Shown here piece by piece: positions 1 through 64,000 of a DNA stretch of 64,000 nucleotides (positions are counted from its first letter, which is position 1; every line of letters starts with the position of its first letter). The position numbers and the translations under genes were made by a program. The stretch covers positions 187,860,462-187,924,461 of the forward strand of contig CM077644.1 in the NCBI GenBank assembly GCA_039707465.1, in the 5' to 3' direction. Origin of the DNA: Rhabdophis nuchalis. Taxonomy: Eukaryota; Chordata; Lepidosauria; Squamata; Natricidae. The notes under the pieces are model-generated. The model worked only from the letters and a program-made list of their open reading frames with translations. It was not told the DNA's origin and searched no databases.

Positions 1-640
1 TAGCTTTGCTCGCACATGCCCCTTTGGGAATAAAGTGGAGCTTCAGAAGCAGGTAACCAATTCAGGCAGTTCTGGTGAGTAAAGCAGGGGTGCTGCGAAA
101 TTCAGTTGGGCAACGAAATCAAAGGGAATGAGCCCGAAAGTTAGTTATAAATGGATAGCTTAACCTGAATCTGTGCGACCATGCAGCAGCCCACCACTGA
201 TTATATCTCAGAAGAAATGTTGCTGGTAAATGAAGTACAACAGTATCATAATCTCAGAGGACTTGAAAAAAGCTCTAAGAAATCCAACAAAATAGACAGT
301 ACTGGAATTGATTGTTGAATGATCGTGATGCTTATGATAAAAATAACCATTTTTGTAAAGCAAATAAAAGAGGAAAAATTAGTATCTCTCTCCTTACAGC
401 AATGACAAGTTGCTGCAATTTGTTACAGATAAGAAGAAATTGCTCTAGGAAGAGCAGCCGGCTGTGTAAAGCTATATAACTATTGCATAAATAAAATTGT
501 TTCCTTTACAAAATAAGAAATAGTGCTGCTTCTCAGAAAAATCAGAACAATTATCCAGCTAATACCTCTATCAGCATCCTTGAGCAATGTTCAAGGTCCG
601 AAGCCCTGAGGGGACTGAGCATTAAAGGCTAAGCGTTCCA
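1..640. other. No gene seen; unique AT-rich DNA
   Basis: I see no coding region, RNA gene or recognisable repeat here. It ends at a TTTC microsatellite. Confidence 0.5.
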
Positions 641-641
641 T

Positions 642-642
642 C

Positions 643-702
<60 letters not shown>

Positions 703-712
703 TCCTTCCTTT
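642..712. repeat. (TTTC)n microsatellite
   Basis: About 17 nearly perfect tetranucleotide units, decaying into TTCC at the right end. It is a simple repeat with no reading frame of interest. Confidence 0.95.
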
Positions 713-1029
713 AGCTAAGTCACCATTTTAGTTTTTTGCACTGTTGGCAAAATAGGACCATTAAAATTAAATTTAAAAATCTCTAAATTCTGCTCCGAAT
801 GCTGTTCTGAAATCAATGGTGCTAACCACATTTTCTATGAGATAAGCCCCTTAGGTTTGCTGGTATAGAAGCAGACCCATCAAAGAACAATTTGCATGGT
901 CTTCCCTGAAATCTGGAGATAGCTCTGATTACTTCCCAAAGCATTCCTTAGAGAGGTACCGACTTTGAAGGTATAAGTATAATAGTATAAATACCAACTT
1001 TAAAGGAAAACTAAGATTACCGAGCTAGA

Positions 1030-1335
1030 TTACATTGTGGCAGCCTCTCAAAGAGCGGGGGTCAATTTATTTCCCAAAGTACTAGAGGGCAGGACAAGAA
1101 ACAATGGATGGAAACTAATCAAAGAGAGAAGCAACCTGGACTTAGGGAGAAAGTTCCTAAAGAAGGACAATTAACCAGTGGAACAGCTTGCCTTTGGATG
1201 TTTTGGTTGCTTCATCACTGGAAGTTTTTAAAAAAAGACTGGACAGTCAGTCACTTGTCTTAAATGATATAGGATCTCCTGCTTGACTAGAAGATCTCCA
1301 ACATCCTTTCCATCTCTATTCTGATTCTAAAGTCT
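1030..1335 (+). mobile_element. CR1 LINE 3' end, decayed
   Basis: The stretch has the typical end of a vertebrate CR1: a segment reading like 'acaatggatggaaactaatc', then 'gagagaagcaacctgg', 'cagtggaacagcttgcct', 'tcactggaagtttttaa', and the closing 'gactagaagatctccaa' before a degenerate TTCTATTCT-like tail. This is the C-terminal and 3' UTR part of ORF2, heavily 5'-truncated as usual for CR1. No open frame remains. Family assignment is from memory of the CR1 3' end. Boundaries are approximate. Confidence 0.75.
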
Positions 1336-1339
1336 TTTA

Positions 1340-1969
1340 AGAAATTGCTGAGACACATTTTGCAGTGGAAGTGCTAGTTCCATTGTGTCTGTAAATTGAG
1401 GACTACCTGCAATACAGAATCTTCAGGCTTTTGTATTTCTGGTCTTCGTATGTCTTGACGCCTTATAGATATTATCAATCTGCATTATGCAGTATACACT
1501 TTGGTCTTCAATGCAGCCTTTCTCAACCAATTGGGAACTAAAGGAATAAGACCAATATGTTTTGATGTAATGCCTTAGCAACTTAAAAAACATAGCATTG
1601 CCTATGATGGATCATCAATTTTTTTAGGTAAAAAGAAAATACATTTATTTAGTACCCTTTGCCTTAAGATGATGATGTAATTTCACTCCTCAAAGAACAT
1701 TGTAAAGAACTAGAGATAGATACCTGAAAATCCTAGCAACTATAAACTTAAATGTTCCTAAACAGTTTCAAAGTTCAATTCTCTTAATATTTATCCTTCA
1801 GACTTCCCTATAAATCAGAAACTAGGAATAAATTGTAACCATAACTACACAACCAGGGTGTAAAGCCCATTGAATAAAAGAGGAACTGCTTGTTAAAAAA
1901 TCCTGCCTGGAAATGCAGTTTTGAGGCTTTGCAGTTCTTTTGTCTAAATATTATGGAAAAAAAATTTAA
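1340..1969. other. No gene seen
   Basis: AT-rich unique-looking sequence between a CR1 and an L2 fragment. No feature is supported. Confidence 0.45.
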
Positions 1970-2130
1970 ATTTGGTTTTAGCACAGGAGAGGAGTGTTTA
2001 ATATTTATTTTAAATTATATATTTATCTTTTGTATTTTTACATGTTTTTTAAATTTCCTGTGCGCCGCCCTGGGTCCTCCATGGAGAAGGGCGGGATATA
2101 AATTTGAATAAAATAAAATAAAAAATAAAT
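1970..2130 (+). mobile_element. L2-clade LINE 3' UTR fragment
   Basis: Contains the diagnostic 3' end seen on all L2 copies in this window: 'ggttttagcacagga', an AT-rich middle, 'tgcgccgccctgggtcc', 'gaagggcgggatataaat', then an AATAAA-type tail. Only the last ~160 bp was inserted or preserved. The complementary GC blocks around 'cgccctgggtcc...agaagggcg' can form a stem, probably the hairpin recognised by the LINE reverse transcriptase (inference). Confidence 0.85.
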
Positions 2131-2490
2131 TATTTGTTGTAAAATGACATACCTAAATCAACAAGTCAAGCTTTTATTGAACAATATAAGCCACATTACT
2201 AAAATAAAAAGACTGAAAATGCAATAGCTGTTCCATATTTAAAAAATATATTTTTGGTTGGAGGAATTAGTTTTATCAAGGAGAAAATAGATTTAGAGTC
2301 CTCTTTTGAGTCACATCACATTGGGGAAAGTAAAACAGAGGATTTGTTGTGGGAGAACAGGATCTGCACTAAGGGGGATCTGCAAGAAATCCCAAAAGTC
2401 AGCTTGTTGTCTGGGGTTCCAAAAACACTGCTCAATTTTACATGCTTCCCAACTACTCTATTGAACAATGTTGTTTTAGTCCTTTTAAAC

Positions 2491-2634
2491 CAGGGATGTC
2501 CAAACTTGGGAATTTTAAGACTTGTGGACTTCAACTCCCAGAATTCCCCAGCCAGCTATGCTGGCTTTGCTGGCTGGAGAATTCTGGGAGCTGAAGTCCT
2601 TCAGACTTAAAGTTGCAAAGGTTGGAGACCCCTG
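2491..2634. mobile_element. Palindromic hAT-type MITE (family A)
   Basis: A 144-bp near-palindrome whose arms meet around 'ccagctatgctggc'. The termini are 'cagggatgtccaaac' and the near complement of this at the right end, 'ggagacccctg'. CAG...CTG termini are typical of hAT. The flanking 8 bp do not match, so the insertion is old or the ends are eroded. The same core recurs at 26.3 and 55.9 kb. Confidence 0.8.
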
Positions 2635-2639
2635 CTCTA

Positions 2640-4860
2640 TATTGTTTGTGTAAAATATTCATGCTTTTGTTTTATTGATAATAAACCTGAACCCTCACTC
2701 TAGCCCCCTAAAAACTACAGATTATGCATCTATAATGAAGAGCATTTTGGCAGCAATGCACAACATTTTTACTGTAGTTTCAGATTGGAATGCAGGCAAG
2801 TTATTCATCTTGGCTAAAATTGTTTCTTAATTGTCAAACTTTATGCACAATTTAAAATGGCAAGGAAGCGCAGGAGATAAGAATGATCTAATAAGTTCCT
2901 CAAGCTGAAATTCATGAGTTTGCTTTCCAAGCCAACACCCTTTGGATACAAATACTAATGCATATACTTCAAATGAACAGTAACCATCTTAAACTTGTGG
3001 GTTGCAGAATCTCTCTCAGGGTCTTTTTGTAGCCAAGATTACTTGAAATACTTAAACATGTGAGATGAAATTGCTGTTTTCAAATCTCAGAAGACATTCA
3101 AAGTTAAAGGCTTTTTTAAAGTATTATTTTAATGCCAAGAAGCTAATGAGCTCTTCAAATAGATACTGTAATCTCTTTTTTTAATTCCTACCTGGCAATT
3201 AGTAATACAGATGAAAAAGATATGTGTTTTCCATTGGCTCTTGTATTTATGTTATTGGCTTGTTTAAATAGTAGCTTCAGTTCATATTAGGTTGGGCAAC
3301 CTGACAAAAAGATTAGGGCACATGGTAGAGGACTTTGGATACAAAACATGCATTTGTGGCAAAAAGTAATATGTGCCAGAAACATAAGAAATTGAAGTGA
3401 AGCCATGTCTGTCTTGCATCATGCATATCTCAACCATGGGCTGTCCTATCAGACAGTTAGAATTAGTTTAGAGAATGGTTGTCACAAAGCCAGTATAATT
3501 ATCTGTATACTATTAATTCAGAAAATAGGCATTATCATGATTTGGATAGAGCTATACAGTATATTCAGAATATGTCTGAAATGTACAAGTTCACATTAGA
3601 TGCAGTTACATTAAAAAAATCAATAAGTGTATCAGAGTGAAAACATTTAAATCAGAATTCTTACCTGATATAGTAGCTTTTTACATTCAGATAAGTTTTA
3701 AACGAGGTAGCTATTTGGACTTTGCTTATTTCTTTTAGTTCTATTAGAGAGCGAGGAAAAAAAGTACATAGAATTTTATTTGGATAGATTTTCTCTCAGA
3801 GATTATAGCAAGTGCAAATAGCAAGATTTTGGAAATACATGGATTGATTGATTCTATTTGAACACTCAGCAAGACTCTACAATTGCAGTCTCTATTTAAT
3901 AACACTTCAGTTGCAACAGTGATGTAAGTTTAGTTGATGAATGTTATTATTTTATGGTATCTGTTTCATAATAAGGATGCTGTAGGTAGATAGATGTATT
4001 TAGTATCAATTATGAGAGAAGCCGATGAATTGGTTTCCTGCAGCAAACAACCTACCCACAACATTCTTGTTATTTAATACAAGCAAATCCAGTACACCCA
4101 GTTATAAACAAAGAACTCAGTAGGCTTACTGACAGAGAACTTGCTCTATGTTCTCATATCTTCACCATGCTTCTTAATTTTAAGCACAGCTATAGCTACA
4201 TGTAATTTTATACTCCGATTATGCCAAGGAATGAAAAAGGACTATATTGCTACTATGTTGGTAGTCACCATATTCAATGCCTACTGAAGGTTGGTAATTC
4301 ACACAAAATCTAGATTAAGTACTGTTCCATCAGCCAATATTTTCTTTCTAAAGAGCTTGAACATTTCAATGTCCAGATGCTGATATTTCCTATTTGTAGA
4401 CTCTGTCCTTAGTCCTTGCAAATGCTTTTCCCCAAACAAGGTCCAGGTAGAAGAAGAACATCATGGCTTCAAAATCTAAGGGATTGATTTGGACAAAACT
4501 CAACAGCACTTTTTCATGTGGCTCTTGATAAAAATAGGATTGCCAACATGATCGCCAATGTCTGATGATGGATATGGCATAAGAAGAAGAAGAAAAATAA
4601 TGCATCAATGTAAATTTCTTCAGAATTTCTAATTACCATTGGGGGGAGGGGTGGACAGGTTTGCTGTAGTCATTTTAATTGCTAGAGTTTTCTGGAAATT
4701 GCATTCATTTGGTATTTTGTGGAAAAAATGACAGTAGTTGTCAAAAACTTCTAAAGAATAACAAATTGGATTGGCTGCATTATGGTTCTCTTCTTTCCCC
4801 ATTGCCAGTCTGCTGGAGAGGCTACAGTAGCAGTGCTTTAGTTGGTAATGAGATAAGCCA
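2640..4860. other. No gene seen; AT-rich unique DNA
   Basis: Only short chance reading frames occur. I recognise no repeat, exon or RNA gene in this 2.2-kb stretch. Confidence 0.45.
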
Positions 4861-4867
4861 TCCCAAC

Positions 4868-5174
4868 CAGTGGTGGGATTGAAATTTTTTTACTACGAGT
4901 TCTGTGGGCATGGGTATGGTGTGGTGCGGCTTGGTGGGAATGGCTTGGTAGATGTGGCAGGGGAAGGATACTGTAAAATCTCCATTCCCTCCCCACTCCA
5001 GGGGAAGGTTACTGCAAAATCCCCATTTCCTCCCAATCAGCTGGCACTCGGGAGGCAGAGAAGAGATGGGAGTGGGGCCAGTTCAAAGGTGGTATTTAAT
5101 GGTTCTCCGAACCACTCAAAATTTCTGCTACCAGTTGTCCAGAACTGGTCAGAATCTGCTGAATTCCATCTCTG
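4868..5174. mobile_element. Non-autonomous hAT element (family B)
   Basis: The termini 'cagtggtgggattgaaa' and 'gctgaattccatctctg' are imperfect inverted repeats. The element is flanked by a perfect 8-bp target duplication, atcccaac (4860-4867 and 5175-5182), the hAT signature. It encodes nothing. The interior holds two tandem copies of a ~45-bp unit beginning 'aggggaagg', and a second copy of the family at 28.2 kb has three. Confidence 0.9.
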
Positions 5175-5182
5175 ATCCCAAC

Positions 5183-6420
5183 CCATTTTTTTTTAATCAT
5201 TCTGTTTTCTCCATAATATATATTTTTAATCGCATCATCTGCATATTGCTACATGCTCAAATATATTGATTCTCTTTTCTCACAATAATATATATTTTAG
5301 AAGGTATTTTAACTGATGCTACCATTTTAAAAACATACTTTTTCTAAACATAAATGTGTATTTATATATTTTGGAGTATTTTGGTGTACCTTTTCAGCCA
5401 AATCTACCTTGTCCAATTCAAAGCCACTTGAATTGAAGGATAATTGTATTCTAGTTCAATCTGTGATTGTCCCAAAACTTTGGGTTAGAAAATGTTATAT
5501 CTAAATGCAGACCATAATAGATCCTTGATAACCTGCTGGTATATATTGCAGCAATAATAAGGTAAAGCTATTCTATCAGGTTGTCAAATAAATATAAGCT
5601 CTATGAAGCTAATGCATTTTAGTTGAGCATTCCTGCTTGAATTTCATTTGCTAATGGAAGCAGACGATTGGCAGGGACATCAGTAGTGGAACTTAGAACA
5701 TGTCAGGAAAAGATTTACAGTAGTTAAAGCAGAAATAACTTCCTCTTTTCCTATTGGAAAGATCATGAGCCAAATGTAGCTATTTTGCATCCCTAACCAT
5801 GAAAAGACCAAACATGAAATCTACCAAATGGAAAACATTTGCTATCTTCATAAGATGCTATGGATTGGAGGCAATTAAGTAAGCCAGACAAACATGTGCT
5901 CATTGTATTCTGATCTAAGGTGGTGTGGGCACATGTTTTTACTTTGCTTGACTGTGAATAGAGAAAATTAAATTAAAATTAAATTAAATTTGACAGTAGC
6001 TTCACTTTGTTGGGAACAGGACCTCTAGCAAGGCTTGTGTGGTCCCTAAAGAAGAGGTTTTAATCATTTTCCAGAATTATTTAATCCCTGTTTAAATGTT
6101 GCATACCCTTAAAATTACTTCCGCTTCCTGGAATTCTCCAAGTTAATAGGCTAGTTAGAATATCATCTTTTACTTGTGGATTGTTGTTATTTACCAATTT
6201 ATGGGGGAAAAAATTTGTAGCATTGCAAAAGCAGACGCTCTTGTCAAATCAATTGTATATAGCAAAGAAGACATGAGCCACTGATTTAAATGGTCAATAA
6301 GATCATTTTCAAGGGTTAAGCTACTTTAGTCTAACTTAGATATAGCTGTGTTGTGAATCAATTGGTTAAATAGTAACATTATTAACCAAACGAGGCATTC
6401 AATAAACCCAAACAAAAATA
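5183..6420. other. No gene seen
   Basis: AT-rich unique-looking DNA. A short AAATT-rich run lies near 5960-5990. Nothing else is supported. Confidence 0.45.
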
Positions 6421-6814
6421 CAGATAATCCTCAATTTACAACCACAATTGAGCCCAAACTTTTTGTTGCTAAGTGAGACATTTGTAAATTGAGTTTTTCC
6501 CTATTTTATGATTTCTTGCCACAGTTGTTAAATGAATCACCACGGTTATTAAGTTAGTAGCACAATTGTTAAGTGAATCTGGCTTCCCCATTGTCTTTGT
6601 TTGTAAGAAGGGTGCAAAAGGTGATCACATGACTCTGGGACACTGCAACCGTCATAACTATGAATCAGTTGCTAAGCATCTGAATTTCAATCACATAACC
6701 ACAGGGATACTGCAACAGTTGTAAGTGTGAAAAATGGTCATAAGTCACTTTTTCCAGTGTGATTGTAACTTTGAACAGTCACTAAATAAACAGCTGTAAG
6801 TCGAGCACTACCTG
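6421..6814. mobile_element. pogo/Tigger-like MITE
   Basis: A 394-bp element with inverted termini starting 'cagataatcctcaattta' and ending 'taagtcgagcactacctg', flanked by TA on both sides (6419-6420 and 6815-6816). A CAG...CTG end inside a TA duplication is the pattern of the pogo branch of Tc1/mariner. It has no transposase. A decayed relative lies at 9.14 kb. Confidence 0.8.
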
Positions 6815-6816
6815 TA

Positions 6817-7474
6817 AAGAGCTGGATTACTGGACTAATGGACACCTATTTTTGATTTATGAAAAGGAAGCTCAACATCTGCAAAGGGATTGATTGTTAG
6901 CCATTTTCCAGCTTCCTTCTGCCCATGTCTTCAAAATTTAGAACATTCTCATGTTGTCAACTAAGCACATCTTTTGCATACACACCTCTGACATATTGAA
7001 CTTTCAGAAACCTACCACAGCAATTACCATGAAATTAAACCTGAAGATAAATCTTTCATGGAATCAGAAAGCAAAGTAAATGTAATTTCTTTGTTGGATT
7101 TTAACAGCCAAAGTTAGCTGCATTAATGTCTACAAATCTGTCTGGATATTTTGGCAGTTAAATTTGTTTGTGCACTTAATTTTTAGACTCTGAGCCGACA
7201 TTTTGAGAAGTCTTATTTGTTTCTAATGGACCTCACTTTCCAACTTAAGTCATTCTTAGGGTATTAGTCAGTATATACATTTATCAACAAAAGAAGAACA
7301 AGTTTGATTATTCTAAAGTTGACACTGTTTTTCCCTAGTTCTACTTTTATTTCAAGAATTACAACTGAATGTTGAATGCAGCTTTCTTTGTGGTGCTCCA
7401 ATGGCTTCAGAATGGACTTCCAGAACATTTTATTTTCAAATGTTCTACTATTTGTTATTGTCCATCGCTTTTTT
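6817..7474. other. No gene seen
   Basis: Unique-looking AT-rich DNA between a MITE and a microsatellite. Confidence 0.45.
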
Positions 7475-7475
7475 A

Positions 7476-7574
<99 letters not shown>

Positions 7575-7575
7575 A
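7475..7575. repeat. (TATC)n microsatellite
   Basis: About 25 perfect tetranucleotide units. The three overlapping frames encode Ile-Tyr-Leu-Ser repeats that are artefacts of the tract. It abuts the left end of a Helitron. Confidence 0.95.
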
Positions 7576-7582
7576 ATGTTAA

Positions 7583-8193
7583 TCTAAATATATAAAAGCC
7601 AAAGGCCACTTACACATCATCATGAAATCTCCAGAACCATAAAGCCTACAAACTTGAAATTTGGCACTCTTGGATTCTAGGTGCTCGCTAAGAAAGGGTT
7701 TTTCAAAATGACTATCAGATCATTAGTATTTCTTCTACAGTAATTAACACACTCTGTTGCGAAAGAGTTCTACTCCCCCTCCCCACCTGAAAAAAATTGT
7801 GTTCCAACCGCCAGTTGCTTTATATTAAGACACTCTGATGCTAAGGAGTTAGACATTCTACTCCCCCTCCTCACCTGAAAAGAATTTTGTTCCAACTGTC
7901 AGTTGCCTTTCCATTCCATTACCTCAGTTCAAACTGGCAGACATTCCACGCCTTCACTCCTTCACAGGAGTAGTCTGGGGCTTTTTACAGTACTAAATGT
8001 CAGAACCTCACCAAAATGTCTACACCTTCCACTTATAGAACTGCTTCCAGACTCAAGCCGGTGGGAGCAATATTCCCTTATGTGTTTCAATCACCAACCA
8101 CCACTGAGCCAACGGACTGAACCATAGTGAACCGGATTTCTCCTGCATTACCTGATCACATAGTTTTGTCACGAAGCATGGGTATCCAGCTAG
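7583..8193 (+). mobile_element. Non-autonomous Helitron
   Basis: Starts with TC ('tctaaatatataaaagcc') after an A and ends with CTAG ('ggtatccagctag') before a T. These are the 5'-TC and 3'-CTRR termini of Helitrons inserted between A and T. No terminal repeats or target duplication are visible, as expected for rolling-circle elements. It contains two diverged copies of a ~120-bp block (around 7747 and 7825, each with 'ctactccccctcc...cacctgaaaa'). It has no Rep/helicase coding. The terminal hairpin is not convincing, which lowers confidence. Confidence 0.7.
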
Positions 8194-8343
8194 TTCATAA
8201 TATATACCAGTACTGTGTCTTTTTTATTTCTTTTTTTTTTGTAAAAAGTTTTTTTTATTTTTTCCTTTCAAATTCATTTTTAGATATACATTCTTATAAT
8301 TGCTATTTAACATTTGTCAATTCATCATAGTCTCTATATTCAT

Positions 8344-8346
<3 letters not shown>

Positions 8347-8396
<50 letters not shown>

Positions 8397-8575
8397 GGGT
8401 CACTTTCTTGCCACCCCATGTCTCCATCTTGTTTTGCAACACCTTTCTCCTTCCATCTTCTTAACCTCCCTTCTCTACCTTCTTCCTTCCTCCTCTCCTT
8501 CTTTCTTTCTTTCTTCTTCCCCTCTCTTTCCACTCTCCTCCTCCCTTCTCCACTTTCCTACCCTCTCTCCCACTC
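8347..8575. repeat. (CA)n microsatellite and adjoining pyrimidine-rich tract
   Basis: About 22 CA units at 8347-8391 are followed by a CT-rich stretch to ~8575 with TTCC/TTTC runs. On the opposite strand this yields a lysine/arginine/glutamate-rich chance frame. Confidence 0.9.
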
Positions 8576-8865
8576 TTAATTGTCTTTTTTATTTCTATTG
8601 TAAAGCAAAAATGTCTTTGCTTTGGATTTCCTCTCAGTGGAGAAAATTATATACTGTTCTATGATTTCCTTTGTCTAAACAAGCAGTAAAATAGTGATTT
8701 GGTCTGGGAACCTGGTCAATTACAAGCCATTATAAAACATGCTGGTGTTCTGTATCCAGTCGAGCTGAGTTTTCAAGAAGGGCTATGATCCTGAAATGCT
8801 TTGGTTCTTGGTAAATGAGTTATAAGTTCCTAGATGGATAAAACATGGCATAGTTATCCCATACC

Positions 8866-9060
8866 TCCGGCCAGCTTTTGATATCATCGATCACCTGGAT
8901 TACCTAGCAAGATTGGAGCTTGGAGTCACTGTTATAGAGTGGTCCCAGTCCTTTCTGTCAGGCAATATTATTTTAACCTTCCAAAAACCATAGAGCACTT
9001 GGCTTTCCCCCCAAATGCTGGGAAAAGGTGAGATTGGCATAGGATGAACTCATTATGGAC
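8866..9060 (+). pseudogene. Decayed L2 reverse transcriptase fragment
   Basis: Translates to a recognisable ruin of the L2 RT palm: 'PASFDIIDHLDYLARLELG' corresponds to the [20 protein letters not shown] block of the younger copies at 22-44 kb. The frame decays afterwards. The continuation of the same old copy is probably at 9.9-10.2 kb, interrupted by a MITE and a younger L2 end. Confidence 0.65.
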
Positions 9061-9137
9061 TGCATGGGAAAATTTAGCTGTGGTACCAAGTCTTATTTTT
9101 AATTTTGTTATGCATATATGTCTGTGTACACATATAA

Positions 9138-9480
9138 CAGATAATCCTTAGCATACAACCACAACTGGAACTTCTATTCCTTAGCAATGCATTCATTAAT
9201 TTGGTCACAGCCAATTTTATGACCTGTTTTGCCCCAGTCATTAAGTTAATCAGATGATTGTAAACTGAATCCAGTTTCCTTCATTGATTTTGCTTGTCAG
9301 AAGCTCTCTGGGAAGATCAAAAATGACCCTGTGATGCTACAATCATCATAAATACATACTGGCAGCCAAGTACCCAAATTTTGATCAGATGACCGTGGGA
9401 ACACTGCAACAGTCGTAAAGGTGAGGACTGGTTATAAGTCACCTTTTTTCAGTGCCATTCTATCTTGTATCTTTGAATAG
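9138..9480. mobile_element. pogo/Tigger-like MITE, decayed
   Basis: Aligns by eye with the 6421-6814 element throughout: 'cagataatccttagcataca' at the start, then 'ttttatgacctg', 'aatccagtttcc', 'cactgcaacagtcgtaa' and 'ttataagtcac'. The right terminus is lost. The preceding bases end in TA. Confidence 0.7.
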
Positions 9481-9659
9481 TCTTTGAATAGTCTTTGATT
9501 ACCCATATATAGGCACAGACTTAATTTTGGGGTTGTGAGCTCCACAGAGTTTGGTTGGGCAGTCCTATAAATGTTATAAATAAATACAATAAATAGCAAA
9601 TGTTGATGGGGGGGAAAGGCCTTTCCTAGCCTTTCATAGCCTCCACTGTGGACTAGTAT

Positions 9660-9842
9660 AGTTTTTAAAAGGGGAGTTTTAATTGGTTTTAGCGCAGGAT
9701 TCCATATTTAATAGATTTTTAAATTTTTGTATTTTGGTATTTTTGTATTGTTGTATATTGTTTTAATTTTCCTGTGCGCCGCCCTGGGTCCGTTCGGAGA
9801 AGGGCGGGATATAAATTGAATAAATAATAATAATAAATAATA
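9660..9842 (+). mobile_element. L2 LINE 3' UTR fragment
   Basis: Shows 'ggttttagcgcagga', then 'ctgtgcgccgccctgggtcc', 'gaagggcgggatataaat' and a (TAA)n-like tail. It lies inside the older decayed L2 copy, so it is a later insertion. Confidence 0.85.
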
Positions 9843-9895
9843 AAGTACAACACCAAGGCTATTTGCATCTCCTATGTTGTGCTTAATTTTGGTTA

Positions 9896-10220
9896 TCATT
9901 TACTAACGCTGCTGAAGAGGTTCTGGAGTTTTACAGTGAGATGCCATCAGCTTATTGATGATACCCCAGTTCATCTTCCTAGGTGCCATTGTTGCTCTTA
10001 TTTCTGTTATATAAGGAAACCGCTGATACTAAGTTCAGCAAGGTGCTTAGGTTCAGTGACAGGGCAGACAAGAGAAAAGGGACTGAAATTAAATCCAGAA
10101 AAAAGAATGTGTTTGTACAATTACATTTTGTGTACCGACTGTGCCTTTTCTGAGACAGATTGGCAATAGTTATTGCTGCCTTCTTTGCCTTCCATCTTGA
10201 CTATTGCAACATGCCCTTAT
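9896..10220 (+). pseudogene. Decayed L2 RT fragment (YADD region)
   Basis: Contains the ruins 'DDTPVHLPR' (from [10 protein letters not shown]), 'LKLNPEK' (from LRLNPAKTE) and 'LDYCNMPL' (from RLDYCNSLY). The order matches L2 ORF2 downstream of the fragment at 8.87 kb. All frames are broken. Confidence 0.65.
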
Positions 10221-10854
10221 GTCCCAAATTCAGCCACTCAGCTCAAACATTTGAACTGAAAGGGAAGGTCAGTATTTCAAATAGGGTAGGGAAATGTATA
10301 AATCATGTGTATGCCTATGCTTCGTTTGTGCGTTGCCCACCTGTGTTTTAAATAAGCATAAATATCAGCACTAGAAAACCTCTGTTCCAAAGGAAGTCCT
10401 GCATTCTACACACAAGAGTTTTCTACAATAACAACATCATAATACAAAAAAGGAAGTTATACTGTTGATAAATACCACTGATATGTTAATATGTTCATAA
10501 TTTGACCAGTAAAAAGCACCCTGTGGAGCAAACTGTATGGGAGGAGGCAATTTGATCAGTAGCTTGGATTTAAGTTATGAAACATCTGTACACCAAAGTG
10601 AGTTTGGAACTTGGCTTGCAAAAGAAAGAGACAGAGATGCTGCTCACTGCCCATGCTGCTGCATTCCTCAAGAGCCCTGACAGGAAGAGGGTATTTCAGT
10701 TCTCCAATATTGAGGGTAGCAATGCATAAACTCTCTCTCTTCCAGTTAGGAGCTCACCGTGTCATAGCTGTTATGTGGTTATACAGCATCAATGATGGAT
10801 TATGGAGGCCTCCTAGACTGTGAATCTGTTCCTTTGCAAAAGTGCAGGCTCATC

Positions 10855-11165
10855 CAGGACAGATTTATCACCAAAATCCTAAATTCCAGTTCCTGAAATC
10901 AGCAACAATTCTGTCTTGTCCAAGTTCAGCATCAGTTTGTTCCCCCATATCCCACGTCTCCAGGCCTTTACAGCCTGGAGACGTGCAAAGACTTTAGCAA
11001 CATCCAGTTCTGGATGTACTTTGAGAAAAACTACAGCTGGGTATCATTAGTATACGAGTGGCAAATGGCTTCAAATTCACATGCTCTTCCCAGCAACTTC
11101 ATATAGATGTGAAGGATGGAAGCTAATATGGATCTTTGTGGATCCCAGTGTCTCTCAATATCACA
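10855..11165 (-). pseudogene. Decayed antisense L2 RT fragment
   Basis: The forward strand reads 'gctgggtatcattagtata' and 'cttcatatagatgtgaagga', matching the antisense of the YADDTQLY and NTYMKPLG blocks seen at 41.1-41.2 kb. It contains a local perfect 13-bp-arm palindrome at 10953-10985. Confidence 0.6.
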
Positions 11166-11379
11166 TCTTACAGTACCCAAAGAGTAAAATCAGAACTTCC
11201 ACAAAGTGCCTTCACTTGTCATTCTATTCAAGCAATCCAAAAAGACACCAGAATCAAAAGCTACTAAGGGAATCAGAACATCAACAAGGTATCTTTCTAG
11301 CCCCCAGAATGACCAAGACTATCTGTGTGCCAAAACTGGCTCTGAATTTAGGATTGAAAAGGGTCTAAATAATCTATTT

Positions 11380-11510
11380 CAGGGTGTCAAACTGGCAGCC
11401 CATGGACTAGATGTGTCATGCGCAGACCACGACCACCCAGCTTCGCAAAGGGAAAAACATCACTATATGTCATGAGACAGCAATGTTACGCCACTAGTTT
11501 GACTTCCATG
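11380..11510. mobile_element. Short hAT-type MITE (family C)
   Basis: A 131-bp element with termini 'cagggtgtcaaact' and 'agtttgacttccatg' (imperfect inverted repeats) and a perfect 8-bp target duplication atctattt (11372-11379 and 11511-11518). It is non-coding. A second copy in the opposite orientation is at 51.66 kb. Confidence 0.85.
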
Positions 11511-11518
11511 ATCTATTT

Positions 11519-13121
11519 CATTTAAAAGAACATGGGAATATATAGAAAAATGTGAAAAAACAAGTTCTTCTGGCATCTCTGAAATAGCTTCTTTAAAGAA
11601 GCACCCTGGGAAGATCTACTATACTCATATTTAGAGAATGGGCCTTAGGAAAGAATAAATTGGAAGCAAGTAATTAAGGAACATGAAACTGTGTTAGGTA
11701 TACTGTTGCCTGATGTGAGCGATCTGGGTTAGCATGACCTTGCTATATTTTAAAGGAGAGTGAACAATGTGGAAGAGTGCAGCCAATTGCTAAAACTGTC
11801 ATCCAGAATCGATTTGAAGTTTGTTCTCTAAAAACTTTCATTCTCTTAAAAGAAAAAGAAATAAAGAAACATACATACTCCTGCATTCATCTGTCACTTG
11901 CTAAGTTTTTTGAAATATTCCAGACTTGTCCCTGTTTTCTGTTTTGGCTCCTCTCCATTATTTTCTACTAGAATTTTTTTTAAAAGTATAATGCTTCACA
12001 CCTTGCTGAAAACCCTAAATGCTTCATAAGTTGACTTTTCTTCCTATGGCATCTTGCATGCTATAAATTAGCTTTTTGCGATGTGGCTTTTCAAATTAAA
12101 TATGGTAATTCCCATTCAAATGTTAATATCCTTTCCAGATAGACTTTATTATTATTTTTAAAAAGGATAATGAATAGGCCACCAACTGTATTTAAAAATA
12201 ACGAATTACTGCTTGTTATTATTTCAAGTCTTTAATGCAATATATAACGAAAATATATATGGTAACTTAGACCTTATGTAGGTCAATAGAAGGTGCTTTG
12301 AAAATGCAACTAAATTTACAAGTGAATTCACTGACCAATTTTAAGAGACTGGCAATAGATGATTTTTAATAATTAGAGAAGAGCACAAAAAAATTAGACA
12401 GTGCAAAAATATTTGGCATGATCGACATTCTGAAAATTGCCTGATTTATAGAACTCAGTGTACTTCTTGTGTAGAATATCATATTAATAATTTACCTTTA
12501 ATTGGCTCCATAGGAAGCTTTGCTAGTTTTGGAATTTTGCACCGGCAATATCTAAAAACCTCAAATTCACTCTGAACCAGCAGAGCTGGAAGTAGCAGAT
12601 TTAATGCTGCTACTTGTGGATTTATACAAAGATCAAGGGTTTTCATACCATACCGAAATAACTGTACAGTGCGGGAATGTTCATGTTATTCTTCACTATT
12701 AAAAGTCTTTTATGAGTCATTCTTACTGTCAATCAGCTTTCCTTTCAGCATGTTTCCTTCCTTCATCTCCAGCAATACCTATGGGAATGTATAATTCTAA
12801 TTTCTCAGGATAATATTCCACATACGGCTGAAAAGGTGGACAGTACACAAGAAATGTGATAACAAATAATTTACATTCTGTGGCTTTGTTGGAATAATAA
12901 ACACAACTATCTTCTAGAAACTGCTGCCATATCCCTCTTTCCACAATTACTATGCAGCTGTAGATGGATGATCTCAAAGGTCTTGTAAAACATTCTTGAG
13001 ATCAACCCAAAATCGACTAGATTCCATATGCCTGAAGTTTGCCTACCTAGGTTGTCAAATGGTTGTACAATTTGTTACAGACTTTTTAATAACAACAGCA
13101 GTAACATATAATTTCTCTTAC
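11519..13121. other. No gene seen
   Basis: AT-rich unique-looking DNA. The longest frames (about 60-80 codons) show no motif I recognise. Confidence 0.45.
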
Positions 13122-13398
13122 CAATATGTACCATATTTCCCTGAAAATGAGACAGGGACTGTCTTATTTTTTTTGGACCCCCAAAATAAGAGCCTGGGCT
13201 TCTTTTTGGGGAGGTCTTATTATTTTTGAGGTGCAGGAGGCGGCAAGTGTGGTTACTTCATGGCTGCTGCTGTGTTGAAAGATTTTCGGGAAGAGCTTAT
13301 TTTACGGGGAGGGCTTATTTTAGCGCATGTGCTCAAAAGCCTGATTGGGCTTATTATCTGAGGAGGTTTTTATTTTCTGGGAAACAGGGTACATATTG
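13122..13398. mobile_element. MITE with 'GAAAATAAGAC'-type inverted termini
   Basis: A 277-bp element with terminal inverted repeats of about 27 bp: the left end is 'caatatgtaccatatttccc' and the right end is complementary ('gggaaacagggtacatattg'). The interior repeats 'cttatttt' words on both strands. It has no coding capacity. I recognise it as a common vertebrate class II MITE pattern but cannot assign the superfamily. Confidence 0.65.
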
Positions 13399-13779
13399 AA
13401 CTGAGAGATAAATCAGGGTATATTTATAAAATACTATGTTGTGCCATTTAGATACAAACTCATATGTTTTGTTCCACTACTTGTTTGCATATAAAAAGGC
13501 AGGCTTTAATTAAATTGGTTTACTGGGTGGTCCTGCTTAATGCTTAAGAATCTGTAATTACAGACTTGACTATTTTTGTTTGCATAACATTCACCAATTT
13601 TAAAACTAGGTTAAAAATTTAAACTGATTAAAGAGTTAAATTATTTTCTTAAAAGCGTTCCCTGGATTATGAAGTATAAAAAAGGGGCAGGTTGCAAAAA
13701 CATAATCTTCAGGTTGTGTGTGTGAGAGAGTGTGTGTGCAAGTTTCTTTTCAATTCTGATGATTCTGCCATTGTCATCT

Positions 13780-14190
13780 GCTTAATTTATTTATTTGTTT
13801 TGTTCGTTTATGGAATTTGTTGGCTGCCCATCTTACGTCAAGGTAACTCTGGACAGCTTACAATAATAAAAGATAAAAATTGTATAAACTAAAAATATCA
13901 ATTATTACACAAGCAAGTTAAGGATGGGGAGAGCAGGAGCAGGTTGTGGAAGAGGTCGAATCTGTTGTTACTCAGTCAACCATTTCCACCATGATGCTCC
14001 CACATTGGAGACCCAAATTAAATGGCAGAGCCAGGCTCTTACAAAAGGTCAGGAAGGATCCGACCTTAGCCAGAGGGCAGTGCAATGATAGAGAAGGCCA
14101 TCTATAGGGAAGGCCCTCCTCTATAGAGAAGAACCAGAATACTCAGGTCACTAGGGCTAAATAATGCACAAAAAATGGTTAATCTTCTTT
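13780..14190 (-). mobile_element. Decayed antisense L2-like 3' region
   Basis: 'ggctgcccatcttacgtcaa', 'tctggacagcttacaataat' and later 'agagggcagtgcaatgatag' resemble the antisense 3' UTR and C-terminal region of an older L2 subfamily (compare 40.13-40.45 kb). Assignment is tentative. Confidence 0.45.
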
Positions 14191-14308
14191 TCAAAGCTAA
14201 GTACTTTAGCCTACAGTAAATTCAAAAAAAGGGTGGCAGAGGAAGATATAGCTTAGTAAATACACCATACAATATCCATGGTGCCTGGGTAGAGATTTAA
14301 TATTCTTT

Positions 14309-14316
14309 ACTACTAT

Positions 14317-14351
<35 letters not shown>

Positions 14352-14423
14352 ATAATAATAATAATAATAATAATGATAATAATAATAATAATAATAATGT
14401 TCTTTATTATTCTTTATTACTAA
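14309..14423. repeat. (ACT)n-(AAT)n compound microsatellite
   Basis: About 14 ACT units switch to about 18 AAT/GAT units and then to degenerate TTATT words. Confidence 0.95.
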
Positions 14424-14429
14424 ATTTCT

Positions 14430-15390
14430 TTGGTAATATGGTACATGGCTTTCTATCAAAACCATCAAGCAGAATAAAACAGGACCACTGTTAGAAAGAC
14501 AACACGACTTACAGAACACAGCCAATTGCTTCTTCCTGAAGCCTGACCTGGCCAGTATCTCAGTCCTGCCCTTTTCTTCCTTCTTCAGAATAATTGCTGC
14601 AGATCACTTGCTGACTAAAACAGTTTTAACCCAAAATTGGCCTCATATAACCATATCTCAAACTTTCACAAGGTACGAAAGTAAAACTTTGTTCAGCTCA
14701 AGCTTGAATCCTATTCACTTCACAAGCATACAATTTTCTTGGCAGCATTATTTAAATAATGTTGGATTGATGTTTCCCCCATTCTAGTATCTAGGCCTGG
14801 TTCACCCCATTGGTTTCCTATCTAAGAATTAACCACACCTGACCCCACTTAATTTTCAACCCAGCTTTGACATAAGAACTGTCTGCAAGAGTCTTGAAGG
14901 CATTCAAAATATTTTGCCTTCATTTGTTAAAACCCACGCAATACTTCTCTGTTTGTCTGCCATTTTTGTGCTCAATTTGAAGAGAATGGGCGGTAGTATA
15001 GTTAAGACTAAAAGTATTTCATCTGGTGGGTGGAAGTTAAATGGAGAATTTGAACTAAAGACTGTCTTGAAATAATGGCTTTGCATATGTGAGGAAGTCA
15101 TAAAAGTCAAGTTAGCAGGTGCATTATTATTGAAGAGAAGTTCAAAGCAGTGAACTAGATTAAATTCATGGAAAAGTTTTTTAAAGCCAGCAGGGCCATT
15201 TAGAAGTGGATTTCAAGAGTAATAGGAAAGAAAGCTAGAGATTGTTCTGAAAGATCATACTGATATGACCATATTTATATGGGAAAAAACATTTGGGCAC
15301 AGCTTTCTGGAATATATCAAATTAAGATAAAATGGTTTTATGAAGAGTAAAAATGAAAAACTACAAATTACTCTGCACAGTCTGCTCGCA
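14430..15390. other. No gene seen
   Basis: Unique-looking DNA with no supported feature. Confidence 0.45.
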
Positions 15391-15392
15391 AG

Positions 15393-15660
15393 TCCAACTG
15401 AAGGTGCAGTTTTTGACTTTTAAAGCTCTTCATGGCATAGGACCAGGTTATTTGAGGGACTGCCTCCGCCTGATTATATCTGCCTGTCCCATCAAATCCA
15501 GCAGAAAAGGTCCCATCTGCGAAGGAGTTACATTTGGCAGGACCCAGGAGAAAAGCATTTACTGCCATAGCATCTGCACTGTGGAATCTCAGCTCCTCTC
15601 CCCACCTCCCCATGACACGAGACTGGCCCCATTCTTTAGAAATCCCTCAAAATATGATTG
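15393..15660 (+). pseudogene. Decayed L2 ORF2 C-terminus
   Basis: Reads 'VQLKVQFLTFKALHGIGPGY' then 'LRDCLRL', matching the C-terminal FRVRFKVLxxIFKALHGSGPSYLRD block of intact L2 copies. After that the frame drifts ('ALWNLSSSP' type remnant in another frame). No 3' tail is visible. Confidence 0.75.
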
Positions 15661-15664
15661 ATCT

Positions 15665-17526
15665 CAATTAGTGAGGTGGCAGCATTGCCTATAACATTAA
15701 ATTCTTTCTACTAATCTGTTAATAGTAAATGCTGGTGGATGTTTTCATTTGTAGAATATTTTCTAATATTGCTTATTCTATAGTTTGGGGTTGTTGTTGT
15801 TTTACTCTACACAGTCCAAAATCATGTTAGCAAATATGATGAGTAAATAAGAATGATTGATGCATTTGTGAGAATATTGTCAGAAGAATCAATACAGGGT
15901 CAAGTTTGGATTATTTTTATACATTACAAAAATATGAATAAAACGGGTTGCTTTTTGAAACATTGGATAGCCCAATTTTGGATTTTACCATCACATTTCA
16001 ATGACTCAGCTTTGATGTTAGATCAGGAGATACAAGTTATCCAGACTCCATTAGACAGAGTGAGGTAACTGCCTCAGGTAGCAGATTTTAGCATTTTCCC
16101 TGCTAATCACTTCCCCAGCTATTCCAATTAAATCTGTACACAGATATGCACCTCAGCATCCACTTGCTGTGGCTGCTATCTCAATTTTAGTGGCAGATGG
16201 TGCCAGCTGGTCTGTTACAAGAGAGATAAAAGATTTAACCCCCCCCCCCCAAGCATGATGAGAAGGCCCCATTTTGCAGTAAAATGACTTGTGTTGGCCG
16301 TGGAAAGAAAAATTATCTGCATTAAGGGACAAGTGTGCAATAATTTAGAATCAATCTATAATATTGAAGAGCATATTATTATATATATCATAAGTATGCT
16401 TTGCATTCCAATGAAAATACACAGTTTGGTTATGACAGCATCTTAGTGGGCAATGCTTTCATTGTTACATCCTAGGAACAACTGATAAAAAAATAAATCA
16501 ACATTTTTAATCTTTGAAAAGCTTGCTTATATAACTGTAGTGACATTCCTGAGCCAGATTCAACCAAAGGCTGTCTCGTCTCTATTTTGGAAGTCAGCGC
16601 TAAGTACATTGGTTTGGCCTAGAGTCTGATTCCATCACCGGGAACACATCTAGAGCTTCACTCAAGCAACTCTGAACTGAGTACATTTGGAAGTTCAAGC
16701 ACGCCAATAACAATACCTCACATGCCAAATATTCCATTTTATTTTCAAGCTAAGACTTTATCTTCTAAAGTAAACAGCAAACATGTTTTTTTCCAAACTG
16801 ATAAAGGCATTTGTAATTTATCCTGTTGGTGGCATGTGAGATGATAACTTTCCACTGCATTTTGTATTTCCCTTGCTGCTTTCTTCCAAGTAGGTAAAAT
16901 AAATTCTCCCCCAGGTTATTTCATCAGGCCAAGGAAATCAAGTGTTACGGAGCCATTGTCATGCTGCTGTGTGTGGTCCCATCATCTGGGGTTGCAATAA
17001 GTAGTCACAATGTTCTTTGATTCCATCTTCTCTGTCTCTCTCTGTCTCTCTCTCTTTAATCTCAAAATAGGTATGTGTCAACAGCAGAAAAACAAAACAA
17101 TTGCTCTTGTCCTTTAATTGTTATGTAATGAACACAAGAGCGTTGTGGAGAATTAAAATGGTAGAAAGGCAATAGTGCTTGGCAACCACACCGGCTTCTT
17201 TGTTGCTCTTGATATACTTCCATCTCACAATAAAGGAAAGGAAGAGTGCACAACACTATCTCCATTCTTGCTCTCCTGGTTGTGAAAGGAGTTTCTGCAC
17301 TGCTGTCGTCCAGTGAGCTCACACTCTGGGTCTGCCAAGGGCTTCATCAAAACTGGAGCTTGCTCCCATGTACATTTATGGCACAAATCTTTACAGTGCA
17401 GAATACTTGAATAGTCATAAGCTCTTTAGTATATAATCTGCTGCTTGTTTGCAAATATGTTGTTTTTTCTTTTATACTTCACCATAGACTCAAAAGACAC
17501 TACTTTGCATGGAAAAGTTTTAACAC
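15665..17526. other. No gene seen; repeat-poor
   Basis: One of the longer repeat-poor stretches. It holds a run of 10 or more C at 16242 and a short TCTC tract near 17035. No exon or RNA gene is supported. Confidence 0.4.
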
Positions 17527-17605
17527 CCAATGCTGGCTAGGGAATTCTGAGAGTTGAAGTTCACACCTCTTATAGTTGCTAAGTATGAGAAACACAGCTC
17601 TACAA
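17527..17605. mobile_element. Half of a family A hAT MITE
   Basis: 'gctggctagggaattctgag', 'agttgaagttcacac' and 'agtatgagaaacacagctc' match one arm and the terminus of the palindromic family at 55.9 kb. The other arm is missing. Confidence 0.65.
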
Positions 17606-18301
17606 TCCATTTTTTAACAGAGCATAAGTATGGTAGTAGAACCAAATGCATTAAAGCTATTTAGAGACAGATGCTTAAGTCCCAAGGGCCAAGTATGGTT
17701 TAGTAAAAGAGTTACATACTAAGACAGAAAGCCTTTATGTCTGAACCTACTATCCAGGAGAACGGGAAGGGGAAAGTACTGTATCTTCCCATAGGAAACA
17801 GAGTGAAGAGGTGAGCCAAAAAATATCCATTCTTCAATAAAGAGACAGCAGACAGAGAAAAGAGAAGAAAAATTGCTTGATGTTTCTAAATTCAGCTGCT
17901 ATTCATGTTCTTGAGAAGAAAGAAGATAAAAATGTTCTCCAGACTAAGCTTATTCCTGGTTATTATACACCCATGCAGTTTTTTTGCCAACATGATGAAA
18001 ATAGTTTGCCATTGCTTATTTCCTGAATGTTTTCCGATTTCTCAGACTAACCTACAGCCCTGGAATTTTTAGGTCAAATTCTGCCTGTTTGCTATCCAGC
18101 TTCTAAATGCAGACATAGTCAGCCAGATGCTACCAGCTGAGATATTCAATAGAATGAAAGGTACACAAAGCTGATAATTCTGGAACAACACACTATGGAC
18201 ATGGCAACAGGATTTGGCATCTCAAACAATTACGCCTAACCTAGAATTTAATAATGTGTTCAATGACTTTTTAAATATTCAAATGTTAAGAGCCAAAATA
18301 A

Positions 18302-18525
18302 GATAGCTAGTCTGGTGTAGCAGTTAAGACACCAGGCTAAAAACAAGGAGACAATGAGTTCTGGTCCCACTTTAGGCACAAAACAAGCTGGGTAGCCTAA
18401 GGCCAGTCATTCTCTCTCAGCCCTAGGAACGAGGCAAGGGCAAACCACTTCTGGAATTTTGCCAAAAAAACTTCAGGGACTTGTCTAGGCAGTTGCTAAA
18501 AGTCAAATCACAAAAATAAATAAGG
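18302..18525 (+). mobile_element. tRNA-derived SINE, Sauria-SINE-like
   Basis: Starts with a tRNA-like head containing a box-A-like 'tggtgtagcagttaagac', continues with 'gccagtcattctctctcagc' and ends in a BovB-like tail ('caaaccacttctgg', 'aacttcagggacttgtcta', 'agtcaaatcacaaa'). This layout, a tRNA head plus a BovB-related 3' end, fits Sauria SINEs, which are mobilised by BovB. It is moderately diverged. Confidence 0.65.
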
Positions 18526-18529
18526 AGCC

Positions 18530-20092
18530 AATACATACTTCTATTGAATAAAATACGTGCAAATCTTTATGGAGAAATCATGATATTTACTATAATTGTC
18601 ACTGTTCTTGCTGATGCTTCTTCATGCCTTTTTCTGCTGACTTCCACCTAGAATCACAGTCAGCCTATTTTTCATGCATGCTATGTGATAAGTCTGACAA
18701 CACATTTAAGCTCATGCAAGCGTCTTCTTTTTTGGCTCATGATCAGAGAGCCATTCTTCTGCCCCAGATAAAAATTTCCATTTTACAGATACTATGAAGA
18801 AAAATTAGAACAAGAGCCAGGAGCGCAGGCCATTAAAAAAAATCTTATAAAATAAAACTGTAGATGCCATGATGCTTAAGTAAAACAGTCGTTTCCTGCC
18901 TCCGATATGCTCTTCAAGCTGCACTTTATTTGTTTAAAAGTCTTTTTGAAGGTAGCCTTGGAGAATCGTCTTTTTTTCTGGCACTTTTGCTTGATTTAAT
19001 AAATTGCCTGATAGAAATTAAATGAATGAGGCTTTCCCATCACTACCTGTCTATACCAGGGTAAACGCCATATTCAAAATCTGTAATAATTGTCAAAAGT
19101 TAATGCTAAAGAAGACAAATATGGAAAGAAAAGGAAAAGTGATTCTTCCTTTGCTTTTGCTCTTATCATCAGATTGTAATTAAAATTAATAATAAATATT
19201 TGAAGCTTTTCATCACAGCATGCCATTTCATCTACAGTCAAAAAAATGCAAAAGAAGCTGTGAACATAAATGCAGTGTATGTGGGATTAATTGTCAGCTA
19301 AACATTGTAAAAGATAGAATATGCAAAAAAAAAAAAATCAGGAAAAATTCATTACTTGGAGCCATCTCTGTTCTGTTTCAGGACAAATTGCAGAGTTCTA
19401 TCCAAACACACAAACACAATGTAATTTGTAAGAAAAAGAGCCAATTGCTGCTATGACCAATCTGTTAAAGCAATGTTTATACAACAAGGCAAAAAAATAA
19501 TTTTGTATCAAATGTAGTTTTGTTCCAGAGGTTCAGTCAACACTTTCCTAATTACAAATACTTTGGAGCTTTCAAACTGGAACCAGTCTTAATAGTCTTT
19601 AATACTGCATAGCATGAACTGCCTGAATATAACAACTTTAAACATACATCTTACAGATGTTTATAGAAATATTAAAGTTTCTCCTTTGAAATTGAGCCCA
19701 ATGGAAAGAAAATTAGTTAGCTGTAGACTTATACAAATCTGTGGAGCAAATTAATAATGACCAATTGATTTGATAGAACCAATCTGATTACACTTAAATC
19801 AAGAATTAAGTCGTGACTAATCTGCCCCATTGATTTAAGTAAAACCTAAGTACAACTAATTTAGCATAGACCCAAATGACAGTAGAAGTGTAAAAGTGTA
19901 AAAAGTGTGGCTATCTTGCTTTTAAACTTTCCAGATCCATGTTAGATTTTTCTAGATACTATACTACTATACTGCATACAGTTTACATTGAGTTTATGCA
20001 ATATGTTAAGAAAGTGTACATGGACATTATTAATATACAGAGAACAGAAGCAGAAAAGAATTATATCTACCTGCTCCATTTCAATGATTAAT
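18530..20092. other. No gene seen
   Basis: AT-rich unique DNA. The segment around 19800-19870 ('cccattgatttaagtaaaac') resembles a short amniote MITE, but I cannot define its ends. Confidence 0.4.
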
Positions 20093-20177
20093 AATAGAAA
20101 ATCCTTAGAAGAAAGCAAAATTGAACATTTGATTTAAAAAAACCCACAAAGAAAGTAAGTAGAAACATCCATAGATC
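20093..20177 (+). repeat. Left copy of 85-bp target duplication
   Basis: Matches 21497-21581 with 3 mismatches in 85 aligned positions by eye and no gap. The pair brackets the ORF1-only element exactly. Confidence 0.9.
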
Positions 20178-21496
20178 CCCAGTTCCATTTCTGGCTTTCG
20201 ACAGTGAGGCTTGTTTTTCTGGCTGCCCCCCACCCCCGGGGGCACAGGGAGTTTGGGTTAACTCCCTGCCAAAAGAGCAGCTGCGGGGGCAGCTTTTACT
20301 GACTCATGACAACAAATGCCTCCAAAAAAACCTCCACCTGGAAAGTCCTTTTCCGCCCCATCATCAGCCAGAGCCAGCCCCACTTTACATCAAGGGAAAA
20401 GTACCACAATGTTACAGAAAGAGGTGGCAGGAGAAGACACCAAAGAACCAATGCTCTACGATGTAATGAAATAAATACAAGAAATGCGGAAAGACTTAAT
20501 GAACTTAAGAATAGAATTGTTTGAGACACAAAGAACCACAATAGACAACAAACAGAAGATTGGAGTGTTGGAGGAGGGGGCAGTCGAGATGAAAGAAGAT
20601 ATAAGCGAATTGCAAAAGGAAAATGTAGAACTTTCTGGACATATGTCTAAGTTTGAATTTGAAAGAATGTCTTTTTTCCTTAGATTTCAAAATATTCCTG
20701 AAAGGGAGGGGAAGGACCTCAGAGACCTGATGAGTACGATTTTAGCAGATTACATTAAAAAAACAAAGAATATCTTCGGGGGGAAATAGACCTGATTTAT
20801 AGAATTAACTCAGCATATGCCAGAATAAATGAAGTACCCAGAGAGATTCATATTAAATTTTTAAGAAGGTCCATGAGGGATGAGATACTAAGGGCACAAC
20901 GAGAGGAGCCTTTGAAGTATCAACAAAAAGACATTAACATATTGAAGCAAATTCCAAAAAAGATTAGAGAAACAAGAAGGAAGTACTCCTTCTTGTCCAA
21001 AAAATTATATAAAAACGGAATCTGGTTCAAATGGTTAATGCCTGAAGGAATGTTGGTATTCTGGGATGGAGGCAGAACTAGAATTAAAACAGTAGAAGAG
21101 GCGGAGGCCTTTCTCAAAAAACACGCCTCTATCCTGGGAGATGAACAAGATGGGACGGGAGGGGCCATGGCTCCGCCCATGGGAGGGAGGGAGGAAGAAG
21201 ACATAATAGCAAAGAGACTCAGATCCCAGAAATAAGTTTAACTGCTGTAATTCCTGAAATGGATGTTAATATGAAACAAAGATTGAATGTATGAACTTTA
21301 AAATGTGATATATATGTATCTCTAACCACCATTTAATTAATTATATTTTGTACGAAGACCAGGGTGCAACCACCAACCCTGACATGGAAGCTCCAAAGTA
21401 TTTTCTATGAACCCTACATACCCCTTTCCTTTTCTATAACTTGTAAAACCAATAAAATTGTTTTTTCAAAAATATATATAAAATATATTTTTAAAA
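20178..21496 (+). mobile_element. ORF1-only L1-like (HAL1-like) element, older copy
   Basis: A ~1.3-kb unit bracketed by an 85-bp direct repeat. It holds a GC-rich leader (20178-20408), a broken L1 ORF1, a ~260-bp 3' UTR, and an end with AATAAA ('accaataaaattg') followed by an A/T-rich tail. Nothing resembling an endonuclease or reverse transcriptase follows ORF1. The 3' UTR reaches the poly-A-like end and then the duplicated target, so ORF2 is absent by construction and not truncated at the window edge. L1-clade integration on an A-rich site with a terminal A-rich tail fits. Retrotransposition would need ORF2 protein in trans. Confidence 0.8.
20409..21235 (+). pseudogene. L1-like ORF1p gene, broken
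   Basis: Encodes an L1-type ORF1 RNA-binding protein. An N-terminal coiled-coil-like segment (IGVLEEG to GHMSKFEFERM) is followed by an RRM-like block (SFFLRFQNIPE; then IDLIYRINSAYAR, VPREIHIKFLRR) and a C-terminal domain (RRKYSFLSKKLYKNGIWFKW; EAEAFLKKHASILG). The tail GGAMAPP plus KRLRSQK is shared with the intact copy at 35.7 kb. The start chosen is the ATG at 20409. An in-frame TAA lies at codon 22 (20472-20474), and one base too many in the G run at ~20779-20785 shifts the frame, so the product is dead. ORF1p of L1 coats its RNA as a trimer and acts as a nucleic-acid chaperone. Family assignment is by motif and domain order. Confidence 0.85.
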
Positions 21497-21581
21497 AATA
21501 GAAAATCCTTAGAAGAAAGCAAAATTGAACATTTGATTAAAAAATACCCACAAAGGAAGTAAGTAGAAACATCCATAGATC
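21497..21581 (+). repeat. Right copy of 85-bp target duplication
   Basis: Direct repeat of 20093-20177, directly after the A/T-rich tail of the ORF1-only element. Confidence 0.9.
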
Positions 21582-21619
21582 TTCTCTTTATATTCATGAT
21601 GTTCTCTGTTAATATCTGA

Positions 21620-21862
21620 ACCAGTCAGAGAGGCAATTTGATCTAGTGGCACCAGGCTAGAAACCAGGAAACTGTGAGTTCTAGTCCTGCCTTAGCTAAG
21701 AAAACTGGCTGGGGGACCTTGAGCAGTCACTTTCTCTTAGCCCAATCAACTCACAGGATCATTGTTATAGGAAAATAAGAGGAGGAATAAGTATTAGGTA
21801 TGTTCACCGCTTTGACTTATTTATAAAAATAATAAAGATGGTATATAAATGAATTCATAAAA
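21620..21862 (+). mobile_element. tRNA-derived SINE (second type)
   Basis: The head 'gcaatttgatctagtggcac' and 'aactgtgagttctagtcctg' resemble tRNA boxes A and B. The body contains 'agcagtcactttctcttagc' and 'tcacaggatcattgtta', and the tail 'gtatgttcaccgctttga' then 'ataataaagatggtatat'. The tail differs from the SINE at 18.3 kb. It is diverged. Confidence 0.6.
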
Positions 21863-22119
21863 TTATGAAGTGAATAACACTTTATTGACTGGAACACTAA
21901 AATAGCATATAAAAACTTAGAACTCCTGAATGGTTCTTTTGTAGGTAGACCTTACTAACACTTTATAGGATCCAATCATAGGAACAGATCTTTTGTGAAA
22001 AGGTAACTACACATAATAGAAATTATTCTTGGAGATTTGAACAGCGAAGCAAATTTTATTTTATATGCACATTTTTATCATCTTCCTCAGTATTACAGGA
22101 AGGCAGGTTCTCGTTAAAT

Positions 22120-24884
22120 GTGCAGGTTCTCGTTGTGTCAGAGGGGGAGCCGGACCTGGCAGGAATAGCGGAGACCTGGTTGGGCCACGAGGGTGGACTC
22201 CCCCTCGTTGAAATGTGCCCACCAGGTTACCGCGCTTTTCATCAGCCCCGGGCCCTAGGCAGGGGTGGTGGGGTAGCGGTTATTGTAAAGGAAGGTCTTG
22301 AGCCGAGAGAGACCATTGTGCCACAGACCACCGGTTGTGAGTCCCTCTGTGTGAAGTGGGGCCTAGGGAGGCAGTTGGGCTTGCTGGTTGTAGACCTGGC
22401 TCCCCGCTATGTAGCAGCAGCCCTGCCCGAGCTCCTGGAGGTGATCGCTATGGTGGCAGTTGAGACCCCCAGACTTTTAGTCATGGGGGACTTTAATCTG
22501 CCATCGGTGGGCGAATCATCCGAGGTAGCTCGGGAGTTCATGGCTTCCATGACGGCCATGGACCTGACCCAATTAATTCAAGGCCCCACCCACGAGGGTG
22601 GACATATGCCGGATCTCATCTTTGTCTCTGGCCAATGGAAGAGTGATCTGGGTACAGGGGATATAGTCATTACGCCCTTGTCATGGTCAGACCACTCACT
22701 TCTCCGGCTCGACTTTCCAACAGCTACTCCCCTCCGCGGGGAGGCGGAACCTGAGTCATCAATTTGGTTCCGCCCCAGGCGCCTGATGGACCCTGATGGG
22801 TTCCAGGCGGCGCTTGGGCCACTTCCTGTACCCCTGACCCACGCCCCGATGGAGGACCTCGTGGCCGCATGGAACATTGTGACCGCGGGAGCCTTGGATT
22901 GGGTCGCGCCCTTGCGGCCTCTCTTGCGGCGGCGAGTCACCTTGGCTCCTTGGTTTACCGAGGAGCTGAGGGTGATGAAACGCCACAAGAGATGCCTAGA
23001 GAGAAGATGGAGGTCTACCCGATCTGAATCTGACCGGACACAGGTAAGAGCCCATTTACGGACTTACATTGTGGCGCTGAGAGTGGCCAAACGTCATCAT
23101 TGTGCCACTCTCATAGCATCCGCAGATAACCGCCCTGCCGCCCTGTTTCGGGTGACCCGCTCCCTCCTTCAACAGAGGGTGCGGGAAGCCCCACTACAGG
23201 TTAGAGCAGAGGAATTTGTGATTTATCTGCAGGAGAAAATCGCTCAGATACAGAACGAGTTAGCCCCCATTGATGGCCCAGTGGGATTGCACGAGACAGA
23301 TCTTGTTTGGGAGGAGTTTGACTCCGTTACTTCCGAGGATATGGACAGGTTACGTGGGCGACTGCGAGCCACCACATGTTTATTGGACCCGTGTCCCTCC
23401 TGGCTTGTACTGGCATCCTGGGAGGTGACACGAGGCTGGCTCCAAGAGGTTGTCAATGCTTCCTTAAGTGAGGGTTCCTTGCCTGCCTCCCTAAAAGAGG
23501 CTATGGTGAGGCCCCTCCTCAAGAAGCCCTCTTTGGATCCAGCTTTATTAACCAACTATCGTCCAGTCTCCAACCTTCCCTTTCTGTCAAAGGTTGTTGA
23601 GAGTGTGGTGGCACAACAGTTTCCCCGTCTCCTGGAGGAAGTTGATTATCTAGATCCGTGCCAGTCCGGCTTTCGGCCCGGGCATAGCACCGAGATGGCA
23701 TTGGTCGCGTTGGTTGATGATCTCTGGAGGGGCAGAGATGGGGGTTGTTCCTCCATCCTGGTCCTATTAGACCTCTCGGCGGCTTTCGATACCATCGACC
23801 ATGGTATCTTATTGCATCGGCTGGGGGGGTTGGGGGTGGGAGGCACCGTTTTACGGTGGTTCTCCTCCTACCTCTCTGGCCGATTGCAATTTGTGTTGAC
23901 AGGAGAGCAGAGGTCGACCTCGAGACCCCTCACATGTGGGGTGCCTCAGGGGTCGGTCCTCTCGCCTCTCCTGTTCAACACATATATGAAGCCGCTGGGT
24001 GAGATCATCCGTGGTTTTGGGGTAGAGTATCACCTCTACGCTGATGATACACAGCTGTATATATCTACCCCAAACCACCCCAACGATGCCGTAGCGGTGA
24101 TGTGCCAGTGCCTGGAAGCCGTGCGGATCTGGATAGGAAGTAACGGACTCAGGCTCAACCCGACCAAGACCGAGTGGCTGTGGTTTCCGGCTGCCCGATT
24201 CAACCAGCTGATTCCATCGCTGGCCATAGGGGGCGAACATCTTGCCCCTGTGGATGGGGCGCGCAACTTGGGTGTCCTCCTGGATACCCGGCTGTCCATG
24301 GAAGATCAAGTCACAGCCGTGGCCAGGAGGGCGTTTTACCAGATTCGCCGGGTACGCCAGTTGCACCCCTATTGGATCGGGATGCCCTTCGCACAGTCAC
24401 TCATGCTCTTGTGACATCCCGACTGGACTATTGTAACTCTCTCTACATGGGGCTCCCCTTGAGGTGCATCCGGAGACTTCAGCTGGTCCAGAATGCAGCC
24501 GCGCGAGCAATAATGGGAACCTCAAGGTTTACCCACGTAACACCTCTCTTGCGCGAGCTGCACTGGCTGCCTGTCATCTTCCGGGTGCGCTTCAAGGTGC
24601 TAGTTGTCATCTTCAAAGTGCTCCATGGCTCGGGACCTAGTTACCTGCGGGATCGGATCCTGCCCCATACATCCTCATGGCCGATTCGCTCCCACAGAGA
24701 GGGACTTCTCCGGGTGCCGTCCACTAGATTCTGTCAGCGGGTGACGCCCAGGGGAAGGGCTTTCTCTGTGGCGGGCCCAGCCCTCTGGAACGACCTTCCC
24801 CCCGACATTAGAACAACCACGGACCTCCGCTCCTTCCGTCTAAAATTAAAAACACATCTTTTCTGCTTGGCCGGCCTAGGGTAG
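22120..24884 (+). pseudogene. L2 ORF2: AP endonuclease + reverse transcriptase (one frameshift)
   Basis: Nicks target DNA and copies the LINE RNA from the nick. APE-type endonuclease: AETW near residue 17-20 (catalytic E), GDFN at 123-126, SDH at 190-192. Reverse transcriptase: [20 protein letters not shown] entry, [24 protein letters not shown] with the first catalytic Asp near 551, [14 protein letters not shown], and YADD at about 640-643. The first frame (22120-24414) stops early because one C is missing in the C run at ~24365-24369 ('ttgcacccctattgg' against 'ttgcgccccctattgg' in the copy at 33.0 kb). The remaining C-terminus (QNAAARAIMG, LLRELHWLPV, LHGSGPSYLRDR, ALWNDLPPDI) continues in the next frame to 24884. 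So 764 residues precede the shift and ~170 follow. All catalytic motifs are present. Codon use is GC-rich, unlike the AT-rich surroundings. Confidence 0.92.
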
Positions 24885-25049
24885 TCTCTTTTAGTATGGG
24901 ATTTTGGTAATTTAAATTGGGAATTTTAGCGCAGGGATAATTGTTTAATTTGCCTTTTAGTTATTTATGTATATTTATTGTATTTTTAACTTCCCTGTGC
25001 ACCGCTCCGCGTCCCCCCGGGGAGAGGGAGCGGTCTATAAATTAAATTT

Positions 25050-25185
<136 letters not shown>

Positions 25186-25499
25186 GTTGGAAAAATGTTC
25201 TAAAAGTAACCCAATAATGAACTCAATTATATAAGAAGGCAATGTGTTCACTAGGTATCTTCAACCAGAAGCTATATAAATAGGTTGGCAAAAAGTGTGA
25301 TTCCTAATCCTAATCCAAGCATGAGGAGGAGGATGATAAATAATCACAATGACAATGATAAACATCAGGAAAAAACCATTGCAAACCTTAGTCATTCTTG
25401 TGTGCATCCCAAGATAGAAAGTAAGTATGGAAGTCACAAGGCTTGCACTGTTCTTATCACTACAATGTAGCAAACATATGTTTTTACTCATGCTTCATC

Positions 25500-25800
25500 A
25501 GGTTTGCATGCTTTCAAACTGCTAGCTTGGCAGCAGCTATGATAAGGACGGGAGCTCGCCCCGTCACATGAAGCTCAGGTCTTGAACATTTGAACTCCAG
25601 CATCTGAATCACTGAGCCATCTTGCCACCCATAAATAGGTATCACTTTGGTTAGGGGTGGGTTGCTCCCGGCATTACTGCCGGTTTGGTGCGTGCAGAAA
25701 ACCACTGACTTCGGTAGGAACAGTGTTTTGTGACATCATGCTGACCACATGACCACAGAAATGTCTTTGAACAGTGCTGGCTCAAGTGCATATTAGAGAG
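25500..25800. mobile_element. Mosaic of decayed SINE and MITE pieces
   Basis: 'ttggcagcagctatgataag', 'gggagctcgccccgtcac' and 'tcactgagccatcttgccac' look like an antisense tRNA-derived SINE head (common squamate type). Further right, 'gctgaccacatgaccacaga' and 'gtctttgaacagtgctggct' match the SINE at 39.4 kb. Ends are unclear. Confidence 0.5.
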
Positions 25801-26264
25801 GCCCATAGTCAGTATCTAGAAAAGTTTAGATTGAAAATTATACAATAAAATTCTGCATCTACTTTAAATGGGGAGTGCATGGAACACTATGTGGCAGTTT
25901 CTGGATTAAGGCTTCACTCAATTATACTAGTCCTAATGCTGCCAAGTAGAGTATTTGCCTATTTTATTAAATCTGTTTGGCTTAGTACATTGGTTAAATT
26001 GTACAGCAAAGCACAATTATACAATTAAACACCCATCACACTAAGAGCATAATTTCATTGGAAGGACGATTGTATATTGTTTATTTAAAATGCTTTTCGG
26101 CTAAGAGCCAAACCCCTCCCCAAATACATTTAGAGATAAACTCAACATTCAATATAGTATTCCATGAAAATTCACAAAACAAGCACTGGGGATGGTGAAA
26201 ACAACAAATGTACCACTTCAAACTTCTTCTTTTGTTTAGGAATTGGGGGAGGTATTGTCTATTC

Positions 26265-26399
26265 CAGGGGTCTGCAAAGTCGGCTCTTTGAAGACTGGTG
26301 GACTTCAACTCCCAGAGTTCCCCAGCCAGCATAGCTGGCTGGGGAATTCTGGGAGTTGAAGTCCACCAGTCTTCAAAGAGCCGACTTTGCAGACCCCTG
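26265..26399. mobile_element. Palindromic hAT-type MITE (family A), perfect TSD
   Basis: A 135-bp nearly perfect palindrome with ends 'caggggtctgcaaagtcgg' and its complement 'gactttgcagacccctg', centred on 'ccagcatagctgg'. It is flanked by a perfect 8-bp target duplication gtctattc (26257-26264 and 26400-26407), which proves transposition with hAT-type spacing. It is young and can fold into a single hairpin. Confidence 0.95.
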
Positions 26400-26407
26400 G
26401 TCTATTC

Positions 26408-27018
26408 AAAAGCAACAATTGTGATTATACAAGCGGTGTTTATCAGTCTTCCCGCTTCAGAGCAACGTCTAGCATGCTGTAATCATACAGGAATGGAAGA
26501 GAACAGGCGGAGCTCATCTCTTTTGGATGTGACAACAGTGATGAGCATATGTGTTTGGAGTCTGTATGCAGAATGAGCATTCTTACTAGCATTTCATTTA
26601 TCTCAGCTTCAAGTATTTTTTTGAAAAATCTGAACATTATATTATAGTATCGTATATAAATGAAATATTTGACTCCTCAGAAGCTCATCTGACACTTACA
26701 TCTCATTTCTAAGAGTAAAGAAAATATTGGGAGAACTAGCCCCTGCTGATTGGGGGGGTGGGGTGTAGGACAAAAAATTGGGGAAGAGATTGTGATTTTG
26801 ATTCGACACCATCATTTTTACATTTCAGTTATTTACTCTGGACAAGGTTTGGGATGGAAATTTCAGTGCGAAATATGGTTTCCAATTTATTTCAAATATT
26901 GAATGATTGGTTGCATACTACTTTGCCAAATGCTGCCAAATACATAATCTTAAAATATTGATGAGAGAACTATAATAATAAATCCCCAAGTATTGCTTTT
27001 ATCTGGTTTTTCAGTCCA
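26408..27018. other. No gene seen
   Basis: Unique-looking DNA. A short run of G lies near 26750. Confidence 0.4.
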
Positions 27019-27321
27019 GACAAAAGACATTTTGCTAATGCCTGGCTCTGAAAGTGGCATAAACACACTTATTCAGAAGTAAATCTTCCTGATTTCAAAT
27101 AGGTTTATTTCTCAGCAAGATTCGTTGCAAAGGTTTTAGCTCAAAGGAAAGGATTTCAGAGGAATGATGGATAAGGTTCCCAAGTATTGATTTCAGAAAG
27201 TGAGTTTTTCAGGAACGGGAAGCCAACAGTGAACTCATTACACGATTTGGCAGGGCTGTGACCACTTGTCTGCATTAGCTGGTTTTTGCTTTGCTCTTTT
27301 GCAATACCAAATTTCATTCGC
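27019..27321 (+). repeat. Left arm of large imperfect inverted repeat
   Basis: Complementary to 27763-28079 at roughly three-quarters identity by eye. Shared words (read on the arm) include 'gatttcagaggaatgatgga', 'gccaacagtgaactcattac' and 'gatttcagaaa'. The spacer is ~440 bp. Identity of the arm sequence is unknown to me. Confidence 0.75.
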
Positions 27322-27762
27322 AGCCACCAAATCTCTACAAATCACACTCAGTTCTGATGAATAGAGGCTGACTTCATAAAATGTGCTAAACTATCGTGTA
27401 TTTTGATAGTTTGATTTTAATTTAACAGAACCTGTGACTTTGGTCATTCTAGTTTGTGAACCATGGTTTAGCATGACAAATATATCCAGCCAATGTAATT
27501 CAGTCCCCAAAATGTGGCTAAACACATATTGCTGAATATGTTATGTGAACCCTACCAATGTATTCTTGGCTTCATTTCACACTAGTTGCAAAATGCAAGG
27601 AGAGACTGATTTAAAGGATTGCGGTGGTGACAAAGGCAAGTAGTTAGGATAGGATGTTAGGGATCCAGATTGCAGGATGAAGTCGCTCCAGATTAAGGCA
27701 AAGCCTGTAATTCACTTTCAGTATCAATCATATCTTTCTGTTATTTTCCTACAATCTTACAA

Positions 27763-28079
27763 GCAAATGAAATTTTGCATTGCCAAAGAGTGAAGAAAGA
27801 GCCAACTAATGGAGAGAGACAAGTGACAAGAGCTTGCCAAACTATGTAATGAGTTCACTGTTGGCTACCCAACTCCTGAAATGCTCATTTTCTGAAATCA
27901 GCCCTTGGAGACCTTCTCCATCATTCCTCTGAAATCTTTTCCTTTGGACTTAAGCCTTTGCCAGGAATCTTCCTCGGACACCAGTCTACTTGAAATCAGA
28001 AATTTACTTTGACTAAGTCTGTTTATGCTAATTTTACAAAAATACATAAGAGCCAAGGTTGTGCAACATGTCCTTTGTC
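27763..28079 (-). repeat. Right arm of large imperfect inverted repeat
   Basis: Reverse complement partner of 27019-27321, for example 'tccatcattcctctgaaatc' and 'gtaatgagttcactgttggc'. It ends 80 bp before a hAT element. Confidence 0.75.
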
Positions 28080-28159
28080 AACTTTTACTTGGTATGAAAA
28101 ACATTGTTGACAAAAGCAGTATTTGGGAATTTAAATGATCTTTCCACATTGTTCCTAAG

Positions 28160-28476
28160 CAGTGGTAGGATTCAATTTTTTTTACTACTGGTTCTGTGGG
28201 TGTGGCTTGGTTGGTGTGTCAGGGGAAGGATACTGTACAATCTCTATCCCCACCCCACTCAAGGCAAAGGATACTGTAAAATCTCCATTCCCACTCTACT
28301 CCAGGGGAAGGTTACTGCAAAATCCCCATTCCCTCCTGATCAACTGGGACTAGGGAGGCAGAGGATAGATGGGGTTGGGACCAGTCAGAGGTGGTATTTA
28401 CCAGTTCTCCAAACTACTCAAAATTTCCACTACTGGTTCTACAGAACTGGTCAGAACCTGCTGAATACCACCTCTG
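28160..28476. mobile_element. Non-autonomous hAT element (family B)
   Basis: Same family as 4868-5174. The ends are 'cagtggtaggattcaatt' and 'gctgaataccacctctg', with an 8-bp target duplication ttcctaag/ttcctaaa (7 of 8). It carries three copies of the internal ~45-bp unit ('aaggatactgta..aatctc') instead of two. Confidence 0.88.
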
Positions 28477-28484
28477 TTCCTAAA

Positions 28485-29120
28485 ATGAATAATGAAACTT
28501 GGACAAATAATTTGAAAAGTGGGATTTCGAAACGTGAAAAAGCTAAAAAAATATTTTTGCTACTTTCCCATTTATACACACACAGACACACACACTCATT
28601 TCATTTTCCTGAGCAAAAGAGAGTTTATTTGCCATCATGTTGTTGACTCTTATCAACCATACAGAGAGATTTTATCCATTGCAATCTGTCCCTAATCTGG
28701 TCTTTCAGGTCGTGCATTAGTGCATTCATAAAGGATGCAGCTGCTTTAATGATTCAACCTGAAGTTATTCATTTATATTTCAGTATACTACAAAGAGTCC
28801 CTTCCAAACCTCTAAGTGTTTTTAATCATGAAAAAAGGGGGCAAGCCTGTTGTTTCTGAGCCAAAACTAAGATCCAGAATTATAGATAATAATTGGGATA
28901 TATCAGTTATTTATCTTATTGGGTTTGGTGGGATTACACATCATGGTTTTTAAAAAGCCTAACTAAAAATACAGCATGCATTTTAAAATAAATTAATTCA
29001 AATTTTTTAACCTGTGTCTATTTTTTAAAGTACTTTAATATGAATAGAAAATTAGTTCAAAAAAAGCAAAAACAAAAGCAAACAGAAATAGAAACAGAAA
29101 AGAATAAAGATTTTAAAAAG
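28485..29120. other. No gene seen
   Basis: AT-rich unique-looking DNA with a short CA-rich run near 28575. Confidence 0.4.
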
Positions 29121-29122
29121 CT

Positions 29123-29375
29123 ATCATTAGCAATAGCATTAAGACTTATACTGTATACCATTTTATAGTGTTTTACAGCCCTCTGTGAGTGGTTTTAAAG
29201 AGTCAGCATATTGCCGCCAGCAATTTGGGTCTTCATTTTACCCTCCTCGGAAGGATGGAAGGATAAGTCAACTTTGAGCCTGGTGGGATCTGAACTGCCA
29301 AATTTCAGGCAGCTGGCAGGCAGCAGTAGTAGCCTGCACTACTGCACTCAAACCACTGCGTCACCATGGCTCATG
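29123..29375 (-). mobile_element. tRNA-derived SINE, antisense
   Basis: Read on the minus strand, it begins with a tRNA-like head 'gagccatggtgacgcagtgg' and 'cagttcagatcccacc'. It continues through the complement of 'ggaaggatggaaggataagt' and ends in the complement of 'gacttatactgtatacc'. I recognise this as a frequent snake SINE pattern. It is moderately diverged. Confidence 0.65.
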
Positions 29376-29518
29376 GTGGCTCATTAATATAGAAAACCAT
29401 TTTGTGTTACATTTTTGCTGATAAAGAAATGAAGGGAGTCTAGTATAGATCTATTTCAAGCTATTTAGCTCTCATCAGCTAGCCATATCCTTACTGGGAT
29501 TCAAACTTGGGCTGTTTA

Positions 29519-29638
29519 CATATTAGGTAGTTGTATTGACCTTTAAGCCACAAGTAATCTCTCCCCTGGCTCAGCTGATAAAGGGAGGAGAACCTGTGGC
29601 TTAGAAGTTAATACAACTGCCTAATATATTGAATGTAT
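29519..29638. repeat. ~45-bp-arm imperfect hairpin
   Basis: 'atattaggtagttgtattga' (29519 on) pairs with 'ttaatacaactgcctaatat' near 29620-29634, and 'taagccacaagt' pairs with 'acctgtggctta'. The loop is about 25-30 bp. Both arms look like opposed tRNA-like SINE heads, so two inverted SINE remnants are the simplest origin. Confidence 0.65.
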
Positions 29639-29639
29639 G

Positions 29640-31927
29640 TTTTTGTTTTGTTTCATTTTGTTTGTTTTTACTGTTTATATTTTATTTTCTATAATAAAAC
29701 AATAAATTTGTAAAAAAAAAATAAGGACTCATCAATTTAAAAAATACATGTGTTTTTAGTTTTGTTTTTTTTTAAACGAAGTTTCAGACCAGGCGCATCT
29801 GTGGGAGGAGAGGAGAGGATTAAAAATGTTAATATGGTAACTGTGATTACAGGTTGAACTCTCATCTCTTTGTTATAAGTGTTACCTGCAAGTCTTGTGT
29901 AAAAAGAGGAGGTAGGGCTTCAATAATATAGTCCTGGCCACTATCCTGCCGTTAATAATCTCTCTCCGAAGCACCTGTTTTAGAGAAATGAAATACATAT
30001 TAACTGGATATTCAAGCATTTTCCCAAGAGCAAAGTTGTTTGCAAAGAGCAGACTGGAACCCACCCTAAATGAGCTAGGTTAGCAGCCATATTTTTGCTG
30101 TATTTTTTATTAAAATAGCAAATAAATTAAGATGATACCATTAGTCAGTCATTTTTTTTTGACTCATTCTAGTCCTGCAGATTATCCAACAGTATCTCAT
30201 CTAATCCTTTCAAAGATTTGCTCAATTTTCTGCATAATTAATTGCATACTGTTTTAAGAACTATAGCTCTCTATTAGTACACTTAGTACAGAAAATAAAA
30301 GCTTTGTTATCTTGGATTTTCTTTGGAAGGATTGTTCCTTCTACACACTGTTGTATTTGTGCATTACTTCTTTATTGAGGTTTGGTGGTGTTCTTGATCT
30401 TACACAGGCCTCGAGATAGACAGTTATAGCTTTATAACATTCTTGTTTTTTTATTTGTTCACTTCATTTAGAAAAGCAGCCATTGCATCAGAAGTGTTTG
30501 TATGTCCACCCGCTTCACTTCTTACTCTATATATTTTGCTAGTCAAACTCCCCCTCCCCCATATCTACTTTGTCTTCTTATTAAACAACAGTTGCTTGTC
30601 CTTAGTTGGTCTTAAATATTTCTCTAACAAAGCTGTCTCTGTTTTTCCAACATGCCCATTTGCAGCCCACGCTCTTCCTGCACAGCTTTTCACTGATACC
30701 TTAGACCCCAATATTACTCCAAGTGACCTCATGCAACATCTGTAGTTGGGCTGGATTAAAAGACATGGGAAACCTTGACTGAACCATGTTCTGTGGGTCA
30801 AAAGATTTCCACTATCCAGCATTCATCCCCCCCCCTCTTTCTCTCCCTCTCTCTCTCCCTCTCTTTCTCTCTCTCTGTCTCTCTCCCAGTCCCTCCTTCC
30901 CTCTCTCTCTTTCTCTCTCTGTATCTCTCTCTGCCTGCACAAACAAAGACACAGCAAACTTCTGGAAGACCAGAAAGAAGCAGATGTTCAGGGAGTCTCT
31001 CTAATTCCACAGAAGGTCTGGCTGTTGTACAACCAGATATTTCACTCAGTAAGGCTCTTCAGGCACTTGGGAAAACACAGAGAAATGATTTAAAGTAATG
31101 TCGGTTTTTTAAAATAGCTATTCAAGTAACAAACACGTACATAAACTTAACTTGATCAGAATCTTTTTTTACAAAATAGTTTCCTATGTGTAAATGAGTT
31201 GTTTCATAAATATTTCTTCAACAGATTTTTTAAAATTATGTGTTATTTCAGAGGGCCTGAATCCTTAATGCACTTTAGTTCAATATTATACCACAAGTGT
31301 ATAATATTATACCACAAGTGTCAGCTAAGTGACTGCGCCCGAGATGACCTTGATGGTTTGCAACCCAAGTCCAACCCGAATTGGACTGGGGTAGTTCTTT
31401 GCAAGAACTTCATGAAAAACTACAGCTGTGGAACAAAACTGGGGGGGGGGGGAATCCCAGAAGAAAGAAATAGGGTTGTTATCAAATATACATGAATGCA
31501 TTAAGAGTTGAGCAATACCCAGAAACTGAAGGTTTAGGCCGACACAAAGCAAAGCAACATAACTGGTTCACCTTTGGTTCACCTGTAACTCTGGGGATTT
31601 TTAGAGATCTGGAAGAAAACAGCCAATAGTGACAGCTCCTCTGGAGATTGGGGCAGGGTGGAATCTAATCCACCTTCCTTCCCTGCAGATGATTTTTTCA
31701 CACTTCTTTTGAAAGAGAAATGTGTTAGTAATTTAGACCTGCTGTGGACTCCTCTGTATTTTTATGGGTGTACATTTTTATGGGAACAGAATATATTCAT
31801 AATCACATGATAAGTACAAATTGACTAAACACTAAGAAACAAGATGCTGCCAGCCTTCAGAAGTAAAACACAAGGACTTACCTCAGAAATAAATTAATCT
31901 CTTCCTATATGGAGCTTAGCTGTAATA
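29640..31927. other. No gene; several simple-sequence tracts
   Basis: Holds an AATAAA plus A-run near 29690-29722 that looks like a retroposed 3' end, a CT-rich tract at ~30830-30945, a 21-22-bp tandem duplication at ~31285-31326 ('ataatattataccacaagtg' twice) and a run of 12 G at ~31441. No exon is supported. Confidence 0.5.
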
Positions 31928-33545
31928 TTATTGATGGTCCAGTGGGAGGCCACGAGGCGGATCTTGGTTGGGAGGAGTTCGACTCTGTTACTTCCGAGGA
32001 TATGGACAGGTTACGTGGGCGACTGCGAGCCACCACATGTTTATTGGACCCGTGTCCTTCCTGGCTTGTACTGGCATCCTGGGAGGTGACACGAGGCTGG
32101 CTCCAAGAGGTTGTCAACGCTTCTTTAAGCGAGGGTTTCTTGCCTGCCTCCCTTAAAGAGGCTATGGTGAGGCCCCTCCTGAAGAAGCCCTCTTTGGACC
32201 CAGCTTTATTAGCCAACTATCGTCCCGTCTCCAACCTTCCCTTTTTGGCGAAGGTTGTAGAGAGTGTGGTGGCACAACAGTTTCCCCGTCACCTGGAGGA
32301 AGTTGATTATCTAGACCCGCGCCAGTCCGGCTTTCGGCCCGGGCATAGCACCGAGACGGCATTGGTCACATTGGTAGATGATCTCTGGAGGGCCAGAGAT
32401 GGGGGTTGCTCCTCCATCCTGGTCCTATTAGACCTCTCAGCGGCTTTTGATACCATCGACCATGGTATCCTATTGCATCGGCTGGGGGGGTTGGGGGTGG
32501 GAGGCACCGTTTTACAGTGGTTCTCCTCCTACCTCTCTGGTCGATCGCAATTTGTGTTGGCAGGAGAGCAGAGGTCGACCTCGAGATCCCTCACATGTGG
32601 GGTGCCTCAGGGGTCGGTCCTCTCACCTCTCCTGTTCAACACATATATGAAGCCGCTGGGTGAGATCATCCGTGGTTTTGGGGTAGAGTACCACCTCTAC
32701 GCTGATGATACGCAGTTGTATATATCTACCCCAAACCACCCCAACGATGCCGTAGTGGTGATGTGCCAGTGCCTGGAAGCCGTGCGGATCTGGATGGGAA
32801 GTAACAGACTCAGGCTCAACCCGGCCAAGACCGAGTGGCTGTGGTTTCCGGCTGCCCGATTCAACCAGCTGATTCCATCGCTGGCCATAGGGGGCGAACA
32901 CCTTGCCCCTGTGGATGGGGCGCGTAACTTGGGTGTCCTCCTGGATACCCGGCTGTCCATGGAAGATCAAGTGACAGCCGTGGCCAGGAGGGCGTTTTAC
33001 CAGGTCCGCCTGGTACGCCAGTTGCGCCCCCTATTGGATCGGGATGCCCTTTGCAAAGTCACTCATGCCCTTGTGACATCCCGACTGGACTATTGTAACT
33101 CTCTCTACATGGGGCTCCCCTTGAGGTGCACCCGAAGACTTCAGCTGGTCCAGAATGCAGCCGCGCGAGCAATAATGGGGACCGCAAGGTACACCCATAT
33201 AAACCTCTCTTGCGCGAGCTGCACTGGCTGCCTGTCGTCTTTCGGGGGCGCTTCAAGGTGTTAGTTATCATCTTTAAAGCGCTCCATGGCTCGGGACCTA
33301 GCTATCTGCGGGATCGGATCCTGCCCCATACATCCTCCCAGCCGATTCGCTCCCACAGAGAGGGACTTCTCCGGGTGCCGTCCACTAGACTTTGTCAGCG
33401 GGCGACGCCCAGGGGAAGGGCCTTCTCTGTGGTGGGCCCAGCCCTCTGGAACGACCTTCCCCCCGACATTAGAACAACCACGGACCTCCGCTCCTTCCGT
33501 CAGAAATTAAAAACGTACTTTTTCTGCTTGGCCGGCCTAGGTTAG
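31928..33545 (+). pseudogene. L2 ORF2 reverse transcriptase (one frameshift)
   Basis: RT and C-terminal portion only; the endonuclease is missing through 5' truncation. The frame is open from the junction to about 33198, with [48 protein letters not shown] and QNAAARAIMGTARYTH. One base is missing in 'cccatataaacctctc' against 'cccacgtaacacctctc' in the first copy, after which the C-terminus (LLRELHWLPVVFRGRFKVL to LAGLG) continues in the next frame to 33545. The first frame otherwise ends at 33264 with a chance tail. It is non-functional because it lacks the endonuclease and is frameshifted. The sequence is otherwise well preserved. Confidence 0.9.
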
Positions 33546-33770
33546 TCTCTACCTTTTAGGGTTTAGGGAATATTAGTTTTAATATGGGGATTTTAGTGCA
33601 GGGACAATTAAATTTAATTTGTTTTTACTTATTGTATCTATTTTTGTATATTTTTATGTGTTTTAATTTTTCCCTGTACACCGCTCCGAGTCCCCTTGGG
33701 GAGAGGACGCGGTATATAAAAATGAAATATTATATTATTATTAATATTATTATTATATTATTATTCTTGC
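31928..33770 (+). mobile_element. L2-clade LINE, 5'-truncated copy
   Basis: Homologous to 23.27-25.06 kb of the first L2 copy and very similar throughout. It starts inside the region between endonuclease and RT and ends with 'acaccgctccgagtcccc', 'gaggacgcggtatataaa' and a short (ATT)n tract. Confidence 0.92.
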
Positions 33771-33771
33771 T

Positions 33772-34186
33772 GCCTCCTTATTGCCTTTCCTGCTTCCACT
33801 GTTGTAACCAGAAGGAAATTTCTGTTCTATCATTCTACAACTTTCAACTCTATTATTTAAAACTAATAAGAATAAGAACAAAGATGATGACAATAGTACA
33901 GAAATACAAAAAGTTGAAGAAGTAAAAGTTTGGCTCAATACGGTTAGGTTTGCCAAGAAGATATACTAAATGAGCTAATAAAGGAAAATGTATTGTAAAG
34001 GAATAAAACCAAATTGCATTTAAAAACAAGCGGCTGATTATGTGAAACAAATCTGAGAAAAGAACTTATTTAAGAGCCAGTTCTTTATCAACACCTAGGG
34101 AAAATTAATAAGGAAGAAAACATAGAAATGATTTTAAAAGAGGCACATTAAAGAAAGGGCTTACTTCAGTGACTTAAGAACAGTTA
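33772..34186. other. No gene seen
   Basis: AT-rich DNA between an L2 tail and a hAT element. Confidence 0.4.
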
Positions 34187-34194
34187 GTGCATTC

Positions 34195-34563
34195 CAGTGG
34201 TGGGTTTCAAAATTTTTTAGAACCTACTCTGTAGGTGTGGCCTATTTTGTGGGCATGGCTTGGCAGTCATGTGACAGGGTGGGAGTGGCCACCTTTTAAA
34301 ATGTGGTGAAACTCATTTAACAACGCTCTTGAATTTTGGACTCAATTGTGATGATATATTCATTCTTTCCTTCCTTCCTTCCTTCCTTCCTTCCTTCCTT
34401 CCTTCCTTCCTTCCTTTCCTTTCCTTTCCTTCCGGGGGGGTCACTGGCAGCAGCAGGCTAGATTTACTTCCAGGTACGCCGGTGGAACCCCCTCTCACCG
34501 GTTCTGTAAATTTCACCAACCGGCTCTCGTGAGTAGGTGCGAGCCTGCAGAAACCCACCACTG
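34195..34563. mobile_element. Non-autonomous hAT element (family D), perfect TSD
   Basis: A 369-bp element. Its 14-bp inverted terminus CAGTGGTGGGTTTC is perfect at both ends, and the perfect 8-bp target duplication gtgcattc lies at 34187-34194 and 34564-34571. It contains an internal (TTCC)n microsatellite (34364-34433). It has no coding. The terminus resembles family B but the body is different. Confidence 0.93.
34364..34433. repeat. (TTCC)n microsatellite inside hAT element
   Basis: About 14 TTCC units followed by TTTCC units and a G run. Confidence 0.95.
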
Positions 34564-34825
34564 GTGCATTCAATAGTATGAAAACTACACCTAGTAGCAA
34601 ATTTCAACAATATAAATAACAGTTGCACACTGTTGAACACCTGGTGTGTGGGTGTAAGAGGATTGCACAGGCTGAGCATTTAGAAGACACAATAAAGTGG
34701 CCACCCTGATCCACAGGCATTTTAATAAGAATTATAACTTACCAGCAACAAAGATTTGGTGGAATCAGAATATTGAAAAAGTGGTTAAGAACAAAGACAT
34801 TGCAATCCTCTGGGACTTCCAAATT

Positions 34826-35453
34826 CAAAATATTAGGTTTAGGTTTAGGTTTTATTAGTTTTTTATACCCCCCTACTCCCGAAGGACTCAGGGCGGTGTA
34901 CAGCCAAAGTAAAACAGATATAAAAGTTTTAAAAGTAAAAAAAAAACATATTAAACAATTTGGCCTCAAAATTAAAAAACCAAACAAACCCCGATTAAAA
35001 TTAATAAACATTCGTAATTTAAAATTCATTTTTATGCCAGCCGGGCTTGGAAAAAAAAGATTTTGAGAGCACGGTGGAAGGTGCATAAGTCAGGGATAGT
35101 TCTTAATTCTGGGGGCAATTTGTTCCAGAGGACAGGTGCTCCCACAGAGAAGGCTTTCCCCCAGGTGTTGCCAGTTGACATTGTTTAGCTGACGGCACCA
35201 TGAGGAGACCCTCTCTATGGGAGCGTACTGGCCAGTGGGAGGCTCTCGGTGGCAGAAGGCGATCTCGTAGGTACCCAGGTCCTAAGCCATGGAGCGCTTT
35301 AAAGATAGTAACCAACACCTTGAATTGCACCCGGAAAACCACCGGAAGCCAGTGCAGTTCGCGCAGGAGGGGTGTTACATGGGAGCGTCGTGTCGCCCCC
35401 ATAATTACCCATGTGGCCGCATTCTGGACCAGTTGGAGCCTCCGAGTACTCTT
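34826..35453 (-). mobile_element. L2 LINE 3' part, antisense (left of insertion)
   Basis: Starts with a TTTAGG-like tail and 'actcagggcggtgtacagc' (antisense 3' UTR). It then carries the C-terminal codons on the minus strand: IMGATRRSHVTPLLRELHW, FKALHGLGPGYLRDR and GKPSLWEHLSSGTNC (decayed). It is interrupted at 35453 by the ORF1-only element and resumes at 37454-37482 ('ggggatccccatgtagagag'). Unlike its neighbours it is intact across the ATRRSHVTPLL segment. Confidence 0.88.
35439..35453 (+). repeat. 15-bp target site duplication, left
   Basis: cctccgagtactctt, identical to 37439-37453. Together they delimit the inserted element. Confidence 0.93.
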
Positions 35454-35727
35454 TTTTATATTGAAAAAGTTTTATTGAGTTTACATTTTTTGTGGGGTAG
35501 GGTAAGGGATACATAGAAATTTTGAGAGTAGTCACGTCAAAGTCGTTGGCACCTCCGGTACCTCAAGTTACATTATTAAAAAGAAAGAAAAGAAACATTT
35601 CACATAACACTACAAGCTGGGAGCAAGTACATATTCCTAAATTTTTCAGTTATATACTGTCAGTCAATTACAAAAATCCAGATTACAAATATCATACAAT
35701 ATTACTCAAGAAAAAACCAGGGCAAAG

Positions 35728-36576
35728 TTATTTTTTAGATCTAAGTCTCTTGGCAATTGTATCTTCCACCTTCTCCCCCGGGCCCCCAGCGGGCGGGGCC
35801 ATGGCTCCCCCTGCCCCCCCTGGATCTTCTCCCAGGACAGAGGAATGTTTTTTAAGAAAGGCTTCCGCCTCAGCAACTGTTTTAATCTTCACTCTACCTC
35901 CTTCCCAGAACACCAGCATCCCTTCGGGTATCACCCACTTGAACCAGATTCCATGATCAAACAATGTTTTAGACAAGAAGGAAAATTTCCTTCTGGCTTC
36001 TCTAATCTTTCTTGGAATCTGCTTCAAGATGGTAACCTCCTTTTGTTGGTAAATCATAGGACTCCCTCTTTGCGCCTTCAGGATTTCCTCTCTGGTTGAC
36101 CTTCTGACAAATTTTACATGTATCTCTCTGGGTACTTCATTCATCCTGGCATATGCAGAATTAATTCTGTAGACTAGGTCAATGTCCCCTCTGATCTCAT
36201 CTTTAGGTTTATGTAAATAGTCTGCAATAATTGTACTCATAAGATCAGGGAGACATTCACCATCCATCTCAGAAACATTCTGAAATCTCAAAAAGTATGT
36301 CATCCTTTCCATATCTATCCTAGTCACATGCCCATTTATTTCCACAACCTCATTAGAAACATTTTTAATCTCTCCCTTAGCCCCCTCCAGCCCCCCTTTC
36401 AATTCTTCATTCTTCTGTGTATTCTCAAGCACTTGTTTTCGAGTGTCCAGTAATTCCTTTTTAAAATTGACATTTTCTGCCCTCTGGGCCTTAATTTCTA
36501 ATACCAAATTTTGTATAACAGATTCAAGGGCAGTCATTCTTTGTTCAAGGCTTGCCAGCGTTGCTTCTTGTGCCAT
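35728..36576 (-). CDS. L1-like ORF1 protein, intact, 282 aa
   Basis: Predicted trimeric RNA-binding chaperone that would package element RNA in the cytoplasm. Residues ~5-85 form heptad-rich coiled coil (LASLEQRMTALESV, LDTRKQVLENTQKN). Residues ~90-165 are RRM-like (MTYFLRFQNVSEMDG; DIDLVYRINSAYARMN; VPREIHVKFVRRSTREEIL). Residues ~170-245 match the L1 ORF1 C-terminal domain (MIYQQKEVTILKQIP; REARRKFSFLSKTL; GIWFKWVIPEGMLVFW; EAEAFLKKHSSVLG). A Gly/Pro-rich linker (GGAGGAMAPPAGG) leads to a basic end (IAKRLRSKK). The ATG at 36576 is the first in the mature frame; 'gctattaag' and short stops precede it. Compared with human ORF1p (338 aa) it is a little short at the N terminus. No frameshift or stop is present. 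The product is likely functional if transcribed (inference). Confidence 0.9.
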   Translation of the reverse strand: MAQEATLASLEQRMTALESVIQNLVLEIKAQRAENVNFKKELLDTRKQVLENTQKNEELKGGLEGAKGEIKNVSNEVVEINGHVTRIDMERMTYFLRFQNVSEMDGECLPDLMSTIIADYLHKPKDEIRGDIDLVYRINSAYARMNEVPREIHVKFVRRSTREEILKAQRGSPMIYQQKEVTILKQIPRKIREARRKFSFLSKTLFDHGIWFKWVIPEGMLVFWEGGRVKIKTVAEAEAFLKKHSSVLGEDPGGAGGAMAPPAGGPGEKVEDTIAKRLRSKK

Positions 36577-36949
36577 GTTTAGCTATTAAGATCCGTGCCA
36601 GTAAAATGGCGTTTTTAGGGTGGGGCTGGCGAGGCAGATCAGGAATCCAAAGTTCTCAAAGTTGTAGAGCTGCAGAGTTCAGAAACCAGAAGAGAAACAC
36701 TTTTCCAACTCCATAGGTATAATAACGAAGGTAATCCAGAAAGGAAAACACAAATCCAAAAGAAAAAAATTCTTCATCAATAATTAGAGGAAGTCCAAAT
36801 CACAAAGAGACACTGGTAATTTTCCATAGGTCATAGTCAGTCGGGGACAAAGAGAAGCCATTTTCCGCCCAAGCTCAGAGCCCGAGGGAGAAAGCGGTTA
36901 AAAAGCAAAAAAGAAACTGTTTCAGCCAGACCTAGAGACATAATTGCAA

Positions 36950-37438
36950 ACAAGCCGCAAAGTACTTTCCCTTGTTAGAGACCATCCGGATTAAAAGTTT
37001 CCGATTCCTCGCAACGAGGCATTTCCGAGTGCCGCTTTTAGTCCAAGGGGGGGTTTTTGGGAACAAACACCCCCCTCCTGTCCCTTTCAGCCCGGCTGAC
37101 AGTACAAAAAAAAAAGTTTTAATAGCTCACTCTCCGCTCGCAGCTGAGGTCCCGAGAAGCCTCCCGACTCTTCCGATCGCCTCTCTTCATAGAATTAAAT
37201 GGTGCCGCCAACCTTTGGCGAAGGAAAAGCCCCCCGCAGCATGTCCTCTTCCGCCTAAGCCGAGGATCGGGGTCGCTTTCCCCACTGCCATGGGGGGGGG
37301 GCTTCCCCGTCGAGCCGGCTTTACGGGAGAAACCCCAAACAAGGGGCTTCTCGCCCCCGCGGGGGGGCAGGAAAAGGAACAAAGCGGCGAGCGAACCCTA
37401 AGTTCGCCCGTCGCCGCCGGAGCCGGAACCGGAAGTCC
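36950..37438 (-). promoter_or_regulatory. GC/CpG-rich leader, probable internal promoter
   Basis: The start of the element is rich in CpG, in contrast to the AT-rich genome. It contains ETS-like 'ccggaagt' near its very 5' end (around 37429-37436), several G runs and many CG dinucleotides. Young LINEs carry their promoter here. The promoter role is inferred; only composition and position are seen. Confidence 0.5.
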
Positions 37439-37453
37439 CCTCCGAGTACTCTT
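37439..37453 (+). repeat. 15-bp target site duplication, right
   Basis: Identical to 35439-35453. The interrupted L2 continues directly after it. Confidence 0.93.
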
Positions 37454-37482
37454 CAAGGGGATCCCCATGTAGAGAGCATTGC
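37454..37482 (-). mobile_element. L2 LINE remainder, antisense (right of insertion)
   Basis: 'aggggatccccatgtagaga' matches the antisense of the SLYMGLPLR codons and directly continues the L2 at 34826-35453. The L2 is 5'-truncated here. Confidence 0.8.
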
Positions 37483-39260
37483 TATATTAAACATGTAGTC
37501 CACAATAAGTCAGATATGACTGTACTGTAGCTACAAAGAAATAAAAATGGGTAATTGGCACGAGGTGACTGAAAATATATATACCTTCTGCTAGAAAAAA
37601 TAGGAAAATATAAACATCTTTGAATAGAGATTGGGTGAATGTGGAGAAAGAAAGCATAATGGTGTCAGTCGTGGCTGGTGTGTTTGACACTATCAAAAGG
37701 TCTAGAAAAACTCTTTTAACACAATAGGAATGGTCAGAATCTCAGCTCATTAATTACAAAGAGTTGCATTACTTGGAACAGCAGATATATTATGACAATG
37801 TTACTAATTATCTTAGTTCCTTGGAAGGGATCTGATAGGCAAAAGTATCAAATCCAGTTATAAATATTAGAGTACATGTAACTAGCAATAATAATATTGC
37901 AGAACAATATTGTCTCAACTCTAAACTTCTAAAGTACATTGTATACAAATGCTAACGTGATGTAAAAAATTAGACATTTTAATTGTTTGGCAGCAGAAGC
38001 CATTCACTTTTGCTCTTTAGCTTTCTTGCCTTCACTTTGATCTGTGCATTGATTTACATTAGCCCCACCGTGTCTGTTGAATGATGTGGGGGATGGGAGC
38101 CATGAATAGAACCAACTGGTAAAAATATATGGCTGTACTACTGTAGATTGATGCCTAAATTCTTCTCAAGTGAACAAGTAGGGATTAGTCCCTCCAGTGC
38201 ATTACTTTTTCTAACTCACCATTACCACTTCCTGACCCTGCAGTCACACAATCTGAAGTGGGAAGCTTAAGGACACCACCGGAATCAAAGTGTTTGTGAG
38301 TGTCTCAATCCTACAGGAAAAGTCCTTAATCTCATCTTGCAAATGCTGCTGCTTGCCAATTTTCTAGGCAATGAAGAGATAACAGACTTGTAATAGAAAT
38401 AGGACTGTGCATTGAGCAGTTACATAAAGCACAACACATTCAGCTCAGTGACAAAAATATGAGACGTTGCTTACCACTGCCACGTGGTAAGCAACTCGTC
38501 CTTTGAAATCCTAGGCTAAATGAATGGTACTTTTCTTAACATTTAGAATTTTTTTAATGGAGAGAGAGAAAGCTGGGAGTGTTCAGGAGAAAAAAGCCAC
38601 ATAGCCAAATGCATCAGGCAGATGTGGCCAGACATCCCACCTGAAATGCCAGCTGGATGTGTACTAGCATTCTTGGAGCGTCTGAGGCCCAAACGACTGC
38701 TTTGAACTTACTGTAATATTTGTCATTTCCTGATCGTATGGCGTTCCTTAGAGGGCACTCACTATCCATTCCACAACACCATCTTGTAAGGATCCTCTTC
38801 CTTAGCTTTCTTTTTTCTCGTGAATGTGGATATTTCATTCAATAAAACCAAAATAATAAATTATGTTCCTTAAATTTCTGGCTGTATTCACACAGTTCAT
38901 AACCAAAACCAGACAGAAATTCATTGTAAAGAGTATAGGCAAATGGTTAACACATTTTGATACATTTTTGGCAAAGCTAGAAATTTGTGAAATAGTTTGA
39001 GTTTCTTTTCTTTTCTTTGGAGTCTTCACTCGGCTTAGGTTGGAAAAAATGTATACAAGAAGTATAGGACCACTAGCCCCATCGTTATAATGATTCAACA
39101 ATTGAATTGACAGCAGGCAGTATTTGCCAATAGCTTGCTTGTATAGATACCCACAAAGAAAAACAGTGAATCATCTTCCAATTACTTAAGGTTCTCTAGC
39201 ATTTGTGCCATTAACAAGACAGTTCTGATTGCTGTCGCCAAATACAATAAATTTCAGCAA
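37483..39260. other. No gene seen; one perfect small hairpin
   Basis: Unique-looking DNA. A perfect 12-bp-arm hairpin, gttgcttaccac / gtggtaagcaac with a 6-nt loop, lies at 38466-38495. No exon is supported. Confidence 0.45.
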
Positions 39261-39261
39261 C

Positions 39262-39525
39262 AGGTTCTCTGCCCAGTTGCTGGGTGGGCGTGGCCATGGT
39301 GGGGAGGCGTTTTTGCCTCCCCAGGCTCTGGAGGCTTTCCTAGAGGGTGGAAACTGGAAGGTAACAGTGTTCTGTGTGCCTTTGGTATTTAGTCATGCCA
39401 GCCACATGACCACGAAGACGTCTTTGGACAGCTCTGGCTCTTCGGCTTTGAAATGGAGATGAGCACTGCCCCCTAGAGTCGCGAACAATTAGCACATATG
39501 TGCAAGGGGAACCTTTACCTTATAC
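39262..39525 (+). mobile_element. SINE-like repeat with BovB-type tail
   Basis: 'cagttgctgggtgggcgtgg' at the left looks like a MITE piece. The body 'catgaccacgaagacgtctt', 'cagctctggctcttcggctt' and 'tggagatgagcactgccccc', with the tail 'agagtcgcgaacaattagca' and 'ggggaacctttacctta', is a frequent squamate SINE end. Exact family not assigned. Confidence 0.6.
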
Positions 39526-39526
39526 A

Positions 39527-39927
39527 GAACAGCAGAAGAAGCCTTTGTTTGATTGATAGATTTCTTTTTTAGTTAGATGTTGCTCAGCTCCAATCGACTG
39601 TGGGGATAAATCAAGTATACAATTTCAAGATTAATAATGAGGCAGTAAACAGATGGCAGATATATTTAACATAGCACAACATACCACATACTCGACAATG
39701 GGCTCCAACCACTGTAGCTCAAGCCTGAAAGAATAGCTATATCTTTGAGGTCTTTCAGATTGCCATCAGGGTAGGTGCCGCCTGGATTTCAGGGAGAACT
39801 TTGTAGAAGATAGGCACCTTGATAGAGAAAGTACACTTTAGGGGTCCCCATAAATGGCATAGTTCAATTGAAGGAATCAAGACTGGTCAATCTTATCAGA
39901 ATAAACTGGCAAGGTCAATACCACATA
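39527..39927. other. No gene seen
   Basis: Unique-looking DNA left of a split hAT element. Confidence 0.4.
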
Positions 39928-39935
39928 AGATAAGC

Positions 39936-40118
39936 CCATGATGGCAAACCTATGGCTTACATGCCCTAAGTGGCATGCAGAGCCATATCACCTGGCATGC
40001 GCAGCGTCGCCCATTCCTTTTCCAGGTTTCTAGTGTGCATGCGCACATGATGATCAGCTGCACTTTGTTTGTGCTGCATTGCCGGAAACTGGAACAGCTG
40101 GTCTTCCATTTTCTGGCA
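39936..40118. mobile_element. Non-autonomous hAT element, left part
   Basis: Begins 'catgatggcaaacctatggc' and 'gccctaagtggcatgcaga', a hAT terminus common in amniotes. The matching right end lies at 45806-46008, and the 8 bp outside each end are agataagc and agatacac (6 of 8). The two parts are separated by 5.7 kb of L2 insertions. Confidence 0.7.
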
Positions 40119-42566
40119 CTATTTTTAATTTATTTTAATTTATTTTATTTTATCAAATTTATATAATGCCCTATCTCCCCGAAGGGACTCAGGGCGGTGC
40201 ACAGAAATATAAAAAACAAATACAATACAATACAATACAAAACAGTTTAAAATGAATTAAATTAGGATCTGTGCTAAAAAATTGGATTAGAAAAGGTTAA
40301 AATCAATTAAAACTTTACCCATTAAAACTAAGCCAGGCCGGCCTCTTGAAATAGATGTGTCTTTAATGACCGGCGGAAGAGGCGTAGGTCCGTGATGGTA
40401 CAAAGGTCGGGGGGGTAGGTCGTTCCAGAGGGCAGGCCCTGCCACAGAGAAGGCTCTCCCCCTGGGGGCAACCTGTCAGCATTGTCTGGCAGATGGCACC
40501 CTGAGGAGGCCCACCCTGTGGGAGCGAACAGGTCTAAGGGAGGTATGTGGTAGGAGGCGGTCCCGCAAGTAGCCAGGTCCCGTGCCATGGAGCGCTTTAA
40601 AGATGGTTACTAGCACCTTGAAGCACACCCGGAAGGCCACAGGCAGCCAGTGCAGCTCGCGCAGGAGCTGGGAGTATGGGAGTATTGAGACACTCCCAGG
40701 ATCCCCTGCACGGCCGCATTCTGGACTAGTTGGAGCCTCCAGGTGCACCTCAAGGGGAGCCCCATGTAGAGAGCATTGCAGTAGTCCAGGCGAGAGGTGA
40801 CAAGCGCTTGAGTGACCGTGCGTAAGGCGTCACGATCTAGATAGGGGCGCAACCCCTATCAGATGAACCTGATAAAAGGCCTCCCTGGTCACGGCTGTCA
40901 CGTGGTCATCCAATGACAGCCGAGAATCCAGGAGGACGCCCAGATTGCGAGCCCTATCCGTGGGGGCCAGTGACTCGCCCCCGATAGCCAGAGATGGAAC
41001 CAGCTGACTATATCATGACACCGGGAACCACAGCTACTCGGTCTTGGATGGGTTGAGTCGGAGTTTGTTCCTCCCCATCCAGACTCGCACGGCCTCCAGA
41101 CACTGGGACATCACTTCGACGGCATCGTTGGGGTGGTTAGGGGTAGAGATGTACAGCTGAGTATCATCAGCGTACTGATGGAACTCTACCCCAAAACCAC
41201 GGATGATCTCGCCCAGCGGCTTCATGTAGATGTTAAACAGGAGGGGTGAGAAAACCGACCCCTGAGGCACCCCACATGAGGGGCCTCGACGTCGACCTCT
41301 GCCCTCCTGCCAACACAAATTGCGACCGGTCGGAGAGGAAGGAGGAGAACCACCATAAAACGGTGCCTCTCAACCCCAACCTCTCCAGCTGGTGCAATAG
41401 GATACCATGGTCGATGGTATCAAAAGCCACCGAGAGATCTAATAGGACCAGGATAGAGGAATGACCTCTATCCTGAGCCCTCCAGAGATCATCCACCAAC
41501 GCGACCAATGCCGTCTCCGTGCTGTGCCCAGGCCGGAAGCCAGACTGGTGCGGGTCTAGATAGACAGTTTCCTCCAGGTGCTGGGGGAACTGTTGTGCCA
41601 CCACACTCTTAACAATGTTCGCTAGAAAACAAAGGTTGGAGACCGGATGATAATTAGCCAGCTCTGCTGGGTCCAGGGAAGGTCCCTTGAGGAGGGGTCT
41701 CACCACCACCTCTTTCAAGATGGCTGGCAAGAACCCCTCACTCAAGGAAGCATTCACTATTCCCAGGAGCCAGTCTCGTGTAACCTCCCGGGAGGCCAGT
41801 ACAAGCCAGGAGGGGCACGGGTCCAATAAACATGTGGTGGCATTCAGCCGCCCCAGCAGCCTGTCCATGTCATCGGGAGAAACAAGGTCAAACTCATCCC
41901 AGAAAATGGTCTCAAGACCTGCCTCCACCCGCCCACCTGAGCTAATCTCATCGGAGGTCAGTTCGTCACAGATTTGAGCGATTTTATCCTGCAGATAACA
42001 TCCAAATTCCTCTGCCTGGCCCTGCAAGGGAGCTTCCCACGGCCTCTGTTGAAGGAGGGAGAGGGTCACTCTAAACAGGGCGCCAGGGCGGTTATCTGCA
42101 GATGCGATAAGAGCGGAGAGTTAATTGCGTTTCGCCGCTCTTATCGCCACAAGGTAGGTCCGCAAATGCAACCTTACCTGTGTTTGGTCAAGTTCAGAAT
42201 GAGTAGACCTCCAAATGCTCTCTAGGCATCTCTTTTGGCCCTTCATTACCCTCAGTTCCTCCGAGAACCAAGGAGCCAGGGTAGATCAATGCCGAGAGAG
42301 AGGCCGCAAGGGCACAACCCGGTCCAAGGCCGCACTATTCCAAGCGGCCACTAGGTCCTCAGTCGAGTCGCAGGACAGGGTCACAGGTATTGGCCCAAGC
42401 TCCATCTGGAACCTCTCTGGGTCCATCAGGCACCTGGGACGGAACCATATTGGTATTTCTGGTTCCGCCTCCCCACGGTGGGGTGTGGTGGTTTGGAAGT
42501 CAAGCCACAGGAGTGAATGATCTGTCCATGACAGGGGTGTGATGACTATTTCCCTCAATCCCAGAT
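40119..42566 (-). pseudogene. L2 LINE, antisense, multiply broken
   Basis: Minus-strand L2 from the SDH motif of the endonuclease (PLSWTDHSLLWLDF near 42540) through RT to the 3' UTR and an AATAA-like tail at ~40119-40160. Recognisable parts: [56 protein letters not shown] (decayed CGVPQGSV in one frame), [47 protein letters not shown]. At least five frame breaks separate the pieces (42570-42286, 42069-41233, 41318-41034, 40852-40610, 40748-40476, 40588-40328). It is older than the copies at 22 and 32 kb. Confidence 0.88.
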
Positions 42567-42570
42567 TCAT

Positions 42571-42885
42571 TCATTCATTCATTCATTAAACTTATATACC
42601 GCTCCCTTTTCCAAAAAGGGACTTGGGGCGGTGCTCAGGAAATTAAAAAAGCATATATAAACATGACAATATACAAAATTTAAAATCAAATTAAATTGTT
42701 AACCCTGTGCTAAAATTTACAATAAATTAAACTATTACCCTTAAAAACCAATTAAAACAATTTGATGTCAGGCTAAAGGCTAGATAGAGTTGGGCCAGGC
42801 CGGTCTGTGGAAAAAGTAAGTCTTGAGTTTCTGACGGAAAGAACGGAGGTCCGTGGTCGTTCTGAGTTCGGGGGGTAAGTGGCCG
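42571..42885 (-). mobile_element. L2 LINE 3' end, antisense, with (ATTC)n tail
   Basis: Starts with five ATTC units, then 'cttatataccgctccctttt', 'gggacttggggcggtgctca' and 'gggccaggccggtctgtgga', the antisense 3' UTR and last codons. It joins a sense L2 copy at about 42886. Confidence 0.8.
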
Positions 42886-44470
42886 ACCATCTTGAAAGAG
42901 GCGGTGGTGAGGCCCCTCCTCAAGAAGCCGTCCCTGGACCCAGCTTTATTAGAGAACTATCGTCCGGTCTCCAACCTTCACTTTTTAGTGAAGGTTGTTG
43001 AGAGTGTGGTAGCCCAACAGTTTCCGCGACACCTGGAGGAAGTTGATTATCTAGACCCGCGCCAGTCCGGCTTCCGACCCGGTCACAGCACCAAGACGGC
43101 ATTGGTCGCGTTGGTTGTTGATCTCTGGAGGGCGCGGGATAGAGGTTATTCCTCTATCCTAGTCCTATTAGACCTCTCGGCGGCTTTTGATACCATCAAC
43201 CATGGTATCCTATTGCACCGACTGGGGGGATTGGGGCTGGGAGGCACCGTTCTGCAGTGGTTCTCGTCCTACCTCTCTGGTCGGTCACAATATGTGTTGA
43301 CGGGAGGGCAGAGGTCGACCTCGAGGCCTCTCCTATGTGGGGTCCCTCAGGGGTCGGTCCTCTCGCCCCTCCTTTTCAACACATATATGAAGCCGCTGGG
43401 TGAGATCATCCGTGGTTTTGGGGTGGAGTACCATCTGTACGCTGATGATACTCAGTTGTACATATCCACCCCAAACCACCCCAACGATGCCGCCGAAGTG
43501 CTGTCCCGGTGTCTGGAAGCCGTAAGGATCTGGATGGGTGGTAACAAACTCAAGCTCAACCCTGCCAAGACTGAGTGGCTGTGGTTTCCGGCACCCCGGT
43601 TCAGCCAGATTATTCCAACTCTGGCCATTGGGGGTGAAACACTGGCCCCCGTGGAGAGGGCGCGCAATTTGGGTGTCCTCCTGGATTCCTGGCTGTCCAT
43701 GGAGGACCATGTGGCAGCCGTGGCCAGGGGGGCGTTTCATCAGGTACACCTGATGCGCCAATTGCGCCCCTTACTGGATCGGGATGCCCTTCGCACAGTC
43801 ACTCAAGCTCTCGTGATGTCCCGACTCGACTATTGTAATGCTCTCTACATGGGGCTTCCCTTGAGGTGCACTCGAAAGCTACAGCTAGTCCAAAACGAAG
43901 CCGCGCGGGTGATTATGGGAGCCATGGGGGGTTCCACATAACACCGATCCTGCGCAAGCTGCATTGGCTTCCTGTGGCCTTTCGAGTGCGCTTCAAGGTT
44001 TTGACAACCATCTTTAAAGCGCTCCATGGCTCGGGGCCTAGTTATATGCGAGACCGCCTCCTGCCCCATACATCCCTTAGACCGATACGCTCCCACAGAG
44101 AGGGCCTCCTCAGGGTGCCGTCGGCCGGACAATGCCGACTGGCGACACCCAGGGGGAGAGCCTTCTCTGTGGTGGGGCCAGCCCTCTGGAATGACCTACC
44201 CCCTGAATTATGTACCATCACCGACCTCCGCCTCTTCCGCCAATGTCTTAAGACATATTTGTTTCAACAAGCCGGCCTAGCCTAACCTCCCATGGGGACT
44301 TTTAGGTAGTTTTAAATTGGGTTTTTAAATTTTGGTTTTAGCGCAGGATAGGTTTATTTAATAGTTTTTAAATTATATTTATTGTATTTTGTATGTTTTT
44401 AAATTTCCTGTGCGCCGCCCTGGGTCCTCTGTGGAGAAGGGCGGGATATAAATTTAAATAAATATAAAAT
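42886..44470 (+). pseudogene. L2 LINE RT part, sense copy within the nest
   Basis: Open from '[20 protein letters not shown]' through [55 protein letters not shown] and QNEAARVIMGAMGG to a stop at 43941. A net loss of one base just before 43941 shifts the rest (HITPILRKLHWLPV to QAGLA) into another frame ending at 44285. The 3' UTR with 'gcgccgccctgggtcc' and an AAATA-rich tail follows to 44470. The endonuclease is missing. Confidence 0.88.
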
Positions 44471-45805
44471 ATAAATATAAATTGCGATCGACCGTAGAGG
44501 TAGGAGGAGAACCACCGTAAAATGGTGCCCTTCACCCCCAACCCCTCCAGTCGATGCAATAGGATACCATGGTCGATGGTATCGAAAGCTGCCGAGAGGT
44601 CTAATAGGACCAGGATGGAGGAACAACCCCCATCTCTGGCCCTCCAGAGATCATCAACCACCGCGACTAATGCCGTCTCGGTGCTGTGACCGGGCCGGAA
44701 GCCAGACTGGCGCGGGTCCAGATAATCAATTTCCTCCAGGTGACGGGGAAACTGTTGTGCCACCACACTCTCTACAACCTTCGCCAGAAAGTGAAGGTTG
44801 GAGACCGGACGGTAATTTGCCAACAATGCTGGGTCCAGGGAAGGCTTTTTGAGGAGGGGCCTCACCACCGCCTCTTTCAAGATGGTCGGCAAGAACCCCT
44901 CACTCAAAGAAGCATTCACAACTTCCTAGAACCAGCCTCGTGTAACCTCGTGTAGCATCCCAGGATGCCAGTACAAGCCAGGAGGGACACGGGTCCAATA
45001 AACATGTGGTAGCTCGCAGTTGCCCATGTAACCTGTCCATATCGTCGGAAGTAACAGAGTCAAACTTCTCCTACAAAGATGTCTCAAGACCTGCGTCCAA
45101 TAATCCCTCCAGACTACATTCGGTGGAGGCCAGTTCACTCCGGATCTGAGCGATTTTATCCTGCAGATACTCTCCAAATTCCTCTGCTCTACCCTGCAAC
45201 GGGGCTTCCCGCTGCCTCTGTTGAAGGAGGGAGCAGGTCACCCTGAACAGGGCGGCAGGGCAGTTATCTGCGGATGCAATAAGAGTGGCGCAATAATGGT
45301 GTTTGGCCACCCTTATCGCCACAAGGTAAGCCCTCACTTGGGCTCTTGCCTGTGTTCGGTCAGATTCGGACCGTGTGGATCTCCATCTATTCTCTAAGCA
45401 TCTCTTGTGGTGTTTCATCACCCTCAGCTCCTCGGTAAACCAAGGAGCCTGCGTGGCTCGTCGCCGCACGAGAGGCCGCAAGGGTGTGACCCGATCCAAG
45501 GCCCTGGCGGCCGCAGTACTCCATGCGGCCACAAGGTCCTCCGTCAGGGCATGGGTCAGGGTCACAGGCAATGGCCCAAGCTCCGTCTGGAACCTTTCGG
45601 GATCCATCAGGCGCCTGGGGCGGAACCACTTAGGAATATCTCGTTCCGCCTCCGGTGGGGTATGGCGGTTGGAAAGTCGAGCTGGAGAAGTGAGTGATCT
45701 GACCATGACAGGGGTATGATGGCTAACTCCCCTACTCCCAGATCATTTCTCCACTGGCCGGAGGCAAAAACTAGGTCTAGCATGTGCCCCCGGTGTGAGT
45801 GGGCA
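44471..45805 (-). pseudogene. L2 LINE endonuclease-RT part, antisense
   Basis: Read on the minus strand from 45805: GHMLDLVFASGQWRNDLG and LSWSDHSLLQLDFPTAIP (end of endonuclease), the linker ATQAPWFTEELRVMKHHKR, then RT up to [14 protein letters not shown] and [10 protein letters not shown] at 44471, where it stops abruptly against the tail of the sense copy. The RT palm second half and C-terminus are absent. Frames are broken at ~45177 and ~45080. Confidence 0.87.
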
Positions 45806-46008
45806 TGAGCATGCACAGTGACCAGATGATCGGCACGCATGCAGGTGCAGCAGTAACTTGCTGGCCAGCATGCATGCATGCACCAGAAACCAAAAGTTCA
45901 TTTTCTGGTGCACACATGCCCCCTGGGCAGCTCCTCTTCGTGTTCACAGCCCAGATGAGCACACGGATTCCTTTTGGCACTGAGTGCCAAAAAGATTCAC
46001 CATCACTG
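45806..46008. mobile_element. Non-autonomous hAT element, right part
   Basis: Ends 'cttttggcactgagtgccaa' and 'agattcaccatcactg', complementary in type to the left end at 39936. Contains 'gcatgcatgcatgcaccaga'. It continues the element interrupted at 40118. Confidence 0.7.
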
Positions 46009-46019
46009 AGATACACAAT

Positions 46020-46260
46020 CCTTCAAATATTTTGGTCCTGTGCCATTTAGGGTCTATAAATCATAAAGAGAATATTGAATTGTACCTGGATGCAAATCCC
46101 CAATACATACCAGGGCATGCTTATCACTTCCAATACTACTCATTTCTGGACCAGCTGAAGCTTCCAGGGGGGTCTTCAGTGAGGTGTAATATTGCCATGA
46201 GGTGATTAGGGCATGGGTGACCTTTTAAAAGGCGCAACTAGTACACCAGATGAAGCATGC
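46020..46260 (-). mobile_element. Decayed antisense L2 C-terminal fragment
   Basis: 'ctggaccagctgaagcttcc', 'gtcttcagtgaggtgtaa' and 'ggtgattagggcatgggtga' match the antisense block at 40.72-40.82 kb (LQLVQN, MGLPLRC, RLDYC). Old. Confidence 0.65.
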
Positions 46261-46518
46261 TCCTTTGAGGAGAATTTGTGATTGCATTATAATTTACATT
46301 TCTTAAATCAATTCACAATCCTGGATGTAAAGATTTGAGATTTTTGTGCAATTGAATCAGGAAAACTGTTTGCATATTGAATAAACTATGCCTATGCATA
46401 GAAAGCTGTTTACAAAGTTTGTGTACAAAGTTTTTTTTTTAAAAAATGGGTTAGGAAATAAACCAACATTAATTTAAAACAGGAGACATGAAAGAACCAA
46501 GAAAATAGCCAATTCAAT

Positions 46519-46592
46519 TATTTTTATTTATTTTTATTTTATTTTATTTTAATCACATTTATATCCCCCCCTTCTCCACAAAGGACCCAGGG
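46519..46592 (-). mobile_element. L2 3' UTR tail fragment, antisense
   Basis: TTTTA-rich tail followed by 'cacatttatatccccccc' and 'ctccacaaaggacccaggg', the complement of the L2 3' end. Confidence 0.75.
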
Positions 46593-46599
46593 CCTTATC

Positions 46600-49312
46600 C
46601 CAACTCTTGCTGTCATTCAAAATATGCATGTAACTGAATGACACCTTGCAGCAGCCTTCATAGTGGGAGGCTGAAGTTGCTTAGAAATGAAGATAGGTTT
46701 TTAGAGGAATGTGGGTTACTTTTCCTTGAGCATATCGGGTCAGTATATGCAGAAAAGCTTCATTCTACAAATTCACCATGTTTAATGGTGATTCATGAAA
46801 GAAAGCTGATTGAAAGATTCTTGTGTGGAAATTGCAGCCAAGAGCTGTTCCACTAATTTGTCCAAGGCCATGTACTGCTCTTATTTCAGACATTACATAA
46901 GCACTTGGACAGCATAAGGTGACACTTAAACTTTCTGGTGACCAGTCAAAGAGATAGTTCACAAACTAATGTGAGAAAATGTCATGGCAAGAAATATGGT
47001 CTTGAACATTTTGCACAAAACTGAAATGAAATGAAATGAGCCACAACAAAATGTAACTTTGTAATGTGTCAAAGTTCCATCCTCTCTTTAACATCTCTTA
47101 AAATATAATGTTACTTCATAATTAGCATTTCCAATGCTAATTATGGCAGATTAGTATTCCCACTGAACAATAGCTAAAATCATTAATATGGTGTCCAAGG
47201 CTTTCAGAAGTGTAGATGGCTGCAAAGCAGAGTTGTACAATTAATCTGAATCCAGTGGGTCTTCTACAATGTATTGCATGTTTATTTTTTTAAATAATTT
47301 CCTACATAGAGGAATAATATGTAAACAACAATTTTAACAATTTCCTACTAGAGGAATTATATATAAACAATAATTACAGCAGAATGTTTTTAACAGATGG
47401 AAACCCTGTCCAGAACATTGATTCTTATAAGTAAACCAGTCTATGACTAAGCTGTCTTGCCTATCCATTTGCATCTGATTGTTATTACATTTATAGAAAC
47501 CACCTCACTATCATTACTATTTGTGTCTTTCAAATTGCAACTCTGTGGGAAGAAGTCATAGTTCTGTGGGAAGACGTTTGCTGAATGCTTGGGCAAGTGC
47601 AGGGCTCCAGGATGTGATTGGTGGACTGATTGTGGAGGTACGCTGGGACAATGGTTAGAAAGGATTCCCCCAGAGGTGGTGATGGGTAGGGCAGTTTGGA
47701 AAGGGAGGGAAAGGGATGAAGATCAGGATTGTTTATAGACAGAGGGATGGGGTAGTAGAGACAAGCACTGGGCACCTGAAGCTCCTCAACAATTCTGGCC
47801 ACCTGCCCTTATTCCAGGAACCAAGTTGGATTCTTGGAGAACCTAACCTCCTGTCACTGTTAAATAACATTATGCCTTTAATAAATATATCCACATCCAT
47901 TATTTGATTGCAGATGAATGGGCAGACCAGACTTACATGATCAAAAACTGGAAAACTAGATCTAAAATGTTCTCTTGTGTGTTTCAAAGTTACCCTCAGT
48001 CACAACTCCACAAAGGGGAAACTGGAAGGCTCTGGAGGTAACTAATGATACTATTTTGTACATACCCAAGTGTAAGAACTTGTTCTTGAAGTTGAATACC
48101 AGGCAATTGCTGTATCATCCCCTTCCCAGGTGACATTTCCCCTTCAAGTTACTGGATTTAATTGATGGGATAAGGTGGTAGAAACAATCCTGATGTGGTC
48201 TAATCACCTTAGCTATGTCTTAGTTATCTCTGTCTGATACTTATCCAGAGAAGCTCCTTGGCTTATAAAGGTGTTCCAAAGGATTAAATTAAAGGATTCA
48301 AAATGATGCTGGTGAAAGACAGGTTGTGGATCTGGTCAGACATAAGTAAGAGCTATAGTTCAACCCTGCATTATGGAATAAGAGTAGTGAAATGAAAATA
48401 TTTCTCAGCTATTATTGTAGATGCAGATTACTATCATGCCTTTTTTTAAATCACCCATTATTTTGCAAAATATCTGGAAGAGAATATATCGTTACGACAA
48501 GCCGAATCATAAAATTTCCATTTTATTTTCATACAATTTTTATAGTCTCCTTGATATTCCCATGAAATGAATCAATCACATTGGTTTGAACATCCACAGA
48601 AAGCTTGATTTGTGAAATCAAAGAAAGAATCCATTAATTTACAGGGCATTTGGTCGAGGCTCACTAGTTGCCAAGCTCCAGCTGTTATTAAGTTTCTGAA
48701 TACAAAAATCTCAGTAGTAAATTAACAGCTGAACATGATTTGCAAATGTTATCTCAATTCTCAAGCCAAATCTCAGTGAATTTTTAATATAAATCTACAA
48801 TGTGAAAAGGAACAAGTTTAATGATAAATCTGCTATTACTATAAATGACTGGTGACATATTTCATACTGATAGGGCTCTGTGGAAGAAAAAGTACTTAAA
48901 TACCACTTATTTCAGACACATGTTCTTGTTCATATTATTGTTTAGAAAACTAAACAGTATTTATCTGATAGTTTAAGAGTTGCTTTCATAACAGCTTCTG
49001 ACCATTATTTATTATCATAGTATGGCGTACAAGTGAAGATATATGCTAAATCCTCAACAAGCACTCATCAAACTCTTTGAAATACTTTTTTTGAACATGG
49101 GAATTGTTGCAAAACACTCCAAAATAGTGAAGTGGAGAAGATTTAGCCCAGACATGCCAACTCAAAATGGCTGCCATTGTGGCAGAATTCTCTGGTCAGA
49201 ATTCTCCTGAATGGAAATTCAGGAGATTGTACTAAAACAGTAAAGAGCTCAGAAACATGTTTTTTTCCTTTGTGTTGTTGCTGTTCTCTGCAAGAATGTG
49301 TACTACTTTCTT
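46600..49312. other. No gene seen; one perfect small palindrome
   Basis: Unique-looking AT-rich DNA. A perfect 12-bp-arm palindrome cataattagcat / atgctaattatg with a 5-nt loop lies at 47117-47145. No exon is supported. Confidence 0.45.
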
Positions 49313-49360
49313 TTATACATACATACATACATACATACATACATGCATACATACATACAT

Positions 49361-49403
<43 letters not shown>

Positions 49404-49410
49404 TACATGC
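49313..49410. repeat. (ACAT)n-(ACAG)n compound microsatellite
   Basis: About 12 ACAT units followed by about 11 ACAG units. Frames across it encode His-Thr-Tyr/Ile and Asp-Arg-Gln repeats that are artefacts. Confidence 0.95.
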
Positions 49411-51650
49411 TTGCACATCAGGTATCTCCCAGTGGCATACAGAACAATATTAGTATGTCTATTAGATGATTTTAAGTGATTTTGAATGTATAAGTAATGA
49501 AAAATTATTAGGGTATATACAGTAAAACATTACAAACAGTGATCCTGTGGAGAACATGACATTTTAAATCCAAAGCAAGTGAATGTTTTCAGTATGCTAA
49601 AAGAACTCCTGCTGATTAGAAATGTGTGTGAAAATATTATATCCATACTTGAAACCAAGGGAGAACATTATAATACCATTTTGGGGGGGGGGGGGGAATT
49701 AAAGAACCTACCTGCTGCTGCTGCAAAGGAAGCTACAAAGGAACAAACATTATTAACTCATTAACCAAAACATTGCATATTTCAGGGATTAAAAATATTT
49801 CCCAAACCTAATTTACATACTTGTACACTGTCTACATTTGAAATGTACCTCACATTATACATACCAAGGAATAGGAGCAAGGTCTTAGCAGCATTTTTTT
49901 GGGCCAATTGCTAATGATATTTCAAAAGGTAAGAAGTCACTGTAAATGAGGAACCAAGAAATGTAAGCAAAGGCATTATCAGTTGAATGGAATATATAGT
50001 CTATAAGTAGGTGAGCTAAATATCTTTTGAGACATTCGCCTTTTCGTCGGCTGATGGACCTACATTTAATCCACCAATTTTCAACTCGATTAAACACTCT
50101 TTCCCACTGCATTAACCATTTTTCTTAGACAGGTATAGCTAACTCCTGAATCACAGGTCCTAAATTGACTCCCCCAGCAAGAAAAGTTCATATGGAACTT
50201 CCTTCTGAACAGCTGTTTTTACTCCATTGTTCATACATTTGCTGACCCTGTTTTGATACATCATTCTTTCCTTCTCAGTCAAGATTCAAGTTTAGATAAA
50301 ACTTGAGAATTTTTCTAAGACAAAGAGTAAATAAATGTCCTCTTGTCAAATCAACAAAAGCCTAGTTAGCTTCATCGTTTACAAAAGAGGGAAAAGAGAG
50401 ACAAAATTCATTGCTTCATTATTTAGTTCCTTTGGTAAACATAATTTCAAATTATTGTTACAGAATGATGTCATTATGGCTGTTCCAGATCTTGCAGCCT
50501 CCCATTTTGAATTCAGTGCAGCCTGAAAATGAAGAGCTATAAGTTTGGCAAGCTGTCCCAGCACATTATTTGTCCCACACAGTTAGGAAAATCATAAAAT
50601 GGATTCCAGGCATATGTAGCTAATTTCTATTTCACTCTTAGTTGTGTTTATAGCTATCCGCCACCCCCACCCCAAGATGAAATTTAAAAGATTTTCTGTT
50701 TGGGTAAGTGGGGAGTCTACATTTTTTTTTGCTAACACTAGAATTTAGCATTTACTCTTCAGACTTCAGAATCAAATTCATATTTATATTTTAAATTTTA
50801 TCATATTATATAGGAGTGAATTAATTGTTTATTAAACTAGTATATATATTTGAAAGAAAGACTCATGGAATTTGCACAAAAACTAGTTTCATATTTAAAT
50901 TTGAATTTGTTTATTTTTTACTTATATTACTATATTTTTTACTGATGAATTCTCAGAAAAGAAACAAGGACAATTCAAACCACATTCTAGAATGTAAACT
51001 TCTTGTCTTGCAATACAAACATTTTGCTTTGACCACAAGTCATGTCAACATTTGTTTGCATTCTTCTTAGATATTTATCTGGCCACAGCTGACCCGTTAT
51101 TTCTTTGTATTCAAAATTCAAGCTACTGTTTCAGACATCATGCAAAGTCAGCTTCTTATGTCTTCAGGGTGTCCTTTCCCATCCATGGCAACAGGCAAGC
51201 CAATTTCTCTTCATAAACTGCATTTACAGTTTCTAGAGGCATTTAAAATGTGGTATTTATGTGCCAGCCTAACAGATCTTTGTTGAGTAAACTGTTGTGT
51301 GGGAAATATCCACTTAAGTAAGGAACCAACACATTTGGAGATAGATAAAACGAAGTACATTTTATTGGCATGCTCAACTATAGTGATCACTGGATCCCTC
51401 AGGGATCCCAAAGTCCCCAAGGCTACAAGTTACATCCCTTCTGAAATGATACCTATGAATTGCAAAAGAGTGCAAGTTATAGTTCTTCTTTAAGGAAGGA
51501 ATGTGAAATCTGATAACAGCATGGGCGCATCTTACTATGGGGCGACCGAGCATTGCCACTACATTTTGGTTCTTCCAAAGAGACTTCAAGCCTGCCCTTT
51601 ATATTGATTCTAGTGCCTTCTAACATACATAATTTTCTTTATTGTCCCTA
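49411..51650. other. No gene seen
   Basis: Unique-looking AT-rich DNA with a run of 14 G at ~49683. The frames are short and unrecognised. Confidence 0.45.
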
Positions 51651-51655
51651 TACAT

Positions 51656-51786
51656 CACGGGTATCAAACTGGTAGCGTCACATTGCCATCATGTAACATA
51701 TTGTGATGTTTTTCCCCTTCGCGGAGTCGGGGTGGGCGTGACCTGCATGTGATGCATGTGGGCTGCCAGTGTGACACCCCTACTGA
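51656..51786. mobile_element. Short hAT-type MITE (family C)
   Basis: Termini 'cacgggtatcaaact' and 'cagtgtgacacccct'. The flanks ctatacat and gtatacat agree at 7 of 8 positions. Same family as 11380-11510 (shared 'catgtgatgcatg' and 'gggaaaaacatcac'-type core), opposite orientation. Confidence 0.8.
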
Positions 51787-51951
51787 GTATACATAGACTT
51801 CCTTCACACCAAGGAAAAGACAACAACCCAGTTTATATTATCTGTCTCCTTCCCCTCCAGGGTCAGTAAGCAGTTTGGGCTCGGTACACTTTGAAAACGA
51901 TTTGTAAGGGATTTGGAAAATGTGGGAATGTGACCCCAGGATTTTTTTAAA

Positions 51952-52016
51952 GCATCATCATCATGATCATGATGATTATCGTAATTATCACGATCATCAT
52001 CATTATCATCATAATC
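51952..52016. repeat. Imperfect (ATC/GAT)n tract
   Basis: ATC units switch to GAT units and back, giving a partly self-complementary tract. Confidence 0.85.
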
Positions 52017-52019
52017 TTT

Positions 52020-55000
52020 TTAAGCTTCTATTTAAGCCTGAAAATCAAAACACAGCTGTTTTAATGAATTGAGATTAAAGAGATGCTGTATTTTACTGTA
52101 ATTGTAAATGTCAGTTCATTTCTCCAGCTATGTACCCATAATGCTGCCACCTGAATCTCTCGTTCTGTAATAAGAATTTTCAACTTTAGAAATCTTAAAA
52201 AAACAAAACCCAATATAGACTTATAAATGGGCACCCTAAAACATGTGTACTGCATGTTTTCAATGGGATCCAGACCAGATGACCTGGTCAGGGAGAGGGG
52301 GCAAATAACTCACCTTTTCCTGGCAGTAGAGCTGGCCAATAGATATCTCCGAATCAATTTTTGCTATCTGAAGTTAAAAATTCAAGTAGCAGATTGAAAA
52401 AAAGGCCTTGATAAAAAAATTATATGTAGATATAATTATAATTATGCCCTCCTCCAAAAACCTGCATATATTACATAATACTGTTGTGTACAAAAAATAA
52501 TAATATAAATAATTATTTTTGAAATCAACATTAGAACCCTCCTTTTTAATTCTTTTTCTAATAGAACATTATTGGCATAGCTGCTGCTCACTTTAGTAAT
52601 AAGCCATTGTAACTGCAAAAAATGATTAGATTTTTTCATATCAGCTAGGGAAACCTTTTTTTCCAGCACAGCACATGGAGATACAGTATTTTGTCATTTT
52701 TCAACTTCAGTCTCAGCGTCTTCGTTTATGTTTTCAGAACTCAGGACAGATTGCATTTAAGTGATTTCTCCACACTAATTCCAAGAGAGTGACTAGTGGA
52801 TTCTTTCACTTTTAGCTACGTTATCCAAACACTCTTTCCCCCCTTTCATTGCACACAGAGTGCCTCTGAAGACAAACAGCTGGAAACCATGCAGTGTGTA
52901 TATATTATACTTCATACATTATTACTACCAGCTCCGTTAGCACACTGCATACTTTAACTAAATCCTCCTTCAACTGACACTTGTTAGAGTCTGGAATTCA
53001 GAGTGATCAGTTTTGTACTACCAATATCTGGAAACTGAATGTCGAAACGTGTGTTTGGAAGCACAATATGGATTACAATAGTTGAAGGTAATAAATACTT
53101 GTGCTTCATTTTATGAAGACGTAAACAAGTTGAGAGTGTGACATGACTATAATCCCAGCATTTGAAAATCATCAACATTAAGCCTAACTGCTTTAGCTTT
53201 TCATTAGCAATGGAAAAAATATGAAATGTAATTAAGTGTAAAAGCACTCATATAATGTATGGAAAGTGCTGCAAGTATCATAGAAATACCTTTATAAAGT
53301 AGGAAATTATGGATTATAGGAAAATAGTTTAACCAAAAATTAAGATGACAATTTTTTAAAGCTGCAACTCAAATGGATAACTTATTTAATGATTATTGTA
53401 TAGCCTTATGAGCTAACAATATCTGAGCATTCTACCTTCAGTTTAGATATGTTCATCTGTAGAAGTTTGAGAAATTATTTCTCTTTTGTCACAAAATCTA
53501 CTTTCACGTGTGTAAAAGACAGAAAACAAGCCAAATTCCACCAAATACATCCAGGCACAATCTAAACCTGGGACACTATTTTAAAAAAGCAAAGTGAAAG
53601 GGTGATAGATGATTTTAGTAGAATTTTTACAATTTATTTTGTCCACAATAAAACCTACCCCACCCACGGCTGCCACTGACATTGTGAATTGCTACCATTT
53701 TACTAATTTCACAATGGGCGCTATTTTGGTTGCACATTCACTTGCTTTGGTTATTTTCCTATTGGGAATTATATTTTAGTTTCTTGTTTTTATAAATTCT
53801 TAACCTTTTTATCCATTTCTTTCCTAAATTCCACTACTGTTTAAAGTTTGTAAACTGAGTAAATCAGTTCAGAATATATTTTGCTGTTTTCCTTGTCTGA
53901 GTTTTGCTCTTTTTTTCTATAGAAAAAAACTGCTTCTTTCTACTCTTGGTTAGGAAATAAAATAGACAATTTTATAACTCCATGTCTCATTGCTGCAATG
54001 TGATCTAAATGTATCTGATTTTGAAAATATTAATGGACTATCTGGAAAATTAAACTACATCAGAATACTTAATTCATGAACCAGCTTAACCAGATGCTAT
54101 TTATTCTTAAGGAGTTTTATCATTACCTGAAAGCAAAGCTGTTAACATAAAAAATAATCATCCATCTTTAGAAAACTGAATCGTTTCCTAATGTCTTCTA
54201 TACATTCCGTTAAGGAACATGTCCTTGTATTTCACAGCACAAGACTTCAGATCTTTTTGTGATGGTATTCTGACTCCTTGATGGTCCCAGTACAGCTTGC
54301 CACTACTTTTCTGACAGTTCGTAGGATGCTTACGTATGTTTTAGTTAATTGAATTTTGAAGGATAAAAAAAATGGGACTGATGTTGAATTATATCCTGAT
54401 GCTGATTTTATATACCATTTTTATACATTCTTTTGGTTAGTTTGATAGATACCTAAAATTGAGCTAAATAATAAGTAGAAGAAAACAAAAACTGCAAATG
54501 TCATGACTGATACATTTCAAGTATTACAAATGCCACATAATGCAGAACATATGATTTTTTTTAACATTCTGAAAAATATAATACCAGACAGGATAATCTG
54601 AAATTTGAACAGGTTTTTTAAAAAAATCCTATGGTTTCCTTGGGTGGAAAGGAAAGGAAAGGAAAGGACAGGACTAGCAGCACTGCTTGGAATTCCCATA
54701 TTATTATGTAATGTTACACAACAGATGCAGAAAAAAAGTGCTATTAAAGAAAAAAAATCCTACTAAAGAGTTCTGTAGTGTTATGAAAGTACAACATGCT
54801 TTCTATATTAAAAAAACTGTAGCAATTCTGTGTTGTTATTATTTTTCAGTTTTACAGACAGAATTTCACCAGGATTACCTTTATATACAGCAGGACCTTT
54901 GTGACTCTGGGCTACTCAACACCTGACAGATTTCAGGAGCATAATAGCAAAATTTCTTGGAATAATATCTATCCTATTAAATAAAACTTTAAGATGGGAA

Positions 55001-55865
55001 ATAATGGCAGTTACTATATCAACGCAATAATATAAAACTAAACTAGAATACGGTTGCCCATGATCTTATACTGAGGTTGCACATAAGAGTGGCAAATGTT
55101 TAGGCTCAACATTCTAGTTGCATTTATCCACTGGGCTTTGTTGGTAGATAGAATTTTTTTTTTTTAGAATCAATGAAATGTAATGTGTACAGTCAATACA
55201 AAAGTAAATAACTTATGAAAAACCACAGATTTTTCAGTTATGTCGATGGTTCATCACTAGAATGTCTGTCACCATGCTTGGGTCTTACCTGGTAGGAAAG
55301 CATTCTTAATTCAAGATTTTTCAGCTTCTCTCCCCGAGGTCAAGAGGTGCTGACATAATATCTCCAAAGTGTCCTGGGAAATAAAAACGGTGATGACAAG
55401 AGAATGGAAACAACTGGTAAGACAGAAAGATAAAAGAATGAGAGGCTGCTTTGTCAAAGTCACTTCCAAGACTTGGACATCTAATTAACACAAAATCATT
55501 TTCATCCAAAACCTTTGAAATTTTCTGTTTCTGAAAAGAAAATATACAGGTTTTTTTTGTTTTGTTTTCTGTTTTATAATCCTTTAAATTGAAAACATAT
55601 GCAAGAAGTTTATGCAATATCATGTGGAAGCCATTATGTGTGTCTTTAGTTTTCAGTTTGTGAAGCAAGTTCTGCACTCCTTTCATAAAATGTAAGGAAG
55701 AGGTTTTAAAGAACAGAACCTTCTCATAAAATAAAATAAGCTCTATACTTCTCAATATGCTGTGGTGAAAAGTATGGGCTGTGGGGAAGTAGGGGCTAGT
55801 ACAGTAAATCTTCAAATCTGAAGCTTCAGTCCTGTTAATGGTCTGAATATTTTAAAAAGTCCTTC
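52020..55865. other. No gene supported; longest repeat-free stretch
   Basis: AT-rich unique-looking DNA. A minus-strand open frame of 164 codons (55321-55815) has no motif I recognise and may be chance. A short GGAAA tract lies near 54645-54668. Confidence 0.45.
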
Positions 55866-55870
55866 TAGAT

Positions 55871-56005
55871 CAGTGTTTCTCAACCTTGGTAAGTTTAAGA
55901 CGAGTGGACTTCAACTCTCAGAATTCCCCAGTCAGCCATGCTGGCTGGGGAATTCTGAGAGTTGAAGTCCACTCGTCTTAAACTCGCCAAGGTTGAGAAA
56001 CACTG
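55871..56005. mobile_element. Palindromic hAT-type MITE (family A)
   Basis: A 135-bp nearly perfect palindrome from 'cagtgtttctcaaccttgg' to 'ccaaggttgagaaacactg', centred on 'cagccatgctggctg'. The outer 8 bp are ttctagat and acctagat (6 of 8). The terminus is the SPIN-like hAT type (CAGxGxTTCTCAAC). Confidence 0.92.
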
Positions 56006-56431
56006 ACCTAGATCATGGATCAAATGTCCTCAGTTTTGTTTGATCTACTTTATTTTTTATTAGAACTTTTGGATACATTAACCAGAGTCTGGAAGAAAAG
56101 GGATACACTGATGATCTGTGTAAGCATTCAACAGACAGAAAAAACTGCCATGCATCCTTGTTTATTTCTTTCTTTGCTAAATTACATGTTTAGCCCAAAG
56201 TATTCTTAAATGTGAGTACAACCATTAATGCAATCTGCAATCCTGCTTGATGAAGGCTCTGGATCTGTCTTTGGACTCAAGCAAGCAATTTCTTACAGAT
56301 TTTATTAGACCACTAGCTGTACCCAGCCATGTGTTGCTGTGGCCCAGTCTGGTTAAATGGCCAACCAATCTGTGTGTAGATCTACACCTGCACACACAAA
56401 CACGTACACACAACCACTGTATAACCCCCAA

Positions 56432-56563
56432 CCTACCTACCTACTGTATTTCTTCCTCTCTCCCTCTACCTACCTACCTACTGTATTTCCCCCCCTCTCT
56501 TTTTATCCCTCTACCTACCTACCTACTGTATTTTCCCTCTCTCTCTCTTTATCCCTCTACCTA
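56432..56563. repeat. Tandem repeat of ~50 bp, about three copies
   Basis: Each unit has 'ctctacctacctacctactg', then 'tatttc' and a CT-rich run. The third unit grades into the 80-bp array. Confidence 0.8.
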
Positions 56564-57238
56564 CCTCCTGGGACCAAAAATGGGCCACATGGGAGTGTGC
56601 CACCCCCTATGCCTTCTTTTGGGCCTAGTAGGCCTCCATGCAGCCTCCTGGGATCAAAAATGGGCCACATGGGTCTCTGCCACCCCGTGCCTTGTTTTGG
56701 GCCTAGTAGGCCTCCATGCAGCCTCCTGGGACCAAAAATGGGCCACATTGGAGTGTGCCACCTTCCATACCTAGTTTTGGGCCTAGTAGACCTCCATGCA
56801 GCCCCCTGGGACCAAAAATGGGCCACCTGTGAGGGTGCCACCCCCTGCATCTTGTTTTGGGCCTAGTAGGCCTCCATGCAGCCCCCTGGGACCAAAAATG
56901 GGCCACCTGTGAGTGTGTCACCCCCTGCATCTTCTTTTGGGCCAGGTAGGCCTCCATGCAGTCTCCTGGGACCAAAAATGGGCCACATTGGAGTGTGCCA
57001 CCCCCACACCTAGTTTTGGGCTTAGTAGGTGTCCATGCAGCCTCCTGGGACCAAAAATGAGGCACCTTGGAGTGTGCTACCCCTGCACCTTGTTTTGGGC
57101 CTAGTAGGCCTCCATGCAGCCTTCTGGGACCAAAAATGGGCCACTTGGGAGTGTGCCACCCCCATGCCTAATTTTGGGCCTAGTAGGTGTCCATGCAGCC
57201 TCCTGGGACCAAAAATGGGCCACAAGGGTGTGTGCCAT
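56564..57238. repeat. 80-bp minisatellite, about 8.5 copies
   Basis: The unit starts 'cctcctgggaccaaaaatgg', continues 'gccacatgggagtgtgccac' and ends 'ggcctagtaggcctccatgc'. Starts recur at 56564, 56644 and 56722 and about every 80 bp after. Because 80 is not a multiple of 3, all frames on both strands give cyclic repeat proteins, which are artefacts. Confidence 0.93.
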
Positions 57239-57562
57239 GTGTGAGGGAACGTTGGAAGCTGAGGAAATGACTGTTGGAAATGTGAGGGGCATGCGCGTGA
57301 CGCATCATAAGAAACAGCCGGGTGGGAGGAGCTTAAGGGGGGGAAATAACTGAGAAGTGTGGTACTTTTACATTTGTGCTGCTTGCACATGGCACAGGTG
57401 TGCCAGCCACACAATCTGTATGTATGATTGTTACTCCCTTTCTTAGCAACATTGTGTGAAAATTTGGTGGCGATCGGTGCAGTACTTTCTGAGATTAGCG
57501 ATTTTCCACAAACTATTTTAAATTTTTATTTATAAAGCTTGATGGTCACTTAATGAAGCACA

Positions 57563-57723
57563 GTGGTCCAAAGTCCTGTTGCTCAGTGGTCCAAAGTCCT
57601 CTTTTCTGATGAGAGCAATTTTTGCATTTCATTTGGAAACCAAGGACCCAGAGTATGGAGGAAGAATGGAGAGGCACACACTGCAAGATGCTTGAAGTCC
57701 GCTGTGAAGTTTCCACAGTCTGT

Positions 57724-57811
<88 letters not shown>

Positions 57812-58499
57812 TTAATTTATAGACCGCTCCCTCTCCCCAAAGGGACTCGGAGCGGTGCACAGGGGAATGAAAAAACATTCAAACATAAATACATCATAAA
57901 TATATAAAAATAGATTAAACAAGTTATCCCTGTGCTAAAAACCCAAAATACTAAAAACTAAACCCCTTAAAAACCAATTAAAACAATAAACAGATGACTA
58001 ACCTAGGCCGGCCAAGCAGAAAAAGTGTGTTTTTAATTTTTGACGGAATTGTTGATTTGGGGAGCCATGTCATCTGCTGGTGTTGGTCCACTGTGTTTCA
58101 TTAAGTTCAGGGTCAACGCAGCCATCTGTGTTGGACATTTTGGAGCACTTCATGCTTCCTTCCGCAGATGAGCTTTATGGGGATGCTGACTTCATTTTCC
58201 AGCAGGACATGGCACCTGCCCACACTGGCAAAAGCACCAAAACCTGGTTCAATGACCGTAGGATTACTGTGCTTGATTGGCCAGCAAACTCACCTGACCT
58301 GAACCCCATAGAGAATCTCTGGGGCATTGCCAAGCGAAAGATGAGAGACATGAGACTGAACAATGCAGAAGAGCTGAAGGCCACTATTGAAGCATCCTGG
58401 TCTTCCATAACACCTCAGCAGTGCCACAACCTGAGAGCTTCCATGCTATGCCTCATTGAGGCAGTAATTGCTGCAAAAGGGGCCCAATCCAAGTACTGA
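57563..58499 (+). pseudogene. Tc1-family transposase, C-terminal half, interrupted
   Basis: DD35E-type cut-and-paste transposase catalytic domain. The left piece has LFSDESNFCISFGNQGPRVW (first catalytic Asp) and CLKSAVKFPQSV. The L2 insertion follows. The right piece has EHFMLPSADELYGDADFIF, QQDMAPAHT (second Asp; the usual family motif is QDNAPAHT), VLDWPANSPDLNPIENLWG (Glu) and a C-terminus KGAQSKY ending at 58499. A frame change also occurs between the insertion edge and ~58110, where the expected WGAMS...VGPL block is garbled. All three acidic residues survive, but the N-terminal HTH DNA-binding part is missing, so it is non-functional. Confidence 0.9.
57722..58048 (-). mobile_element. 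L2 LINE 3' end, antisense, with (AAT)n tail
   Basis: An (AAT)n microsatellite (about 57727-57810) leads into 'agaccgctccctctcccc', 'ggactcggagcggtgcaca' and 'ccggccaagcagaaaaag', the antisense 3' UTR and last codons of the 22-kb L2 subfamily. Only ~240 bp of element was inserted. Confidence 0.9.
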
Positions 58500-58774
58500 T
58501 TTGCATGCTTATACTTTTCAGTGGTCCGATATTATTCTATGTACAATCCTTGTTTTATTGATTGCATATAATATTCTAATTTTCTGAGATTGTGGATTTG
58601 GGGTTTTCATGAGCTGTAAGCCATAATCATCACAATTATGACAAATCACGGCTTGAACTATCTTGCTTTGCATGTAATGAATCTTATTTCATATATTAGT
58701 TTCACCTTTTAAGTTGCATTAATGAAATAAATGAACTTTTGCACGATATTCTAATGTTTCGAGTTTCACCTGTA

Positions 58775-58846
58775 CTTTCGCCGCCCTGGGTCCTCTCGGA
58801 GAAGGGCGGGATATAAATTGAATAAAATAAAATAAATAAAAATTTG
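58775..58846 (+). mobile_element. L2 3' UTR tail fragment
   Basis: 'ccgccctgggtcctctcgg', 'gaagggcgggatataaat' and an AATAAAATAAA tail directly follow the Tc1 terminus, so the Tc1 probably landed in an L2 end. Confidence 0.85.
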
Positions 58847-58849
58847 GCC

Positions 58850-59065
58850 ACCTAATGAGAAGGAAGGACTTACTGGAGAAGAGCTCAATGCTGGGAGAGA
58901 TTGAGGGCAAAAGAAGATGGGGACGACAGAGAATGAGGTGTCTGGATGGAGTCACTGAAGCAGTTGGCATAACTCCGGAAGATGGTAGAGGACAGGAAGG
59001 CCTAGAGGAATGTTGTCCATGGGATCGCAATGGGTCGGAGACGACTTGGTAACTAACAACAAAAT
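58850..59065 (+). mobile_element. BovB (RTE-clade) LINE 3' end
   Basis: Translates to the BovB ORF2 C-terminus: EKSSMLGEIEGKRRWGRQRM, then RCLDGVTEAVG and EGLEECCPWDRNGSETTW, followed by 'cttggtaactaacaacaa', the usual BovB end. The rest of the LINE is absent. BovB is the partner LINE of Sauria-type SINEs and is known for horizontal transfer among vertebrates. Confidence 0.85.
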
Positions 59066-59119
59066 GTGGTTTTGAAAACCTGACTGTTCATTTAAAAACT
59101 CTCATTAAATTTCATTGAG

Positions 59120-59735
59120 TTATGAGCATAAGGTTTGTTGCTGGGATCACTGGAATCACATCAGCATTTTTATTAATGGTTTGGATAAAGGGTTGGGGGA
59201 GGGATACAAAATTAGACAATCTTGATAGATTAGAAAAAAAGTGATGAACTGTGCTGAAAATAACAGAATGAAATTAATTAAGACAAGTGCAATGCTATTT
59301 GTTTAGGAGAAAGAAATCAAATGTGAGTTTGGCTTGGCAATAAGGCGCAAAAGGATCTTGGAATTGTAATTGATTTAAGGTGAATACGAGTCAGTATTGT
59401 GACATGGCTTCCTAAAAGGCAAATATGATACATCAATAAACACATTTTCTAACCACAGAAAGTAATAATTCCGCTATGAATTAAATAGGATGAAACCCAC
59501 ACATGAATACTAAGTTCAGTTCTAGGCAGTATTCAGATAAATTAAGACTTGTAAAAAAGGACAAGAAGGATGATCAAGGAAAGTAAACCTTGGGAAGAGG
59601 TAGTGAGAGAATTGGGTATATTCAGCCTTAAAAAAGACAACTAAGAGAAGAGATATAGTATAATTCTTCAAGTAACTGAAGTTGTATCACACAGAGTCTC
59701 ATATACAGAACCTAAAGTACAGAATAACAATCTTA
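59120..59735 (+). pseudogene. Decayed CR1 ORF2 C-terminus and 3' region
   Basis: 'tggtttggataaaggg' (INDLDEG block), KDLGIVID, 'aaggatgatcaaggaaagta' and FSLKKDN are ruins of the CR1 end downstream of the RT palm. Frames are broken. Confidence 0.6.
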
Positions 59736-59739
59736 AATC

Positions 59740-60670
59740 ATATGGAGACCAATTGCACATTTTGTTTACAAAAAGTTGTAAATATAAGAATAATTTGACA
59801 CTGAAACTGACTGCAAACAGAATTAGTGAATCCATTTTTATGATTTTATTTTTTAAGAACAATGGAAAATATGTGTCTGGGTGAAAGATTTTAGTTTCCA
59901 ATAATGCTTGTATTTCATATCAGGCCATAGACCGGTTTGCAATCTCTAATATTTGTGCACAGGCAGTGCTTAAAATGTACAGAATCCAGATGTTCAAATA
60001 TATAAGAATGTCCCACTGATAAAGAATGACCCATATAATTTCATGTTTAGGTTGGAGGGAATGGAGAACAATACACAATGTACTCTATAGGCAACTAAAG
60101 AACATAATGTGATAGATTACGTCACTATTACCATGAGATCTTAACACTTGCAGCCGGTCTCTAGGCACTCATCAGTTCGAATTCAAGCATGGCACTATAG
60201 GTAACTAGAAGCTATATGGCTTCCCTTCGTACATATCAAAAGGCCAAATAACATTTAATCATCCAAACAGATGATGATGAATTCCATCTAGGAAGTGAAG
60301 AAAAAACAGACATAGAAGTATATAGATGTTTAAGAGACTTTTGTCAGATACAAATTAAGGCAAAAACTCAGCCACTTTTGCTGAAAAAGAATAAGAGCAG
60401 AAATTGTTTTCAGAAATTGAAATAACAAAAAAGGGAACCAAAACAATTTATAGTTTATACTCAGAACTAATTTAAATCAAAGAGTATTTTCATGCCAATG
60501 CCAAAGTAAAGAAGAGAAGAGGAAGAATGAGCATAAAGAATCAATAGATAGGCTTATGAAATAGGAAAAAATCCATTTATATCAAAACGTGCTTTTGTTT
60601 AACACTGCAGTAGTAAATTGTAATGTAATAATATCTAATATAATAATATGGTATAGGTCTACACATGATA
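59740..60670. other. No gene seen
   Basis: AT-rich unique-looking DNA upstream of the young CR1. Confidence 0.4.
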
Positions 60671-60677
60671 TACTTCT

Positions 60678-61361
60678 GTGTTGTGGATAATTTCTTCCCT
60701 TGTTTTCCTACATTTGGAACTTTTGTCCTTTTGCACATATAATAAGCAGCGGATTGTGGTCCAAAGTGAAGAACCTACTTCAGAAATGCAAAAGTGTGAA
60801 CCAGGGATCATGCATCAGTCACACAACAAGAGCAAGGTACCCAAAAAGAGAAGTCACCTCCTGATTGGTGACTCAATCGTAAGAGATGTAAACTTAGGTA
60901 AGGATATGGAGGTTTTGAAAGATGTCAGATGTTTACCGGGTGCTACAGCCAGCAGAGACAAGAGGCGTATTCTTAAGATAGTCAAGAATGCAAGTAAGGA
61001 CTGTAAAGTTGATGCTATTATACATCTTGGCACAAATGATCTGTCCCATAAAGATGTAGCTTCTGTGCAGAATGATTTCCAGAGTTTGGGGTACGAACTT
61101 AGTAGTACAGGTTGTAGGCTTATCTTCTCAGAGGTTATACCAGTATACAAGGAACAAAAAGGAAAGGGCCAGCGCATAGCAGAGTTTAATGTGTGGCTAA
61201 AGGAGTGGTGTAAAAAGGAAGGCTTTGGTCTTATTAGTCATGATGCCTGCAGCTGGTCCAATGATAAACTGTACAAAAGAGATGGTTTGCACCCATCCAA
61301 GAAAGGGACTGAGTTACTTGGCACTAAATTCACAGATTTCCTGGCTAAACATTTAAACTGA
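60678..61361 (+). CDS. CR1 ORF1 C-terminal SGNH-esterase part
   Basis: Encodes the lipolytic SGNH-hydrolase domain found in ORF1 of CR1-clade LINEs, thought to help the ribonucleoprotein interact with membranes or to act as a nucleic-acid partner (role not settled). Visible blocks in the 227-residue frame: GDS at 64-66 (nucleophile Ser), GTND at 118-121 (Asn), DGLHPS starting at 202 (Asp and His). So all four signature positions are present. The frame is intact to the TGA at 61359-61361. The first ~30-40 residues (from [10 protein letters not shown]) are probably flanking sequence fused by 5' truncation, because CR1 homology begins near MQKCEPG. The N-terminal zinc/PHD-like and coiled-coil parts of full CR1 ORF1 are missing. 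Confidence 0.85.
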
Positions 61362-64000
61362 ATAGTGGGGACAGAGAATCAATAGATAAAGAATATTTCT
61401 GTCCCCAGCAAACTAAAATTCATAGGGTTATCAGTGCGTGTAACATAGATAATTGCGCAGGTAATATTATCAACACTGCTGTCAAGCAAAACCAAACAAT
61501 TAACAGTGGGTGCCATACCATGTACATGAACCATACAAGTGGCAAAGAAATAGGGGCAAAGAGAACCATAGTCAGGCATAACACAGGTTTCGTAGACAGA
61601 AAACACAGGGTCAATCAAAATGGACTCAAATGTCTATACACCAATGCACAGAGTATGAGGAATAAACAGGGTGAATTAGAAATTCAAGTAAATGAGGGCA
61701 GATACGATATTGTTGCCATTACAGAAACTTGGTGGGATGAAACCCACAAATGGAACATACAGCTAGAAGGATTTAAATTATTTAAAAGAAATAGACCAAA
61801 TAAAAGAGGAGGTGGAGTTGCACTATATATAAGAAATAATTACATCTCTACAGAAATAGAGCACAACAATGATGAGAACTATCTTGAATGTATTTGGGTC
61901 AATATTAAAGGTTGGGGGGGGAATGATATTGTCATAGGTCTATACTACAGGCCACCCAACCAAGCAGAGGAAGTGGATGTACTTTTTGCTAACCAGCTAA
62001 CTAAGGTATGTAGGAAGCACACTGCAATAGTAATGGGAGATTTTAACTACCCTGACATCAATTGGGAAACAAACTCTGCACCAAGTGGAAGATCCAACAG
62101 GTTCCTAACAAACCTAGCAGACAACTTTGTTTCCCAAAAGGTAGAGAAGGGAACAAGGGGATCAGCAATATTGGACTTAATTCTCACTAACAGAGAGGAA
62201 ATGATAGAAGGTGTAGAAGCTACCGGAACTTTGGGGGCAAGCGATCATGAAATACTGGAATTCAACATTATGCAAACAAAAGTAGTTTAACAAAGTCAAA
62301 CTAGAGTCTTAGACTTCAAGAGAGCTAATTTCAATAAACTCAGAGAGAGCTTGGGAAGGATTCCATGGATGAGAATCCTCAAGGGGAAAACAACTCAAGA
62401 AGCTTGGAAAATTTTGAAAAATGAGATTATAAAAGCCCAGTCCAGCGCAATACCAATGAAGAAGAAAAATAACAGTTCCCAAAAGAAACCAGCATGGCTG
62501 CATAAAGAACTCTCTGACAAATTGAAAGACAAAAAGGATAAATATAAAAAGTGGAAAAAGGGGGACATAACCAAGGCAAAATATCAGCAAATAGCCCGAG
62601 CCTGTAAAGATGAAGTGAGGAAAGCTAAGGCTCACAATGAAGAAAGGCTTGCCAAAAAAGTAAAAAATAACAAAAAAAGCTTCTTCCAACATGTTAAAAA
62701 TAAGAAAACAGTTAAGGAAACAATTGGTCCACTGCTGGGAGAAAATGGCAAGAAGATGATAAGCAACAGGGAGAAAGCAGAACTATTTAACTCTTTTTTT
62801 GCATCTGTCTTTACACAAAGGGATAAAACAGTCCAATCAATCAAAAACAGCACCACAAATATCAGATTAGGAACACAAGTTGAAATAGGGAAGAAAATGG
62901 TAAGTGAGCACCTGTCTGTCCTGGATGAGTTCAAATCACCAGGACCGGATGGATTACACCCCAGGGTTCTGAAGGAACTGGCAGACGAGATCTCAGAACC
63001 ACTGAACTATATCTTTCAGAGATCCTGGAGCACCGGGGAACTGCCAGAAGACTGGAAAAGAGCAGATGTGGTTCCCATCTTCAAAAAAGGAAAAAAAACA
63101 GATCCAGGAAACTATAGACCCATCAGCCTGACCTCAATACCAGGAAAGATTCTGGAAAAGATAATTAAACAACAAATAAGTGAACACCTAGAAGCAAACA
63201 AAGTAATAGCCAAAAGCCAACATGGGTTTGTCAAAAACAGATCATGCCAGACGAATCTAATTGCATTCTTTGACAAAGTAACAAAATCAGTGGACCAGAG
63301 GAATGCTGTTGATATAATTTACCTGGACTTCAGTAAGGCATTTGATAAAGTAGACCATAACCTACTATTAGATAAAGTAGAAAATTGTGGGTTAGACAGC
63401 AGCACCACCAAATGGATTCGTAACTGGCTGACCAACCGCACTCAACGTGTAGTCCTCAATGGAACTGCATCTACATGGAAGGAAGTATGCAGTGGAGTCC
63501 CCCAAAGCTCTGTTTTAGGCCCAGTACTCTTTAACATCTTCATCAACGATTTGGATGAGGGGATAAATGGGGAACTCATCAAATTCGCAGACGACACCAA
63601 GCTGGCAGGAATAGCCAACACTCCAGAAGATAGGCTTAAGATACAGAAGGATCTAGACAAACTTGAACATTGGGCACTGTCTAATAAAATGAAATTCAAT
63701 TGTGAAAAAAGTAAGGTCCTACATATAGGCAAGAAAAACCAAATGCACAAGTACAGTATAGGTGGTACCTTGCTCAATAGTAGCAACTGTGAGAGGGATC
63801 TCGGAATCCTAGTGGACAACCATTTAAATATGAGCCAGCAGTGTGCAGCAGCTGCCAAAAAAGCCAACACAGTTCTAGGCTGCATCAACAGAGGGATAGA
63901 ATCTAGATCGCGTGAAGTGTTAATGCCACTGTATAGTGCCTTGGTAAGGCCACACTTGGAATACTGCATACAGTTTTGGTCGCCACGATGTAGAAAAGAC
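60740..64000 (+). mobile_element. CR1 LINE, young, runs off the window
   Basis: Carries the esterase half of ORF1 and ORF2 through endonuclease and RT in order, with 158 bp between ORF1 stop and the first ORF2 ATG. The 5' end is truncated within ORF1. The 3' end lies beyond 64000. Confidence 0.9.
61520..64000 (+). pseudogene. CR1 ORF2: endonuclease + RT, one in-frame stop, 3' part beyond window
   Basis: One continuous frame from the ATG at 61520 to the last base, interrupted only by TAA at 62288-62290. Endonuclease: [38 protein letters not shown]. After the stop the same frame resumes (QSQTRVLDFKRANFN) and stays open for 570 codons to the window end. RT: KSPGPDGLHPRVLKEL, DPGNYRPISLTSIPGKILEK, HGFVKNRSCQTNLIAF, IIYLDFSKAFDKVDHNLLL, SGVPQSSVLGPVLFN (usual PQGSV, so Gly to Ser), FADDTKLAG (catalytic Asp pair), DLGILVDNHLNMSQQC, HLEYCIQFWSP. 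The TAA may come from a CAA (Gln) by one transition. Otherwise the gene looks recently active. Confidence 0.9.

What the first reader, a model, noticed from the sequence alone, without database searches (positions are those of the whole stretch)
35439..37453. Full-length ORF1-only L1-like element with intact ORF and perfect TSD in a squamate
Seen: a 1985-bp insertion with a 15-bp perfect target duplication, GC-rich leader, intact 282-codon L1-type ORF1, 3' UTR with AATAAA and an A-rich end, and no ORF2. Known: ORF1-only 'half-L1' (HAL1) elements are described from mammals and use L1 ORF2 in trans. Inference: an equivalent, recently mobile, lives in this reptile. It would be either an independent origin of the half-L1 strategy or an unrecognised wider distribution. 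It is the best candidate here for an undescribed system.
Basis: partly seen in the sequence, partly recalled or inferred. Interest (0 to 1): 0.87.

Follow-up and report, generated by a model that had tools for sequence, protein, structure and literature searches.

The report
Reptile half-L1 jumping gene
This is a young copy of a jumping gene, present more than a thousand times in what looks like a reptile genome, that carries only the first of the two genes of the L1 element and so probably borrows the copying enzyme of complete L1s; the same way of life was known from mammals ('half-L1').

Summary
In detail: a 1985-bp minus-strand insertion with a 15-bp perfect duplication, an 862-nt leader, an intact 282-codon ORF1, a 274-nt 3' UTR and no ORF2. 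The window's own 1.92-Gb genome could be searched. The family is large and young: 2148 ORF1/3'UTR junctions at up to 3 mismatches and 1492 exact 3' ends, controls 0. Of 30 copies chosen only by the 3' end, none shows an ORF2. The protein has the L1 ORF1p fold. 32 of 46 testable copies have 9-24 bp duplications, with A-tails and an L1-like cut site. A sister subfamily, about 72% identical, has the same architecture; ORF1 between the two is under purifying selection (dN/dS 0.24-0.26). An intact L1 with ORF1 and ORF2 was read in the same genome; its ORF1p is 32% identical and its 3' UTR differs. A second, distantly related ORF1-only family (361-aa ORF1) was found inside one copy. Best reading: reptile 'half-L1s' that supply ORF1p in cis and use L1 ORF2p in trans. 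The trans step, the partner and independence from mammalian HAL1 are inferred.

The parts
35454..37438 (-). complete ORF1-only L1-type (half-L1-like) retrotransposon copy, 1985 nt
   Evidence: same two ends in 24 of 30 fetched copies, this one included, and in a 25th around a later insertion
37439..37453 (.). target-site duplication, 5' side of the element (CCTCCGAGTACTCTT on +)
   Evidence: TSD AAGAGTACTCGGAGG on the element strand
35439..35453 (.). target-site duplication, 3' side of the element
36577..37438 (-). 862-nt GC-rich 5' leader, starts GGACTTCCGG; presumed internal promoter (inferred)
   Evidence: same start in most full-length copies
35728..36576 (-). ORF1, 282 codons, L1 ORF1p homologue
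36301..36573 (-). coiled-coil part of ORF1p (residues 2-92)
   Evidence: predicted helix 2-92
36022..36297 (-). RRM domain of ORF1p (about residues 94-185)
35833..36012 (-). C-terminal domain of ORF1p (about residues 189-248)
   Evidence: 2ykp aligned over residues 48-254
35454..35727 (-). 274-nt 3' UTR directly behind the ORF1 stop codon, no ORF2
35460..35476 (-). AATAAAACTTTTTCAAT: polyadenylation signal and 3'-terminal block shared with the second ORF1-only family
35103..35402 (-). part of an older RT-encoding LINE copy beside and into which the element inserted (same motifs as the RT-type ORFs at 22120-24884)
   Evidence: by direct reading of the translations

Best explanation
The feature is a recent full-length copy of a non-autonomous L1-clade retrotransposon that encodes only ORF1p, a reptile half-L1. 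Its RNA is made from the element (inferred, promoter in the leader) and ends at the AATAAA-directed poly(A) site (inferred from the tails). It is bound in cis by the trimeric ORF1p it encodes (inferred from the fold and from selection on ORF1). The target is then nicked and the RNA reverse-transcribed by ORF2p of a complete L1 acting in trans (inferred). The insertions show the outcome: L1-like cut sites, A-tails, 9-24 bp duplications and many copies complete at the 5' end. The family (subfamilies A and B, sharing the ORF1-stop/3'UTR junction) has kept ORF1 coding while it diversified, so the cis-encoded ORF1p most likely matters for its spread. Origin independent of mammalian HAL1 is inferred from the squamate homologues, not tested.
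Against: Trans use of ORF2p is inferred; no expression or mobilisation data exist here. The partner was not found: three autonomous L1 families read at their 3' ends (one copy each, L082, L083, L085) do not share the 3' UTR, although an older W-type copy in L061 ends in a stretch 3 mismatches from AATAAAACTTTTTCAAT (40 columns at 78%, E 6e-4). Only 60 of more than 1000 copies were read. Other L1 families (59,413 first-look candidates, 150 scored) were not read, so a rare ORF2-bearing relative is not excluded. The coiled coil is no better conserved between A and B (63-68%) than leader and 3' UTR. dN/dS among L001-L030 is biased because these were picked by protein score. The A-B value would also arise if selection had acted in an autonomous ancestor. 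The cut-site motif is partly built in: my rule extends a duplication leftwards through A, which forces a non-A at -1 and favours A at +1; the T at -2 and the near absence of G at -1 are not forced. 14 of 46 copies gave no duplication by the rule. Some sampled copies share a flank (L029/L030, L031/L037, L032/L034/L035), so counts of insertions are somewhat high.
Confidence: 0.85

Rival explanations
1. Passive internally deleted L1: ORF2 was lost from a complete L1, the remnant spreads like a SINE through L1 ORF2p, and its ORF1 is only a passenger.
For: Origin by loss of ORF2 is the likely start of any half-L1. L1 RT can use other RNAs (PMC3880073, passage seen). The coiled coil is no better conserved between A and B than the untranslated parts.
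Against: Subfamilies A and B share the junction and 3' UTR, yet ORF1 differs far less at non-synonymous sites. 10 of 30 copies chosen by the 3' end still have an ORF1 of at least 280 aa, three of these ten being one duplicated locus. The ORF1 of the one autonomous L1 read is only 32% identical, so this is no fresh deletion of that family.
Confidence: 0.08
2. Autonomous members with the same ORF1 and 3' UTR exist but are rare, or have recently died out, and the ORF1-only copies are their derivatives.
For: Only a sample was read; first-look candidates for L1 ORF2 are many. An older W-type L1 ends in a stretch 3 mismatches from the shared 3' block.
Against: No ORF2 in 60 sampled copies; no spacing near 4-5 kb among the listed places; one copy each of families X, Y and W has another 3' UTR.
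Confidence: 0.1
3. Processed pseudogenes of a domesticated ORF1-derived host gene (as L1TD1 is in mammals).
For: A single-ORF transcript with poly(A) and duplications would look the same copy by copy.
Against: More than 1000 copies; nested subfamilies with several young groups at once and a 72%-identical subfamily also with intact copies ask for many sources. A progenitor with introns was not searched for.
Confidence: 0.03

Closest known systems
HAL1 (half-L1) of mammals
   Same: L1-derived, encodes ORF1p only, thought to use ORF2p in trans while ORF1p works in cis; arose several times (PMC5753468 and PMC3627910, passages seen; the primary paper, Bao and Jurka 2010, is not held).
   Different: Reptile host; the 6 named homologues of its ORF1p are squamate and the window protein gives no Transposase_22 hit in Pfam; two distantly related ORF1-only families in one genome that end alike. 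No mammalian HAL1 sequence was compared.
Autonomous L1 of the same genome (L082, my label Y)
   Same: Homologous ORF1p (32% over 218 aa), 5' end beginning GG(A/C)TTCCGG, A-tail, 15-bp TSD.
   Different: Has ORF2 with EN and RT; other 3' UTR; ORF1 of up to 382 aa.
SINEs and other L1-mobilised RNAs (recalled)
   Same: Non-autonomous, mobilised by LINE proteins.
   Different: No ORF in SINEs; here ORF1 is intact and under selection.
HeT-A of Drosophila (recalled, no call)
   Same: A non-LTR element with a gag-like ORF and no reverse transcriptase.
   Different: Telomere-specific, from another clade; these copies are dispersed over many contigs.

Membership tests
half-L1 (ORF1-only L1 derivative) as a kind | encodes L1 ORF1p | tested here: met
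half-L1 (ORF1-only L1 derivative) as a kind | no ORF2 in the family's copies | tested here: met
   none in 60 read copies; 2148 direct ORF1/3'UTR junctions; not all copies were read
half-L1 (ORF1-only L1 derivative) as a kind | amplified as a family with common ends | tested here: met
half-L1 (ORF1-only L1 derivative) as a kind | L1-type insertion (A-tail, duplication, TTTT/AA-like cut site) | tested here: met
   32 of 46 with duplication, T at -2 in 23 of 32, T or C at -1 in 30 of 32; the A side is partly built into the rule
half-L1 (ORF1-only L1 derivative) as a kind | ORF1 kept coding over time | tested here: met
   selection in an autonomous ancestor is not excluded
half-L1 (ORF1-only L1 derivative) as a kind | mobilised by ORF2p of an L1 in trans | not testable with these tools
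   intact ORF2 present in the genome, partner not identified
mammalian HAL1 by descent | derived from a mammalian L1 lineage | not tested
   no mammalian HAL1 or L1 sequence was put in a tree; the 6 named homologues are squamate
Pfam Transposase_22 (PF02994) | score above the curated cut-off | tested here: not met
   not among the 6 families listed at E up to 1 for the window protein; 6 of 12 members of A2 match at E up to 0.1, best E 0.0055
autonomous L1 | ORF2 with EN and RT | tested here: not met

The most novel reading that the evidence does not exclude
In this reptile, ORF1-only elements are not short-lived deletion products. They form long-lived parasitic lineages of their own (A/B with the 282-284-aa ORF1, and the distantly related 361-aa family). 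These have diversified next to autonomous L1s from which they are now far removed, keep their own ORF1p under selection, and end in the same 3'-terminal block (AATAAAACTTTTTCAAT), which may be a docking end for a shared ORF2p donor.
Probability: 0.35. Interest if true: 0.75.

Novelty: new member of a known kind. Interest (0 to 1): 0.57.

Why it matters
If true, it extends the half-L1 strategy beyond mammals, with perhaps two origins in one genome. That makes a standing question testable: does ORF1p act only in cis on its own RNA, and is ORF2p free to serve RNAs coated by a distantly related ORF1p? A genome with many young copies, intact ORF1s and intact autonomous L1s is a natural place to test it. 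It also warns annotators: thousands of ORF1-only copies can pass for fragments of L1, or for uncharacterised genes like some of the named snake and lizard proteins.

Tried and rejected
Rejected: single-copy curiosity; fresh internal deletion of L1 family Y (ORF1 32% identical, other 3' UTR); derivative of families X or W as far as one 3' end each shows; an older W-type copy in L061 does end in a stretch 3 mismatches from the shared block, so W remains the best candidate for a partner. Host-gene retropseudogenes are disfavoured. A 1097-aa W-type ORF2 frame that looked like an intact helper proved to be cut by an inserted copy of the window family (L084). Dating by dS was left out: no rate for this host, and dS of 0.74 is high.

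The count of 5' ends did not complete. The search for PF02994 in the genome was asked once, met a busy machine and was not asked again. The RVT_1 search of the genome did not complete and was replaced by a search with an ORF2 piece. The ORF1-end pattern was typed with one wrong base, so its 1183 places stand as a rule for at most 2 real mismatches.

Full report
What was checked. The window element lies on the minus strand from 37438 to 35454. It has a 15-bp perfect duplication, an 862-nt leader, a 282-codon ORF1 (36576-35728) and a 274-nt 3' UTR that ends AATAAAACTTTTTCAATATAAAA. It sits beside and in an older LINE copy whose translated pieces read like the RT-type ORFs elsewhere in the window (by reading). 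Rfam has nothing at 34000-39000.

A family, not a single copy. The window is part of an unnamed 1.918-Gb assembly of 348 contigs. An ORF1 protein search scored 138 of 38,443 first-look candidates; all cover 282 of 282 residues at 98-100%, and 133 of 138 have no stop. These were picked by score, so intactness is overstated. The 25-nt 3' terminus occurs 1492 times exactly (739 and 753 by strand), control 0. A 36-nt pattern across the ORF1 stop and the start of the 3' UTR occurs 2148 times with up to 3 mismatches, control 0.

Ends and ORF2. Of the 30 best copies, the window's own (L003) included, 24 align uninterrupted to both ends (start within nt 20, end at nt 1983-1985). L006 does so around a later insertion, and 5 are 5'-truncated at nt 522-791. 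The fairer sample is the first 30 places of the 3' terminus on C1, with 1.5 kb upstream. 24 run from ORF1 into the 3' UTR (one, L049, with a piece of ORF1 missing). L045 begins 9 nt before the ORF1 stop, behind a run of N, so its upstream part is unknown. Two (L040, L041) have ORF1 and a partly missing 3' UTR. Three (L033, L039, L055) are truncated inside the 3' UTR. No ORF2 was found upstream in any; the only ORF2 match among them, in L057, lies on the downstream side. Ten of the 30 still have an ORF1 of at least 280 aa; L032, L034 and L035 among them share a flank and count as one insertion. By place on C1, within the listed and capped tables, junction and 3' end lie 255-269 nt apart in all 6 pairs (of 15 junctions). 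ORF1 end and 3' end lie 288-301 nt apart in 12 of 13 pairs (of 18); one lies 10.3 kb away, more than an ORF2 would need.

How copies were inserted. Of 60 copies given, 46 could be tested, and 32 of these have a duplication of 9-24 bp. Around the cut, T stands at -2 in 23 of 32, T or C at -1 in 30 of 32, A at +1 in 27 of 32. The rule extends a duplication leftwards through A because an A-tail precedes the second copy. That forces a non-A at -1 and favours A at +1, so only the T at -2 and the near absence of G at -1 are free evidence. Most tails are A-runs. Together this is the footprint of L1-type endonuclease and target-primed reverse transcription (established knowledge). Some sampled copies are duplicates of one insertion (L029/L030, L031/L037).

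Selection and age. A second subfamily, B, with a 284-aa ORF1, has the same architecture at about 72% DNA identity. Between A and four B copies no inserted stretch longer than 7 nt lies behind nt 1200 of the element. dN/dS between the window and six B copies is 0.24-0.26 at dS 0.74-0.77; between B copies that differ at silent sites it is 0.10-0.31. Differences at codon positions 1, 2, 3 are 53, 37, 99 of 282 (L059), p 8e-17 for non-synonymous against synonymous. RRM-CTD identity is 83-86% against 69-70% in the 3' UTR and 63-66% in the leader; the coiled coil, at 63-68%, is no better conserved than these. Among 24 full-length A copies the nearest relative differs by 0.3-1.3% (the L029/L030 pair is one duplicated insertion). 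The tree of 40 copies has several supported nested groups with short tips (bootstrap not fully settled). Several sources were therefore active recently.

The helper. A piece of L1 ORF2 found next to L006 was used to search the genome: 150 scored of 59,413 candidates. They fall in three identity bands, here labelled W (81-100% to the query), X and Y (61-66%); 12 of 150 lie in open frames of 1252-1291 aa. L082 (Y) is a complete L1: start GGCTTCCGG, ORF1 of up to 382 aa, ORF2 of 1250 aa with EN (54.1 bits) and RT (131.1 bits) above cut-off, 15-bp duplication AAGATGTTGGATAGC by eye. Its ORF1p is 32% identical to the window's over 218 aa. Its 3' end and those of one X and one W copy are different. 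An older W-type copy in L061, however, ends in a stretch 3 mismatches from AATAAAACTTTTTCAAT (40 columns at 78%, E 6e-4). W is thus the best candidate, but the partner is not identified. The L1 reverse transcriptase is known to act on other RNAs (PMC3880073, passage seen), so a shared 3' UTR is not required.

A second ORF1-only family. L006 is interrupted by another element (L061, reverse strand, 975-3942). It starts GGACTTCCGG, has a 361-aa ORF1 (29% to the window's over 194 aa) and a 1.2-kb 3' UTR without an ORF2 match, and ends AATAAAACTTTTTCAATTAAAA. It is flanked by AATAATGTAACTTG. Its ORF1 search scored 113 of 27,040 candidates at 97-100%, 107 of 113 without a stop (chosen by score). Its junction occurs 397 times (up to 3 mismatches, control 0) and its 3' end 171 times exactly (control 0). 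I paired the 100 listed junctions with 56 of the 61 3' ends listed on C1-C3, leaving out five beyond the last listed junction. 18 pair within 12 kb: 16 at 1.00-1.19 kb, 2 at about 2.08 kb, none longer. Three 3' ends without a near junction show neither this element nor ORF2 at about -1.2 kb. So this too looks ORF1-only. The last 23 columns of the two 3' UTRs are 96% identical (E 7e-5). The tree puts the two ORF1s in different clades (the 361-aa row has a long branch, so its exact place is unsure).

Known or new. HAL1 is described as a non-autonomous derivative of L1 that encodes only ORF1p and that arose several times in mammals (PMC5753468, passages). In guinea pig its ORF1p was kept for about 29-44 Myr, taken to mean cis ORF1p with trans ORF2p (PMC3627910, passages); PMC4161310 calls HAL1s likely clients of L1 (passage). 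The primary paper could not be read. For prior reports I saw search listings only (in several only the top 6-30 of many papers are listed); no listed title or abstract start names a reptile half-L1. The library is incomplete and Repbase was not searchable, so absence from print is not shown. The element works like HAL1 and meets the tested features of the kind. Descent from mammalian HAL1 was not tested; the squamate homologues speak for an independent origin (inference).

Verdict. The step not shown is the use of ORF2p in trans. The most interesting part is that two separate, young, abundant ORF1-only families live in one genome and end alike.

Noticed in passing
L061 (reverse strand 975-3942; about G000:C5:93837959-93840925): A second ORF1-only family (361-aa ORF1, 1.2-kb 3' UTR) inserted into a copy of the window family; multi-copy and young.
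   Followed up: yes
L084, G000:C8:31107300-31108500: A window-family copy sits inside ORF2 of a W-type L1 and cuts its frame.
   Followed up: partly
G000, places: A third, diverse group of L1 ORF1s (46-56% identical to the unnamed protein P0005; 134 scored of 32,789 candidates), many in open frames of about 300-340 aa; not known whether ORF2 follows.
   Followed up: partly
G000:C7:4942678-4943361:+: An ORF1 match lies in an open frame of 2022 aa, far longer than the other ORF1 frames in that table; unexplained.
   Followed up: no
G000:C14:6.6-8.1 Mb and C2:139.5-140.7 Mb: Near-identical ORF1 matches (299-aa frame) and W-type ORF2 matches recur within short distances, which suggests duplicated arrays.
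   Followed up: no
window 60678-64000: A LINE with a GDSL-esterase-like first ORF (PF13472, 39.3 bits) and an RT frame running off the window end, CR1-like by recollection.
   Followed up: partly
window 22120-24884, 31909-33545, 41233-42069, 42853-43941, 45071-45706: Several long, partly open RT-type LINE copies that read alike; EN and RT domains were found in the first and RT in the second, the others by reading only.
   Followed up: partly
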